Virus record (IMG/VR): IMGVR_UViG_3300025889_000022
Coordinates: 1-41,240 of that record
Length of the DNA stretch: 41,240 bases
Origin: a virus
Strand: one strand, 5' to 3'
The translations under genes and the position numbers were made by a program. The number at the start of each line of letters is the position of its first letter. Within the stretch, counting starts at the first letter, position 1. The notes under the pieces were generated by a model that saw nothing but the letters and a program-made list of their open reading frames with translations, did no database searches and had not been told where the DNA came from. Of the stretch, positions 1 through 41,240 are shown piece after piece.

Positions 1-127
1 CAATATGCATCATTTGCAATTGCGTCAATTGCAACCTGCAACCTGTGCCGTCGAAATGTGATCCGAGTGCGTGGTAGGGAGTGCATTATGAGCGACGTGA
101 CCCAGATACATACAGGCAAGACGCCGA
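1..127. repeat. Left copy of 127-bp terminal direct repeat (closure overlap)
   Basis: Bases 1-127 are identical to 41114-41240. The repeat starts inside the cI/cro intergenic region and ends inside the repressor gene, which is not where a functional terminal repeat would be expected. Its length equals a widely used assembler k-mer. The simplest reading is a circular or circularly permuted genome of 41,113 bp whose ends overlap by assembly. Confidence 0.95.
14..34. promoter_or_regulatory. Lysogeny operator, perfect 9-3-9 palindrome
   Basis: Arms TTGCAATTG and CAATTGCAA are perfect inverted repeats around the spacer CGT. On the circular genome it lies between the divergent cI-like gene (starts at 88) and cro-like gene (starts at 41105) and overlaps the -35 of the predicted cro promoter. 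It is followed by two copies of GCAACCT (31-44). The second copy of this site is 41127-41147. A dyad this strong between two divergent HTH genes is the expected binding site of the phage repressor; which protein binds is inferred. Confidence 0.8.
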
Positions 128-408
128 CCCGCCTGCACTACATTGTAGAGTGGGCGGCGAAGCGAGGGATCACTCAGGCGAAGCTGGCGCGGCGTCTAGA
201 GGTGGACAAATCAACGGTTTTTCGCTGGTTTCAAGGGCAACTGCCCAGCGAGCGGCATATAATTGGCATCGCCGAGATGTTTGCGGTCGAGCCTACCGAC
301 CTATTCCGGCACCCCGATGATGACTGGCTGACCCGACTGCTCAAATCCAAGCCCGCCGCCGAGCGCGAGCGCATCGAGCAAGCCATCCGCATCCTTCTCG
401 CCAGCTAG
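88..408 (+). CDS. Small HTH (XRE/Cro-CI-like) lysogeny repressor candidate
   Basis: A 106-residue protein with a helix-turn-helix at about residues 26-50 (ITQAKLARRLEVDKSTVFRWF) and a short charged C-terminal tail. It has no S24/LexA-type peptidase domain, so induction by RecA-stimulated self-cleavage is not expected. The start at 88 is chosen because AGGGAG lies about 7 bases upstream; an in-frame GTG at 58 would add ten residues without a comparable site. It is divergent from the cro-like gene across the 9-3-9 operator. Position and domain make it the likely CI analogue, but a Cro or activator role cannot be excluded. Confidence 0.8.
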   Translation: MSDVTQIHTGKTPTRLHYIVEWAAKRGITQAKLARRLEVDKSTVFRWFQGQLPSERHIIGIAEMFAVEPTDLFRHPDDDWLTRLLKSKPAAERERIEQAIRILLAS

Positions 409-450
409 TTTCTTGCCGTTTTGCTGAGCGGCTGCATCGCTTTGCCGCTT

Positions 451-482
451 TTGTTGCGCCAAATGCAATTGCATATATTGCA
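451..482 (+). promoter_or_regulatory. Early-left promoter with repressor operator
   Basis: TTGTTG (451-456), 17 bases, then TATATT (474-479) fits a sigma-70-type promoter ahead of the 533 gene. Overlapping it, TGCAATTG - CAT - ATATTGCA (464-482) is an imperfect 8-3-8 dyad. Its left half matches the half-site of the 14-34 operator exactly, so the same repressor probably controls this promoter. It would drive the rightward operon 533-3210. The promoter is predicted only from sequence. Confidence 0.6.
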
Positions 483-532
483 TACTACTGCAAATCATGC
501 ATACTCTGGGCCTCAACAAGGGAGACCCAGAC

Positions 533-706
533 ATGCCATCAATCGACATTCGAGAGACGTTCAAGACCGAGGCCGAGGCCAAGGCGTTTGTTGACAAGTA
601 TATGAGCGCCTACTCGCCGCTGGCGTATGGCACCAGCCTGCGCCGCTGGCAGTCGGATAGCGGCTGCTGGTTTGTTGCCGGTCACCGCTTCTCTACGGCG
701 GATTGA
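533..706 (+). CDS. Small hypothetical early protein (57 aa)
   Basis: First gene of the early-left operon. The start at 533 has GGAGA 7 bases upstream; the in-frame ATG at 497 has none. The product (MPSIDIRETFKTEAEAK...) has an alternating charged and aromatic pattern ending in SGCWFVAGHRFSTAD, compatible with a small alpha/beta fold. I do not recognise the family. It sits directly behind the operator-bearing promoter, so it should be among the first genes expressed after derepression. Confidence 0.65.
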   Translation: MPSIDIRETFKTEAEAKAFVDKYMSAYSPLAYGTSLRRWQSDSGCWFVAGHRFSTAD

Positions 707-708
707 TC

Positions 709-807
709 ATGATCGACATCATCATCACCCACCACCAGTGGCTCCTCGTTCCCGCTCTGACACCGGTCGGCTTGCTGATCTGGGCGGCATTGGAGTGCCG
801 GTCATGA
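709..807 (+). CDS. Micro-ORF, 32-aa single-span membrane peptide
   Basis: ATG at 709 reads MIDIIITHHQWLLVPALTPV followed by GLLIWAALECRS to a TGA at 805-807. The middle is one continuous hydrophobic stretch long enough to cross a membrane. The next gene's ATG (804) overlaps its stop as ATGA, the junction used throughout this operon, which supports a translated ORF. Function is unknown. Its shortness leaves real doubt. Confidence 0.45.
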   Translation: MIDIIITHHQWLLVPALTPVGLLIWAALECRS

Positions 808-1301
808 ACAGATTTGACATCCGCAAAGTCCGCGATGACCTCAACGTCCTGCGCGGTCTGTACCCGGAACTGCTCGATGACGAGGAACTGTGGATCGACA
901 CGCTCGAAGGCGAGACAGATTTCAATGGCGTCCTGTCGCGCATCCTCGATGAGGTAAGTGGCAGCGAAGAACTGCTTGCCGGGATCAAGGCCCGCAAGGC
1001 CCAGATCGCTGACCGGCAGAAGCGGATCGAGGAGCGGATCGAGAAGCTGCGCGGGCTGATCGACAGCCTGATGGAGCAGGCCGATGTCGCCAAGGTCGAA
1101 CTGCCAGAGGCGACCATTTCCCGCCGCCGGGTGCCACCTGCCGTCGTCGTGACCGACGAGGACGCGATCCCGCGCATCTACGGCCACGAAGCGTGGAAGC
1201 TGGACAAGAAGAAGCTGAAGGAAGCCTTGGAAGAGGGCTTTGAGATCGCCGGGGCGTATCTGTCCAACGGCGGTCAGTCAATTTCAATCAGGAGATCGTA
1301 A
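804..1301 (+). CDS. Siphovirus Gp157-family protein
   Basis: The 165-residue product has the Gp157 layout: an acidic N-terminal helical part (EELWIDTLEGE), a long charged coiled coil (about residues 60-100, IADRQKRIEERIEKLRGLID) and a C-terminal segment with REP/KLDKKKLKEAL-like and SIRRS elements. Gp157 proteins occur beside phage single-strand annealing genes; resistance to phage infection has been suggested for one member, but their biochemical role is unclear. It overlaps the preceding micro-ORF by ATGA, and the ERF gene begins on the last base of its stop codon, so translation is probably coupled. Confidence 0.85.
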   Translation: MNRFDIRKVRDDLNVLRGLYPELLDDEELWIDTLEGETDFNGVLSRILDEVSGSEELLAGIKARKAQIADRQKRIEERIEKLRGLIDSLMEQADVAKVELPEATISRRRVPPAVVVTDEDAIPRIYGHEAWKLDKKKLKEALEEGFEIAGAYLSNGGQSISIRRS

Positions 1302-1900
1302 TGACCGACATGTCGATGAACGAGGCGCTGATCGCGGCTCAGCAAGAAATCCGTTTCGCCAAGCAGGATGCCAAGAACCCTCATTTCAACAGCCAGTTCG
1401 CCAGCTTCCAGAGCGTCCACCACAGCGTGATCCCGGTGTTGAACAAGCACGGCTTCAGCGTGATCTTCACGACGATCTTTGAGGGCGGGCTGTTTCAATT
1501 GCTGGCCCACCTGACCTACAGGGACGGTTCCAAGCTGGTGAGCAGCTTCCCGCTGCCGACCGCATTTGACCGCCCGCAGGTGCTGGGCAGCGCCCTGTCC
1601 TATGGCAAGAGATACCTGTTGATGGGTCTGGCCGCGATCCACTCCACCGCCGACGACGACGACGGTAACGCTGCTGAGAAGGGTGCTGATGAGGCTCGCC
1701 TGCGGCAGGCCACCGACCTGCGCGACGAACTGATCAAGGACATCGGCAACTGCATCAGCCTTGCTGAACTTGAGGCGTCAAAGAAGACCGCCTTCTTCAA
1801 GACCCAGTTCCAGAACCTGCAGGCGCTGTCTCCTGAGATGGCCAAAGAGGTGGTCGAGGCGGGTAAGGCTCGCCGAGTGGAACTTGAGGGAAACGGGTGA
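1301..1900 (+). CDS. erf: ERF-family single-strand annealing protein
   Basis: The 199-residue product carries the ERF superfamily core: NPHFNSQFASFQSV near residues 25-40, then the diagnostic GSALSYGKRYLLMGLAAI with an acidic DDDDGN motif near residues 95-122. P22 Erf-type proteins anneal complementary single strands during phage recombination and can circularise or repair infecting DNA. The C-terminal third is variable and helical, as in the family. It is translationally coupled to Gp157 through a TAATG junction. The family assignment is firm; substrate details are inferred. Confidence 0.9.
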   Translation: MTDMSMNEALIAAQQEIRFAKQDAKNPHFNSQFASFQSVHHSVIPVLNKHGFSVIFTTIFEGGLFQLLAHLTYRDGSKLVSSFPLPTAFDRPQVLGSALSYGKRYLLMGLAAIHSTADDDDGNAAEKGADEARLRQATDLRDELIKDIGNCISLAELEASKKTAFFKTQFQNLQALSPEMAKEVVEAGKARRVELEGNG

Positions 1901-1906
1901 TGATCA

Positions 1907-2239
1907 ATGAGTTCGTCCGAGCCGTTCAGAATCTCTTCCCGCAAGCGGAAGTCATTCAGCAATCGCGAGAGGGCCGAAATCTTCCGCGACACCTCTGGGA
2001 TTTGCCACCTGTGCCAGCGGCCAATCGGTCCGGGTGAGGAGTGGGATGTTGAACACGTCACACCCAAAGGGCTGGGCGGCTCGGATGATCCCGAAAATCT
2101 GCGGCCTGCGCATGTGGATTGCCACAGAGGGCCGGGCGGCAAAACATCAGATGATCGGGCCAAGATGGCAAAAGCAGACCGTCTGGCCCTCAAGAATGCG
2201 GGGCTTTGGAAGAGCAAGACGCCGATGAGGAGACGCTGA
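1907..2239 (+). CDS. HNH endonuclease
   Basis: The 110-residue protein has a basic N-terminus, a CHLC zinc knuckle (about residue 33), then WDVEHVTPKGLGGSDDPENL and RPAHVDCH, which supply the H-N-H metal and catalytic residues with a second Cys/His zinc pair. It is a free-standing HNH of the short phage type and may cut or nick DNA in recombination or packaging. It lies in the early operon and not beside terminase, so a recombination or host-DNA role is as likely as packaging. It ends with a TGATG junction to the next gene. Confidence 0.88.
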   Translation: MSSSEPFRISSRKRKSFSNRERAEIFRDTSGICHLCQRPIGPGEEWDVEHVTPKGLGGSDDPENLRPAHVDCHRGPGGKTSDDRAKMAKADRLALKNAGLWKSKTPMRRR

Positions 2240-2535
2240 TGATGTCTACAGCCATTGTCACCGAGGGACAGGTCGAGGAGTCGATGGAGTATCTCTTCAC
2301 CAGCGCCAGCGAGTTGGGTGTGGCCGAGGCCGAGGCTCGCCGGTCGAAGGCGCAGGCGATGAAGGCCAGCGTCGAGAAGAGCGTGGCCGGTCAGGAGCGG
2401 GACGCTGATCTGGACCCGACATACCTCAAAGCCAAGTCCTATCTTGAGACGCTGAAGGCCCTGCGAGACGCCCACGAAATGCGCATTGAAATCTGGCGAA
2501 CCCAGTCAAGCAACTGGAGAGCGATGAAGCTATGA
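2239..2535 (+). CDS. Hypothetical helical early protein (98 aa)
   Basis: Starts MMSTAIVTEGQVEESMEYLF directly on the HNH stop codon (TGATG). The product is almost wholly helical, rich in Ala/Glu/Lys, with EAEARRSKAQAMKASVEKSV suggesting a coiled coil. Its C-terminus (LDPTYLKAKSYLETLKALRDAHEMRIEIWRTQSSNWRAM) resembles small phage proteins found near Gp157/ERF genes. No enzyme motif is visible. It overlaps the next gene by ATGA. Confidence 0.7.
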   Translation: MMSTAIVTEGQVEESMEYLFTSASELGVAEAEARRSKAQAMKASVEKSVAGQERDADLDPTYLKAKSYLETLKALRDAHEMRIEIWRTQSSNWRAMKL

Positions 2536-2705
2536 CGGCGAAAAGGATCATTTCACAGGCCGAGGCCGAACGGCTGGCCGATCTGGCCACGACCGCAGGC
2601 GTTGAGGTCGAGATCGAGCGCAACGGGACACTGGTCCGGATCAGGCCGTATCAGGCGACCACCGATCTGGCCGCGTGGCGGTTGAAGAGGAAGGCAGGAC
2701 GATGA
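2532..2705 (+). CDS. Small hypothetical early protein (57 aa)
   Basis: ATG at 2532 overlaps the upstream stop (ATGA) and the ORF ends in an ATGA shared with the 2702 gene. The product begins MTAKRIISQAEAERLADLAT; the middle GVEVEIERNGTLVRIRPY looks like two beta strands, and the tail is basic (WRLKRKAGR). Both junctions match the operon style, so it is probably translated. No family is recognised. Confidence 0.6.
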   Translation: MTAKRIISQAEAERLADLATTAGVEVEIERNGTLVRIRPYQATTDLAAWRLKRKAGR

Positions 2706-2941
2706 AAGTGCAAGCGGCAGTACTAGCCATCGCAGCAGCAGCGATCACCGGCCTTGTCGTGGTCAAGCTGGCGACCGTAGAGCGCAAGATGATTGTTCAT
2801 CGCTATGACCCGCAGTGGACTGTGGTCCCCACAGGGGGCGGGGAAGAGGCGGTGCCGGGTTGCAAGTGCAGCACCCACCCGAAGACGGTTTCGCCCGCCA
2901 GTGAGCCTGCAAAGCCCTTCCGGCAGGGGGTTGAGTCATGA
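2702..2941 (+). CDS. Small exported or membrane-anchored protein (79 aa)
   Basis: Residues 4-24 (QAAVLAIAAAAITGLVVVKLA) form an N-terminal membrane segment or signal anchor. The remainder is polar, with a CKC pair and a proline-rich end. It overlaps its neighbours by ATGA on both sides. An inner-membrane anchored protein with a short periplasmic tail is the simplest reading. In a temperate phage this could be superinfection exclusion, but nothing in the sequence proves it. Confidence 0.6.
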   Translation: MKVQAAVLAIAAAAITGLVVVKLATVERKMIVHRYDPQWTVVPTGGGEEAVPGCKCSTHPKTVSPASEPAKPFRQGVES

Positions 2942-3210
2942 AGCAGCGCATCTTTGTACGGTCTATGAAAAAGTGGATCGATGTCACGTTTAAGGCCGAC
3001 AACAACCAGCGGGTTGAGACTGCATACGTCACGATCAGTGTAGACGGTCAGCATCCCTGCCTAAAACTACGGTGGAAAATCAAAGGCCGGATCATGTGCA
3101 GCGCAGCGTTCAACGCGATCAAGGCGAAAAATCCGGGCGCGTTGATGGATGTGCTGGATCATTTCAAGGACACCGCCGACCTGCCCAACATGATCGAAAT
3201 CGCTGCTTGA
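2938..3210 (+). CDS. Hypothetical early protein (90 aa)
   Basis: Last gene of the early-left operon, overlapping the previous one by ATGA. The protein has a basic N-terminal half with predicted strands (TAYVTISVDGQHPCLKLRWKIKG) and a helical C-terminal half (SAAFNAIKAKNPGALMDVLDHF). I do not recognise it. Its stop codon overlaps the -35 hexamer of the next promoter (TTGACC at 3207), so the next transcription unit starts immediately. Confidence 0.65.
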   Translation: MKQRIFVRSMKKWIDVTFKADNNQRVETAYVTISVDGQHPCLKLRWKIKGRIMCSAAFNAIKAKNPGALMDVLDHFKDTADLPNMIEIAA

Positions 3211-3237
3211 CCTGTGTGGATATATCTGTGATATATT
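3207..3237 (+). promoter_or_regulatory. Promoter and 7-3-7 operator of the HTH/integrase unit
   Basis: TTGACC (3207-3212) and TATATT (3232-3237) are separated by 19 bases, longer than ideal. Between and over the -10 lies a perfect inverted repeat ATATATC - TGT - GATATAT (3220-3236). The 11 bases TTGACCTGTGT are identical to the start of the minus-strand promoter at 36933-36961, which has the same 7-3-7 geometry. The HTH protein encoded just downstream is the obvious candidate autoregulator; that is inference. Confidence 0.6.
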
Positions 3238-3264
3238 GATGTGTCACAGCAATGGAGCGCAATA

Positions 3265-3444
3265 ATGACCCCACAGGATTTGAAGGATTGGCGATCCAAG
3301 GTTGGCTTCAGCCAGCGTCAATTGGCCGAGCGCCTTGGTATGGCAACCGGCGCGGTCTCGCACTGGGAAATCTCCAACAGGCCCATCCCAGTGTGGCTTC
3401 CGCTGGCCTTGGCTGGCATCGAGCAGGAGATCGGTCATGCATAA
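3265..3444 (+). CDS. Small XRE-type HTH regulator (Xis/Cox-position protein)
   Basis: The 59-residue protein is essentially one helix-turn-helix (LKDWRSKVGFSQRQLAERLG...GAVSHWEISNRPIP), a typical XRE fold with little else. The start at 3265 has GGAG 7 bases upstream; an in-frame GTG at 3241 lacks one. The integrase start lies inside its 3' end (8-base overlap), so the two are co-translated. In this position it may control integrase expression, act as a recombination directionality factor, or both. Confidence 0.78.
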   Translation: MTPQDLKDWRSKVGFSQRQLAERLGMATGAVSHWEISNRPIPVWLPLALAGIEQEIGHA

Positions 3445-4531
3445 GGTCGTCACTGAGAAGAAGACGTACTACTACGCCTACAAGGGCGGGCCTCGCATCC
3501 ACTCTGCCCCCGGCACCAAGGCGTTCGACCGCGAGGTCAAGATGGCTCTGCGCGAGCGTGATGCAGGCGGGATCGACACGCTGGACGACCTGCTCAAGGC
3601 TTGGATCGTCTCGGCCCAATACAAGGCTCTGAAGCCAAACACCCGCGTCTTCTACAACAAGGCCATCGATGACATTCTGGACGAGTGGTCCGGAGCCAAG
3701 CTGGCGATGTTTGGGCAGAAGGGTGCGCGCAGCACTTTGCTCGAATGGCGAGATGAGATCGCGGATGAAGGCAACCAGCGTACTGCCGACCGCAACCTTC
3801 AGACGCTGCGGACGGTGTTTAACTTCGCGCTGGATCGCGAGTTCCTCTCGCACAACCCACTGGCTCGCTACAAGGCGATCTCCAAGGTGAACCGCCGCGA
3901 CATGATCTGGACCGACGCCGACGTGGCCAAGTTCCTTGCCACCGCCAACCAGCAGATGGCCAACGCCTTCCGGCTGGCTTTGCTGACTGGCCAGCGCAAG
4001 GGCGATCTGTTGAACCTCAAGTGGTCGCAGATCATCGACGGCGCGATCCGCATCACCCAGCAAAAGACCGGCGCGATGGTGGCGATCCCGGTCGAGGGTG
4101 AACTGGCCGATCTGCTCAACAGCATCGAGCGGGTGGGTGAGTATGTGCTGGTGAACACCGCAGGTGAGCGGTGGAAGAATTTTTCGACTAGCTGGTATCA
4201 CGCCCGCAAGGCCGCTGGCATCGAGGGGCTGCGCTTCCACGATCTGCGCGGCACTTGGATACACAGAGCCTACCGCGATGGCTGGTCGATCACACAGATC
4301 GCAGCCGTGTCTGGCCACTCAGAGAAGGACGCCGAGCAGGTGATCCGGTCAGCGTATCTGCCCCGGTCGAGCGGCTCGGATCGCGTCCAAAAGCAACTTA
4401 ACGTCAACCAATCAGGGTCAAATTTTACCAAAACGGTCGCGCAAGATATTGAAAAGTATGAGGAAAAACTTGAGAGTAGATCAGTATTTTCCCCCTATAA
4501 AATCAATGTGTTATACGACCTAAAAGGGTAA
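3437..4531 (+). CDS. int: Tyrosine recombinase integrase
   Basis: The 364-residue protein has an N-terminal arm-binding part, a core-binding helical domain (about residues 45-150) and a catalytic domain with Arg187 (TGQRKGD), Lys210, His268-x-x-Arg271 (HDLRGTW), His294 (SGHSEK) and nucleophile Tyr307 (SAYLP). All catalytic positions are present. The start at 3437 is preceded by CAGGAG. The last ~45 codons and the DNA beyond are more AT-rich than the rest of the genome, as is common next to attP. It would catalyse integration and excision with the upstream HTH protein. Confidence 0.95.
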   Translation: MHKVVTEKKTYYYAYKGGPRIHSAPGTKAFDREVKMALRERDAGGIDTLDDLLKAWIVSAQYKALKPNTRVFYNKAIDDILDEWSGAKLAMFGQKGARSTLLEWRDEIADEGNQRTADRNLQTLRTVFNFALDREFLSHNPLARYKAISKVNRRDMIWTDADVAKFLATANQQMANAFRLALLTGQRKGDLLNLKWSQIIDGAIRITQQKTGAMVAIPVEGELADLLNSIERVGEYVLVNTAGERWKNFSTSWYHARKAAGIEGLRFHDLRGTWIHRAYRDGWSITQIAAVSGHSEKDAEQVIRSAYLPRSSGSDRVQKQLNVNQSGSNFTKTVAQDIEKYEEKLESRSVFSPYKINVLYDLKG

Positions 4532-4639
4532 AAACATCCCGAATAAGAGGCTTACATCCTGTTTTCGTCCCAAAATTTAGCGGTCCCAAAGCTACTGCAC
4601 CACATCTGGATCGGGCCTCGTCCGGCCCCTTCCAAGTGG
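4532..4639. other. Integrase-distal segment, candidate attP region
   Basis: Together with the integrase 3' end this is the most AT-rich stretch of the left arm. It holds two copies of GTCCCAAA (4567-4574 and 4583-4590, 16 bases apart). No tRNA 3' end or obvious terminator is visible. Its place directly after int and before an accessory gene is typical of attP, but the core cannot be fixed without the host attB. From 4547 it also reads in frame into the glycosyltransferase. Confidence 0.35.
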
Positions 4640-5218
4640 ATGCAGACGTGGCCTGACCAGCACCCGAAATGGCGCTATCTGGTCTGGGGCAATGACGATC
4701 TCCGGAAGCGTGACTGGGTCACTCACGACCAGATCAATTGGTTCTGGGCGCGAGGCATGTGGGCGGGGGTGGCCGATTGCATGAGATACGAACTGCTGCA
4801 CGAATATGGCGGGTTCATGCCGGGGGCCGATTGCATATGTGAACGGCCCGTCGATGAACTGCTCAATGACCAGCCCGACACAATTGATTGCTGGGCGGTA
4901 TATGAGAGTGAGAAGGCCAAGCCGGGGTGGATCACACCGCCCTACGCAGCAAGGCGAGGGAGCCGGTTTCTGGCAACGGTCATAGAGGCCGTCAGAAGCC
5001 TCACAGAGCGCGATATGGGTCCGCCGTGGGTGTGCGTCGGCAACAAGCTAATAGGCGATCTGGCGGCGTCCTCTGGGGCGTCTGAGGCTATTCACGTCTG
5101 GCCCGATCACTACTTCAATCCCAGACATCATACCGGCATCGAATATGACGGCCCAGACAAGCCGTATGGGCGGCAGATGTGGGGATCAACGGCAGGCAGT
5201 GGAGGGTATCCGACGTGA
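4640..5218 (+). CDS. Glycosyltransferase (sugar-binding/DXD superfamily), N-terminus lacks a standard start
   Basis: From ATG 4640 the product is 192 residues, but homology starts earlier: the same frame from 4583 reads VPKLLHHIWIGPRPAPSKW, the signature N-terminus of Gly_transf_sug proteins. Between an in-frame TAA at 4544 and 4640 there is no ATG, GTG or TTG. CTG at 4559 has AGAGG 8 bases upstream and would give 219 residues. The motif usually YGGxYxDxD reads YGGFMPGADC, so the first Asp is Gly and the second remains. It probably modifies a surface polysaccharide (lysogenic conversion), or is a 5'-truncated gene completed at the attachment site. Confidence 0.75.
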   Translation: MQTWPDQHPKWRYLVWGNDDLRKRDWVTHDQINWFWARGMWAGVADCMRYELLHEYGGFMPGADCICERPVDELLNDQPDTIDCWAVYESEKAKPGWITPPYAARRGSRFLATVIEAVRSLTERDMGPPWVCVGNKLIGDLAASSGASEAIHVWPDHYFNPRHHTGIEYDGPDKPYGRQMWGSTAGSGGYPT

Positions 5219-5637
5219 GGCCGCTATATGAGACGGCCACTGACCTCGTTGCAGAACGAGCCATTGCCGAGACGATTGCGGGGGTGTTTGACCGGCAGAT
5301 CGAGAAGCTGCCGAAGCAGTACCGGTTAGACTTTGCAGTCACCGATACCGAGCGCCGGGTCAGGGCGTTTCTAGAGGTCAAGCGGCGGCACAACGCACAC
5401 GACCGCTATCCGGACGCGATCCTGTCGCTGTCCAAGGTCGTGGCCGCGAAGCACCTGTCAGATGTGGTGGGGGTGCGAAGCTGGTTCGCGATCCAGTGGG
5501 ATGACGCCATTGGATACGCCCCACTTGACGGTCACTACACAGTGTCAATGACCGGCAGGACAGATCGGGGTGACTGGCAGGACATCGAGCCTCACTGCCA
5601 CATCCCACTGTCGGATTTCAAACTGCTCTATCTCTAG
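5215..5637 (+). CDS. PD-(D/E)XK-like small protein, accessory
   Basis: The start is GTG 5215, with GGAGG about 9 bases upstream, overlapping the glycosyltransferase stop as GTGA. The 140-residue product has Glu14, Asp39 (YRLDFAV) and Glu54-x-Lys56 (AFLEVKRR), spaced like the helix-E, D and ExK of the PD-(D/E)XK nuclease fold. The rest is a plain alpha/beta domain. It might be a nuclease or an inactive relative. Its stop (TAG) lies within CTAG, which also supplies the stop of the convergent gene on the other strand. Confidence 0.65.
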   Translation: MRPLYETATDLVAERAIAETIAGVFDRQIEKLPKQYRLDFAVTDTERRVRAFLEVKRRHNAHDRYPDAILSLSKVVAAKHLSDVVGVRSWFAIQWDDAIGYAPLDGHYTVSMTGRTDRGDWQDIEPHCHIPLSDFKLLYL

Positions 5638-5828
5638 GTCAGTTCAGACAGGAAGTCGGCCATATCGCGTAGACGCCTGACCGTCTCTTCCACGCCGACC
5701 TCGATGCAGAGCAGTTCGGCCCCAGCTTCCAGACACACCTGCGCTCGGCGCTCAGCGTGATACGCTCGCGACTGCTCAGCCAATTCATCGATCTTGTCAG
5801 TCACGGCAGTTCGCGTCCTGCGCTTCAT
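5634..5828 (-). CDS. Small hypothetical protein at the end of the late operon (64 aa)
   Basis: Last gene of the leftward late block, overlapping the spanin-like gene upstream by 32 bases. The start at 5828 (MKRRTRTAVTDKIDELAEQS) is used in preference to the ATG at 5858. The product is a charged helical protein (Arg/Glu/Ala rich) with EETVRRLRDMADFLSEL at the end. Function is unknown; placement beside spanins allows, but does not show, a role in lysis. Confidence 0.55.
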   Translation of the reverse strand: MKRRTRTAVTDKIDELAEQSRAYHAERRAQVCLEAGAELLCIEVGVEETVRRLRDMADFLSELT

Positions 5829-6009
5829 TGGCAGCGAGGATTTGGCGCTGTGTTTCAAGCGTCAGCTTGTCCTGACGGGAAGGGCGGATCGGCAGCACCT
5901 GCCCCGTCCACCCGCAGTTGACCTTCATCCAGTGTGGTGCGCTGGCACAGCCCGCCAGCAGCAGGCTAGTCGCGATAGTAGCGATCAAGCCGACGTTCGA
6001 CTTCTTCAT
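5797..6009 (-). CDS. Rz1-like outer-membrane spanin lipoprotein
   Basis: The 70-residue protein begins MKKSNVGLIATIATSLLLAG and then Cys21, a clear lipobox (LLAG-C) for lipidation and outer-membrane sorting. The mature part is short and ends in AANEAQDANCRD. It starts inside the upstream TM-protein gene (44-base overlap, different frame), the nested or overlapping arrangement usual for Rz/Rz1. Together they would fuse inner and outer membranes in the last step of lysis. Two further cysteines (33, 68) could pair between subunits. Confidence 0.75.
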   Translation of the reverse strand: MKKSNVGLIATIATSLLLAGCASAPHWMKVNCGWTGQVLPIRPSRQDKLTLETQRQILAANEAQDANCRD

Positions 6010-6226
6010 CTCCAGCGAGCCTCACCTTATTGACGATCTTGTTGGTCCGCTCAGCAGCCTTGTTATTCAAGGCGCGTGACCGGCGCTCGTATTCATATTT
6101 GCCCGCTGCCTTGCCCTTCGCGAAAACCATTGCAAGACCAATCAACGCGGCACCGATAATGGAAATCTGCAGGGCGAAACGCGCCCACACGGCGCTCAGC
6201 CAGCCCATCAGCAGCGTGAAGATCAT
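5966..6226 (-). CDS. Rz-like inner-membrane spanin
   Basis: The 86-residue protein has one N-terminal membrane segment (about residues 10-35, WLSAVWARFALQISIIGAAL...) followed by a charged helical periplasmic part (YEYERRSRALNNKAAERTNK). This is the topology of an i-spanin. It overlaps the lysozyme stop by ATGA and overlaps the lipoprotein gene. It is shorter than lambda Rz, so the two-component spanin call rests mainly on context and topology. Confidence 0.7.
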   Translation of the reverse strand: MIFTLLMGWLSAVWARFALQISIIGAALIGLAMVFAKGKAAGKYEYERRSRALNNKAAERTNKIVNKVRLAGDEEVERRLDRYYRD

Positions 6227-6948
6227 ATGCCGTCCTCCACGCTTTTGAGATGGCGGTCATAGACCACCCACGCGCCGCCGATGATGATCACCGCAGCAGC
6301 GGCCAGCAAAGCGACTGGCACGATGGACACGCCATCTGTGATAGCACCCACATTGGCCTTGATCTCTGCCACCGAGCCAGAAGCGACAGCCACGCCTGTC
6401 AGCACCTGTGCGCTGCCTGCCAGCGACATCCGAGATTTGCCCAGAGACCGACCAACCGGAGCGTCGAGGGCCTGCCCTTCGGCTTCCGCGATCTTCTCCT
6501 TGGGCTGGGCGGATGCGTACATCGCAGCCTCTTCAGCCCGCCTGCGGATCAGCCCCGGCAGTACCCGGCCACCCGCCTTGTTCCACAGTGCGAACCGGCG
6601 AGCAGCGTCAGCCCACTGGCGCTTGTTGGTGGCCTTGAGGACTGAACTGCGAAGGAACGCTCCGGGGCCGATATTATAGCAGAGGCTCACCATCGCATCC
6701 CACTGTTCCTGCGCGACCTCGACCTTCAGCCCCTGCGCCACGGCCCGCTCGTACTTGACCAGATCGTTCGCGAGGATGTCCTCGGCTTCCTTGCGGGTGA
6801 TCTTCATGCCCGCCGTCACCTGCGGCTTGCCCGCTGCCGAGGTATGGCCATAGCCAATGGTGAGAACGCCAGCAGGGCAACGATACGTTGTACCTCGGAA
6901 CCCTTCATACTTCATGATAAGTGAGCGGGCTTTGGCTGATGTCTTCAT
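6223..6948 (-). CDS. Endolysin, GH24 lysozyme with C-terminal membrane segment
   Basis: The start at 6948 has AGGA 8 bases upstream; the ATG at 6957 abuts it. The 241-residue enzyme shows the E-8-C-5-T catalytic signature of phage lysozymes (Glu15, Cys24, Thr30; EGF...CPAGVLTIGYGH) and the usual helical domain to about residue 150. It would cleave the MurNAc-GlcNAc bond. Unlike most endolysins it continues into a linker and a strong membrane segment (about 208-230, VSIVPVALLAAAAVIIIGGA). There is no N-terminal SAR or signal peptide. The tail may tether the enzyme or act as a holin-like part. Confidence 0.9.
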   Translation of the reverse strand: MKTSAKARSLIMKYEGFRGTTYRCPAGVLTIGYGHTSAAGKPQVTAGMKITRKEAEDILANDLVKYERAVAQGLKVEVAQEQWDAMVSLCYNIGPGAFLRSSVLKATNKRQWADAARRFALWNKAGGRVLPGLIRRRAEEAAMYASAQPKEKIAEAEGQALDAPVGRSLGKSRMSLAGSAQVLTGVAVASGSVAEIKANVGAITDGVSIVPVALLAAAAVIIIGGAWVVYDRHLKSVEDGI

Positions 6949-6959
6949 GCTGTCCATCC

Positions 6960-7217
6960 TCACTTCGTGACTTGCTTCCCGATGTGCAGCAGGCGCTCGT
7001 CCATCATCTTGGTCCGCTCGTCCAGCCGTGACATCGTCTGCTCGATCTTGGACAGCGACTGCCACATCCGTACCTGATCGCTGTCCATCTTGGTCATATC
7101 GGCCTCTAGCCGCTCGACCTTGTTGGACAGCTTTGACGCCCACCAGATGGTCGTGGCCGCGTGGCCCAGAATTGAAAAGGCCAACCCCCAGAACGCAATT
7201 GAATCTAGAGCAAACAC
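6960..7217 (-). CDS. Small TM plus coiled-coil protein of the lysis region (holin candidate)
   Basis: The 85-residue product has an N-terminal hydrophobic segment (about residues 6-28, SIAFWGLAFSILGHAATTIW) and then a heptad-patterned coiled coil to the end (LSNKVERLEADMTK...SLSKIEQTMSRLDERTKMMDERL). It lies immediately upstream of the lysozyme, where holins or antiholins are often found. One membrane span plus a coiled coil resembles XhlA-type proteins with inverted order. The role is inferred from position. Confidence 0.65.
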   Translation of the reverse strand: MFALDSIAFWGLAFSILGHAATTIWWASKLSNKVERLEADMTKMDSDQVRMWQSLSKIEQTMSRLDERTKMMDERLLHIGKQVTK

Positions 7218-7222
7218 CGCTG

Positions 7223-9340
7223 TTACCTCCCCAACAGTCCGTCCAGCCGCCGGGGCTGCAGTTCGTTCATTGAATAATTGTAGCCTGCCGCAGCGCCGGG
7301 AATGCTGGTCATGCGAGCAACGTCTGCGGCAAACCTGCTGTTCAGCGGTTGATTGCGGTTAATGGATTGCAGGGCCGCGTGGAGCCTCACAGCGTCACTG
7401 CCACGGGCGGTTGTCAGAGCCTTAGCCACCTCTGTCGCAATGGCGTCCTTGCGCTGCTTCACCGCTTCGGGCGTCTGACCAGTAAACGCCTGCAGCACCC
7501 GCCTCGACGCTTGCAAAGGCTCTCCAGCCGCCGCGCGAGCAAACGCCCCGCCACGAGCCTGATCATCAAGCATGCTGTTGAACTCTTGGCGTTGAGCCGT
7601 CTTGCTGTTCTGGGCGACCGATGCCCTCAGTTCAAACGCCTTCGCCTGCTCATCGATAGCCTTGAACAATCGTGCGGACTGCCGAGGCCCAAGCAGCGTC
7701 TCCATCTTTTCGCGGCTTGCCCTGCTTGACAGGTCACGCAATACCTTGCGGCCTTCAGCTACCCCGGCAGCGTCACCAGACACAGTTCCTACGGCCTTGG
7801 CCATCTGGTCGTCTATGTATTGCCGAGCGCCTCTACGGGCCGCGAGAAGCTGCTCCCGGTCCATCCCCTTCACCATCAACGCAAAGTCGCCACGCTTGAT
7901 GCTGGATCGGAATGCATCCTCCCCGATCTTTAACGCCTCAATGCGTGAGAGCGGGTCTGCCGCTGTCTTCAACGCTTGATCATACGCGGGAACGTGTGCG
8001 CGAAGGGTGCTGCGAATGTCCCGGCTCAAGTCACTGAGAGCCTTACCCTCTACTGTCACCGCACCGAGCGCGGAACCCCTCTCCTTTTCCGAGAGCGTAT
8101 TGAGGGCGCGGGTGATGTAATCAAGCTGGCGAACATCAGGCATCTGACGGTACACCACAGAGCCATCATCAGCCACCGTGGCCATTATTTGCTGGCTTTC
8201 TTCGCCCATCAGCTTCATCAGCCGGTTTGCCTTGGCGATAACATCACCCGGCACCTGCCTCATCAGTTCCTCTATCTGCATGCCATCCGGCGAAGCGTAA
8301 TCAATCGGGCTAGAGTAGGCTTGCTTGTATATAGCCCTGCGCTGTTGCTTGGTTGCATCGCGGATGCCCCGAATGGCCGTCTCGACGTTTTCTGGCTTGC
8401 CGAGGTAGGCGTCCAGAACGCCCGCCATCTTGCCGGTGGCCGCTCGCGCCCGCTGTTCAATAGCCGGTCGAACAACGCTGGTGGCTCCAGCGGTAGAACT
8501 TAACGTGGCGTCCAGCACATTCCGCGCTTCCGGGCCAACGTCAGCCAGCATTGCGTCAGCCCCGGCTGATGCCAGATTGTGCCGCCCCATTGCCTCCGGC
8601 GGCATCGACCTTGAGAGTATCCGAGCCGCGTCTGGAGACAACCCAACGCGCCCTGAGTTGCGGTTAAAGGTTCTGCGGTCAAGCAGGTTGCGTGTGCCTG
8701 CCTTTATTCCCTCCGATACCAGTGGTGTGGCTGCGCCGAAGACACCCCCGACAAACGTCCCAAGCTTTCCGCGCTCTTTAGCCACCTCCATTCGGCTCTC
8801 TGGCGTGGTGCCTGCGCCATACCCGCTGACAGTACCTTCTGTGCCGCCCAGTACAGCGCCAGTCGGAATGCCGACAGCAACCTTGCCAGCCGTACTTGTG
8901 GGCAGCATGCTGGTGAGTTTAGCCGGTGCGCTTATAGCTGCTACAGGAAGCGTAGCAGCCACGCCACCGCCCATCTGAAGCGCCAAGGACTGGCCGGGGT
9001 TTTCCCGACCTTCCCGGTCTTGCATTGCGCGGACCATATTGGTCGCTTCTTGCCGGTTCCGGCCAAACAGCTTCTCCGCAGCAAAGCCCAGAGCCTCGTC
9101 TGTATACTCACCAACGAATGGGATGCCTTGGAGAACCTTGGTGGCTTTTGACGCAATAGGGTGCCGCCGGGACCAATCTTCCATCTGCTTATCGACGCCG
9201 AATTTCTCACCGGACGCCTGCATGTTCTGGAAGATTTCTTCGATCTGTGCTTCCTGCGCCTCTTTTGGCAGAGCCAGAAACTCCTTACCAACCCTGACCG
9301 GACGGCCAGCGATCAGTATCTCGATCATGTTGTCATCCAT
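7223..9340 (-). CDS. Large internal virion / DNA-ejection protein candidate
   Basis: The 705-residue protein begins MDDNMIEILIAGRPVRVGKEF, an N-terminal motif seen in large phage virion proteins. It has an Ala/Gly-rich hydrophobic middle (about residues 125-205) that could insert into membrane, then a long helical region. No enzymatic motif is visible. It is the last big structural gene before lysis and overlaps the upstream gene by ATGA. Position and composition match the ejection proteins (E-proteins) of short-tailed phages that form a conduit into the cell. The exact role is inferred. Confidence 0.65.
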   Translation of the reverse strand: MDDNMIEILIAGRPVRVGKEFLALPKEAQEAQIEEIFQNMQASGEKFGVDKQMEDWSRRHPIASKATKVLQGIPFVGEYTDEALGFAAEKLFGRNRQEATNMVRAMQDREGRENPGQSLALQMGGGVAATLPVAAISAPAKLTSMLPTSTAGKVAVGIPTGAVLGGTEGTVSGYGAGTTPESRMEVAKERGKLGTFVGGVFGAATPLVSEGIKAGTRNLLDRRTFNRNSGRVGLSPDAARILSRSMPPEAMGRHNLASAGADAMLADVGPEARNVLDATLSSTAGATSVVRPAIEQRARAATGKMAGVLDAYLGKPENVETAIRGIRDATKQQRRAIYKQAYSSPIDYASPDGMQIEELMRQVPGDVIAKANRLMKLMGEESQQIMATVADDGSVVYRQMPDVRQLDYITRALNTLSEKERGSALGAVTVEGKALSDLSRDIRSTLRAHVPAYDQALKTAADPLSRIEALKIGEDAFRSSIKRGDFALMVKGMDREQLLAARRGARQYIDDQMAKAVGTVSGDAAGVAEGRKVLRDLSSRASREKMETLLGPRQSARLFKAIDEQAKAFELRASVAQNSKTAQRQEFNSMLDDQARGGAFARAAAGEPLQASRRVLQAFTGQTPEAVKQRKDAIATEVAKALTTARGSDAVRLHAALQSINRNQPLNSRFAADVARMTSIPGAAAGYNYSMNELQPRRLDGLLGR

Positions 9341-10539
9341 CAGTTGGCTCCCGGTATCACATATGGAACGCCGCCGCTGGTTGTCCTTACGCCGGGAGTT
9401 CCAGCGCCACCCTGACCACCCCCCAGTATCTCCTGATACATACGGCGCAGGCGAGCCGTGCTATCGGCAAAGATTTCTGGTTTTGAGGCAGCGAACTCAA
9501 ACATCGCCCTGTCCAATCCAAGCTGCGCTTGGAATGGGTCTGCCTTGAACGCCTCGGCGTTCCGCTGCATGTACTCTTGCACGAACCCAGCCATCGCGAT
9601 CTTTCGATCGTTTGACGTTCTTATAGCTTCCATCATCAACTTGTTGCCCTGTGGCGTGGCCCCAAGGCGTGGAGTGCTATCGACTATGAACTGCAAGTCG
9701 CGGTCGGTTGGGTTCTGACCCAACTGCTTGACCATAGGAGCCACAATGCGATTTGAGACAGACTGGAGAGCCTCTTGACCTGCAACGGAGCCTAGGTCGA
9801 GACCAGTTACCTGCTTGACCTTCATCTTCCACGGCTCAGCCCAACCTGTAGCGGCCCCCTCTGACATCAATGCGCCAAACGTCTGCAGTTCAGCGTTTAA
9901 TTGGCCAGCATTCGCGGCCCCGGACATGATGCTCTCGTACTGCTTCTGAGAATATTCTGACCACGGCTTGCCCTGATTGATTGTGACGTTTGACCCCCGA
10001 CCTCCGACCATTGTCGGCTTGCCGGTTGCGTTATCCACCCAGATAGGGTCGGTCGGCTGGAACCCATAGGATGCCTTTTGCTCTGGCGACATCATGTAGC
10101 CTCCAGACGGCGCTGGGTACAATGCATCTGCAGCCGCCTTCATGTCACCTGCCGCAATAAACCCAAGTGCGCGACGGGCATAGGGATCAGCCGGGTTGGC
10201 TTCCATCTTGGTCCGGATTTGCTGCTCCAGTTCCTGACGGCCCAGAGTAGCCCGCATCTGCTCTTGCTGCTCTTGCTGCATCTTGGTCTTGAGCATCTGG
10301 TTCTGACGGGCGCTGTTGAGGCTGTCCATATAGCCACCGATGGGCGACTTGAGGTTGGCCATCATTCTTGCGCGAGCGTCCGGGGTCATCTCCTGACCCA
10401 TCGCCAGCAACTGCAGGGACAGGTTCTGAAGCGCCCCGGCGCGGGCCAAGTTCACGTCCTGATTGGGAACGCCGAACTGCTGGTTGATTGCCTGCGGGTC
10501 TTGCCGCATCGACATCAGAGTGTCGAAGAAATTAGCCAT
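9340..10539 (-). CDS. Internal virion / structural protein candidate (399 aa)
   Basis: The start at 10539 (MANFFDTLMSMRQDPQA) has GGGAGG 8 bases upstream. The product is helical, with a very Gln/Met-rich segment around residues 80-110 (QMLKTKMQQEQQEQMRATL) and Gly-rich C-terminal end. It lies between two other probable internal or ejection proteins with overlapping ends. No domain is recognised. Similar Gln-rich helical proteins occur in the ejection cassettes of podovirus-like phages, which is the basis of the call. Confidence 0.6.
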   Translation of the reverse strand: MANFFDTLMSMRQDPQAINQQFGVPNQDVNLARAGALQNLSLQLLAMGQEMTPDARARMMANLKSPIGGYMDSLNSARQNQMLKTKMQQEQQEQMRATLGRQELEQQIRTKMEANPADPYARRALGFIAAGDMKAAADALYPAPSGGYMMSPEQKASYGFQPTDPIWVDNATGKPTMVGGRGSNVTINQGKPWSEYSQKQYESIMSGAANAGQLNAELQTFGALMSEGAATGWAEPWKMKVKQVTGLDLGSVAGQEALQSVSNRIVAPMVKQLGQNPTDRDLQFIVDSTPRLGATPQGNKLMMEAIRTSNDRKIAMAGFVQEYMQRNAEAFKADPFQAQLGLDRAMFEFAASKPEIFADSTARLRRMYQEILGGGQGGAGTPGVRTTSGGVPYVIPGAN

Positions 10540-11686
10540 TGATGTTGCCTCCCTGCATCGGGCCAAATCCAAGGTTTACGGCGAGCCTGCCGTTGATCTC
10601 TTTCACCTGATCCGGATACTTCTGCTTGACCTCTTGGGCCATCGGGCCGACGACCTTCGGGTAAGTCTTCGGATCGCCCTTGTAGCGGTAGGCGTACATG
10701 TTGAGGCCGGTCTCCTTGTCCCTCCCTACCTTCTCGATGTCGGTCTTCATCCGCCGGTCAGAAAAACCGAACAGGGGAAGCAGGGAGCCAATGCCGGTCG
10801 CCACCCCGGCTGCAGTCATCCACGGGTTGGACTGGGTGGGCTGGGTGGTCGTCTGGCTGGTCGGATACGGCGTCATGCCCAACGCACTCTGCATGATCGA
10901 CAGTTGCTCTTGAGGATACTGACGCATCTGGTTGTAGAGGTTCTGGTCGGCGCTAAGATACGCCTGCTCCTGCTGCTGCAGCCGATCACCGGCAGACAGC
11001 GCCCCTTGAATGCCAGCGAGGTTGGCCTGCTGCCCCGCCGCAGCGAGATCGCCCATCGTGGCCGCGCCTTGAAGGTTGAGACCAGCGCCCTGCAGACCAG
11101 CCGCCTGATTGGCCATTCCGGCCTGCATCTGACGGGCCAAGTCTTGGTTCATCATGTTCATCGCCTGCCCGTAGCCCTGATTTCTCAGGTCGGCAGACAT
11201 CATGCCTGCGGCCTTTGCAGATTCCGCGTTGGTCACGCCTTCCATCACCCCGTGACGGCTCCCGCCAAACGCACCCGCCGCACCCGCCGCATCAGCCACC
11301 TGATTGAGTGACATCTTGCGCTGGTCATCGAGGCGCTGCAGAGCCTGCTGCTCGACGTTCTGGATGTACGGCGACATGTACTGGCCGACGTTGCCCTGCA
11401 GGAACGATCCAGCCTGCACCTGTTGCGGATTGTAGCCCGCCACGGTCTGGGCCGCGTTCTGGGCTGCACCATAGGCCGCGTTGGTCGATCCCATATTTGC
11501 GCCTGCTGCCTGTATGGCCTGCATCTGCATCGGGTCCATACCAGCGACGGTCTGGCCTTGGTATGGCATCGTCAGGTTGTTGGCCGCGTCAGTGGCTCTG
11601 GAGATACCTTCCTTTGCGAACGACTCGATCCAGTCCGGTATCTGCTGCTGGACCGTTGTGGTCTGCGACCCGCTACTCTTTCCCAT
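10532..11686 (-). CDS. Virion protein with C-terminal SDRR-K (S74-like) module
   Basis: The 384-residue product has a long Gln/Ala/Gly-rich N-terminal region with repeating QAxxLQGA and QQANLAGIQGAL units, followed by a SDRRMKTDIEKVGRD segment (about residue 310) and VVGPMAQEVKQKYPDQV. The latter resembles the SDRRLK...AQEV core of the intramolecular chaperone/peptidase S74 family found at ends of tail spikes. Here the module lies on a non-fibre-like helical protein and the catalytic Ser-Lys dyad may or may not be active. It probably belongs to the ejection or tail-tip proteins. Confidence 0.65.
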   Translation of the reverse strand: MGKSSGSQTTTVQQQIPDWIESFAKEGISRATDAANNLTMPYQGQTVAGMDPMQMQAIQAAGANMGSTNAAYGAAQNAAQTVAGYNPQQVQAGSFLQGNVGQYMSPYIQNVEQQALQRLDDQRKMSLNQVADAAGAAGAFGGSRHGVMEGVTNAESAKAAGMMSADLRNQGYGQAMNMMNQDLARQMQAGMANQAAGLQGAGLNLQGAATMGDLAAAGQQANLAGIQGALSAGDRLQQQEQAYLSADQNLYNQMRQYPQEQLSIMQSALGMTPYPTSQTTTQPTQSNPWMTAAGVATGIGSLLPLFGFSDRRMKTDIEKVGRDKETGLNMYAYRYKGDPKTYPKVVGPMAQEVKQKYPDQVKEINGRLAVNLGFGPMQGGNING

Positions 11687-12040
11687 TTACAGCTTCCTTT
11701 CAAAAGCAACTGTTTCGGCCCAGCCGTACTGCGGGAGGACACGCTTCCACCCCCGCCGACCACGCATGTGCATCGACTTGCATCCCTGACTGCGGCCAAA
11801 CTCTTCGATCTGAGGCTGCAGTGACATGACATCCTCCAGCCACCCAGCGGCGAGGAACACGTTGAGCGCCCGACCTCGCGGGTATTGCACGACCTCGGTC
11901 ACGACCATCGCCCGGTCGTTCCACCAGCACTGCATGCCGCCGGTCTTGATGGCCTCGACCACGTCCTCGACTGTGTGTGTGTTACCGCCTAAATCTAATG
12001 CCTTCTGCAGCCGTTCAACCGGCACATCAATCGAAGGCAT
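11687..12040 (-). CDS. GNAT-fold-like phage protein (117 aa)
   Basis: The start at 12040 (MPSIDVPVERLQKALDLG) is the likely one. The pattern MVVTEVVQYPRGRALNVFLAAG...IEEFGRSQGCKSMHMRGRRGWKRVLPQYGW follows the strand-helix-strand order of acetyltransferase folds, with YGW in the place where GNATs have a terminal YxxxGF. Similar small proteins lie next to internal virion proteins in short-tailed phages (compare T7 gp13). Acetyltransferase activity is not implied. Assembly of internal proteins is the likelier role. Confidence 0.5.
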   Translation of the reverse strand: MPSIDVPVERLQKALDLGGNTHTVEDVVEAIKTGGMQCWWNDRAMVVTEVVQYPRGRALNVFLAAGWLEDVMSLQPQIEEFGRSQGCKSMHMRGRRGWKRVLPQYGWAETVAFERKL

Positions 12041-12242
12041 TTCCACTGACTGCTGCCGCCGACACAGTTCCACTGTCATCGACGGTGATCGCGTACACGG
12101 TGCCGTTTGGCGACTTGAGAAGCAGGCGCTCTTGAGCGAAACGGCGGCTGTTCACTTGCTGGAAGGCATCCCTGATCAGAAAGAACACCTCATTGAGGAT
12201 GGCCGCATCAGCGCGGGTGATCTTCGGGATCGTGATGATCAT
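12027..12242 (-). CDS. Small hypothetical structural-region protein (71 aa)
   Basis: Overlaps the upstream nozzle-like gene by ATGA and the downstream gene by 14 bases. The sequence MIITIPKITRADAAILNEVF followed by LIRDAFQQVNSRRFAQ and a two-strand end (LLLKSPNGTVYAITVDDSGTV) suggests a compact alpha/beta fold. No family is recognised. Such small proteins between nozzle and internal proteins are common in this phage type. Confidence 0.6.
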   Translation of the reverse strand: MIITIPKITRADAAILNEVFFLIRDAFQQVNSRRFAQERLLLKSPNGTVYAITVDDSGTVSAAAVSGNAFD

Positions 12243-13984
12243 CGACGCGCCCCCGGCGACACATCCAGCCGCACCTCAGACAGGCTCCAATCGCTGTCAC
12301 CCAGAGCCTCAACCCGCATGCGGACATCGCGCCCAGTGACCCGCGTGTCGCAGTAGCCATCCGACCGCAGTGTGTAGGGGCCAAACGTGCGCTCAGAGCC
12401 TTGCGGCGTCTGCCGGGTGTAGAACGACAGCCTGACAGTGTCTGTGCCGAAGCCGTTTGCCACCATTGCCTGCTTGATCTCGACGTTCTGCTCACCGGCT
12501 GGTGGCACCCGGATCACGCTGGTCTCGGCGTAAATGTTGCCCTCGCGGGTGCCGTTGGTGCCATCTGTCCAGCCGGTGTCATGCTCCCAGACATAACCGC
12601 TGTAATCAGACATCAGGGGCTTCTTGTCAGCCAGTGCTGGACACATAGCCGAACGGGTCAGGAAACCAATCGACCACCAATTTTCAAGCCAATTGTAGAT
12701 CACAAATTGATCCGCAACCGTGCTGCCCTTGCTGGGGAAGTACCAGTGGATTTCGGGCAGGGAACCGTGGTCAGAGGCATGCACCAGCGAGGTGATACTG
12801 TTGGGGCAAAGACATTCCTGCAGATAGTTCCATACCGGACACGGCACCGGTTCCACCACATTGCCATCTGTCTTGAAGAAGCCGTCGCGGCTCCAGAAGA
12901 AGCAGACGCCGCTGTCGTGTGCAAAGGCGCGAGGGCCGATGAGGCGGGCCTCTTCCAGTTGCGTTGCTCCGTACACAAACGGCTGGCCGATGTAGCGGAC
13001 GGCGAACACTTCGGTCTCCGAGAAGATTACGATACCGTTCTTGACCTTGGCCGCAGCCACAAGTGGTGTACGGCTCTCAAGGTCGAGGAACCCTGCGGTG
13101 TTAGTCGTGCTGGCGTAATCCCAATCGGTCACGTCTTCGCGGCTTGACCACGCAATGCGGCGGGGCTGACTGTCGGCCCCGATGCACATGACGTGCCGCT
13201 CTTCAGTCACCGTGACAAACTGGTTGCCGACCGGGACGGATGCATCTGTCACCGTACCGCCCGACGAGGTCGTGTCCGATCCGGTATTGGCGTAGGTGAA
13301 CTCGGTCGTGCTGGTGACAGTGACAGTGACGCTGGCATCGTCAAACGTGTCGTCAGTCACACCTGCAATGGCGACCTCATCGCCTGTTGTGAGATTGTGG
13401 GCTGATGAGGTGGTGATGGTGGCGACATTGGACGTGCGGCTGGCCGCTGAGATCGCGTAGACGCCAATCACGCTGCATGCAGTCTCTGGCGAGGTAACAT
13501 CGTAGTAGAACAGCCTGCCGTCCGACGACGAGCATGCAATGACGTCCTCGCCCCAATTGTCTATTGACCATACAGGCACTAAGCCAGAGATCAACTCTGA
13601 CCCGCTTGATCTGGCCGTTCCATAGGTTTCGGCTCCATACGGCCCAACACCATACCCCACCGGGAGACCGGCATCCGCGCTCATGCTGACCAGCCCAGAC
13701 GGGCTGACATCGACATAGCCGTTGCTGGCAGAGAAGGAGCGAATTTCGGTCGTAGTCAGCAACAGGGTGCGCAGGAACGAGGAGTTGTCTCGCCACCGGT
13801 AAATCTTGCGGATAGTCCCAGACAGCGGCAGATTGGCTGCTGACTGTTTGATCCAACCACCAATCGGCTCAAGGACACCCTGCCGCCAGCGAACGAGGTT
13901 TACATCGTACCATCTACCCGGTGTGTCATAGGGTGTCGCCCCCCGGACAACGCCCGGAGGGATCGATACTGGCATAACTGGCAT
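12239..13984 (-). CDS. Tail nozzle / packaged-DNA stabilisation-like protein
   Basis: The start at 13984 has AAGGA 7 bases upstream. The 581-residue beta-rich product begins with PVSIPPGVVRGATPYDTPGRWYDVNLVRWR, typical of tail-tube or DNA-stabilisation proteins of short-tailed phages, and then has repeated WSxxxDVTDW, GPRAFAHDSG and WENWWS-type propeller strands. Between about residues 170 and 250 there is an inserted module (VATITTSSAHNLTTGDEVAI...FTYANTG) seen in many phage tail proteins. It probably closes the tail and plugs the portal channel after packaging. Confidence 0.75.
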   Translation of the reverse strand: MPVMPVSIPPGVVRGATPYDTPGRWYDVNLVRWRQGVLEPIGGWIKQSAANLPLSGTIRKIYRWRDNSSFLRTLLLTTTEIRSFSASNGYVDVSPSGLVSMSADAGLPVGYGVGPYGAETYGTARSSGSELISGLVPVWSIDNWGEDVIACSSSDGRLFYYDVTSPETACSVIGVYAISAASRTSNVATITTSSAHNLTTGDEVAIAGVTDDTFDDASVTVTVTSTTEFTYANTGSDTTSSGGTVTDASVPVGNQFVTVTEERHVMCIGADSQPRRIAWSSREDVTDWDYASTTNTAGFLDLESRTPLVAAAKVKNGIVIFSETEVFAVRYIGQPFVYGATQLEEARLIGPRAFAHDSGVCFFWSRDGFFKTDGNVVEPVPCPVWNYLQECLCPNSITSLVHASDHGSLPEIHWYFPSKGSTVADQFVIYNWLENWWSIGFLTRSAMCPALADKKPLMSDYSGYVWEHDTGWTDGTNGTREGNIYAETSVIRVPPAGEQNVEIKQAMVANGFGTDTVRLSFYTRQTPQGSERTFGPYTLRSDGYCDTRVTGRDVRMRVEALGDSDWSLSEVRLDVSPGARR

Positions 13985-13994
13985 TGGATCGTCC

Positions 13995-14447
13995 TTATGC
14001 AGGCTCGGAGGGCCAGACCGGGTTGAACGGGTCAGTCGTATTTTCGGGTAGATCACGTAAGGCTTGGCGGTAGGTAGCCCACGCTGCCTGACCCACCGGG
14101 CTGTCAGCGACCTGTGTCCAATCACAGTCCATCAGTTTGACGTTGCGGTTGGAGCGAAGACGTGACCACGCATCCGCCTCACGCTCTGCGATTTCCTCGG
14201 CGGTGGCGTCTGTCACGACCCAGTTCTGGAGCCAAGCGCCGTTGACCTGTACCGGATCGCCCTCGGTGACGTTCTTGGTGTGGTCAACTTGTGGCCTGTC
14301 AACCGGCGTAACCGGATAAACGCCCCATTCCGCCAGCCCCTCATTGGACGGGGTTTTGGGGAACGAGGTGTTCGGGTTGTCTTTCCGGAGCTGGCCGATT
14401 GAGTACGGATATGTCTCGACCTGTCCGTTGGTTGTTTTGACGTACAT
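13995..14447 (-). CDS. Tail fibre assembly chaperone-like protein
   Basis: The 150-residue protein ends with LMDCDWTQVADSPVGQAAWA followed by TYRQALRDLP and PFNPVWPSEP, the diagnostic block of the phage tail-assembly chaperone family (Phage_tail_APC). The N-terminus is short strands, the middle a helix rich in Glu (ATAEEIAEREADAWSRLR). It lies between fibre-like genes and the nozzle gene, where it would help fibres fold or attach. Confidence 0.85.
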   Translation of the reverse strand: MYVKTTNGQVETYPYSIGQLRKDNPNTSFPKTPSNEGLAEWGVYPVTPVDRPQVDHTKNVTEGDPVQVNGAWLQNWVVTDATAEEIAEREADAWSRLRSNRNVKLMDCDWTQVADSPVGQAAWATYRQALRDLPENTTDPFNPVWPSEPA

Positions 14448-14465
14448 TTGGATTGGTTCCTTTTA

Positions 14466-15203
14466 CTAAGCAGGCTTCAAAACGCCAGTGAATGCCGCGC
14501 AGCTATACTGGCTGCTATTGGACGCGCTGAACGTAAATTCTGCTGGATTTACAACCCCAAGCCCCGGCCCCTCGACATACCCAGCCCCCACCACACTGTC
14601 TTCTGCGGACAGATAAGATGTTGAAATAAAGCCGGTCAGGTCTGAAGAACTATAAGTGGCTGCGCTGCCGCTATAAGCGCCAGCACCGGAGGCATACACC
14701 CACGCACCAGTATAGGCTGATGCGTCCAGAGATATGGGGTCGGCCAGCACGGTATTGCTGCGAGTGTCCGTAGTTGTCAAAGCAAACGGCGTAGTGGGGT
14801 CAACCCCGCGAAAAACGTGTATCGTGGAGGCACCACCCTTACCACCGGAAGTGCTGTACGACAGCTTTAGCTGGGTGTCTGGAGTTGCCCCGCAGACGCC
14901 CCACAAAACGTCTAGATTGGTATCGTAGGTGTCGTTCACATACTGATGGGTCACAACATTAAATGCACCTTGCTGATTACCCTGCATCCCCGTCGTGAAA
15001 GTAACTGTGTCTGCGCTACTCACCGAAACGATAATAATATCACCTGCGGCGGGTGTGCTGTCAGAGCCACCTGTGAGCGAGATGTCAAAGAATGTTGCCG
15101 CGCTGTAATAGGACTGCGAATAAAGCATTGACCCAACGAAGGATATGCCAGACGTGGCTCCCCCCAACATCCCCGCCGACCACGGCATAATCAACCCAGC
15201 CAT
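14466..15203 (-). CDS. Beta-sandwich tail/receptor-binding protein candidate
   Basis: The 245-residue Ser/Thr/Gly-rich protein has regular strand patterns (AAGDIIIVSVSSADTVTFTT; ASTIHVFRGVDPTTPFAL; GAWVYASGAGAYSGSA) and ends SSQYSCAAFTGVLKPA, an end seen in phage proteins with a lectin-like fold. It lies between a fibre-like gene and the assembly chaperone gene. A receptor-binding or decoration role is inferred; no catalytic motif is visible. Confidence 0.6.
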   Translation of the reverse strand: MAGLIMPWSAGMLGGATSGISFVGSMLYSQSYYSAATFFDISLTGGSDSTPAAGDIIIVSVSSADTVTFTTGMQGNQQGAFNVVTHQYVNDTYDTNLDVLWGVCGATPDTQLKLSYSTSGGKGGASTIHVFRGVDPTTPFALTTTDTRSNTVLADPISLDASAYTGAWVYASGAGAYSGSAATYSSSDLTGFISTSYLSAEDSVVGAGYVEGPGLGVVNPAEFTFSASNSSQYSCAAFTGVLKPA

Positions 15204-15206
15204 AGC

Positions 15207-16001
15207 TTACGCTCCGTTCACGGCGTTGCCGTACAGTGTCGAACCGACCTTGAAGACGTGGACGACGGTGTTGCCGCTGGTTTGCAGGGTTGGGGCGGAG
15301 CCGCCGCCTGACAGCCAAGTAATCGTCGGCCAAGTGATCGTGTAGGCAGAACCGTCGTCGATCAGCAGCACCACGCTTTCACCGTCAGCCAAGCTGTCAG
15401 TAAACGTCGAGTTGCTTGACAGCGTTTTGGACTGCACCAGACCGTTGGCCGGGTCGATCGCGTTGGCGGGCATTGTCTCGGTGTCAACCACCAGACCATC
15501 GCTGATGGTCGGGTTGGTCAGCGTTTTGTTGGTCAGCGTCTGTGTGTCGGTCGTTCCTACGACAGTACCAGATGGTGCTGCCACAGTGGCGATGGTGCCG
15601 AGGCCGAGCGTCGTCCTCGCAGCCGCTGCGTCAGCGTCGTCAATGAGCGACCGGCCAAAGGACGTGATGGCGGCTTCGGCCCACGTATCTACGCCGGTCG
15701 TGTACGCCAACTTGTCGGCAGCGGTGCCGAGGGCTGCAAGGCTTGTCAGTGTGGCGTCATAGGCTTGCACGTCAGTGCCAATGGTTCCGGTAGCCGCATC
15801 ACCCAGACCCAGTGATGTGCGAGCGCCCGAAGCCGTAGTTGCCCCTGTGCCGCCGTGATCAACAGCGAGAGACGCACCAGTGCCGTCGAAAAGCGCATCG
15901 ATTGACGCTAGGTCAGAATTGATTTTGGTTCCCCACGTATCGTCGCTGCTTCCCACTTCTGGCTGAACCAGCCCCAGATTGGTGGTTGTTGTATCTGCCA
16001 T
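15207..16001 (-). CDS. Tail fibre-like protein with GGTGATT repeats
   Basis: The 264-residue protein begins TNLGLVQPEVGSSDDTWGTK, a common N-terminal start of alphaproteobacterial phage fibres. It contains HGGTGATTASGARTSLGLGD and a related ADAAAARTTLGLGTIATVA repeat, and TQTLTNKTLTNPTISDG, all hallmarks of trimeric fibre shafts. The C-terminal end (about residues 215-264) is a small beta domain (SAYTITWPTITWLSGGG). A role in host attachment is likely. Confidence 0.8.
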   Translation of the reverse strand: MADTTTTNLGLVQPEVGSSDDTWGTKINSDLASIDALFDGTGASLAVDHGGTGATTASGARTSLGLGDAATGTIGTDVQAYDATLTSLAALGTAADKLAYTTGVDTWAEAAITSFGRSLIDDADAAAARTTLGLGTIATVAAPSGTVVGTTDTQTLTNKTLTNPTISDGLVVDTETMPANAIDPANGLVQSKTLSSNSTFTDSLADGESVVLLIDDGSAYTITWPTITWLSGGGSAPTLQTSGNTVVHVFKVGSTLYGNAVNGA

Positions 16002-16014
16002 ATCTAGTCTCCTG

Positions 16015-17043
16015 TCAGGCCGCTTCCACTGCGGTCCAAATGTCAGTGCCTGCGGTCACTTCGGACCACGCTGGCGCGGTTGGTGTGGTCGCCGTCCAAG
16101 TGTCCGTGTCTGGGGGCAAACCAGACCACGTTGGCATAGCGGGGGTGGTGGGTAGCCACGTTTCGGCGTTTGCAGGGACTGGCGTCCACACCAGTCGTCC
16201 TGCGGTAAGCTGCCCACCAGACCCCAGCAGTGCGGCGCTGCGGTAGCGGATGCCGCCAGCAACCGGCGTGATGGTCCCGACTGCTGTGAGCGTTGGTGTC
16301 GGGTAGGCGATCTTGCTTGCGTCGGTTGACACGGTGCCTGATGCAAGCAGTGCGGCGTTCACGACAGCCAGCTTTCTGGCAGCGGCTGTCAGCGCCCCTG
16401 TGCCGCCGTAAAGACTTGCGCCAATACCGACACGCAGAGCGGCTGCGGCGAGTGCGCCAGCACTAACAGCAGACGCCGAGCGGCATCTGACACGACTGCC
16501 GGTCGAGCCTACCGACCCCTGTGCCTGCAAAACAGCTTCAGCGTAAGCCGTGCGTCTTACGGCAGCCGAAACAATGCCAGCGCCAGATAGCAGCGATGCG
16601 GCGTTGTTATTAACACGCGTATAGCTGGCCGAAAGCGAGCCAGACGCCAGCAAAGTCGCGGCATCTACCCGCTGCCTGACCGCATCGCTTGCGAGTGAAC
16701 CTGCCCCATAAAGGTGGGCAAAGCCCGCGCCGATTTTTCCAGCGGTGGACGCAACTGACCCAGCAGCCGATAGCTGACCAGACGCGGACAGAAGTTTATG
16801 GGCTACACTTGTCAGAGCGCCAGAGCAGAGCAGTGTCGCCGCTGCAAATTTTGCCGCCGTGAATTGTGTGGCCGCAGCAACCAGCGCACCGCTACCAGCA
16901 AGAACGGCAGCATTCCCGTCGTTCACGCTGTATAGGCCAAGTCCATACGCCCCTGACCCGTACTTGCTGGACGGGACGGTTATGGTTTGGATTGCGCCGT
17001 ATAGGTTAAGGCCGTAAGGCCCTAACCCATATTTGTTGCCCAC
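16015..17043 (-). CDS. Repeat-built fibre-like protein
   Basis: The 342-residue product opens with two copies of a KYGxGxYGLxLY motif (residues 4-15 and 27-38), followed by about twelve degenerate ~20-residue repeats with the core xLLASGSLSAxAxR (about residues 44-285). It closes with three WT-rich repeats (AETWLPTTPAMPTWSG; DTWTATTPTAPAWSE; DIWTAVEAA). The repeats suggest a rod such as a solenoid or trimeric shaft. It lies in the tail-fibre cluster. No close family is recognised. Confidence 0.6.
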   Translation of the reverse strand: MGNKYGLGPYGLNLYGAIQTITVPSSKYGSGAYGLGLYSVNDGNAAVLAGSGALVAAATQFTAAKFAAATLLCSGALTSVAHKLLSASGQLSAAGSVASTAGKIGAGFAHLYGAGSLASDAVRQRVDAATLLASGSLSASYTRVNNNAASLLSGAGIVSAAVRRTAYAEAVLQAQGSVGSTGSRVRCRSASAVSAGALAAAALRVGIGASLYGGTGALTAAARKLAVVNAALLASGTVSTDASKIAYPTPTLTAVGTITPVAGGIRYRSAALLGSGGQLTAGRLVWTPVPANAETWLPTTPAMPTWSGLPPDTDTWTATTPTAPAWSEVTAGTDIWTAVEAA

Positions 17044-17062
17044 GGTTGTTTAGCCCCTCTTA

Positions 17063-17452
17063 TTAGGCCATCGTCAGGTCAAGCGACCCGGCGCTGATCT
17101 TGAGTTCGTCGTTGACTGCAATGGCCACCGAAGCTGTGAGAGCGCCGTGCCAGAGGCAGTTGCCAGCGGTCGAGGCGTCCCACACGCTGACGTGGCTGAC
17201 AGTTTCCCAGTTCGTCGTCGTGTTTGGGCCAAACGTCAGGTCGGCGGCGTTGCTGGCGGTGTCGCCCGTAACCGTGAACGTGGCGCTCTGGCGGGCGTAG
17301 CCATTGCCGCTGATTTCACCAGTAGACGGCGAAGCGTCGGACGGGGCCGAGGTGTGCAAGGCCACATACCACGCAGTCGGGCGCGTTGCCGACCCGGTGG
17401 TCATCAGCCAGTCCAATATCAGGTTTTCTGCGTGATCGGTAAGCGCGCTCAT
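17063..17452 (-). CDS. Tail protein of the AWYVALHTSAP (Gp80-like) family
   Basis: The 129-residue protein carries AWYVALHTSAPSDASPSTGEISGNGYARQ, the conserved core of a small phage tail-fibre-like family, then HVSVWDASTAGNCLWHGALT and a strand-rich end. Its stop and start overlap those of neighbours. It would be a minor tail or baseplate component; precise placement in the virion is unknown. Confidence 0.75.
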   Translation of the reverse strand: MSALTDHAENLILDWLMTTGSATRPTAWYVALHTSAPSDASPSTGEISGNGYARQSATFTVTGDTASNAADLTFGPNTTTNWETVSHVSVWDASTAGNCLWHGALTASVAIAVNDELKISAGSLDLTMA

Positions 17453-18066
17453 CCGAATGTCCTCTTTCGTGAATGAAGGCCACCCTCTGGACGCTTGGCG
17501 CGTTCAGAAGCATAGCCAATTGCATCGATGCTGCCTTTGTACATGCTGGCCCACATCGGCATGCGTTCATCGTTTTTGAGATATGGTTCAGCGTGAACCA
17601 GCGACCCGAACAGGTAAGCGTCCGGGTGGTTTGCCAACAGCCAGTTGCTGGTATTGTTATTCGACAACGTCGGTATCTTGGCGTAGTAGGTCATCTCGAC
17701 ATCCGTAGATGCCGAGGGTGCCGGGAAGATTTGGAACTTGTTGTTGATGATCGTGTAGACGATTGGATCACCTGCCCGCTGGGTGGCTCTGACCTCGGCC
17801 ATCCCCATTTGGGCAACGTATTCCAGAACGACCGGCGGCGAGCCGATGGTGATCAGGCTGATTGTCTCCAGCCAATCGACCGGCATGTTGACGTAACCAC
17901 CGCTGATAGTGGACGTGTCCCGCTCGATCATTTCGTTAACGCGAAGCTGCCGGTTGAGAGCCGCTTCAGTCAGCGTGATAAAGGTCGGGATCACCGAGGT
18001 GAGATCGTCGCGGTTTAGCCAGTCAGCAATCGCTGTCTGCAGTTCCGCATACGTTGAGATCGCCAT
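17449..18066 (-). CDS. Head-tail adaptor (SU10-type adaptor family)
   Basis: The start at 18066 (MAISTYAELQTAIADWLNR) follows the glycosyltransferase stop with an ATGA overlap. The 205-residue helical protein carries YAELQTAIADWLNRDDLTSV, FITLTEAALNRQLRV and DWLETISLI, the pattern of the phage SU10-type adaptor that docks under the portal. It lies two genes after the capsid, the usual position for connectors in short-tailed phages. Confidence 0.8.
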   Translation of the reverse strand: MAISTYAELQTAIADWLNRDDLTSVIPTFITLTEAALNRQLRVNEMIERDTSTISGGYVNMPVDWLETISLITIGSPPVVLEYVAQMGMAEVRATQRAGDPIVYTIINNKFQIFPAPSASTDVEMTYYAKIPTLSNNNTSNWLLANHPDAYLFGSLVHAEPYLKNDERMPMWASMYKGSIDAIGYASERAKRPEGGLHSRKRTFG

Positions 18067-18761
18067 CAGTTGGCCTCCAAGATCACCGGCTTGTCCTCGG
18101 CCTGCAGTTTCTTGCGAGCCGCAGTCACCTCGTCCTTCCAGACTTCCGCGTGTTCGTGGCGGTAGGCGAAAGTGCCGATGTGTTCGATTTCCTTGCTGGC
18201 ATCGTGGTCGAGCCAGACGGTGTAACCAGCCTCGCGGGCGATGCGGCAGAAGTAGATGTCTTCGCCTGAGTAGTTGCCAGAGCGGGCGCTGTAGCCGATC
18301 AGGTGCCACGGCATCGGCAGCTTCTTGTAGACATCTGCCTTGACCAGCATGCAGCCCATACCCATCGAGGCGACCTCTTCGAGGCCGGTGCTGTCTTCGT
18401 GGGTGTAGACGTGTTCAAGCGTCTTGAAATTCTTGAAGGCTGTCGGATGACAGGGCATGCGCCGCGTGGCGTAATTGCAGCCGACAATGTCCTTCTTGCG
18501 ATCCGCAAGCTGGCGGTAGATGTCCTTCGGAAACCTCATGTCGCTGTCCAGCCACAGGATGTGGTCTGCCCCGGCGCTGAGAGCCTCTCTGGCGAGGTTT
18601 TCGCGCTGGTCGCAAATCAGCGTACCCATCGAGGTTAAGGTCACCAGAGAGCCGCCTTTAGGGGCTTCGTGAGCGCCGAAGAATGCCGACATGCGGGCGA
18701 GGTCATAGGCAAACCCGGCATCGACCTGATCTCGGCAGGGAACGCAAACTGCTAGTCTCAT
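18066..18761 (-). CDS. Glycosyltransferase-A-like protein in the head-tail operon
   Basis: The 231-residue protein starts MRLAVCVPCRDQVDAGFAYD, reads VTLTSMGTLICDQRENLA and has ILWLDSDMRF with Asp72-x-Asp74, the metal-binding DxD of GT-A glycosyltransferases. Later GMGCMLVKADVYKKL and YSGEDIYFCRIAREAGYTVWLD are characteristic of GT2-like acceptor-site segments. It is embedded between structural genes with ATGA overlaps. It may glycosylate virion or host surface components; the substrate is unknown. Confidence 0.8.
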   Translation of the reverse strand: MRLAVCVPCRDQVDAGFAYDLARMSAFFGAHEAPKGGSLVTLTSMGTLICDQRENLAREALSAGADHILWLDSDMRFPKDIYRQLADRKKDIVGCNYATRRMPCHPTAFKNFKTLEHVYTHEDSTGLEEVASMGMGCMLVKADVYKKLPMPWHLIGYSARSGNYSGEDIYFCRIAREAGYTVWLDHDASKEIEHIGTFAYRHEHAEVWKDEVTAARKKLQAEDKPVILEAN

Positions 18762-19066
18762 TAGATGGCTCCTGATTTGGTTCTGAAGAACCGATTGTCG
18801 TAATCATTGAGCCACCGCTTCATTGCCTCGTCGTCGTCGGCAATGCCCTTCCGCTTGAGGTCGTAGTAGATCGACAACGGGATTGATGCCACGCGGGTCC
18901 ACTCACCCCAGCGATCCGGCGCGTTGTTGTACGCATCCCGGTTGGCCTCGATGATTGGAGACATGTCCTGCTCCGTCTCGATGTAGAAGCAGTTGTCGCT
19001 GTCGTCGTAATGGAAGAAGCGGCGAATGCCCAATTCCGGGCTTTCGCTGAACGGTATACGGCTCAT
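18761..19066 (-). CDS. Conserved podovirus-type hypothetical protein (101 aa)
   Basis: Start 19066 (MSRIPFSE) is preferred over ATG 19078; neither has a strong ribosome site. The protein reads GIRRFFHYDDSDNCFYIETEQDMSPIIEANRDAYNNAPDRWGEWTRVASIPLSI..LNDYDNRFFRT, a pattern typical of a small protein lying between capsid and adaptor in many short-tailed phages. Its function is not established. It follows the terminator at 19117-19134, so it may need its own or read-through transcription. Confidence 0.75.
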   Translation of the reverse strand: MSRIPFSESPELGIRRFFHYDDSDNCFYIETEQDMSPIIEANRDAYNNAPDRWGEWTRVASIPLSIYYDLKRKGIADDDEAMKRWLNDYDNRFFRTKSGAI

Positions 19067-19091
19067 GTGATGATCCATCTAATGGGACGTG

Positions 19092-19106
19092 CCGCCATCT
19101 CGGCGG
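19092..19106 (-). other. Covarying intergenic hairpin, copy 1
   Basis: CCGCC - 5-base loop - GGCGG, downstream of the capsid gene and just past its terminator on the minus strand. The same hairpin recurs at 21223-21237 and, with a compensatory T:A for C:G change, at 20140-20154. It could be an RNA processing or stability element of the head-gene transcripts. Confidence 0.5.
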
Positions 19107-19116
19107 GATAGTGAAA

Positions 19117-19134
19117 GGGGGGCCGAAGCCCCCC
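19117..19134 (-). terminator. Intrinsic terminator-like hairpin after the capsid gene
   Basis: On the minus strand a 7-bp GGGGGGC stem with a TTCG tetraloop lies 8 bases after the capsid stop and is followed by TTTCACT. The T-run is short, so termination may be partial, which would set a drop in expression from capsid to tail genes. The 34508-34525 hairpin has the same CCCCTTTCACT tail. Confidence 0.65.
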
Positions 19135-19142
19135 AGTCAGAC

Positions 19143-20114
19143 TTAGCTGTCAAGCAGGTCGGCAATGATGCCGTGCGCAGCCTGATTTTTGACCTTGAGG
19201 CCGAACTCAACGAGGATCATGCGGCGCTCCGAGTCGCCGGTCACCGCGAGCTTCTTGGTCTGGTAGCCGCGCAGATACGCGACACCCGCATACTCCGGAT
19301 CGAGGACGAACACGTCACGCGAACGCTGGAAGCGGTTTGCGATCATGCTCACCTTGCCGAAGTCGGACAGATACACGTCAGCCGTACCCACGATTGCGAA
19401 AGGCTTGGCCGAGGTGTTGTTCATCCGGTTGGCCTGAATGCCGGTGAAGGCCGATGCCACGGTCTTGTTGTGCGCACCCGCCATCATGATCTTCGGATCA
19501 CCGCCGTTGTTCCACATCGACTGGATCACGTCCTTGAGCATCTGCTCGGTGAAGGTACGCTGAGTACCGTCAGTACGGGCCGTGTCGATGTAGCCGTTCG
19601 GGGCCGAGGTCAGAGCGCCGTTGGAGCCGTCACCAGCCTTCGAGACGTTGGAGGTCAGCCACGTCGGAAGACCGGCGGTCTTGCGAGCGGTGGTCGAGTC
19701 ACCAATGACCGATGCCTGATTGAACAGCAGGGCGGTTTCTACGTCCCGCTTCAGTTCAGACGAGGCGCGGGCCATATCGTAGGCAAGCCTGCTCTTGTAA
19801 CCTGCGGAATCGACACTCTCGATAGTGCCGGAGGTGCCAACGACCTTGCGGCTGATCTGAGTGTAGTTCCCGACGCGGTTAGTAGCCGCGCGGCTGTCGA
19901 GCGTTGCGTCGTCGCCTTCAATTGCGGCATTCGTAGTAGAAGCCGCTGCAAGCGAGTCGGTAAGCCATTCGAAGTAAGTATTGGACACGTTTTCACGGCC
20001 AACATTACTCATAAATGGGGTTTCCTCTGGCGAGATGTCATATATCATGCTGGAGAGGTCTTCACGAATATTGTTCGCATCATATTTGTCGAACAGGTTT
20101 GTCGGCTGAGCCAT
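19143..20114 (-). CDS. Major capsid protein (SU10-type)
   Basis: The 323-residue protein contains DLSSMIYDISPEETPFMSNV, FEWLTDSL, GNYTQISRKVVGTSGT and the terminal FGLKVKNQAAHGIIADL, the pattern of the SU10 major capsid family (HK97 fold). No protease or fused scaffold is visible. It lies directly downstream of the scaffold gene, with a good ribosome site (AAGGAGGA). It forms the icosahedral shell and should be the most highly expressed late product. Confidence 0.92.
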   Translation of the reverse strand: MAQPTNLFDKYDANNIREDLSSMIYDISPEETPFMSNVGRENVSNTYFEWLTDSLAAASTTNAAIEGDDATLDSRAATNRVGNYTQISRKVVGTSGTIESVDSAGYKSRLAYDMARASSELKRDVETALLFNQASVIGDSTTARKTAGLPTWLTSNVSKAGDGSNGALTSAPNGYIDTARTDGTQRTFTEQMLKDVIQSMWNNGGDPKIMMAGAHNKTVASAFTGIQANRMNNTSAKPFAIVGTADVYLSDFGKVSMIANRFQRSRDVFVLDPEYAGVAYLRGYQTKKLAVTGDSERRMILVEFGLKVKNQAAHGIIADLLDS

Positions 20115-20139
20115 TGCTCATCCTCCTTCTAAGGACGCG

Positions 20140-20154
20140 CCGTCATCACGACGG
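20140..20154 (-). other. Covarying intergenic hairpin, copy 2 (scaffold-capsid)
   Basis: CCGTC - 5-base loop - GACGG between the scaffold stop and the capsid ribosome site. It differs from the copies at 19092 and 21223 by a compensated pair (T:A for C:G) and by one loop base, so pairing is retained. Flanking GGACG/CGTCC is shared with copy 1. Confidence 0.5.
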
Positions 20155-20165
20155 GGCTGTGGTTG

Positions 20166-21197
20166 CTAAAGAAGGGTCTCAAACAATGCGGCTGCATCGT
20201 GTATCGACCCAGACTTGGCGAGACGCTGCTTTGCCTTTGTCTGCTTGGTCTGGCTGCGAGGGGCGGCTGTTGCCGATCCTGCAGAGGCCGTGCGTGGCCC
20301 CTTTGAAGCTGCCGCCTTTGGCCGCTTGGCCATCATGCGGTCGTACTTCATTGCCTTGTTCAGAATGACGATTGCCTTGTGGTCGTAGGCCGCGTTCAAC
20401 TCTTCGTCCGAATAGCCCATTGAAAGGCCATACTCGCGCAGAGCCACACGATCTGCATCCCACCGGGACTTGTCTCGCCACTCCGGAATGGCTTCCAGCA
20501 GCTTCTGCTTACTCAGTTCGATTTGCTGCTTGGTCGCCATTGCGCGGGCTTGCGCTTCTTGCTGCGAGAGATATGCCTTCTCGGCTTGTATCTTCTGCAG
20601 CTTCTGCGCCCGGTCATTCCAAACGTCCCGCTGACGAACATATTCAAGCGGGTCTTCCTCATACAGACGACCCCAATCAGGCTCTTGCGGCTGCATCTCT
20701 GCCAGCGTCTGTTCAAGCGCAGACAGCAGGGTCGCATACTGTTGGCGTTCCTCGCGGATTTCGTTCAGTTCGCCGTGTAGCTGCGACCGTTCAGCCGAAA
20801 GCTGTTGGGTCTTTTGGGTGAAAATGGCCTGCCTCTGATAGCCTTTGACTACCTCGTCCAGCGGAAGCCGCTCTTCCTTGCCGTCGATCTTGACGGTGAC
20901 AAGATTGGCTTCTGGTTCGGGGTCTTCATCGGCATCATCGTCATCAGCCATCGCCTCTACGTCATCGGCACCATCTTCTTCCGAACCTTCCGGCTCGTCG
21001 TCTAGTGGCGTCTCATCCGATTCCGCTTCGGCTGCAAGCGCCTCGGCATCATCAGCCGGGGCATCCTGTTGTGGTGCAGATCGCTTATGAAGGGTTGGGT
21101 TCTCCGCTTCGCGGTCCAAGAATGCTTCAAAGGCATCAACAACACTGGAGGGTCCAGTCCCGCCCGGTGGAGGGGTCGGGGTATTGGAAGTAGTCAT
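20166..21197 (-). CDS. Head scaffolding protein
   Basis: The 343-residue protein has a disordered, very acidic N-terminal part (about residues 45-95), a long coiled coil (about 125-235, QLSAERSQLHGELNEIREERQQ...) and a basic, Ala/Lys-rich C-terminal tail (MAKRPKAAASKGPRTAS). This acidic, coiled and basic layout, next to the capsid gene, is the classic scaffold form. The basic tail would bind the capsid shell during procapsid assembly. Confidence 0.85.
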   Translation of the reverse strand: MTTSNTPTPPPGGTGPSSVVDAFEAFLDREAENPTLHKRSAPQQDAPADDAEALAAEAESDETPLDDEPEGSEEDGADDVEAMADDDDADEDPEPEANLVTVKIDGKEERLPLDEVVKGYQRQAIFTQKTQQLSAERSQLHGELNEIREERQQYATLLSALEQTLAEMQPQEPDWGRLYEEDPLEYVRQRDVWNDRAQKLQKIQAEKAYLSQQEAQARAMATKQQIELSKQKLLEAIPEWRDKSRWDADRVALREYGLSMGYSDEELNAAYDHKAIVILNKAMKYDRMMAKRPKAAASKGPRTASAGSATAAPRSQTKQTKAKQRLAKSGSIHDAAALFETLL

Positions 21198-21222
21198 CAG
21201 GTTTCCTTCTCAGGGATATGCG

Positions 21223-21237
21223 CCGCCATCTCGGCGG
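21223..21237 (-). other. Covarying intergenic hairpin, copy 3
   Basis: CCGCC - 5-base loop - GGCGG, between the 21248 gene and the scaffold start. The 16-base core is identical to the 19092 copy. All three lie in the intergenic gaps bordering scaffold and capsid genes. Confidence 0.5.
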
Positions 21238-21247
21238 TGCGGTTCAC

Positions 21248-21499
21248 TCACTGGCGTTTCGAATTGATCCGCCTGTTGTGGGCTTCGACCTCAAGGCCAC
21301 GGGCCACACTCCGCATCTCGTCGCGCAGTTCCTCGACTGCCTTGTATCGATACCAGCACTGCTCGCGGCTGATCGCATCGTCCGGGTTGGTCGATGCCCA
21401 CCGCTCAAAGTGCATCTTCTGGATCGCGTCCAGAGCCTCAGTCAGCACCGGGTCATCGAGCAGTTCACCTGCCCGTCTGGCCTTCTCTTCACGGTCCAT
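21248..21499 (-). CDS. Small hypothetical head-region protein (83 aa)
   Basis: The helical protein (MDREEKARRAGELLDDPVLT...EAL, then DDAISREQCWYRYKAVEELRDEMRSVARGLE) lies between the virion-amidase gene and scaffold. Its length, charge and position match small conserved head-assembly proteins in podovirus-like phages. No catalytic motif is visible. The spacing to the scaffold contains a covarying hairpin. Confidence 0.75.
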   Translation of the reverse strand: MDREEKARRAGELLDDPVLTEALDAIQKMHFERWASTNPDDAISREQCWYRYKAVEELRDEMRSVARGLEVEAHNRRINSKRQ

Positions 21500-21506
21500 A
21501 AATGCC

Positions 21507-24500
21507 TCAGATCAATGCTGCGGGTTCGCCGCCCAGAAGACCCTGTTTGCCTGCAGCCTCGCGGGCAGCGGCCCAACGCTTTTTCTCACGCTTGCACTCG
21601 TCGTCCTTGCAGGGCTGCACCTTGTCCATCTTGCCCTTGCCGCGATCCCGGTAGACTTCGCCGGTATTGAGGACGATGGTCTTGGTGTCCGGATCGACAG
21701 CGACAATGGCCTCTGGCGGTTGATCTGGGTCAACCAGACCGCCGTTCTGCTTTGCCGCCTCTTCCGCCACCGCCGCCGTCTGCTCGGCCTGTTGCTGGGG
21801 CGGGATCGACCGGGTCTTTTCGGCCTTGAGGCTGTCTGCCTTGGCCGTCCTGTTGACGCCTTGGAACGACGGCATGCCTTCTGGCATCAGCCCGTCCATA
21901 ATCTCGGCCAGCGGCCCTACAACCGGCTCTGCCTGTGCGACCTGCGGTGCTGGGGCTGGCTTGCTGGCTTCCAAACGGTTGGTGTTCTTCTTCAGCGAGG
22001 CGAACTGGGCGACATCGATGCCTTGGTTCATCGCAGCCGTGGAAAGCCGAGACAGCGTCGGGTGGTCTTTGACCGTCAGCGTCTTGGTCTTCTCGTCATA
22101 CTGCAGGCCAAGGTTTCGAAGGCCCTTGAGCGCCTCTGTCCTGATCCGCTCATCCGAGATGAAGCTGGAAGCAAACTTGCCAAGCATCTCCTCGGCTTTC
22201 TGCCGACCGATCTGCAGGACGCGGGCTTCATCGATCTTGAACGACCGAGGCTGGTCGTAGGTGTCGGTGGGGCCATCTTTGAACGGACCTGCCCAACTTG
22301 CAGCACCCGGCACCCCTTGCTGAGCAGCCAGTGCAGCGTCGGCCTCGGCTTCGCTTAGCGCCGCGCCTTCCAGACCCTCTGTGTCACCGCCAATCTGGCC
22401 TTCCATATAGGCGTCCCAGAGCGCCTCCCGCTCGTCCTTGGACAGCCCGTTGTAGTAGTCAGCAGCGGCCTTGCCCTCATCGGCCTGCCGCATCTGCTTG
22501 CTCGACCATCGACCAGCCTTGCGAGCCTCTGCTGCACCCTGATCGCCCTGATATGCGCCGTGGTATGTCACCATCATGTCGGGCGAGGCGAAGGGCTGTC
22601 TAGCCAGCCAGCTTGCCAGCTTTGCGCCAGCCTCGATTTGGGCCTTCGTGACATCCGCGTTGTTCTTGGCGATGACCTCGACGCCGATGGAAGTGGAACT
22701 GCTCACGCGCGGGTTTCCAGCGCCAGTCCACCGCTTGTTCTTGATGCTGTCGCTTGTGTGAGAAGCCTTGGAGTTCGGGTTTTTCGTTAGCTGGTGAACA
22801 GTGCCATCGCGGTCGATCATGAACTGCACGGCCACTCCGCGAGCCTTCATGCCATTCATGTGGGCTTTGCGCGATCCCGGTCCAGTATGGTGGAAGACCA
22901 GCGCGTCTACAGTTTCAATGTCACCCCGATCTCGGAACCAGCCCTTGTCTTCGGTGTCGATGAACGAGGGTTGATCAGCCGCGCTCTCAGCGTCAGCCTC
23001 CCCATCCGCTCCCTCGCCCTGCAACAGCCCCTTGATCGGGTCGGTGATTGCGTCTGTTACCTTCTCAACAGCCTCTTGCGCCTTCTCGACAATCGTCTCG
23101 CCCGTCATCGGCTTGTCTGCCGGTGCCGAGACCGGTTCTGCAACCGGTACATCCGGCTTTGGACGCACTGCCTGTGCAGGCACGCCGGACGGGGTGCTGC
23201 GCGACGGGCCAAGCAACGACTCTGGCGGGTACACGACCAACGGCGGCTTTGGCATCGGGATCGGCGGGGCCGAGATCGATGGCTGGGCCGGGGGAGCAGG
23301 CGGCTGGGAAACCGGGATGCTCACCGTCGATGTCCGCGATGCAGGCTGCGGAAGACCACTCGGCATTGTCCGCCCAATCTGGCGGAACGTGTCTGCGATC
23401 TCCTCCGGGCTTGCCGCTCCGAGAAGGCCGCGTGTGTAGCCAGCGGCTACCGGGTCGGTATTGGCAAACGAATAGTCTGCACCCAGTCCTGCATTGCCGG
23501 TGTAGGGCCGTGACGGGGCTGGGAGACCGGCGTCATCCATTTGCCTACTGGCTTCCATCGCCACCGACTCGGCTTGCTGTGCCTGCCGCTGTGCATTCTG
23601 CGCCAGAGCCTGTCGGCCCATTTCCGCAGCCATCTCTCGCTGCGCCATCTGGGCCTGATCGACCGAGCCATAGGCATCGACAGCCGCGCTTTGCTGGCGC
23701 TCACTGGGGGTGCCATACGGGTTGTTCTCGTTCGCAGCGACATCGATGGTGCCGAGGTCAACCGGCTCCGAGAAGTCGTCAGTGTTGACCGTGGTGTAGC
23801 TTTCCGGCTCCGGAACGCCAAGGCGATCCTGTATGGCTTTAGAGGCTTGTACCGGGTTCTGGCCAAAGCCAAAGTCACTTGCAATTGCCTGCCCCGTGAT
23901 CCGGCCTATGTCGAGTAGGCCACTGATCGTCGGGTTAAGACCGGGGCCACTGAGTGGGCCACCGAAATCCTGTTTGACGCCATATGACGGCTGGGCCGGG
24001 GGGTTGGTCTCGGAAAAGTCAGAGACCGCGCCCACATTCGAAGGCGCAAAGGCATCACGCACCGCTGCCGCATCGGATCGGGGGCCGAAACCCGATACGG
24101 ACTGGCCAGCTACCACTCCCCCCAAGCCGATACCTGCCATTGTGTCAGCATCAAGCCCAGACCATCCCCCCATAGCGTCCATAGCAGACGGGGTGCCAAG
24201 CGAGCCTTGGCCAATGCCGGTGGCGGAACTCGGCCCCATCCCCATTGACGGGGCGTAGCCGCCGAGAGGGTCGGCGTTGACAGACTGCCCCCGAACAGCG
24301 GCGGCAATTGCGCTGTCGAGGCCCATCTGGCTGGACGTGCTGGATGGAGCCGAAGGCGCTGGCGCAAACGATCCAAAATCAGTCATGCCGATAGCTGAAG
24401 TCGGCGCAGAGGCAAGAGAGCCAAAGTCTGTCAGGCCCAACGTAGACATATCGCCAAACGCCAGCGCGTCCGACGCTGCAGTCGTCGCCAGACCATTGGG

Positions 24501-24977
24501 CATCGCGGTAACCGTTGTCGGAGCCGAGATCGTCGGCAAAGCTACTGGCGGTGCTGTTACGGTCGGCGCTACAGTCGGCACAGACGGCGCGGCTACAGAC
24601 GGCTTTGCCTGATAACCAGATGCCGGTGTCAGGCCGCTGTTGAACGCCGCTACACCAGCTTGAAACGCCCCATAGTTGACGTTGCCCGGTACAGCGTTGC
24701 CATAGGCGTAGCCGCCACTTGTGTAGCCGCCGACCTGACCGCCGCCAAAGTTTGTGTTCTGCGCACCACCCGTTGCCGATGTCTGGCCAAAGCCGCCCGT
24801 GAAGTTGCCGACACGGGCCTGATCAATGCCTTGATCACTTTCTGGCCCCAGACCGCCGCCAAAGTTGCCGTTTGTTGACGCACCGCCGCCGGAACTGGAC
24901 CCGCCGCCCCCGGAACCTCCGCCGTCCGATCCGCCATAGCAGGGACGCGGCAGGAATTTCTCAAGAAACCCTTGCAA
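21507..24977 (-). CDS. Giant virion protein with N-acetylmuramoyl-L-alanine amidase domain
   Basis: The 1156-residue product starts with a Gly/Ser-rich, then Ala/Pro/Thr-rich low-complexity region (about residues 15-680) with many short repeats. An amidase_2 domain follows (about 685-850) with FHHTG near residue 695, a second His in KASHTSD and SIGVEVIAKN, the zinc ligands and fold of peptidoglycan amidases, plus VTYHGAYQG. The tail is helical and ends with an acid/Lys segment (QPCKDDECKREKK). It probably opens the cell wall during DNA entry. Its length is well beyond usual amidases. Confidence 0.8.
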   Translation of the reverse strand: MQGFLEKFLPRPCYGGSDGGGSGGGGSSSGGGASTNGNFGGGLGPESDQGIDQARVGNFTGGFGQTSATGGAQNTNFGGGQVGGYTSGGYAYGNAVPGNVNYGAFQAGVAAFNSGLTPASGYQAKPSVAAPSVPTVAPTVTAPPVALPTISAPTTVTAMPNGLATTAASDALAFGDMSTLGLTDFGSLASAPTSAIGMTDFGSFAPAPSAPSSTSSQMGLDSAIAAAVRGQSVNADPLGGYAPSMGMGPSSATGIGQGSLGTPSAMDAMGGWSGLDADTMAGIGLGGVVAGQSVSGFGPRSDAAAVRDAFAPSNVGAVSDFSETNPPAQPSYGVKQDFGGPLSGPGLNPTISGLLDIGRITGQAIASDFGFGQNPVQASKAIQDRLGVPEPESYTTVNTDDFSEPVDLGTIDVAANENNPYGTPSERQQSAAVDAYGSVDQAQMAQREMAAEMGRQALAQNAQRQAQQAESVAMEASRQMDDAGLPAPSRPYTGNAGLGADYSFANTDPVAAGYTRGLLGAASPEEIADTFRQIGRTMPSGLPQPASRTSTVSIPVSQPPAPPAQPSISAPPIPMPKPPLVVYPPESLLGPSRSTPSGVPAQAVRPKPDVPVAEPVSAPADKPMTGETIVEKAQEAVEKVTDAITDPIKGLLQGEGADGEADAESAADQPSFIDTEDKGWFRDRGDIETVDALVFHHTGPGSRKAHMNGMKARGVAVQFMIDRDGTVHQLTKNPNSKASHTSDSIKNKRWTGAGNPRVSSSTSIGVEVIAKNNADVTKAQIEAGAKLASWLARQPFASPDMMVTYHGAYQGDQGAAEARKAGRWSSKQMRQADEGKAAADYYNGLSKDEREALWDAYMEGQIGGDTEGLEGAALSEAEADAALAAQQGVPGAASWAGPFKDGPTDTYDQPRSFKIDEARVLQIGRQKAEEMLGKFASSFISDERIRTEALKGLRNLGLQYDEKTKTLTVKDHPTLSRLSTAAMNQGIDVAQFASLKKNTNRLEASKPAPAPQVAQAEPVVGPLAEIMDGLMPEGMPSFQGVNRTAKADSLKAEKTRSIPPQQQAEQTAAVAEEAAKQNGGLVDPDQPPEAIVAVDPDTKTIVLNTGEVYRDRGKGKMDKVQPCKDDECKREKKRWAAAREAAGKQGLLGGEPAALI

Positions 24978-25368
24978 TTGCTGCTCCCATCTTTGCGTAT
25001 GGCTTGCGCCAAGGCCGACGCCACTGGGCGTTCACGCCGTCACCGTACCGCTCGCCAAAGTACCGGCGAGCCTCACGCACAATCTTGCCTACCGATCCAT
25101 ACGGGGCGACCAGATCGATGATCCACAATTCGCCCTGATCGTTTACCCAGTCAGCCCCGCCAATCACGTCATTGTCGTGCAGACGTTCCAGACCCGCATC
25201 ATCCAACATCACCCACGTCATGACCGCCATACCGGGCCAGTGAAGCAGCTTGCCGTTGTTGGCCGCGTCCACGAAGCGATACTGTACCTGCCACAGCGGG
25301 ATGTTGTCGTAGGCCCGTCCCGCCAGCAGCAGGTGGACGATGTCACCGACCGCTGCCGCCGTGATCAA
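24961..25368 (-). CDS. HlyC-like toxin-activating acyltransferase family protein
   Basis: The 135-residue product has HWPGMAVMTWVMLDDAGLER and ELWIIDLVAPYGSVGKIVREARRYF, closely matching the D-containing block of RTX toxin-activating lysine acyltransferases (HlyC: WFIDWIAPFGDN). The conserved Asp is present. By my alignment the catalytic His near residue 23 of HlyC corresponds to a Tyr (RAYDNIPL), so activity may be lost. It is coupled to the portal gene (ATGA) and overlaps the amidase gene by 17 bases. Its role in a virion operon is unknown. Confidence 0.65.
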   Translation of the reverse strand: MITAAAVGDIVHLLLAGRAYDNIPLWQVQYRFVDAANNGKLLHWPGMAVMTWVMLDDAGLERLHDNDVIGGADWVNDQGELWIIDLVAPYGSVGKIVREARRYFGERYGDGVNAQWRRPWRKPYAKMGAAIARVS

Positions 25369-27446
25369 TTGGCACCATTCATCGGCCCGCGTGGCATTTC
25401 CATCTTGGCGATGACGCCCTCGATGTTGACCGGCTTGTTGTATTTCAGTTCCAGTTCAGCGGCCTTGAGCATTGCGTCTGCAATGTCCTTGTCGCGCTTG
25501 CGGTCGTCGTCCATCTTCTGGCTCATCGCATCCTGCTGGGCCTTGCCCTGTGCAATGGCGATGTCTGCCTTGATCTTCTCGGCCTCGACCTGTGCCAGCA
25601 TCTGGGCCGGATCAGGCTTTGGAGGCTGTTGGGACGCGGCCTGTGCGGCTTGCTCTGCCTGTTGGGCAGTGATGGGCTTGAAGAACTTGGCGGCGTCCTT
25701 GAAGCCGTTCAGTTCCAATATGCGGCCCAGTGTCGTGCGGTACTGTTCCAGCGTCACCAGCGGATTGCCGGGGCCGAACTGGGTCAGTATCTGCTCCTGC
25801 TTGCCCAGCACCTGCATCAGCAAGGCGGTCTTTTCGACCGGGCTTCCGTTGCCGAGGCCGACGTTCACCACAACGTCCATTTCAGCATTCCACGCCGAGG
25901 GATCGACCGGCACCCACTCGTTGCGCAGGCGTACCACGCGAGGGCGATCCTGATGGCGGATGGTCATCTTCAGAAGGCCCTTGAACAGGCGCTTGATGCC
26001 GGTCTCGGCAAACACGCGGGCCACCATCTCCAGACGCTGTTGAGCCGCCGCCATAGTGGCCGTGACAGCCGCCTTGGTGGTAGACTGCAGGACATCGGCG
26101 TCGAGGCCCTGAGATGCCTTTGTAATGCCCGTGCGAGCCGCTCTGATGTCGTCAAGATAGGCAATGAGGGGGATAGCACTCTGGCCGACAAACGGCTCTG
26201 AGAGAGGCTGTACGGCCCCCGGAGCCTTGACGCGGATCACACCCCCGATTTGCGTATTGAGGACATCGTCCAGATTAGCCTGAGACTCGACCACGACAGT
26301 GCGCGGGTGGATTACCTGCGCGAGGCTGTCGAGGGTGGACCGGATCAGGTTGGTCTTGATGAGTTGCAAGTCCTTCACCTGATCGGCAATGCTCGCCCCG
26401 ATGAGGGTATGAGGCGTCGGGTCCGGGCAAAGCACCGCAAACGGCACGTCTTCGACCACTTCGTCGTGCAGGATGTACGCCGCACCGCCAATCGAGCAAA
26501 CCTTCCTCAATTCAGCGATGCCGTCGCCGTCCTTGTCCACCCGGATGTAGCTTTCAACGTACAGAATCTTCTCATTTGCCTCATCGACCGCATTGGCGCG
26601 GGAGAAGCGGAAATTGAGGGCCTCGTTACGGGTTTCAGCCTCGGTGTTCAGTTCGAAGCCGTCTGTCGAGCCGCCATTTTCGCGGATTTCGTCCTCATCG
26701 TAGCCCATTGCGACCAGTTCAGAGACCGTCGCCAGCTTGCGGTGGCCAATATACTCGGCTGTGTCGAGATCGCGGGCATTTCTGGCGACCAGAAACTCTT
26801 CCGGCGGGATGCATTCGACGCGGAAACGCGGGGTCTTGCGAGTGCGGCGGATTTCCAGCGAAATCGTCGGCGGAAGCCCCTCTTCTTCCTCGATTTCCTG
26901 CTCCAGTATCTCGACGCCTTCGTCCAGAAGCAGGATCGCAACGTCTTCCTCGGTCATGCCGGTGTATTTGTACTCGGCAACCTCGGTGTCCTCATCAACG
27001 CGCCACTTGATCACGCCCGTCTTGGAGATCAGGGCGTCCTTCATCGCGTTGTAGAGGATCGAAAACCCGTCATTGTCGCTGTTGAAGATGTAATTGATGT
27101 AGTCAGTGGCCTGCTCTGCCGCTGCAATGTCCTCAACCTTGCGCGGGGCGAACTCTACCGCCTTCTCACTGCTGCAGAAGACCCGGAGCAGCGACGGCAT
27201 CATCGCTTGCACCACGTCCCTGACCTCGGACATGACAATTTGCGACCTGCCCTCTTCTTCGTTACCGATAAAATCTCCCCTGTAGTAAGAAAGCGCCTGT
27301 TCGCGCTCCGGGGCGATGTGTTCATCGATGTAGAAGGTGGCGTCAGAGATCGCGGACTTGATCACGCCCTGATACTTCTCTTCAGCCATAGGCTCTTTGT
27401 CGCCCAGACCGTGTTCAGCGATCTCGTCGTCGTCTTCGTAAGCCAT
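25365..27446 (-). CDS. Portal protein (P22/SU10-type)
   Basis: The start at 27446 (MAYEDDDEIAEHG) has AAAGG 7 bases upstream. The 693-residue protein reads YYRGDFIGNEEEGRSQIVMS and then DALISKTGVIKWRVDED, EFLVARNARDLDTAEYIGHR and LDDIRAARTGITKASQGLD, the core of the P22/SU10-like portal family, with a long C-terminal Gln/Lys helix (QQPPKPDPAQMLAQVEAEKIKAD). It forms the dodecameric ring at one head vertex through which DNA enters and leaves. Confidence 0.92.
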   Translation of the reverse strand: MAYEDDDEIAEHGLGDKEPMAEEKYQGVIKSAISDATFYIDEHIAPEREQALSYYRGDFIGNEEEGRSQIVMSEVRDVVQAMMPSLLRVFCSSEKAVEFAPRKVEDIAAAEQATDYINYIFNSDNDGFSILYNAMKDALISKTGVIKWRVDEDTEVAEYKYTGMTEEDVAILLLDEGVEILEQEIEEEEGLPPTISLEIRRTRKTPRFRVECIPPEEFLVARNARDLDTAEYIGHRKLATVSELVAMGYDEDEIRENGGSTDGFELNTEAETRNEALNFRFSRANAVDEANEKILYVESYIRVDKDGDGIAELRKVCSIGGAAYILHDEVVEDVPFAVLCPDPTPHTLIGASIADQVKDLQLIKTNLIRSTLDSLAQVIHPRTVVVESQANLDDVLNTQIGGVIRVKAPGAVQPLSEPFVGQSAIPLIAYLDDIRAARTGITKASQGLDADVLQSTTKAAVTATMAAAQQRLEMVARVFAETGIKRLFKGLLKMTIRHQDRPRVVRLRNEWVPVDPSAWNAEMDVVVNVGLGNGSPVEKTALLMQVLGKQEQILTQFGPGNPLVTLEQYRTTLGRILELNGFKDAAKFFKPITAQQAEQAAQAASQQPPKPDPAQMLAQVEAEKIKADIAIAQGKAQQDAMSQKMDDDRKRDKDIADAMLKAAELELKYNKPVNIEGVIAKMEMPRGPMNGAN

Positions 27447-27463
27447 TGTGTGCCTTTCAGAGG

Positions 27464-30400
27464 TCACAGAAGCGGCGCTGGGCCGTCTTTCTCGCGGTTG
27501 TAGTCGAGGGCCTCGGAGCCAAGTATGCCAAGGCCACCGCCGATCCCGGCCAAGCGCATCGCGCGGATCACATCTTCATGCGTTGTCTTCTCGCCGCCGA
27601 CAGCGTCCCAGATGCTGTGATGCGTCAAATGCTGGTAGTAGGGCTGCAGCTTGCGGGCCGTCTTGACCTGCATCGCCTTCTGGCGGGCTGCGAGGCGGTC
27701 AACAGCCTCATTGCCACCCTTCCCACCCTTGCGGGCGATGTACTTCGACGCCTCTTTGGTCGGCCTGCCGGTGTGCAGGATGATCTGGCGGGCATCGAGG
27801 GTCGGCAGGTCGCCACGGCCAATCAGCGAGGCAAAAAAGCCTGCCTTCGAGGGGCCGATGCCGAACATGTCCTTGGCAAACTCACGCCACTCATCCGGCG
27901 TCGAGGCAAAGTTCTTGGCGCGGGCAACCAGATCAGACGCCCTGCTCTCATTACCCGGCAGGTTCTCAGCCGCCCACCGCAGAGCCTGCGGGATGTCGGT
28001 CTCATGCTTGCCAAACGGGGCCATCACCTTGACCGCGTTGGCAATCGCCTTCTCGTCAACCTTACCCTTCTCAGCCTTGTCGAGGTAACGCTTGCCAATC
28101 GGTGACAGGAGCCACTCCGAGAACGCGCCTTCCGGGCGGATTTTCTTGATGGACGGGTCCAGCTTGAGACCCGCAGCCCGAACCTTGTCGGCATCGACAG
28201 ACTGGCGCTGGATGCTCGACCGGGTGATGGTAAATGCCTTGATAAGATCACGCGCCGTCAGGCCAGTTTCCTCGGCCTTCGTCGCCATCTCATCCATAAA
28301 GTTCCCGAACTTCTTGACGTGCGGGGGCTGCTCCGTAAGGCCAACCTCGGCGGCAACCTCTTTGGCATCGCGCCAAGCCCAGTCATCGAGCATGCCGGGG
28401 GCATCTACGTAGTCGTCAATCGGCTTGCGGATCGCATCAGGGCCAAGAAGGCCGATGATCTGGTCTTCGGGTACGCCAGCTTGGCTCAGTTGGGCAGGGG
28501 AGAGGTTGCTTGCTGCTGCGAGACGATCTTCAAAGCCTCCTCCAGAGCGCGGGGGTGCGTATACTCCACCATTTCGATTTGGCCCAGTATTTCCTCGTCC
28601 GAGATTGCTTCCGGCCCCCGCTGCTCGCACATTTGCGTCAGCCGACCGCCCAGCACCCGCAACTGCCGAGGCGTCAGAGAGGCCAGTTGTGTCGGGTACA
28701 GCGTCTTCACGCGATCCCCGAATGCTTTGAATTGCAGCGGCTCGTTCTGCATCTGAACCTTCCCATCTCATGACAACGACATCGGGGAAACCCTGAGACT
28801 CGTCCCAGCCATCCCGACGCCAAGCATCCAAGAGGTCATTATAGGCCCTCTCGCCGTGGTCTGCAATGTATACGTCCTTCGAGAACGGCACCCGGCCAGC
28901 CTCGGTCCAGCCGAACTGGCCATAGTAATCCGGCAGAAAGCCGTTTGGATACTTAGCCGACTTGACCGCGAAGGCGTCGAGGATGTTGACGCCGCTCTCC
29001 AGCGCCTTCGACATGATCGCAGGCACCGCAAAGCCCTTGGAATTAGGCTCGTTGTTGACCACCCCGACAAGCGCCTTGTCGCCCGGTCTGGGGTCAACGC
29101 CTGCCCAAGAATAATCAGGCTTCTTGTCGATGCCGAAAAACACCTGTGAGTCGCCAAGCTGGAACGCTTGGAACTCGCCATTCTTGTAGGCCCTCTCGAT
29201 CTCCTTGGAGTCGTAGTTAGTCAGCGCAGGCTTGTAGGGGCTGTTCTCGATCCCGCGCTGGAAATCGGTCGCGCTGATGCCACCCTGCTTCTGGGTGACG
29301 CCCTGTGTCTTCCAGTTGTCCAGAAGGTAGTGAGAGTAGAGCCGGGTCTGGGTCGGCGTCAGGCTGTTGGCGTCCAGAGCCGCAGCGTTCATTGCATCGA
29401 TCTGGCGCTGGCCGATAACCTCTGAAGGACGCTGCATCGAGAACGCCCGGTAGGCGTCCTTCTCAGGCGCAAGCATCGTGCGCGGGTCCGACCAGTAGTC
29501 GGTGAACATGCTCTTCATGCCGGTCGGGTTCTCAAGGATGCCGTACACCTCGCCCGGAAGGCCCCACTCATAGCTGGGGTTCGGGATACCCGCCTCGGCC
29601 AGATTTACCGCATGACCGGCTGAAAAATCAGGCTTCAGAAGCAACTGGATGTCACCGGTAGGGGTGCCACCCAACAGCGGCTCAATCGTCTCATCGAGGA
29701 TGCGCTGGACGTTCGGAAAGCCGAGGCTTTGCGTCCTCGACTTGGCCATCTCCTTGGCAATTTCCTTGCGGGCCTCAAAGCTGATCGAGCGCAGGAACTC
29801 AGGCAGCTTCGGATCGCCAATGCCGGGGAACTTCACCAGCGCCTTCAGCTTTTCATTGCTGCTCTTGCCCAGACCCCGGATCGAATTATTTACCTCGGTC
29901 ACAGCGGCAGGCGACACGCGCCCGTCGCGGATGTAGGCCGCTGCGGTGTCCATAATGTCAGTCACGACCGCCGTGTTCGACATGTGGCTGTTGTCAGCCA
30001 TACCGGCAATGGCAATCAGGTCAGGGTTCTGGTTCTTCTTCAGCTTCAGAATGTTTTCGCTGTCGTTGGCCCAGACCACGCCCTTCGCCACGTTCTTCGG
30101 GTCAAACGCAAAGCCAGCGCCGCCTGTGGTCACGCGAGGAGCAACCTTGCTGCTGTCTATGCCCTCATATACCGACCCGGCAGCATACTTGTCGGCAAAC
30201 GACGGCATGATCCGCGCGTCACGCAATTCTTCCGGCTTCAGCCGCCGAACATTCGGGTCCGCGAGGGCCTGCTCCCAGTACGTTTTGCCCGATCCCAGTG
30301 GGACGCTCTGCTGTGGTGCAGGCTTCCCGTCCAGCGCCGCCAGCGCCGTGTCAATGGCATTGAGCATCGGCTTGATCGGGTCCACGCCAGAGTTCATCTG

Positions 30401-30985
30401 GCCTGCCTGACCGGAAAATGCAGGGCCACGCTCTTCCAGCCGTCGAGCCGCATTCGCAGCCTCAACTCGGCGGGCATTGTCCAGCGTCAGCCCGGATCGC
30501 GGCAGTACGCCACCACCCGCGATCTCTGGCATCATGACATCCATCATCATGCGGGCGTCACGCGCGTTCTTGACCGTGTCAGAGCGATCCGCACTCACAC
30601 CAGTCAACTGCGAAATCTCATCGAGGATCGCACCTGCCGTAGCAGCGCCAACCCCGGCCAAGGCGTCTAGGCCACCCAGAGCCATCTTGCCCTGCGCCAT
30701 CAATCCTTCCGGCGACAGCGGGTTTAAGGCAAACGGGTTGTCTGCAATGTCCTGCGCCCCCGATGCCATCATCTCGCGGCCACCGGCAGTCTGCTCCGAC
30801 ATCGCGTCCCACAGCGTCGAGGGCTGGGGCTGCATCGTCTGGACCTGATCGGCAGGCACCCACTGGCCGGTCGTCATATCCCCGTCCGGGCCGGGAACAA
30901 ACACCATACCCCGCTCTGGAACAGCCGTCTGCTGGCGCTCATAAAACTCGCGCGGATAGACGGTCAGTTCAAGCGGGCCAGCCAT
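27464..30985 (-). CDS. Giant late protein upstream of portal, multi-domain
   Basis: The start at 30985 (MAGPLELTVYPREFYE) overlaps the upstream stop by ATGA. The 1173-residue product has an Ala/Gly-rich N-terminal part, then a conserved-looking segment with YGQFGWTEAGRVPFSKDVYIA and LDAWRRDGWDESQGFPDVVV (about residues 680-740), a low-complexity linker (about 745-835) overprinted by another ORF, and a C-terminal domain whose GIGPSKAGFFASLIGRGD LPTLDARQ (about residues 1045-1075) resembles a helix-hairpin-helix DNA-glycosylase-type element. It is likely a polyvalent virion or ejected protein; domain roles are inferred. Confidence 0.7.
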   Translation of the reverse strand: MAGPLELTVYPREFYERQQTAVPERGMVFVPGPDGDMTTGQWVPADQVQTMQPQPSTLWDAMSEQTAGGREMMASGAQDIADNPFALNPLSPEGLMAQGKMALGGLDALAGVGAATAGAILDEISQLTGVSADRSDTVKNARDARMMMDVMMPEIAGGGVLPRSGLTLDNARRVEAANAARRLEERGPAFSGQAGQMNSGVDPIKPMLNAIDTALAALDGKPAPQQSVPLGSGKTYWEQALADPNVRRLKPEELRDARIMPSFADKYAAGSVYEGIDSSKVAPRVTTGGAGFAFDPKNVAKGVVWANDSENILKLKKNQNPDLIAIAGMADNSHMSNTAVVTDIMDTAAAYIRDGRVSPAAVTEVNNSIRGLGKSSNEKLKALVKFPGIGDPKLPEFLRSISFEARKEIAKEMAKSRTQSLGFPNVQRILDETIEPLLGGTPTGDIQLLLKPDFSAGHAVNLAEAGIPNPSYEWGLPGEVYGILENPTGMKSMFTDYWSDPRTMLAPEKDAYRAFSMQRPSEVIGQRQIDAMNAAALDANSLTPTQTRLYSHYLLDNWKTQGVTQKQGGISATDFQRGIENSPYKPALTNYDSKEIERAYKNGEFQAFQLGDSQVFFGIDKKPDYSWAGVDPRPGDKALVGVVNNEPNSKGFAVPAIMSKALESGVNILDAFAVKSAKYPNGFLPDYYGQFGWTEAGRVPFSKDVYIADHGERAYNDLLDAWRRDGWDESQGFPDVVVMRWEGSDAERAAAIQSIRGSREDAVPDTTGLSDASAVAGAGRSADANVRAAGAGSNLGRGNTGPNRNGGVYAPPRSGGGFEDRLAAASNLSPAQLSQAGVPEDQIIGLLGPDAIRKPIDDYVDAPGMLDDWAWRDAKEVAAEVGLTEQPPHVKKFGNFMDEMATKAEETGLTARDLIKAFTITRSSIQRQSVDADKVRAAGLKLDPSIKKIRPEGAFSEWLLSPIGKRYLDKAEKGKVDEKAIANAVKVMAPFGKHETDIPQALRWAAENLPGNESRASDLVARAKNFASTPDEWREFAKDMFGIGPSKAGFFASLIGRGDLPTLDARQIILHTGRPTKEASKYIARKGGKGGNEAVDRLAARQKAMQVKTARKLQPYYQHLTHHSIWDAVGGEKTTHEDVIRAMRLAGIGGGLGILGSEALDYNREKDGPAPLL
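28486..28752 (-). CDS. Overlapping ORF inside the giant gene (88 aa)
   Basis: In another frame within the giant gene, 28752-28486 encodes MQNEPLQFKAFGDRVKTLYP, then LRVLGGRLTQMCEQRGPEAI and ISDEEILGQIEMVEYTHPRA, a globular-looking helical sequence. It has GGAAGG about 5 bases before its ATG. Its codons show the GC-rich third positions typical of this genome, whereas the giant gene's frame here reads low-complexity Gly/Ala/Ser/Asn with mixed third positions. This argues for a real or recently real gene. The family is unrecognised. Confidence 0.5.
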   Translation of the reverse strand: MQNEPLQFKAFGDRVKTLYPTQLASLTPRQLRVLGGRLTQMCEQRGPEAISDEEILGQIEMVEYTHPRALEEALKIVSQQQATSPLPN

Positions 30986-31533
30986 CAGCGACCACCTCTC
31001 TTCCACCAGTGGTGGCCGTAGTACTTCGGCTCAGAGCCGGTTTCCCAGCCGCCTTGAAAGTTCATGTCGCCGCCGCTGTTGGGGTTGCCGAAGCCGTCAA
31101 TGCGGTCCCGATACCGACCCCCGAAGCCCAGTGAGCCGCCGTACAGGACGTTACGCAGCGCATCACGGCCATCGTCTGTCTTGGCCCAGTCAATGAAGCC
31201 CTGATTGGTAGGCAGTGAGGCGTAATCCATCACACTCCCCGTATCAGCCGCCGGGGGTGTTGCCGGGTCCGGTGAAGGGGCTGGTGAGGGAGCCTGTGAG
31301 ATCGGCATCATGCCCCCACCATAGTTCGGGGGCGTATATCCAGCCGGTGATCCCGCAGGCATGCGAGGCCCCAGAACGCCAAACTGGCCATACTGCTCGC
31401 GCCAGTCATTCCACCACTGCGGCGCATACGCCGAGCCAGTGGCAATATCCCCGGTGCCAGTGTCCTCGGTCTCTTCGTCGCGGCTCCGCCTGCCTTCACC
31501 GCGTCCGCTGCTGCTGCCGCTCGATCCACCCAT
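30985..31533 (-). CDS. Gly/Pro-rich hypothetical late protein (182 aa)
   Basis: The start at 31533 (MGGSSGSSSGRGEGRRSRDE) shares an ATGA with the terminase stop. The sequence is low-complexity at first (Gly/Ser, Glu/Arg), has a Pro-rich block (SQAPSPAPSPDPATPP), a short conserved-looking part (NQGFIDWAKTDDGRDALRNVLYGGS) and ends in HHWWKRGGR. It is probably a flexible virion protein. No family is recognised. Confidence 0.65.
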   Translation of the reverse strand: MGGSSGSSSGRGEGRRSRDEETEDTGTGDIATGSAYAPQWWNDWREQYGQFGVLGPRMPAGSPAGYTPPNYGGGMMPISQAPSPAPSPDPATPPAADTGSVMDYASLPTNQGFIDWAKTDDGRDALRNVLYGGSLGFGGRYRDRIDGFGNPNSGGDMNFQGGWETGSEPKYYGHHWWKRGGR

Positions 31534-32948
31534 CACACAATCCCCTTGATCACACGCCGCAGCGGCTTGCCCGGTATCCAGTGAGACGAACGCCCACCAA
31601 CCCCCGCAGCCATCGATGCAAACGTCAGACAAATAGCGTCAGCCAAGTCCGGAGAGCGCATGCCCCGGCGCTTCATCTCAGCCTTGCCCTCAACCTTGAT
31701 CTTGCCGCTGCTCGTAAACGTGAAACTCGGCGTCACCAGTTCCTGACGCAACTCATCGCTCTTCGGCAGCTTGCAGGCCCGCGCCTCAAGCCACTCCTTC
31801 AGCGACAGCCACAACTCATCCCGCAACTTCGCCGCCTGCTGGTTCAAGGCAGACGCCTCGGACACATTCACGTCCCGAACATTCCACCCCAACTCGCGCA
31901 GGCGATCCGCAACCCCGGAACCCAGCCCAATCGAGTCAACCATTATCTCGACCGGCTTGTCCTTCTTCGCCGCGTCAACCACACGGCCCACCGTCTCCAT
32001 CAGATCAGCACCAGTCCAATGCACCAGATCAGTGATCACATTGCCCTGACGCTTGCACAAGACAGTCCGATCAGACCCGAACCTCGCAACGTCAACCCCA
32101 TAGACAACCGGAACACCCTCATCCAAGAAGATGTCCCGATCCATCGCCGCATCCACCAACTCAGCCGGGATCAGCGTGTCATCATCCGCTAACGGGAACT
32201 CACCCAGCACCCGCACACGATACGCATTCGACCGATCACCATACGTCTGGCGAATTTGCTCAACAAAGTCCGGGTCAACATACGGGTTGTCTACACAACT
32301 CACCCGCATCGTCTTCCACGACTCGCTCAAGCCGTGATGGGTCTGGAAAAACAAGCCACTCGACCGCGTCGGGTTGCCAATCAATACCGTCGTCGCAGAC
32401 CGACCCGACATCGAGCCAGCCGCACTCTCATACACCTTCTCCGGAATAGCCGACGCTTCGTCCGCAATCAGCAGCACGTTCTCCGAGTGAACCCCAGCCA
32501 ACGCCTCCGGACGCTCCGCTGAACTCGTCCTCGCAGAGATAAAACTACTCTCCGGCGCAGCCCTCAAAACCACACGGTCGCTGAACACCTCAAAGCTGTC
32601 CCGCAACCATTCCGGCAACCGGTTGATCCAGTGCTTCAACTCCGCGAACAACGCGTCAAACAACTGCCCCGCCGTAGGAGCCGTGCAGATCGTCTTCTGA
32701 GGGTACTTCACGCTCATGTGCCAGATCATCGCCCAAGCACACGCAACCGACTTCCCAACACCGTGACCCGCCCGGATCGATATACGCCGAACACCAACAT
32801 CTCCCACACTCCGTAGCAAATCCTCCTGCCACGGCTGCGGATCAGCACCCAAAACATCCCGAACAAACCCAACCGGATCGTCCCGATACCGCTCAACAAA
32901 CTCTACCCAAACGCTCGCCGCCGATTTTTTCATATTTTTTCGGCCCAT
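31533..32948 (-). CDS. Terminase large subunit
   Basis: The 471-residue protein has Walker A RAGHGVGKS (residues 59-67), Walker B LLIADEAS (159-166), a nuclease domain with Asp286 (GVDVARFG), Asp338 (MVDSIGLG) and Asp434/437 (RSPDLADA). These are the ATPase motor and RNase H-like nuclease of TerL. ATG 32948 is used; GTG 32951 and ATG 32933 are alternatives. Codons from about 31750 to the start prefer G/T at the third position, unlike the C/G-rich neighbours, suggesting an imported segment. Confidence 0.95.
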   Translation of the reverse strand: MGRKNMKKSAASVWVEFVERYRDDPVGFVRDVLGADPQPWQEDLLRSVGDVGVRRISIRAGHGVGKSVACAWAMIWHMSVKYPQKTICTAPTAGQLFDALFAELKHWINRLPEWLRDSFEVFSDRVVLRAAPESSFISARTSSAERPEALAGVHSENVLLIADEASAIPEKVYESAAGSMSGRSATTVLIGNPTRSSGLFFQTHHGLSESWKTMRVSCVDNPYVDPDFVEQIRQTYGDRSNAYRVRVLGEFPLADDDTLIPAELVDAAMDRDIFLDEGVPVVYGVDVARFGSDRTVLCKRQGNVITDLVHWTGADLMETVGRVVDAAKKDKPVEIMVDSIGLGSGVADRLRELGWNVRDVNVSEASALNQQAAKLRDELWLSLKEWLEARACKLPKSDELRQELVTPSFTFTSSGKIKVEGKAEMKRRGMRSPDLADAICLTFASMAAGVGGRSSHWIPGKPLRRVIKGIV

Positions 32949-32951
32949 CAC

Positions 32952-33223
32952 AGGTTGTACCGCCCCGGTGGGGGGGGGTCCGTTTCTCCGGGGGTTTTAC
33001 CTATTTGCGGTTGAATGTGGGGTTTTTGAGTAGGGAGAGAGGGGGGTGTGTATATATAACTGCCCCCGGCATTGGGGTGACCGGGGGGGTCCGCGCCGGA
33101 ATGGAGCGACCGTGCCGACCCCGCCCGATCCTTGCTCCGCCGCTCTGCAATAAGCGGAACAAACCGTGAACAGATGGCTGCAGGTGATTGGCCATCACCC
33201 TACAAACCAATGTTATCAATGGG
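32952..33223. other. TerS-TerL intergenic segment, candidate packaging site
   Basis: This 272-base gap is the longest non-coding stretch of the window. It holds G-runs, GGGGGGGTCCG twice (32972-32982, 33083-33093), a GACC-GGGGG-GGTC dyad (33079-33091) and a short TA run (33051-33057). No ORF is credible. Its place between the two terminase genes makes it a candidate pac or cos region, but I cannot identify a cut site. A weak promoter or leader role is also possible. Confidence 0.4.
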
Positions 33224-33715
33224 TTACGCCTCTTCCTCGTCCAAAACCTCTTCGACTGGCGTGATGTCGATCATCTTCTCTGCCCCTGCGTCATCCTTGG
33301 TCAGCAGGGATTGGAGCGCCTGCAGGTGCAGCGTGTGGCTGGCCTCGACCGAGACTTCCTTGCGGTCGTGCATGCCCAACCAGTGCTTGCTGAGATGGAT
33401 CGCAGCGGTGACGTTGTTCTCCTCAACGGCCATTTTGTACAATTGCCGCCTTAAACCCATCTTTCCGCCCTGTTTCATCGCCTCAACGAATTTCCCTAAA
33501 GGGATGGAATTATCCTTCAGGCACTCAGCCGCCAATACGTTATCGTCCACTCCCATCACAGAGCATATCTCCTCGATGGTCATGTGTGTCTGGGCCATTC
33601 TCTCTACGATGTCCCAGTCTACGCGGTATTTGGGTCTTCCACCGGATTCCAGCTTCCTTACCCCGTACAGTGCCTTCTGCAGGCTGTTGGGTTTGTCTGC
33701 TGTCTTGCTATTCAT
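33224..33715 (-). CDS. Terminase small subunit candidate
   Basis: The 163-residue helical protein contains MTIEEICSVMGVDDNVLAAE, a helix-turn-helix like those in TerS DNA-binding domains, and KMGLRRQLYKMAVEENNVTAAIHL followed by SKHWLGMHDRKE, a pattern typical of small terminases. It lies upstream of TerL, separated by a G-rich gap. It would recognise the packaging site and recruit TerL. Confidence 0.85.
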   Translation of the reverse strand: MNSKTADKPNSLQKALYGVRKLESGGRPKYRVDWDIVERMAQTHMTIEEICSVMGVDDNVLAAECLKDNSIPLGKFVEAMKQGGKMGLRRQLYKMAVEENNVTAAIHLSKHWLGMHDRKEVSVEASHTLHLQALQSLLTKDDAGAEKMIDITPVEEVLDEEEA

Positions 33716-33839
33716 TGGATTACCTTGTGGGTGTGTTCCTGTGGGCTTTGGAGGGGCCTTGGAGGAGCGTTCTTGCCTCCTCGAAGGGAATCACCCTTGA
33801 TTGATGCTTTCGCCTCTCTACGGGGCTTCTATGAGCCTC
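33716..33839. other. Late-operon leader region, no gene
   Basis: Between the 33840 gene and TerS. It contains a 5-bp hairpin AAGGG/CCCTT (33784-33798) and a GGAG/CTCC dyad just after it on the minus strand. No clear sigma-70 promoter is visible. The late promoter or a regulated leader probably lies here because the big late block starts at TerS. Confidence 0.3.
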
Positions 33840-34055
33840 TCAGTGCCATTGCAGGTATGACGGGTCTACCGAGTATACCTTCTGCAGGACGCCGTGAGCG
33901 GACTTGTGGTCTTCTGGGGTGGCTGATGCCCAGTCTGCTTCCAGTTCTTCCCAGCCGTCGTGGTTGTCAGGCTGGAACATCGGGTGATCGAGCAGGTACA
34001 GGTAGTAGGCGATGACGCCCAGTGTCCTTCTCGCTGGCAGGCTCAAGGCTTGCAT
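33840..34055 (-). CDS. Small hypothetical protein before terminase (71 aa)
   Basis: Start 34055 has AGGGG 5 bases upstream; a GTG at 34061 overlaps the previous stop as GTGA. The product (MQALSLPARRTLGVIAYYLY, HPMFQPDNHDGWEELEADWA) is mostly helical with a hydrophobic first half and an acidic second half. No family is recognised. It lies at the boundary between the small-gene array and the terminase block. Confidence 0.6.
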   Translation of the reverse strand: MQALSLPARRTLGVIAYYLYLLDHPMFQPDNHDGWEELEADWASATPEDHKSAHGVLQKVYSVDPSYLQWH

Positions 34056-34057
34056 CG

Positions 34058-34198
34058 TCACCCCTTGCTGATCTTGCCCTCGCCCTTGCAGACTTCACAG
34101 GGACGCTGCTGGGCCGCTGTGGCGGTGTAAGTGGTCATGAGGCCAGAGGCTGGCTTGTCAGGGTGCTTACCGCTCCCCCCACAGGCTGGGCAGTTCAC
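34058..34198 (-). CDS. Zinc-finger mini-protein (DnaJ-like CxxCxGxG pair)
   Basis: A 46-residue ORF from GTG 34198 with AGG 4 and GGAG about 9 bases upstream; a GTG at 34213 is the alternative. It has CPACGGSG near the start and CEVCKGEG near the end, two CxxCxGxG motifs of the DnaJ zinc-ribbon type. Such mini-proteins occur among early phage genes. A DNA- or protein-binding role is likely but unspecified. It overlaps the next upstream gene. Confidence 0.6.
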   Translation of the reverse strand: MNCPACGGSGKHPDKPASGLMTTYTATAAQQRPCEVCKGEGKISKG

Positions 34199-34382
34199 TT
34201 TGCCTATCTCCACTGAATGGGCGTCGGTACAGTGTGTCGGCGCGGCTGAAGGCGATCTCTGCCGCAAGGGCCATTGCCTCGGCTTCGGAGAGCCAGTGAG
34301 GCGGATCGATGTCACCGTCCCATATCCCGGCTGTCGGGATCGGGTTGAACTGTGCATCGCCTCTGAACTTGTATCTGATCAT
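34167..34382 (-). CDS. Small hypothetical protein (71 aa)
   Basis: Start 34382 (MIRYKFRGDAQFNPIPTAGI) is preferred over the upstream ATG 34448. The sequence continues WDGDIDPPHWLSEAEAMALA, with a helix and an Arg/Ser-rich end. It overlaps the zinc-finger ORF by 32 bases. No clear ribosome site is visible and no family is recognised. It follows the terminator at 34508-34525. Confidence 0.55.
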   Translation of the reverse strand: MIRYKFRGDAQFNPIPTAGIWDGDIDPPHWLSEAEAMALAAEIAFSRADTLYRRPFSGDRQSELPSLWGER

Positions 34383-34507
34383 GAGAAAACCCGGCAGCTT
34401 GTGGCCACCGGGTCTCCTGCACCAACAAAAAGGAGCAACGAATGCCACGCTGCAATTACCTTGTACCCCCGATTTGGCCGATTTGACCAGCCTGTGGAAA
34501 AGTGAAA

Positions 34508-34525
34508 GGGGCCGATGACGGCCCC
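34508..34525 (-). terminator. Terminator-like hairpin after the small-gene array
   Basis: On the minus strand GGGGCC - 6-base loop - GGCCCC is followed by TTTCACTTTTCC. It lies about 45 bases after the last array gene (34572). The trailing bases match those after the capsid-gene terminator. A TATATA-rich stretch (about 34540-34550) lies between the gene and the hairpin. Confidence 0.6.
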
Positions 34526-34571
34526 ATTCTCGTATATGTGCCCTATATAGGAAACCGAGGGTGTCCTCTGG

Positions 34572-34751
34572 TTAGCTGTTCAGCCACTCCTCATATGTCT
34601 TGAGCGGTGCGCCGCCGCGCGTGATGTCACCGCCTTTGCCGTCGTCGGCGCAGTGCAGGTAAATCTGATACTCGGCGTCATTGCTGCCCCGGTAGCGGGT
34701 CTGGGTGATCTGCGGCTGAAGGGTGCCGTCTGGGTTGATACCTCTCTTCAT
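34572..34751 (-). CDS. Array gene h: hypothetical protein (59 aa)
   Basis: The product MKRGINPDGTLQPQITQTRY continues RGSNDAEYQIYLHCADDGKGGDI and ends LKTYEEWLNS. It starts behind an AAGGAG leader and follows the TTCG hairpin at 34773. The pattern looks like a small beta protein. No family is recognised. It is the last gene of the repeat-linked array. Confidence 0.65.
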   Translation of the reverse strand: MKRGINPDGTLQPQITQTRYRGSNDAEYQIYLHCADDGKGGDITRGGAPLKTYEEWLNS

Positions 34752-34772
34752 CGCCTTGCTCCTTGTGGGGTG

Positions 34773-34790
34773 GCGGGGCCGAAGCCCCGC
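34773..34790 (-). repeat. Array hairpin 3 (GCGGGGC stem, TTCG loop)
   Basis: A 7-bp GCGGGGC stem with TTCG loop between array genes g and h, with flanks GTGGGGTG and CTGGGTTG similar to the other copies. It has no T-run, so it is more likely an RNA processing or stability element, or a recombination join, than a strong terminator. Confidence 0.75.
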
Positions 34791-34798
34791 TGGGTTGC

Positions 34799-35047
34799 TT
34801 ACAGCGGCATTACCGGCAGTGAATTGACGCCACCTGCGCCAGCGCAAATGTGACCGCCCTGCACATGACCGTATGACCAGCCACCGGACGACCGGCAGAG
34901 ATTGCCGTGCTTGTCGACCTTGGCCCGGTCGATCTCGACAAGGTTGAAGCCGTAGGCTCGCGCCTCGACGGTGTTGACCGCCTCTGCCGCATTGGCCAGC
35001 GGGACCAGTTTCTGAATGCGGTTGATGAAAACGTGGGTGAAAGTCAT
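34799..35047 (-). CDS. Array gene g: hypothetical protein (82 aa)
   Basis: Starts with the shared leader CCAAGGAGACAACGAG before MTFTHVFINRIQKLVPLANA. The middle reads ARAYGFNLVEIDRAKVDKHG and the end is GWSYGHVQGGHICAGAGGVN, Gly-rich with two Cys. The N-terminal half is a predicted helix-strand unit. No family is recognised. Confidence 0.7.
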   Translation of the reverse strand: MTFTHVFINRIQKLVPLANAAEAVNTVEARAYGFNLVEIDRAKVDKHGNLCRSSGGWSYGHVQGGHICAGAGGVNSLPVMPL

Positions 35048-35074
35048 CTCGTTGTCTCCTTGGTTGGGTTGATC

Positions 35075-35275
35075 TCAGGCCAGTGCGTCTTCGACGTGCT
35101 GCACCCACTGCTCCAGCGTCAGATCGCGCAGGTATGGGGCGTAGACGCTAGGGATGTGAACGTAAGGGCCGGTGCCTGCCACATCGTCAAACCAGTAGTA
35201 GCCATTGGCCTTGACGATCTCGATGCCGTGCTTGGCGAGGGCGGCGTTGATCTTGTTGATGGTTGGTGCGGTCAT
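35075..35275 (-). CDS. Array gene f: hypothetical protein (66 aa)
   Basis: The product MTAPTINKINAALAKHGIEI continues KANGYYWFDDVAGTGPYVH and ends SVYAPYLRDLTLEQWVQHVEDAL. Proteins with this helix-strand layout and VY..LRDLTLEQW end are common as small phage or plasmid proteins, but no function is known to me. It has the shared leader and follows hairpin 2. Confidence 0.75.
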   Translation of the reverse strand: MTAPTINKINAALAKHGIEIVKANGYYWFDDVAGTGPYVHIPSVYAPYLRDLTLEQWVQHVEDALA

Positions 35276-35296
35276 GTCGATCTCCTTGGGTTGGTG

Positions 35297-35316
35297 GGCG
35301 GGGCCGAAGCCCCGCC
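35297..35316 (-). repeat. Array hairpin 2 (GGCGGGGC stem, TTCG loop)
   Basis: A perfect 8-bp GGCGGGGC stem around a TTCG loop between genes e and f. Flanks (AACC before, CACCAACC after on the minus strand) match hairpin 1. It has no T-run. Confidence 0.8.
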
Positions 35317-35324
35317 GGTTGGTG

Positions 35325-35687
35325 TTAAGTGCCGCTTACCGGAACCAACTTGATGTTGTTGTTTGGGGCGGCTTCAATCGTGAACAGCTTGCCTTCGATC
35401 CTGATGGTGTCGCCAAGGTCAAAGCCAAAGCAGACGCCCTTTGCCTGCTCGCTGTCCGAGATCATTGTGCTGTTACCATAGGCCCAATAACCCTCTTTTT
35501 CGCTAAAGCCGATCGTGAAGCTGTTGAGGTAGTCGTTGCTGTACTTCTTCGAGAAGCCGCGAACCCTGATTTCTGCAGGGCAGGTGCGGCAGTAGCCTTT
35601 GTCTTCACTCAGGCGAAAATCGCAGAGCATGCCGTCGTAAATTATGTAAGCGGGGTAGTCAGCGAGGATGTATGAGGTCTTGGTCAT
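35325..35687 (-). CDS. Array gene e: hypothetical protein (120 aa)
   Basis: First gene behind the duplicated promoter at 35718. The start at 35687 has AGAAGGAG upstream. The product (MTKTSYILADYPAYIIYDGM..CDFRLSEDKGYCRTCPAEIR) has a C-x-x-C-like Cys group and a beta-rich C-terminal half (FGFDLGDTIRIEGKLFTIEA). No family is recognised. Confidence 0.7.
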   Translation of the reverse strand: MTKTSYILADYPAYIIYDGMLCDFRLSEDKGYCRTCPAEIRVRGFSKKYSNDYLNSFTIGFSEKEGYWAYGNSTMISDSEQAKGVCFGFDLGDTIRIEGKLFTIEAAPNNNIKLVPVSGT

Positions 35688-35717
35688 GTCGTCGTCTCCT
35701 TCTTGGTTGATGTGTGT

Positions 35718-35746
35718 ACTGTATCCTCGATACATACACCCGTCAA
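35718..35746 (-). promoter_or_regulatory. Array promoter 2 with 6-3-6 operator
   Basis: Minus strand TTGACG (35741-35746), 17 bases, TACAGT (35718-35723). The dyad TGTATC - 3 bases - GATACA (35720-35734) overlaps spacer and -10. Sequence from -35 to the ribosome site is a near copy of array promoter 1 at 36933. It should drive genes e to h leftward. Confidence 0.7.
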
Positions 35747-35758
35747 TAGGGGTAGACG

Positions 35759-35786
35759 AAAAAAGTTTAGGGGGCCGAAGCCCCCT
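35759..35786 (-). terminator. Intrinsic terminator after array gene d
   Basis: A 7-bp AGGGGGC stem with TTCG loop followed on the minus strand by AAAC and six T residues: a strong Rho-independent signal. It separates the first array transcript (from promoter 1) from promoter 2. Confidence 0.85.
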
Positions 35787-35789
35787 CTC

Positions 35790-36143
35790 TCATTCGACAA
35801 AGCACAGGTCGAAGCTGTAGTGCGGTTCGGTGTACCAGCCACTGTCCCGCCGGATGTTGTGGCAGTTGAAGCTGGCACCAATCGCCCACTCCCACGGCCC
35901 AGCTTCCCAGATCACCCGCCAGTGACGGCCACAGCCGCTCTTCTCCGCCTGCTCCGGGGTCTGCAGGATCACCTCAATCTCAGGCTTCTGGCCACGGTCC
36001 TTGGCAAGGGCGCTCAGAGCCTTGTGAAGAGCCTTTGCGGCGCTCTCCTTGGTGTCGTGCTGGGCAGGATCGAAATCGATCTCTATGGCCTTCTCTTCGT
36101 CGCTGCCGGTCATCGGGTTGTATTCCAGTTCGTAGATGTTCAT
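35790..36143 (-). CDS. Array gene d: hypothetical protein (117 aa)
   Basis: The product MNIYELEYNPMTGSDEEKAI has an acidic N-terminus, a helix (KESAAKALHKALSALAKDR), a strand (PEIEVILQT) and an aromatic, Cys/Trp-rich end (CGRHWRVIWEAGPWEWAIGA..HNIRR). It has the AAGGAG leader and precedes the strong terminator. No family is recognised. Confidence 0.7.
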   Translation of the reverse strand: MNIYELEYNPMTGSDEEKAIEIDFDPAQHDTKESAAKALHKALSALAKDRGQKPEIEVILQTPEQAEKSGCGRHWRVIWEAGPWEWAIGASFNCHNIRRDSGWYTEPHYSFDLCFVE

Positions 36144-36167
36144 CGGTCTGCTCCTTGTGAGGTTGCG

Positions 36168-36377
36168 TCAGTAGGTGGTGAGGTGCGACCACGTCTTGAA
36201 CCAGCGGATCGCGTCCGCCTTGCGCTGCTTGCTTTGTGAGAAGTCGAGGTAGGCGTGATCGGCATAGTTCACTTCGCAGGAGTAGGTCGTGGTCCCAGTC
36301 GAGCGGGTGGTGACCTTGTAGACGTTGACGGTCTTGCCGTTGCCTGTTGCTGTCTTGATGATCTGGGCGATGCTCAT
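36168..36377 (-). CDS. Array gene c: hypothetical protein (69 aa)
   Basis: The start is MSIAQIIKTATGNGKTVNVY behind ACAAGGAGCAACAGAC. The rest reads VTTRSTGTTTYSCEVNYADH and KADAIRWFKTWSHLTTY, a strand-strand-helix plan. No family is recognised. The TTCG hairpin 1 lies just upstream. Confidence 0.7.
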   Translation of the reverse strand: MSIAQIIKTATGNGKTVNVYKVTTRSTGTTTYSCEVNYADHAYLDFSQSKQRKADAIRWFKTWSHLTTY

Positions 36378-36405
36378 GTCTGTTGCTCCTTGTTGTCGGT
36401 GGGGT

Positions 36406-36425
36406 GGCGGGGCCGAAGCCCCGCC
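36406..36425 (-). repeat. Array hairpin 1 (GGCGGGGC stem, TTCG loop)
   Basis: Perfect 8-bp stem with TTCG loop between genes b and c. The flanks GGTGGGGT and GGTTGGT (plus strand) recur at the other copies, giving a repeat of about 30 bases. Confidence 0.8.
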
Positions 36426-36433
36426 GGTTGGTA

Positions 36434-36703
36434 TCAGGCCGTCCAGCCGTCCTCGTTGGCCACTGCGCCGATGAAATTGCCCTTCTCGTCGTAGTCCCAG
36501 AGACCGGGTGCGGTTTCGTAAATCCACTCGCCCAGCTTCTGCAGGCGCGGCTTGTCGCTGTCCATCAGAGTGCTGGCGGCGCTTGAAACGCGACCGCAAT
36601 AACGCTGCTCGTCGCTGCGGCTGGTGAACTCCTGCTCTGCGCCGTTGTTGATGTAGTCTTCGCAGATTTCGCGGGCGAGGCTCAGTTCAGTTTCGTAGGT
36701 CAT
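36434..36703 (-). CDS. Array gene b: hypothetical protein (89 aa)
   Basis: The start at 36703 (MTYETELSLAREICEDYINN) uses the leader ACAAGGAGACAACGAC. It continues EQEFTSRSDEQRYCGRVSSA, DSDKPRLQKLGEWIYETAPG and ends LWDYDEKGNFIGAVANEDGWTA. Helical N-terminal half, acidic end. No family is recognised. Confidence 0.7.
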   Translation of the reverse strand: MTYETELSLAREICEDYINNGAEQEFTSRSDEQRYCGRVSSAASTLMDSDKPRLQKLGEWIYETAPGLWDYDEKGNFIGAVANEDGWTA

Positions 36704-36728
36704 GTCGTTGTCTCCTTGTTGTGTGGTT

Positions 36729-36905
36729 TCAGCGGAAATCAAATTCGTCTTCAAAGCCGACAGTCAGGCGAACTGTGTGAGGCCCGTTGAACGTCTTGTC
36801 AGCGTCCATAATCGCGCTGATGGTCCCGTCTTCGTGGAAGCGAACAGTCTCCACGTCGAACTGGGTGTTCTCTGCGATCCACTTCTTGATCTGCTTGCGA
36901 GTCAT
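36729..36905 (-). CDS. Array gene a: hypothetical protein (58 aa)
   Basis: First gene after array promoter 1: MTRKQIKKWIAENTQFDVET, then VRFHEDGTISAIMDADKTFN and VRLTVGFEDEFDFR. Basic N-terminal helix followed by strands and an acidic tail. The leader CCAAGGAGACAACGAC is identical to several other array genes. No family is recognised. Confidence 0.65.
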   Translation of the reverse strand: MTRKQIKKWIAENTQFDVETVRFHEDGTISAIMDADKTFNGPHTVRLTVGFEDEFDFR

Positions 36906-36932
36906 GTCGTTGTCTCCTTGGTTGATGTCTGT

Positions 36933-36961
36933 AATGTATCAACGATACATACACAGGTCAA
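36933..36961 (-). promoter_or_regulatory. Array promoter 1 with perfect 7-3-7 operator
   Basis: Minus strand TTGACC (36956-36961), 17 bases, TACATT (36933-36938). A perfect palindrome ATGTATC - 3 bases - GATACAT (36934-36950) overlaps the -10 and spacer. The first 11 bases match the promoter at 3207 exactly, and the whole unit to the ribosome site is duplicated at 35718. It drives genes a to d. Confidence 0.75.
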
Positions 36962-36982
36962 CAGGAGAAATGCACTGACTGC

Positions 36983-37011
36983 AAAAAAAATTACGCCAGC
37001 CGCAGGTGGCG
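36983..37011 (-). terminator. Intrinsic terminator of the early-right operon
   Basis: CGCCA - 8-base loop - TGGCG overlaps the stop codon of the 36991 gene and is followed on the minus strand by TAA and eight T residues. It ends the replication operon just before array promoter 1. Confidence 0.85.
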
Positions 37012-37560
37012 GGCGATGGAGTTCAGCACCATCCGCAGGTTGGCCAGTTCATTAGGCTTGATGTGTCTGGGGTCTGCCTGCTCGACCAGCACCCGCCGGA
37101 TCGCGTTGTTGATCCGGTCGATGCCTTCATGACGGCAATCGTCTTGGATCGCCCGCTGGAGGTCGAGGAACTCACGCTGGGCCTTGATCACGACATCGTC
37201 CTCAACGTCCTGTTCGTGGCTCATCCCGGCAATCATCGCCGCGTAGGCCGCGATCTTGGGGTTAGGTGATCCCAGCCCCTTGAGGCGGCGGTAGCGCATG
37301 TACACCCTGATCCAGTGGTCGCCTGCCGCCCGCTGTCTCTCATCGATCTGGCCGGTCTTGAGCAGGATGCCGAGCGAGTCGCCCCACTCAGCGTGTCTTG
37401 CATTGGCGTCGGTTGCGCCGTGGTGGCGCTTGCGAGCCTCGACGGCGACCGAAACGACCTCACGCTCACGTTCAGCCGTCACGATCTGTCCGTCCTTGTA
37501 TCGAGCCACGTTCTGCTTGCGCTTCCGGCCCGACCGTTGGCGTCTTCCGATCTCTCCCAT
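36991..37560 (-). CDS. Last gene of early-right operon, unknown (189 aa)
   Basis: The start overlaps the SSB stop as ATGA. A basic N-terminus (MGEIGRRQRSGRKRKQNVAR) is followed by a helical protein with EWGDSLGILLKTGQIDERQ, RAAGDHWIRVYMRYRRLKGL and LANLRMVLNSIARHLRLA. Charge and position, last gene before the late-side array, would suit a late transcription regulator, but no such motif is proven. The strong terminator overlaps its stop. Confidence 0.7.
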   Translation of the reverse strand: MGEIGRRQRSGRKRKQNVARYKDGQIVTAEREREVVSVAVEARKRHHGATDANARHAEWGDSLGILLKTGQIDERQRAAGDHWIRVYMRYRRLKGLGSPNPKIAAYAAMIAGMSHEQDVEDDVVIKAQREFLDLQRAIQDDCRHEGIDRINNAIRRVLVEQADPRHIKPNELANLRMVLNSIARHLRLA

Positions 37561-37973
37561 CAGAAGGGTATCTCGTCACCCACCTGCTCGCGCAGGCTCT
37601 GCATGTTGGGCTGCGGACGATCCCCGGCAGGCTGGTCACCCTTGCCGCCGAGAAGCGTCAGGGTGCCGTTGAACTGGCTCAGCACGATCTCAGTGCTGTA
37701 CTTCTCCGCCCCATTGCCATCGACGTACTTGCGGGTCTGAAGCTGGCCCTCGACGTACACCTTGCTGCCCTTCTGGACGTATGACAACGCGATCTGGGCG
37801 AGGTTAGGGTTGAAGATCACCACCCGGTGCCACTCGGTCTTTTCCTTCCGCTCGCCAGTCGCCTTGTCCTTCCAGCTTTCCGAGGTTGCGACGCTGAACT
37901 TGCAGCCCTGACCCACAGGCTCGACTGCGCTGCCGACGTTGCCGACCAAAATGCACTTATTGACGCTAGACAT
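37560..37973 (-). CDS. ssb: Single-stranded DNA-binding protein
   Basis: The start at 37973 has GGAG 8 bases upstream, unlike ATG 37979. The 137-residue protein has the OB-fold pattern MSSVNKCILVGNVGSAVEPV, KFSVATSESWKDKATGERKE, WHRVVIFNPNLAQIALSYVQ and KVYVEGQLQTRKYVD, and ends GDEIPF, the acidic tip that recruits partners. It coats ssDNA during phage replication and recombination. Confidence 0.92.
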   Translation of the reverse strand: MSSVNKCILVGNVGSAVEPVGQGCKFSVATSESWKDKATGERKEKTEWHRVVIFNPNLAQIALSYVQKGSKVYVEGQLQTRKYVDGNGAEKYSTEIVLSQFNGTLTLLGGKGDQPAGDRPQPNMQSLREQVGDEIPF

Positions 37974-37975
37974 GT

Positions 37976-38545
37976 TCATCTCTCCATTTCGGTTGTGAAA
38001 AATTCGTTGAGCAGATCGCTCGCTTCCGTAAGCAGTTTTGGCGACCGCTCGACGCACTGCCTTGCATGCACGATGGACGAGTGGTCCCGCTTCATCGCAC
38101 GGCCTACCTCCGGGTGGGATCGGCCAGTCGCCTTGAGGACACACCACGCGGTGATCTTGCGGGCGTGAACGAGTTCTTTGCGGCGCACCGGGCCGAGAAT
38201 GTCATCGACCGATACGCGGAGCCGGTCGCTGCAGAAATTGATCACCCGCCACGTCAGGTTGGGCTTGTAGAGCGACTTGTGCCGCTCCTGCTCGGCAGCG
38301 ATCCTCTCCTGCAGTTTGGCCAGACGCTTTTCGCGGTCCTCGACCTGCGCCCGGAGTTCAGCCGCCTCTGCTTGCGCTTCATGCAGCCGCTTGACGGTGG
38401 CAGTGAGTTGCTGGCGCAGCGTGTTCGCGCTGGTCCCGTACCAATCCTTGCGAGGCCGGGTCTCGGTCACCATCCGCTGCAGGCTCTCTGGCAAGGCGTG
38501 GTTCACACGGGCTGTGGCGGCGGTAGCATTGGGGTTAATAGTCAT
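37976..38545 (-). CDS. DnaA domain IV-like DNA-binding protein with coiled coil
   Basis: The 189-residue protein has a coiled coil (about residues 42-92) and a C-terminal segment VSVDDILGPVRRKELVHARK...HPEVGRAMKRDHSSIVHA (111-161), the DnaA DNA-binding domain with its RDHS(S/T)(V/I)xHA signature. It has no AAA+ ATPase domain. It might bind DnaA-box-like sites near the origin, regulate replication, or compete with host DnaA. It is placed two genes after the O-like initiator and overlaps its upstream neighbour by 11 bases. Confidence 0.82.
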   Translation of the reverse strand: MTINPNATAATARVNHALPESLQRMVTETRPRKDWYGTSANTLRQQLTATVKRLHEAQAEAAELRAQVEDREKRLAKLQERIAAEQERHKSLYKPNLTWRVINFCSDRLRVSVDDILGPVRRKELVHARKITAWCVLKATGRSHPEVGRAMKRDHSSIVHARQCVERSPKLLTEASDLLNEFFTTEMER

Positions 38546-39068
38546 TGAGTGCGTCCCCCTGCTGCTGCTTGGCTACCTGCCGCTTGAACGCGGCCATCGA
38601 CTGCTGCATCCGGCGGGCGATCTCATCGCCGCTGGGCGTCTCCTTGGCAGCGGATCGAGCGGCCTGCTGGGCGGCGATAAACTTGTCGCCGGCCAACTTG
38701 TCGTCCAGCCAGTCACGGTCGGCATCAAAATCCGAGGGCATTGAGGCTGGCACCTGATAGCCCTTCTCAGCCCGCTGCTCTGGATTGCTCAGTTGAGCCG
38801 CCTGCTGGCCACGCTGGGAGAACAGGGCCATCGTGATGCCCTTGGCCTTGTAGTAGGACAGCCACGCACCCCACTGCTGCGGGTGGTCGATGGGGTTAAT
38901 CGTCACCCCAAAGTCTTCCTTGTGGCGGGCGTTGGCAGCGCAGTAGGCCCTCGCTGCAGCGTAGTAATTACCCGCTGTAATTCCGGACGACGTTGAAGGC
39001 TGCGAGTTCCCGTCGGGCTGCTTCGCGTCTGGCCGCGAACTCGTCGTCACCGGACTGTGCATGTTCAT
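38535..39068 (-). CDS. Hypothetical replication-region protein (177 aa)
   Basis: The start at 39068 has GAGG 7 bases upstream; the gene overlaps the end of the O-like gene by 101 bases in another frame. After a polar N-terminus it reads NYYAAARAYCAANARHKEDF, GAWLSYYKAKGITMALFSQR and then a helical region ending AAFKRQVAKQQQGDALNDY. It lies where lambda has P. A helicase-loader role is possible but no Walker motif is seen, so it is not shown. Confidence 0.65.
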   Translation of the reverse strand: MNMHSPVTTSSRPDAKQPDGNSQPSTSSGITAGNYYAAARAYCAANARHKEDFGVTINPIDHPQQWGAWLSYYKAKGITMALFSQRGQQAAQLSNPEQRAEKGYQVPASMPSDFDADRDWLDDKLAGDKFIAAQQAARSAAKETPSGDEIARRMQQSMAAFKRQVAKQQQGDALNDY

Positions 39069-39720
39069 CTGTCCACCTCTCTTGATTGAGCCACGTCACC
39101 GCCTGCGCGACATAGACCGTCCCCTCGCTGCCCTTCGACCGGCAGTGATTGGCGTAGGCTCTGGCTCCGTTGATGATGTCGTCGGGATTGGTCCCAGCCT
39201 TCACTGCCTTGAGGTACTTGGTGTGGGCTGGCTTGCGAGGGTTTGAACCCTCTCGTTTGGGGTACACGCTCCAGAACTCAGCGAAGCGATCAACCGTATG
39301 TATTGATGGTTCATTGATGGTTATTGACGGTTTGGGGTTCACCGGTGAACCACCCCCCGGTTCATAGCTATGAACCACCCCCCGGTTCGTGGGTGAACCC
39401 GGTTCAAATTGAACCCCCCCCTTCATTTCGGCCAAAGAGGCGGGACGCTCGGTGCCGTCAACAAGCCGTGGCAGGACGTAATACAGGGTGCTGTCGCCGG
39501 TCCTGCTCCGGCGCATAATCAGGCCGTCCTGCTCCAGAACCTTGATGTGCCGCTTGACGGTCGATCTCGAAATTTCACACTTCTTGGCGATGCGATCTAT
39601 GGCGGGCCAGCATGTCCTATCGTCCTCGTTGGCGTGGTCCGCGAGGCAGATCAAAACCAGCTTTCGGGTCGAATCACCGACAACAGTATCGAGCGCCTGC
39701 GAGAGTATCTTGACGCTCAT
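38968..39720 (-). CDS. O-like replication initiator containing the origin
   Basis: Start 39720 (MSVKILSQALDTVVGDSTRK) overlaps the preceding stop by ATGA. Residues 1-85 form a winged-helix DNA-binding domain (SRSTVKRHIKVLEQDGLIMR). Residues 145-215 carry the phage replication C-terminal pattern FAEFWSVYPKREGSNPRKPA, GARAYANHCRSKGSEGTVYV and AQAVTWLNQERWTDE. Between them a Pro/Gly/Asn linker (about 103-143) is encoded by the four palindromic iterons and three 10-mers, as in lambda O. The protein would bind its own gene and recruit the replisome. Confidence 0.85.
   Translation of the reverse strand: MSVKILSQALDTVVGDSTRKLVLICLADHANEDDRTCWPAIDRIAKKCEISRSTVKRHIKVLEQDGLIMRRSRTGDSTLYYVLPRLVDGTERPASLAEMKGGVQFEPGSPTNRGVVHSYEPGGGSPVNPKPSITINEPSIHTVDRFAEFWSVYPKREGSNPRKPAHTKYLKAVKAGTNPDDIINGARAYANHCRSKGSEGTVYVAQAVTWLNQERWTDEHAQSGDDEFAARREAARRELAAFNVVRNYSG
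39302..39421. repeat. Predicted replication origin: four palindromic iterons plus three 10-mers
   Basis: Three tandem ATTGAYGGTT 10-mers (39302-39311, 39313-39322, 39323-39332) precede four dyads starting GGTTC and ending GAACC: 39336-39351 (perfect 16), 39359-39376 (perfect 18), 39384-39399 (imperfect) and 39401-39415 (7-1-7). The first three are separated by the same ACCCCCC. The cluster lies inside the initiator gene linker, the place of lambda ori. The AT-richer 10-mers may be the unwinding element. Confidence 0.8.
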
Positions 39721-39989
39721 TGAGCCAGCCCCCAATCGACAGGTTGCCAGTCCTCATCGATCAAACCTTCCTCGGTGAGGCGGCGCTTCAATTTGGCTGC
39801 TTCGACCGCGCTGATCCGCAGGCGCAGGGCCACCTTACGCTGGAGTGAATCGCCCTCGTACTTGTCCAGCATGCCGTCGCACTTCAGCGACATAATTGCG
39901 ATGAAGTACCAGCGATCAGACGCGGTGAGGCTGATGATCTTCTCGTCGTTGAGGATGTCCGTATAGAGGTAGAACCACGGGTTGCTCAT
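39717..39989 (-). CDS. Small winged-helix-like replication-region protein (90 aa)
   Basis: The start at 39989 has GGGGAG 7 bases upstream and overlaps the previous stop by ATGA. It reads MSNPWFYLYTDILNDEKIIS, SDRWYFIAIMSLKCDGML and KVALRLRISAVEAAKLKRRL, a pattern resembling phage replisome-organiser N-terminal domains. No ATPase motif. It is coupled to the O-like gene by ATGA, so it may act with it. Confidence 0.7.
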   Translation of the reverse strand: MSNPWFYLYTDILNDEKIISLTASDRWYFIAIMSLKCDGMLDKYEGDSLQRKVALRLRISAVEAAKLKRRLTEEGLIDEDWQPVDWGLAQ

Positions 39990-40252
39990 GACTGGTCTCC
40001 CCACTGGATCGCGTAGTCAATGGCGGGGTCCAGACGCTCGGAGAAGGTGACGTAGCCGTAGGTCCGCAGGTGGGCCAGATAGCCGACCACGGTCTCGCGC
40101 TGGACGCGGCCCAGACCGTCCTGCAGGTAGGCCATCTCCAGCCGTCCGAAGCCGTCCTTGTCGGCCTTCAGCGCCATCACCAGCAACACTAGCTTGACCG
40201 GCGTCGGCAATGACTGGGACATCACCTTGTCAATCTTCTTCATCTGCATCAT
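39986..40252 (-). CDS. Small HTH-like protein (88 aa)
   Basis: The start at 40252 or 40249 has GGAG 4-8 bases upstream and overlaps the RusA 3' end by 23 bases. The product contains LPTPVKLVLLVMALKADKDGFG followed by LQDGLGRVQRETVVGYLAHL and RTYGYVTFSERLD, a winged-helix pattern as in phage transcription or replication helpers. No further function can be assigned. Confidence 0.65.
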   Translation of the reverse strand: MMQMKKIDKVMSQSLPTPVKLVLLVMALKADKDGFGRLEMAYLQDGLGRVQRETVVGYLAHLRTYGYVTFSERLDPAIDYAIQWGDQS

Positions 40253-40661
40253 CGATCTCCGACAGGGGTTCGATGGCCACCTTTGTGGCCTGCTCTAGGG
40301 TGGTTTTGATTTTCTCCGCGTAGATGGCGACGACCTGTTGATCGTCTTCCCAGACCACGCCGTTGAGGGCGTCCATCACCGCCTTGACGATGTTGTCGAG
40401 GTCCGGGTTGGTCGCCTTAAAGAACCCGTTCACGGCCCGTCTCTGGGCCTTTGTGGCGCTCTTGGGCCACTGGTAGCGGGCGATCACAGTCAGCCTCACA
40501 GCGCCGCGCAGGAGAGGCTTGTCGCCCCACACTGCCTTCGCCGCCTCTGCGATCTTGGCCTTGCCTGCCTTGTTGGCGGGCGGGTCGTAGGCGTGACCGG
40601 CGAAACGGGGGCGCCGCAGTGCGTAGGGCCTGCCCAATATCTCGAATGTCACCTTGGTCAT
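40230..40661 (-). CDS. rusA: RusA-family Holliday junction resolvase
   Basis: The 143-residue protein has the RusA core: a basic N-terminus (LGRPYALRRPRF), NPDLDNIVKAVMDALNGVV with Asp87, Asp89 and Lys93, and WEDDQQVV supplying the third acidic residue (Asp106/107). These match the D-D-D metal site of RusA dimers that cut four-way junctions. It would resolve replication or recombination intermediates before packaging. GGGGG lies upstream of the start. Confidence 0.9.
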   Translation of the reverse strand: MTKVTFEILGRPYALRRPRFAGHAYDPPANKAGKAKIAEAAKAVWGDKPLLRGAVRLTVIARYQWPKSATKAQRRAVNGFFKATNPDLDNIVKAVMDALNGVVWEDDQQVVAIYAEKIKTTLEQATKVAIEPLSEIDDADEED

Positions 40662-40888
40662 GCGACCCCCGGAACGGCGGGGGTGGCGGCGTGTGTCACG
40701 TTACTCACAAGGGTAAAGGAGCAAATCCAACAACAACCATCACCACCCCCTGACGCCTCGCTGCTGCTGATCTTGGGGTAGCCAGCCGGGGCGGTTCGAA
40801 TAAAAGAGGCGGACGCGGGGGCGAACCGCGTCCACCAGTTGGCCGCAGGGAGGAATGCGGCTTCGGGATATGTTCTACTCTTGTTCAC
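40658..40888 (-). CDS. Doubtful small ORF between cro-like gene and rusA (76 aa)
   Basis: GTG 40888 starts inside the cro-like 3' end and the ORF ends with an ATGA overlap to rusA, the junction style of this operon. A G-run lies before the start. The sequence (MNKSRTYPEAAFLPAANWWT; SSSEASGGGDGCCWICSFTL) looks random, and the perfect hairpin at 40811-40833 lies in it. It may be non-coding leader. Low confidence. Confidence 0.22.
   Translation of the reverse strand: MNKSRTYPEAAFLPAANWWTRFAPASASFIRTAPAGYPKISSSEASGGGDGCCWICSFTLVSNVTHAATPAVPGVA
40811..40833 (-). terminator. tR1-like terminator after the cro-like gene
   Basis: A perfect 8-bp stem GGACGCGG/CCGCGTCC with a 7-base loop lies 42 bases past the cro-like stop, followed on the minus strand by GCCTCTTTTATT. 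The position, between cro and the replication genes, matches lambda tR1. Read-through or antitermination would be needed for rusA onward. Confidence 0.65.
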
Positions 40889-41105
40889 CTTGCCCCCCTG
40901 TGGAGAAAAGGTGTTTAATGTCTGGGCGCAATTGTGCGCCGGTGAGGCCGGTTAAACGGCTCAGGCGAGTCAAGCGAGAGACTGGGATTGATAATCTATC
41001 CGTCTCCCATCGCCACCACGTCGATCTATCGATTGAAACAATAGCTGCCGCTTCGTTGAGCGTCAGGCCGGATTGCTTTCGCCAGTGCGCGAGAAGTGTC
41101 TTCAT
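40875..41105 (-). CDS. Cro/YdaS-like HTH regulator
   Basis: Start 41105 (MKTLLAHWRKQSGLTLNEAA) gives 76 residues. The HTH (LTLNEAAAIVSIDRSTWWRWE) is followed by GLTGAQLRPDI, the end motif of the YdaS/Cro family. It is divergent from the repressor across the 9-3-9 operator. The predicted -10 ends only 8 bases before the ATG, so the mRNA may be leaderless. It would favour lytic growth by repressing the cI-like gene. Confidence 0.8.
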   Translation of the reverse strand: MKTLLAHWRKQSGLTLNEAAAIVSIDRSTWWRWETDRLSIPVSRLTRLSRLTGLTGAQLRPDIKHLFSTGGQGEQE

Positions 41106-41112
41106 GCGGACA

Positions 41113-41141
41113 ACAATATGCATCATTTGCAATTGCGTCAA
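41113..41141 (-). promoter_or_regulatory. Predicted cro-like gene promoter overlapping the 9-3-9 operator
   Basis: Minus strand TTGACG (41136-41141), 17 bases, TATTGT (41113-41118). The operator copy 41127-41147 covers the -35, so repressor binding would block it. No ribosome site is visible between the -10 and ATG 41105. It should drive the early-right operon. Confidence 0.6.
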
Positions 41142-41240
41142 TTGCAACCTGCAACCTGTGCCGTCGAAATGTGATCCGAGTGCGTGGTAGGGAGTGCATT
41201 ATGAGCGACGTGACCCAGATACATACAGGCAAGACGCCGA
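41114..41240. repeat. Right copy of 127-bp terminal direct repeat
   Basis: Identical to 1-127. It contains the second copy of the cI/cro operator and the first 13 codons of the repressor gene from 41201, so genes drawn here duplicate the left end and should not be counted twice. Confidence 0.95.

Follow-up and report, generated by a model that had tools for sequence, protein, structure and literature searches.

We identified a phage gene in which a single stretch of DNA is highly likely to encode two proteins in two reading frames, constituting a conserved nested gene pair. The window, the whole 41,240-base virus record that we analyzed, belongs to a podovirus-like phage whose portal is of the SU10 type (PF23899, E 2.4e-217 in Pfam). 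Within it, one ORF lies wholly inside another, on the same strand and in a different frame. The features of the two genes are listed here by position in the window.

27464–31006, minus strand: giant ORF, 1180 aa, open from GTG 31006
27464–30985, minus strand: giant gene, probable extent, 1173 aa from ATG 30985
28757–29287, minus strand: GNAT-like (acetyltransferase-like) region of the giant protein, its end adjoining the start of the small gene
28753–28763, minus strand: ribosome site of the small gene, GGAAGG (28763–28758) plus a 5-base spacer, in giant codons W-E-G-S
28486–28752, minus strand: small gene, 88 codons plus stop, ATG start, contained entirely in the giant ORF, +1 frame
28490–28753, minus strand: giant linker, Gly/Ala/Ser/Arg-rich, dual-coding with the small gene
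28430–28489, minus strand: giant tail, a short conserved motif (LSPxxL...G...) after the overlap, at which many relatives end
27464–28429, minus strand: giant C-terminal part, whose homologues elsewhere start an ORF of their own or lie N-terminal to the GNAT-like region

The giant gene sits between the genes for the terminase large subunit (31533–32951, minus strand) and the portal, and hence among the virion genes. Its start is probably ATG 30985 rather than GTG 31006, because the former shares a TGATG overlap with the stop of the preceding gene. That gene (ORF 30985–31632, minus strand; likely true start ATG 31533) is joined to the terminase gene by a TGATG stop-start overlap as well, and the ORF at 25365–27467 (minus strand) likely begins at ATG 27446.

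The giant protein combines its GNAT-like region with a C-terminal part that other phages encode as a separate unit. The GNAT-like region resembles Streptomyces phage proteins annotated as acetyltransferases (best E 2e-3) and weakly matches phrog_2563 in PHROGs. Pfam GNAT models give weak matches in relatives only (E 0.02–0.05), and a Pfam search with the window's own giant returned no domain above cut-off. Polyvalent proteins are likewise large and encoded among virion genes, and GNAT and InPase domains are described in the class (Iyer et al. 2017, PMC5512222); the window giant differs in lacking a recognized polyvalent Pfam domain. We consider the giant a probable polyvalent-type protein because it is encoded among virion genes, contains a GNAT-like region and has a C-terminal part that is reused as a module; by analogy with the published class, it may be delivered into the host with the DNA.

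An earlier, sequence-only reading of the window had proposed an overprinted gene in the giant's low-complexity linker, and the local features on which it drew are present. The 88-codon ORF occupies 28486–28752 with both frames open, each giant codon over the overlap combining the last base of one small-gene codon with the first two bases of the codon after it. Its ribosome site, GGAAGG, ends five bases before the ATG, with a duplex value of −7.1 that is equaled or exceeded in strength by 5.5% of 476 background ATGs. Third positions are GC-rich in the small frame, where GC by codon position is 0.66/0.40/0.74, and the giant frame has poor third-position bias over the same bases (0.75/0.67/0.41, versus 0.64/0.47/0.73 across the entire giant ORF). 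The segment best fitting the small-frame codon phase is 28767–28466 (26.2 nats), and the giant frame's usual bias returns on either side. The two products also differ in composition: GASPNTRDQ residues make up 76% of the disorder-like giant linker versus 51% of the small protein. AlphaFold2 with a single sequence, which may be over-confident on helical proteins, predicts five helices for the small protein (pLDDT 77.7, with residues 11–60 averaging ~91).

ORF length alone is weak evidence against chance. When synonymous codons were re-drawn with the giant's amino acids fixed, the small frame was stop-free in 45% of draws, owing to the Gly/Ala/Arg-rich linker, which suppresses stops in shifted frames, and some ORF of at least 85 codons arose in 35%. 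These figures speak for the explanation that only the giant is real and its GC-rich linker leaves an untranslated small ORF open by chance, an explanation we nonetheless regard as very improbable. Codon choice in the linker is out of keeping with it. The giant-frame linker has a GC3 of 0.40 versus 0.67 expected (z −5.5) and a synonymous codon fit of z −6.7, and the small-versus-giant codon score of +24.5 nats was reached by none of 26,673 open draws under a model in which only the giant is real. Open off-frames in 841 presumed-gene windows never scored above −18; the training and background genes were uncurated ORFs that we picked ourselves, a few with wrong starts. GC3 is ~0.52–0.80 in the twelve top-ranked windows listed from other low-complexity stretches of the phage, and values of 0.41 or less occurred in 4 of 1435 windows, all four within one probable mis-start.

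Searched on its own, the window's small protein had no counterpart in phages, plasmids, IMG/VR or one-per-species genomes. Relatives were found through the giant protein. Its C-terminal part shares 57% identity with the beginning of a separate MW202675 gene, and an alignment of this part retrieved 65 IMG/VR loci, often at the start of large ORFs. One of them, L121, has counterparts of the middle and the GNAT-like region of the giant (31% identity, E 3e-83), followed in the same frame by a similar linker and, at the matching position in the +1 frame, by a 79-codon ORF. Similarity between the L121 and window small proteins is modest, with 23 of 2000 shuffles scoring as high. A scan of IMG/VR with an alignment of the GNAT-like region alone, which leaves openness downstream unselected, gave 133 relatives, and the best 80 of these 133 were fetched. 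In all 80 as well as L121, the giant frame stays open for 95 codons or more beyond the GNAT-like region, and an ATG-initiated ORF of 72–100 codons lies in the same place and the same +1 frame. The small ORF starts 4 or 1 bases after a common reference point or 5 before it, and at isolated loci 7 bases after or 26 before. All pair-carrying relatives are metagenomic or IMG/VR contigs.

Both readings are thus retained in 81 of the 83 relatives examined, which upholds the proposal of an overprinted gene, and none of the 81 loci that keep the linker has a giant frame running through a broken small ORF. The ORF's ATG and frame are retained at all 81, counter to expectation for a chance ORF. The two exceptions, L139 and L151, have neither the small ORF nor the W-x-G with which the linker starts, and their GNAT-like region extends just 52–57 codons to a stop at the start of the next gene. 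At these loci (~5700–5960), the GNAT-ending ORF stops at the ATG of the gene for the C-terminal part, so that the modules are separate, without a small gene. In a tree of the GNAT-like region rooted on the Streptomyces phage proteins, both nest among carriers, within a nine-member clade with support 0.98, and the absence of the small gene there reads as loss.

The W of W-x-G (TGGNNNGG), just before the small-gene start, is kept in 80 of 81 relatives, and its codons overlap the ribosome site. Across the family this site has a median duplex of −5.4, equaled or bettered by 14.6% of 4001 background ATGs, and is only moderately strong. A contig error merging the frames, which we also considered, is unlikely: a second contig of this virus, drawn from a different IMG/VR record (L063), differs from window positions 16031–21896 at 1 of 5866 bases, near the end, although this comparison lies outside the overlap stretch.

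Both frames are very probably under selection, as indicated by the avoidance of stops in the giant frame together with calibrated control frames. For this analysis, synonymous codons were re-drawn according to each locus's own usage in 18 representatives under 60% identity. Over the small gene, the giant frame contained 0 stops versus 104.7 expected. Two shifted frames of the GNAT-like region, used for calibration, gave 270 observed versus 284 expected and 166 versus 160, and the third frame of the small ORF gave 111 versus 94. Conversely, given the giant protein, the joint chance that the small frame is open in all 18 representatives is ~10^-21. When the two readings of the shared bases are compared pair by pair, conservation is higher for the small protein in 28 of 30 pairs and equal in one, some of the pairs in this and the four-fold comparison being near-duplicates. 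At four-fold sites of the small frame, 213 of 973 differ, versus 822 of 2402 in the GNAT-like region and 626 of 1666 upstream; this suppression is uneven, the difference rate being lower than that of the GNAT-like region in 20 of 30 pairs and lower than that upstream in 18 of 25. On the joint openness and the conservation of the small protein, the explanation that only the giant is real already fails comparatively. Together with the codon score and the 81 conserved loci, the joint openness leads us to reject a chance ORF.

The converse explanation holds the small gene alone to be real, with the giant normally ending after its GNAT-like region and its frame being open beyond by accident or sequence error. 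It draws on the free-standing GNAT-like proteins of Streptomyces phages, which end directly after the PDVVxM strand, and on the window linker, which displays the small frame's codon phase. We find it scarcely credible in view of the missing giant-frame stops and of the tail motif, which is conserved in the giant frame past the small gene; the near-identity of the second contig, outside the overlap though it lies, also speaks against sequence error.

A nested pair kept by selection on both frames is compatible with a further proposal, which concerns history: that the small gene came first and the giant linker was overprinted onto it once the stop of an upstream GNAT-like gene had been lost. We lean toward this account by a narrow measure, and a small gene older than the linker frame is slightly favored. 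The linker's disorder-like composition, the better conservation of the small protein and, in the window, the fit of genome codon usage to the small frame and not to the linker are all in its favor. A spanin survey (PMC6139136) describes stop loss that reads across a neighbor as a possible origin of embedded genes. The sequence-only reading had also suggested that the small gene may be older; the window's codon fit supports this, but among 17 representatives no more than 9 have a codon fit in favor of the small frame. Both frames fit codons poorly in these 17 (medians −5.2 and −4.8), as dual constraint would give. Also at odds with an ancestral small gene, the two loci without it nest inside the GNAT-like tree, leaving the pre-overlap state to the distant Streptomyces proteins alone, and a profile search of 55,502 ORFs of fetched DNA found no free-standing small gene.

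An alternative origin in the same earlier reading, fusion of two genes around the small gene, is partly sustained: a giant continuing from the tail into the C-terminal part was seen in 0 of the 81 other loci, and elsewhere the C-terminal part begins an ORF of its own or lies upstream in the same ORF. We had entertained a recent stop loss joining two genes around the small gene, given that the GNAT-like proteins of Streptomyces phages stop at this point and that other loci begin a separate ORF with the C-terminal part; this idea was overturned by L121 and the 80-locus scan. In the other 81 carriers the C-terminal part, where found nearby, is upstream (ten loci), and its order after the tail is seen in the window only. 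The relative of this part in MW202675 is fused to InPase (PF18823): the multidomain ORF at 7992–10718 (L002) ends in this domain (E 2.5e-47) and was deposited as "type I restriction enzyme", a name that looks wrong. In the window, the C-terminal part (27464–28429, minus strand) carries GIG..KAGF...GRGD.PTLDARQ, and we take its GIG..KAGF / PTLDARQ motif to be reminiscent of HhH-GPD DNA glycosylases. An AlphaFold2 model of this part was poor (pLDDT 52.5).

The small proteins, 82 including that of the window, comprise at least 53 members (53 distinct sequences) in 18 groups below 60% identity and share motifs in alignment. Identity between the window protein and the 17 relatives aligned with it is just 17–35%; even so, with the window left out, the profile of the remaining 52 sequences finds the window ORF at E 9.8e-13. 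With the full 53-member profile there were 82 matches, all at the overlap and none elsewhere among the fetched ORFs. Outside these loci, the small protein had no counterpart in 50,697 phage records, PHROGs or Pfam; one search of phage records gave solely an unrelated archaeal virus (E 8), and matches of the family to PHROGs and Pfam were weak and came from single members only. NCBIfam returned one weak match (E 0.0079, bits far under its cut-off), and fold searches with the model of the small protein gave none at E ≤ 0.001. A designed repeat protein in PDB, matched at E 6e-5 with a single sequence and at 0.064 with the family profile, was dismissed as reflecting helical composition. No relationship to the small protein was apparent for small portal-adjacent genes of SU10-type relatives, the relatives' GNAT-plus-tail or N-terminal part had no match in phage records at E 1e-3, and no such family was named among the open-licence papers searched. 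The small protein thus appears to represent a family that is new within the collections and papers searched, conserved and, judging from the structure model, mostly helical.

We propose that one mRNA of the head/packaging module is read in two frames. Ribosomes in the giant frame would produce a polyvalent-type protein consisting of the GNAT-like region, then a flexible linker, then the short conserved tail. Other ribosomes would initiate within the same message, at the Shine-Dalgarno site in the giant's W-x-G codons, and read the linker bases in the +1 frame into an independent, mostly helical protein of 72–100 aa. We infer that both nested products are made in the cell. Since the small protein occurs only with the giant in the loci examined, we tentatively suggest that it could serve the giant as a partner or packaging chaperone. 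A somewhat more doubtful elaboration is that it is a dedicated partner (an escort, a packaging adaptor or an inhibitor that holds the giant inactive in the producing cell) encoded within the effector's gene. If so, the partner would travel with the effector module between phages, and losing it would damage the effector.

Out-of-frame embedded genes are a known kind, exemplified by Rz1 in Rz of phage lambda, where the small gene likewise has a start of its own and is fully contained, in the +1 frame, in the longer one; embedded genes are also often missed by gene callers (PMC6139136). Rz1 is an outer-membrane lipoprotein for lysis, whereas the small protein described here is predicted to be helical and is encoded in the head/packaging module; by eye it has no N-terminal hydrophobic signal or lipobox, whereas a two-component spanin would pair a lipoprotein from the inner gene with a membrane-anchored product of the outer one. 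Overprinted viral gene pairs can similarly encode a structured and a disorder-like product in shared bases, although those covered in the portion of PMC8227390 considered here are mostly from eukaryotic viruses and do not include this family. The terms "overlapping", "alternative frame" and "frameshift" are absent from the main text of PMC5512222.

To our knowledge, few fully nested gene pairs with long conservation are documented in tailed phages outside the spanins. The pair reported here suggests that linkers of large phage proteins may hide whole genes, and disordered linkers with a shifted codon phase and kept-open frames offer a route to more of them. The small protein may, in addition, point to an unrecognized partner of injected phage effectors. 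Elsewhere in the window, the ORF at 6223–7143 (minus strand) has off-frame codon composition in its first ~60 codons, the probable real start being an ATG near 6950, and the large ORF at 21507–24977 (minus strand) has a Gly/Ser-rich N-terminal stretch followed by an amidase domain (PF01510).

Follow-up and report, generated by a model that had tools for sequence, protein, structure and literature searches.

Morons are accessory genes that carry their own promoter and terminator. In cluster K mycobacteriophages, start-associated sequences (SAS) are described as short, conserved, asymmetric sequences found immediately before the starts of numerous non-structural genes that belong to different families; at some SAS there is an extra inverted-repeat element (ESAS), and these reports leave the function open (PMC3203893, PMC12699233). 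Boundary sequences in lambdoid phages are described as short and conserved and have been proposed as sites of homologous exchange (PMC3029335), and the term moron is used in PMC7067206. In phiCbK-like phages, among which Lacusarx is named, terminal-repeat regions are reported to hold runs of unknown genes with a repeated CtrA site upstream and to gain and lose sites after rearrangement (PMC9437464).

Here, we present an analysis of an array of eight small minus-strand ORFs, a to h (34572–36905), in a viral stretch of 41,240 nucleotides (the window). Mycobacterial SAS, morons, and CbK-type CtrA-box regions are the nearest known kinds. As described for cluster K, a short repeated sequence lies just before the starts of unrelated genes; however, the SAS consensus GGGATAGGAGCCC differs from the window leader, as do the hosts, and the only match to it in the window with at most two mismatches lies outside the array at chance level (33307–33319; 0.97 expected). 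ESAS are described as 17-bp imperfect inverted repeats directly upstream of about half of SAS, whereas the inverted repeats in the window are two promoter operators and 3' hairpins. Only the P1 and P2 inverted repeats, with 6-bp half sites, lie near a leader, and none of nine inverted pairs in the window is of the ESAS kind. Unlike morons and boundary sequences, several genes share one set of repeated joints within one genome, and some of these joints are promoterless. As in the phiCbK-like regions, a series of unknown genes goes with a repeated regulatory site, and relatives of d lie within the arrays of Lacusarx and Erythrobacter phage L02. However, the window, a temperate phage of 41 kb, carries the operator TGTATC-N3-GATACA and no copy of TTAA-N7-TTAA, which is found 8 times in the last 19 kb of L02, 25 times in L250, and not at all in the 8.2 kb of Lacusarx tested.

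With a confidence little above even, we suggest that a temperate phage here keeps accessory genes in an array whose repeated expression joints allow genes to be gained, lost, or rearranged, possibly with help from the Erf protein. If true, this would give a concrete, testable route by which phages exchange tiny accessory genes and bring them immediately under phage control, and such joints would mark places to seek new host-acting proteins.

Layout and coding status of the array

All eight ORFs of the first-pass annotation are present at the lengths it gave (Table 1). With a promoter and a terminator predicted for each, they appear to form two operons, P1-a-b-hairpin-c-d-terminator and P2-e-hairpin-f-g-hairpin-h-terminator. 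Elsewhere in the window, a phage-type integrase (phrog_1) was identified.

Table 1. Coordinates of array features and of two genes elsewhere in the window
Feature	Position	Strand	Basis or remark
Terminator-like stem and T-run, end of upstream gene	36994–37011	-	Prediction only; sets array apart
Promoter P1, TTGACC-17-TACATT; operator TGTATC-N3-GATACA at 36935–36949	36933–36961	-	Prediction only
Gene a leader, CAACCAAGGAGACAACGAC	36906–36924	-	Upstream comparison
Gene a, 58 aa, no homolog found	36729–36905	-	Codon bias; no match in phage collection
Gene b, 89 aa, no homolog found beyond weak phrog_16597 (E 0.02)	36434–36703	-	Codon bias, PHROG
TTCG hairpin, joint b–c, 8-bp stem, no T-run	36406–36425	-	Repeat and motif scan
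Gene c, 69 aa, no homolog found	36168–36377	-	Codon bias, homolog search
Gene d, 117 aa, unnamed viral family	35790–36143	-	tblastn, codon bias
TTCG hairpin and T-run behind d, operon 1 terminator (predicted)	35769–35786	-	
Promoter P2, TTGACG-17-TACAGT; operator copy at 35720–35734	35718–35746	-	Prediction only
Gene e, 120 aa; Sphingomonas phage Birtae and other phages hold distant relatives	35325–35687	-	Codon bias, homologs
TTCG hairpin, joint e–f, 8-bp stem, no T-run	35297–35316	-	
Gene f, 66 aa, phrog_9154 (unknown function)	35075–35275	-	PHROG, codon bias
Gene g, 82 aa; L204 holds a partial relative (56% over 27 aa, E 2e-4)	34799–35047	-	Codon bias
TTCG hairpin, joint g–h, 7-bp stem, no T-run	34773–34790	-	
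Gene h, 59 aa; L255 holds a relative (72%, about 42 aa)	34572–34751	-	Codon bias
Terminator-like hairpin, T-rich tail, after operon 2	34508–34525	-	Prediction only
Erf-like ssDNA annealing protein; possible recombinase acting at the joints	1301–1900	+	phrog_155, E 1e-30
HTH_3 regulator, candidate operator binder; TGTATGTATC site at 105–114 (minus)	88–408	+	

All eight ORFs show the codon bias of the phage, and the bias of each was reached by none of 300 dinucleotide shuffles; g is the weakest, being reached by 1 of 150 spurious ORFs compared with 0 of 150 for the other seven. Codon bias thus disfavours non-coding ORFs in all eight cases. It had been stated that the ORFs lack recognisable families; this is incorrect for f, which matches phrog_9154 with an E-value of 4e-16, and d, e, h, and probably g also have relatives. 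For d, tblastn found 178 relatives in viral contigs (a redundant count), of which 80 were kept and 52 of these are distinct; among 30 scanned members of this family, none matches PHROG (E 0.001) or Pfam (E 0.01).

The suggestion of a host-takeover or anti-defence role gained no support. PADLOC reported none of the eight proteins, no known defence-related family was found among them, and neither d nor f has a convincing match to a solved structure. Based on their predicted structures (pLDDT 82.6 for d and 83.6 for f), comparison with the PDB gave nothing at E 0.001 for either protein, VIA-align gave Z-scores of at most 3.1, and the single BFVD match to the d model at E 0.001 or better is the Lacusarx relative of d. 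A HicA-like identity of f (VIA-align; 6hpb, Z 2.7; 6g26, Z 2.6) is too weak to use, and a weak match of the f profile to 8h2i among PDB sequences (E 0.009), which ran via repeated GYF-like stretches, was discarded.

Relatives of the array genes and rearrangement around a joint

Neither a megablast of 33000–38500 against 50,697 phage records nor a search of viral contigs with the gene at 33224–33715 found a relative of the array. Similarly, no a–h homolog (E 1e-3) is present at any of 168 SSB or TerL loci, which are the best 80 of 453 SSB loci together with 8 genome and 80 viral TerL loci, many of them fragments. Among the TerL relatives at least 60% identical, 17 of 35 hold at least 4.6 kb upstream of TerL, and a–h homologs are in none of these. 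The searches for array relatives covered phage records and viral contigs; a search for d in 398 genomes of the G001 phylum gave no match, which by itself shows nothing. Because no relative with the same array was found, we can only infer exchange in the lineage of the window.

By sequence similarity, d, e, f, and h, and probably g, have relatives in other phages, where they stand alone or keep other gene company. An f-family gene lies directly before d in 3 of the 80 d loci (L232, L233, and L241), all from one phage group; the order e-hairpin-f is found in L210, d occurs together with h in L255 and f together with g in L204, and in Lacusarx d and f are 24 kb apart. In four phages (Erythrobacter phage L02, Lacusarx, L250, and L255), d lies behind a local leader, the local match being reached in each by 0 of 400 samples that were not corrected for base composition, and a 50-nt promoter-leader sequence is shared in L02, Lacusarx, and L250. 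The same test failed for f in the window (p 0.10) and for d in L234, L239, L240, and L232 (p 0.07 to 0.16). A hairpin, CATCAACC-GGGGGCTTCGGCCCCC, comes after the e relative of Birtae and is the sole one in the 45.6 kb of this phage with that stem of at least 4 G; the f relative of RcTitan has CGGGGCTTCGGCCCCG behind it, which is one of two such hairpins in 44.5 kb.

Using a strict definition of an array, i.e., 50 nt upstream common to at least three starts, 2 of the 52 distinct d loci, 0 of the 27 f loci, and 2 of the 158 controls qualified. No excess of strict arrays at d loci was found, d often lies outside arrays, and the window array itself fails this test. Among the strict-array loci, L100 resembles an interspersed repeat from a bacterial genome and L123 a repeated leader. 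Based on tblastn, co-occurrence of window genes (3 of 114 d and f loci versus 0 of 168) is not significant (p 0.065).

Judged from sequence comparison, the best support for exchange comes from L234 and L240, two related contigs of a phage group other than that of the window. One flank shares 78% identity across 1.5 kb between the two contigs, and the opposite flank 77% across 183 nt. Between these flanks, one promoter-leader-gene unit is inverted, with proteins 69% identical, and gene w is present in L234 only. A 55-nt hairpin joint (82% identical) follows d in one contig and precedes it in the other. One end of the inverted unit is at this hairpin joint, and the other is upstream of its promoter and not at a hairpin. 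Locality in this pair is backed by the joint only and not by the d leader. The proposal of the first-pass annotation that ORFs are exchanged between repeated joints thus agrees with the differing ORFs around conserved joints in L234 and L240; for the window phage itself, for which no array-sharing relative was found, such exchange may have taken place.

Repeated joints and their possible functions

AAGGAG precedes the ATG in all eight genes, not in seven as had been reported, while the accompanying claim of close leader copies applies to only four of the eight: a, b, e, and g have at most three mismatches from AAGGAGACAACGACATGA (4 found, 0.02 expected), and c, d, f, and h have looser copies. 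Over 24 nt upstream, mean identity is 0.58 in the array compared with 0.39 in 36 other gene starts that we picked from the same phage, and 0 of 5000 random eight-start sets from the 36 reached the array value. When 70 nt upstream of all 44 starts were aligned locally, the eight top-scoring pairs were all array-internal (a/e, 45; c/f, 36; c/h and f/h, 30; four others, 20–22), and three further array pairs score 19, which is the best score among 918 pairs not both in the array. The array starts fall into the joint classes a/e; c/f/h; and a, b, e, and g. The exact 19-base leader was found in 7 viral contig stretches, one copy each; because these have no homolog of a–h or of the tested flanking genes at E 0.05, the leader string alone is no marker.

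The duplication of promoter, operator, and leader is real (60 nt, 82% identical). Each operon has a predicted promoter, but promoter-like sites as such are at chance number in the scan (2 found, 1.5 expected). TTCG hairpins are present at the three inner joints b–c, e–f, and g–h, and the fourth, with its T-run, follows d, as had been noted. GGGGCTTCGGCCCC occurs exactly at 34775, 35300, 35771, and 36409, and additionally at 19119 (5 found, 0.04 expected). An Rfam search gave nothing at gathering scores.

We suggest that one regulator probably switches both operons because each promoter overlaps the same operator, and that the leaders would supply a strong ribosome site to each small ORF. Since the inner UUCG hairpins have no T-run, transcript protection or separation is likelier for them than termination. 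The repeated joints may allow gene gain, loss, or rearrangement between them, possibly by annealing through the Erf protein, and unrelated passenger genes would thereby come to sit behind a local leader. The phage genome has Erf- and Gam-like genes, and the D3 Erf/Exo pair is reported to recombine diverged DNA (PMC3945230). The length of the joints, 25–60 nt, is short for homologous exchange and counts against a joint-based route. Transcription, the regulator, the role of Erf, early timing, and any host-directed function are what we infer here. More speculatively, and with low confidence, several phage lineages could carry integron-like racks without a dedicated recombinase, with the annealing recombinase of each phage slotting a shared pool of small genes (d, e, f, h, and probably g) into repeated phage-specific promoter-leader-hairpin joints; once captured, a gene would gain the local leader and regulator, of the CtrA type in L02 and L250 and with another operator in the window.

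The alternative that survives best, a credible minority possibility, is that these are ordinary expression signals, i.e., one optimised ribosome site and the usual transcript ends, with gene turnover by illegitimate recombination in which the repeats are uninvolved. The copy of GGGGCTTCGGCCCC at 19119 adjoins the end of a non-array ORF (19143–20114); the hairpin is therefore not array-specific, and the hairpins are also explicable as ordinary transcript ends. The lack of a hairpin at joints a–b, c–d, and f–g, the looseness of half of the leaders, and the 50 of 52 distinct d loci outside strict arrays point the same way. However, the 60 nt shared by a and e include promoter and operator and so exceed a ribosome site, the leader is not common to the 36 other gene starts, and the hairpin joint in L234 and L240 is conserved between different genes, with the inverted unit ending there on one side.

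We regard as doubtful a regulon reading like that put forward for SAS/ESAS, in which the repeats are binding sites kept for one regulator (protein or RNA) at gene starts and exchange is incidental. In line with this idea, the operator is found in both P1 and P2, TGTATGTATC is limited to P1, P2, and the start of the HTH gene (4 matches, two of which are one site within the end repeat, versus 0.02 expected), and the arrays of L02 and L250 have CtrA-type sites; CtrA is reported to bind and regulate such promoters in other phages (PMC9437464). However, TGTATC-N3-GATACA is confined to its two promoter copies and missing at the other starts, and neither the window nor the tested stretches of L255, L234, L240, and Lacusarx contain TTAA-N7-TTAA. 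Lastly, it is very improbable that a single ancestral gene was duplicated in tandem together with its leader and that the copies then diverged: a promoter-leader is duplicated, but no pair of the a–h proteins matches at E 1e-4, so that the joints are common and the genes are not, and d, e, and f each align to a separate set of relatives.

The array and its joints

Judged from the proteins it encodes, the virus of the window is a temperate tailed phage: among its genes are those for an integrase, Gam-like and Erf-like proteins, SSB, a RusA-like resolvase, and replication initiation, scaffold and terminase proteins. The record (41,240 bases) has an end repeat of 127 bases and, therefore, looks complete. 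The terminase shares 68% identity with its counterpart in Sinorhizobium phage phiM5. A glycosyltransferase-like ORF adjoins an ORF with a strong match to the PDDEXK_14 phage endonuclease (Pfam, E 1e-39).

The eight small minus-strand ORFs of the array (a-h) are flanked by replication genes and packaging genes; all eight have the codon bias of the phage, which is weakest in g. We predict that they form two operons, with promoters P1 and P2 before a and e, respectively. A promoter scan gave two sites versus 1.5 by chance, i.e., no excess; rather, P1 and P2 are singled out because one is a copy of the other (82% identical over 60 nt) and both have the same operator (TGTATC-N3-GATACA), which has no other copy in the window.

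Features of the window and its array
Feature	Position (strand)	Description
HTH_3 gene	88-408 (+)	at genome junction
57-aa ORF	533-706 (+)	leader CAACAAGGGAGACCCAGACATG
Third HTH ORF	3241-3444 (+)	
Glycosyltransferase-like ORF	4640-5218	
PDDEXK_14 ORF	5215-5637 (+)	
ORF followed by array hairpin core	19143-20114	
Terminator-like stem	36994-37011	end of gene upstream of array
Predicted operon 1		P1, a, b, c, d, TTCG hairpin with T-run
Predicted operon 2		P2, e, f, g, h, hairpin with T-rich tail
Promoter-operator-leader joints		a, e
Hairpin-leader joints		c, f, h
Leader-only joints		b, d, g
HTH gene	40875-41105 (-)	

In local alignments of the 70-nt regions upstream of 44 gene starts, the top eight scores all belonged to array pairs, and three further array pairs scored 19, equal to the best among the 918 pairs with at least one member outside the array. 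Comparing proteins a-h with one another, we found no resemblance. With their flanks included, the inner hairpins, which lack a T-run, have folding energies of -16.2 to -20.5 kcal/mol; because the hairpin core also follows an ORF outside the array, it is used elsewhere in the phage, too. The leader of the 57-aa ORF, on the opposite strand, is like the array leaders.

Relatives of the array genes

At E 0.1, a, b and c had no match in the phage collection, and the search with g and h was likewise without a match; e matched 12 phage records (best, Birtae at E 1e-6) and d seven. Among viral contigs, d has 178 confirmed relatives, of which 80 were kept (52 distinct), and none of the 30 members searched matched PHROGs (E 0.001) or Pfam (E 0.01). 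Relatives of f were found in 15 phage records and 34 viral loci, and phrog_9154 was matched in 25/25 family members scanned. For h there is one relative, in L255, and for g a partial one, in L204. Isolated phages with relatives of d or f have mostly alphaproteobacterial hosts, and also Pseudomonas. With PADLOC matching 0/8 array genes, the anti-defence role proposed in the first-pass annotation is unsupported.

The gene company of these relatives differs from locus to locus. An f-family gene lies directly before d in 3/80 d loci (L232, L233 and L241, one phage group); L210 has e, then a GGGGGCTTTGCCCCC hairpin, then f; L255 has d together with h; L204 has f and g on opposite strands; and in Lacusarx, 24 kb separate d and f.

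Arrays and rearrangement in other phages

In Erythrobacter phage vB_EliS-L02, AAGGAGACAGACCGATG (≤2 mismatches) occurs in 19 forward copies and one reverse copy, with 18 of the forward copies, near-identical leaders, within the last 17.5 kb (132.6-150.1 kb). In the stretch inspected, the genes are arranged in units that combine a hairpin, a promoter-like sequence and a leader, and one unit contains a d relative. By a strict test, i.e., a 50-nt upstream sequence common to at least three starts, 21 called starts of vB_EliS-L02 (two of these 4 nt apart) have such a sequence in common. The contigs L250 and L255 give the same picture with other sequences. Lacusarx has start clusters of four and two, with its d relative in the latter. 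Because the strict test was passed by 2/52 d loci, 0/27 f loci, 0/74 SSB loci and 2/84 TerL loci, d is no marker of arrays. The window array itself fails, because only a and e have a long common stretch, offset by a short insertion.

When the leader of a gene was compared with the leaders of its own locus, p 0.05 was reached by 29/118 focal genes (d, 15/80; f, 8/31), among them seven of the eight array genes of the window (f being the exception) and d in vB_EliS-L02, L250, L255 and L263. A rerun added Lacusarx (p <0.0025); L234, L239, L240 and L232 were above the cut-off (p 0.07 to 0.16). As base composition is uncorrected, we take this as support, not proof. In L123, a phage with a related terminase, the ORF starts at 272, 621, 1461 and 1681 have a common 3'-most stretch ending CGCGCTTGCAGGGGAGAAGAAAG, and three of the four proteins begin with MSE.

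The related contigs L234 and L240 match at 78% identity along 1.5 kb to one side and at 77% along 183 nt to the other side (L239, 99.5% identical to L240, was left out of the count). A unit made up of a promoter-like sequence, a leader and x, a gene of 68 aa, lies in opposite orientations in the two (proteins 69% identical); d is retained in both (57% identical), and a 55-aa ORF, w, is, among the loci compared, in L234 only. One end of the inversion is at a 55-nt hairpin-leader joint (82% identical), located between d and w in L234 versus x and d in L240; the other is upstream of the promoter. The earlier proposal that ORFs differ between conserved joints in relatives is borne out here in another phage group.

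Proposed working and regulators

We think that the repeats are expression joints in the first place: each operon would have one operator and each gene one strong leader, and the stem at the joints would separate or protect transcripts. With such repeats, genes in the region would be readily gained, lost and rearranged. Erf is a plausible agent, because the D3 Erf/Exo pair is described as performing about as well as lambda Red in recombination, both of identical substrates and of substrates with 78% identity (PMC3945230); for lengths of 25-60 nt, we infer this.

In working, the array resembles moron-like units and also SAS/ESAS regions, but it failed a test for the SAS consensus and the site test for CtrA-site arrays; accordingly, we file it as a variant of these kinds rather than a member. 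In the portions consulted of the literature on repeated-promoter small-gene cassettes and on morons with their own promoters, we did not recognize this type of array. In a term search of the vB_EliS-L02 paper, repeats, terminators, promoters and ribosome sites were not found, the sole match being in a reference.

In phages of Brevundimonas, Caulobacter and Mesorhizobium, CtrA is described as binding and regulating TTAA-N7-TTAA-type sites; the same paper lists Lacusarx with the phages whose sites are unusually distributed (PMC9437464). The last 19 kb of vB_EliS-L02 have eight such sites versus a shuffle mean of 0.1, and 23 TTAACCAT sites. L250 (IMGVR_UViG_3300010368_000237, 1-8276) has 25 in 8.3 kb versus 0.37 and is, by its predicted sites, a dense array of CtrA-type sites among small genes with repeated leaders. 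None was found in the window, L255, L234, L240 or the Lacusarx stretch tested. Because the vB_EliS-L02 and L250 arrays have CtrA-type sites and the window has none, arrays of similar build may be under the control of different regulators.

TGTATGTATC sites lie at P1, at P2 and at the start of the HTH_3 gene, which suggests the product of this gene as a candidate regulator of P1 and P2. The two divergent HTH genes on either side of the genome junction resemble an immunity region, and the window has a third HTH ORF.

Follow-up and report, generated by a model that had tools for sequence, protein, structure and literature searches.

A putative replication origin inside the HTH_36 initiator gene of a temperate phage, with palindromic iterons and an oriented second repeat

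The window analysed here (the whole stretch of DNA, an IMG/VR virus contig of 41,240 bases) very probably has its replication origin inside the initiator gene, where four palindromes are the predicted binding sites of the initiator itself. A comparison with homologous genes leads us to propose, tentatively, that selection acts in opposite ways on two components of the origins in this HTH_36 group. One, the iterons, tracks the recognition helix of the initiator, and the other, a strand-oriented element termed M2, is nearly invariant across phages of several bacterial classes. Either a conserved region of the initiator or a conserved partner would read M2, probably in single-stranded form.

The initiator gene and its neighbourhood

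The ends of the window are identical over 127 bases (1-127 and 41114-41240), so that the record, which does not state its completeness, is probably a complete genome, either circular or terminally redundant. Integrase, terminase, scaffold and ejection genes are encoded on it, and the phage is temperate. The gene of interest is the following:

38968..39720, minus strand: initiator gene, 250 aa (phrog_270 and PF13730 matches, AlphaFold model)

The gene starts with the ATG at 39720, in an ATGA overlap with the upstream gene, and the TTG start of the mechanically derived ORF is not used. The protein matches phrog_270 (replication initiation protein; E 7.6e-45, residues 15-229 of the 255-aa ORF) and PF13730 (HTH_36; E 4e-15, above the curated cut-off), and the family match extends across its N- and C-terminal parts. 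In the AlphaFold model (mean pLDDT 79.6), a confidently predicted winged HTH (residues 1-83) is followed by a G/P-rich, disordered stretch at about 84-140, with low confidence at residues 88-126 and poor values to about 140, and by a C-terminal helical domain (residues 141-243) that matches DnaD-like loader families. Among solved structures there was no close sequence match to the initiator but only generic winged HTH domains, and Foldseek returned Fur/MarR/ArsR-type winged HTH and plasmid initiator domains with weak E-values.

Two small minus-strand ORFs lie directly upstream of the initiator. Both have weak matches to initiator N-terminal domains (39717-40004 through phrog_3926/10469 and 39986-40252 through phrog_4617/270), and a BLASTP comparison of the latter with the initiator gave no match. 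A 177-aa ORF (38535-39068, minus strand) overlaps the 3′ end of the initiator gene by ~100 nt and occupies the place of lambda P; it is without relatives in the phage and viral contig collections searched. Further downstream, a minus-strand gene at 37976-38545 encodes a stand-alone DnaA domain IV (PF08299, E 3e-13) behind a predicted coiled coil, and a similar protein was found in three phage records only. Its role may be to interfere with the DnaA sites of the host or to make use of them. DnaA boxes were considered as its partners and rejected, as 11 were found in the record against 13.8 expected. An exact 20-bp direct repeat, GTCATGTCGTTGTCTCCTTG, is present at 36699-36718 and 36901-36920, 202 bp apart, and may reflect the duplication of a leader or ribosome-binding region belonging to small minus-strand genes.

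Palindromes and 10-mers in the linker-coding DNA

The sequence-only reading that preceded this work had reported four GGTTC...GAACC palindromes of 15-18 bp, an identical ACCCCCC between three of them and three ATTGAYGGTT 10-mers, all in the linker-coding part of the initiator gene. Each of these elements is present where it had been placed (sequences in gene sense):

39401..39415: iteron 1, GGTTCAATTTGAACC, 15 bp
39384..39399: iteron 2, GGTTCACCCACGAACC, 16 bp
39377..39383, minus strand: second spacer, ACCCCCC, identical to the first
39359..39376: iteron 3, GGTTCATAGCTATGAACC, 18 bp, perfect palindrome
39352..39358, minus strand: first spacer, ACCCCCC (GGGGGGT in gene sense)
39336..39351: iteron 4, GGTTCACCGGTGAACC, 16 bp, perfect palindrome
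39323..39332, minus strand: M2 copy 1, AACCGTCAAT, homologous to the family element GAACCAGTCAAT
39313..39322, minus strand: M2 copy 2, AACCATCAAT
39302..39311, minus strand: M2 copy 3, AACCATCAAT

Iterons 1 and 2 are separated by a single C. The iterons coincide with codons 102-129 of the initiator, about 310-390 nt inside the gene, and the 10-mers with codons 130-140 of the linker. Given the AlphaFold domain limits, all repeats thus fall within linker-coding DNA.

The palindromes are highly unusual for this genome. GGTTCN(5-8)GAACC has 5 matches in the whole 41-kb record against 0.15 expected, and none of 100 dinucleotide shuffles of the record reached that number. When same-arm palindromes are counted per 150-bp tile, the tile at 39301 is the richest of the record with 4, compared with at most 2 elsewhere. 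A lone palindrome of the iteron type, GGTTCAGCGTGAACC, is found at 17585-17599 in the structural region, where ~0.15 would be expected by chance in the record.

As the linker is disordered and rich in G and P, the repeats might in principle be a by-product of a repetitive peptide or of low-complexity sequence. Recoding the initiator with the codon usage of the phage never gave more than 2 palindromes in 20,000 trials, however, and in 20,000 shuffles of its own synonymous codons the maximum was 3, one short of the observed four. Moreover, the palindromes occupy two reading frames, as do the 10-mers, and the repetition is therefore at the level of DNA rather than protein. Protein repeats were rejected as its cause on the same grounds, and we regard the by-product explanation as practically negligible.

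Cumulative GC skew, which the sequence-only reading had proposed as a check, is flat over 33-41 kb and does not single out the site. The strongest local skew of the record, about -0.3, lies over the terminase region (31500-33000).

Iteron arms and the recognition helix

We collected 190 genes with the N-terminal domain from viral contigs, bacterial genomes, phages and plasmids, of which 107 remained after removal of near duplicates; the sets were found via a conserved N-terminal peptide pattern and are biased towards gammaproteobacterial phages. Absence of the repeats from relatives, which would have counted against an origin, was looked for and not found, as arrays occur at the same place in the relatives. 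In 50 of the 107 non-redundant homologues, the linker contains at least three same-arm palindromes beyond the synonymous null. The arrays lie at about nt 260-400 of the gene, with copies mostly 21-25 nt apart, and the window, with its four copies, shares this feature of the phrog_270/HTH_36 genes.

The arms vary from clade to clade: SfV, mEp460 and relatives have RGTGCA, Shewanella prophages AGTGAA, and others GGGCAG or GGTCAG, CTGTGCC and AGTCCC. The GGTTCA arm of the window is shared with three homologues (L111, L152 and L199), and a search for GGTTCA arrays by DNA alone returned these same O-like genes. A DNA search with GAACCNCCCCCCGGTTC gave 8 contigs, none with a GGTTC...GAACC palindrome, and these were set aside as chance matches.

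For 55 genes, distances between iteron half-sites correlated with distances between recognition helices at r 0.65, compared with 0.43 for the rest of the HTH and 0.22 for the C-terminal domain. With the latter two removed, the partial Mantel r between helix and arm was 0.53 (p 0.001 by permutation), a value in which shared ancestry is controlled via the other protein parts alone and is thus not fully removed; the partial r between the C-terminal domain and the arm was 0.14. A scan of the N-terminal domain placed the highest correlation at residues 49-58. The same peak was obtained for a second set of 19 genes, found through the 10-mers (partial r 0.40, p 0.002). Such covariation is expected if the initiator's own winged HTH reads the palindromes, and the predicted duplex binding of the iterons by this domain is strongly supported by the comparison.

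An alternative is that the palindromes are operators for a repressor, with the origin located elsewhere. The repressor would be either the initiator, controlling its own expression, or the small wHTH-like ORFs at 39717-40252. The palindromic form of the elements would suit this role, as would the weak initiator-like N-terminal matches of two ORFs just upstream. However, the array lies deep within the gene and far from its start, its arms track the recognition helix of the initiator itself, and the layout matches that of the lambda, P22 and RepA_N origins (PMC5703833, PMC8022706). We consider the operator explanation quite improbable.

The palindromes could also act as RNA or single-stranded DNA hairpins, for instance in translation control, as a primase site or as a cruciform. 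Three of the four are perfect, centres included, and the literature on lambdoid origins has considered both hairpins and cruciforms (PMC7466680). However, the single-strand folding of the region is unremarkable at 1.5 sd below shuffles (z -1.5), the centres are not complementary in L111, L152 and most other homologues, and covariation of the arms with the recognition helix would not be expected of hairpins. This possibility appears highly improbable to us. The palindromes are best read as binding sites of the initiator, and one feature is odd in that respect: the iterons of the window have unequal lengths (15, 16, 16 and 18 bp), which a rigid dimer would not accept easily. Half-site spacing is constant in most gammaproteobacterial arrays, whereas it varies in the group of the window.

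The surroundings of the arrays have some common properties. G-tracts of at least 5 lie between the iterons in 26 of 54 homologue arrays, about twice the synonymous expectation. In 48 of 54 genes, the 60 nt after the array are more AT-rich than the gene mean. The 60 nt on the 5′ side are equally AT-rich, so the enrichment is significant against the gene mean only and AT content alone does not locate the side of unwinding; an AT-rich side was accordingly rejected as a general signature. In the window itself, the 40-mer with the highest AT content in the gene (65%, within the top 0.25% of the record) covers the 10-mers just 3′ of the array, and the gene thus has the lambda-type arrangement of several iterons adjoining an AT-rich segment.

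A near-invariant element 3′ of the iterons

Most gammaproteobacterial members have two to four copies of GAACCAGTCA(AT) directly 3′ of their arrays, usually 17 or 12 nt apart. The general form of this M2 element is GAACC(A)RTCAAT. It stands just 3′ of the iterons in a single orientation and in more than one reading frame, and it is constant while the iterons vary; its spacing is flexible (10-17 nt) and its orientation fixed. In the 107 genes, exact GAACCAGTCA occurs 137 times in linkers (85 in one frame and 52 in another), with no copy elsewhere in the genes and none antisense.

The choice of codons is frozen accordingly. The RTSH peptide of the first M2 copy is encoded by AGA-ACC-AGT in 46 of 46 genes with 39-61% GC, whereas outside RTSH the codons AGA and AGT account for 9% and 20% of their residues. 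Since these genes were chosen by peptide alone, the test is unbiased, and this invariance is a further argument against a by-product of the peptide. A codon-by-codon profile also has its most invariant synonymous sites in the M2 segment, for a set of genes that was chosen for one exact GAACCAGTCA each and is hence biased in comparison with the RTSH count. Sites resembling M2 (at most 2 mismatches) occur at least twice in 85 genes against about 46 in own-codon shuffles, an excess that is not dramatic because such shuffles retain the codons of each gene. The more distant members carry related repeats built on an AACC core, of which 24 follow the arrays in divergent genes where 11.2 would be expected, and the Arthrobacter phage Leona carries four copies of GAACCGTCC.

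Judged by alignment, the 10-mers of the window are a form of this element. Two and a half copies of M2 can be matched to them without a mismatch, at the cost of three 1-nt gaps and with a score of 41; elsewhere in the record the score is at most 34, and none of 500 permuted motifs reached 41. The window thereby also has the oriented repeats 3′ of the array that are seen in phrog_270/HTH_36 genes, as three AACCRTCAAT copies. Of the two halves of the putative origin, the 10-mers are the better conserved, a point that the sequence-only reading had missed. The element appears to be common to origins with unrelated iterons and to be undescribed: in the open-access literature searched, neither the M2 nor the 10-mer strings led to a replication paper or to a description of such an element.

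The main rival to our reading concerns what recognizes M2. The palindromes would be origin iterons in this case too, but M2 would be read by another protein, such as a conserved host factor, the helicase loader, primase or a second phage protein. M2 is nearly constant while the recognition helix and the iterons change, and its reader therefore would not use the variable helix. However, pairs of M2 are confined almost entirely to genes of the HTH_36 initiator family. The pair in its gammaproteobacterial form was found in 62 viral contigs and lies inside an initiator homologue in all 62. The pair as in the window (AACCRTCAAT, repeated after 0-2 nt) was found in 74 contigs, in 56 of them inside a homologue, and several of the others are cut at contig ends; the iteron arms preceding these pairs are of many kinds. 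In addition, M2 drifts together with divergent initiators, consistent with the reader being part of the initiator, and the hosts span several classes. A different reader seems to us rather unlikely.

A possible mechanism

In the reading that we prefer, with the initiator acting on both elements, the winged HTH would bind the palindromic iterons as duplex DNA via its recognition helix. The initiator complex would then open the DNA 3′ of the array, at the relatively AT-rich M2 repeats (AACCRTCAAT in the window, GAACCAGTCAAT in the family); that unwinding occurs on the M2 side is inferred by analogy. M2 may be a sequence-specific unwinding element, probably bound as a single exposed strand by an initiator oligomer in the manner of TrfA, an assignment to which we give slightly less than even credence. 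It can be argued that the fixed orientation and variable spacing of M2 fit the recognition of a single strand better than a phased duplex array. The C-terminal helical domain would recruit the host helicase or primase, as we infer from its similarity to DnaD-like loaders (cf. pSK41 Rep). The linker, being disordered, leaves its codons free to carry the origin.

Implications

The large group of HTH_36 initiators is mostly annotated merely as helix-turn-helix or replication proteins. Comparison of the homologues yields a testable code that links recognition helix and iteron, and the origins of uncultured phages can be located by sequence alone. The near-invariant second DNA element freezes codon choice across many phages. 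It also opens a direct way to ask which factor recognizes a lambda-like origin on its unwinding side, a poorly understood step. If our interpretation is correct, M2 is a widely shared signal for unwinding or loading that lies concealed in coding sequence and has so far gone undescribed.

Comparison with known systems

The location of the lambda origin inside the initiator gene is textbook knowledge. As in the window, four iterons lie midway along the gene, each of them an inverted repeat (about 20 bp in lambda), and an AT-rich stretch follows on the 3′ side; lambda O has an N-terminal DNA-binding domain and a C-terminal part that recruits the helicase. The sequence-only reading had taken the palindromic nature of the iterons for a departure from lambda. 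This distinction does not hold, as lambdoid iterons are all inverted repeats (PMC7466680) and the lambda sequence agrees. Homology to lambda O, as its term "O-like gene" might suggest, was not borne out either: lambda O belongs to PF04492 and phrog_277 and itself matches PF04492, whereas the HTH_36 initiator of the window has no PF04492 match, hhalign against lambda O gave a probability of 1.9, and homology between the DNA-binding domains is not detectable. What stands of the proposed lambda-like origin is the iteron array in the initiator gene, most likely bound by the N-terminal domain of that initiator, together with the arrays of the relatives and their covariation with the helix. No M2 repeats were seen in the AT-rich stretch of lambda. 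The two kinds of initiator are linked by mosaic proteins, as the N-terminal part of PHROG 391 matches the window's initiator family and its C-terminal part matches lambda O.

The phages SfV, ST64B, mEp460 and their relatives are closer to the window. They have a phrog_270 replication protein, with palindromic iterons and oriented M2 copies in the same linker, but differ from the window in the arm (RGTGCA instead of GGTTCA), in the form of M2 (GAACCAGTCAAT instead of the 10/11-mer AACCRTCAAT) and in the downstream genes. P22 and L have distantly related gene 18 initiators, each with its own repeats within the coding region (PMC8022706); these repeats differ from those of the window and, in the available part of that report, are described case by case with no mention of a conserved second element.

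Among plasmids, the RepA_N Rep of pSK41 and the chimeric Rep of pPR9, both from staphylococci, combine a winged-HTH N-terminal domain with a DnaD-like C-terminal domain, their Rep boxes are central in the rep gene, and the origin encodes the linker (PMC5703833). The N-terminal domain of pPR9 Rep is PF13730 (HTH_36), as in the window's initiator, and was swapped together with the origin; the pPR9 rep region replicates and is compatible with pSK41 (PMC5703833). The window shares with both plasmids the winged HTH and the central repeats, but pSK41 belongs to RepA_N and both are Firmicutes plasmids. The model for M2 is RK2 oriV, where the iterons adjoin an unwinding element of direct repeats, all of which are needed, and TrfA binds one specific strand of it; other Rep proteins also bind a single strand of the unwinding repeats at plasmid origins (PMC4081077). 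The RK2 initiator and repeats are unrelated to those of the window and the RK2 origin lies outside the gene, the likeness of M2 resting on the orientation and conservation of the repeats.

Iteron origins within genes are thus known from lambda, P22, L and RepA_N plasmids (PMC7466680, PMC5703833, PMC8022706). Since inverted-repeat iterons are usual there as well, the putative origin of the window joins a known architecture, and an M2 element common to origins with unrelated iterons would make the HTH_36 group a variant of the lambda kind.
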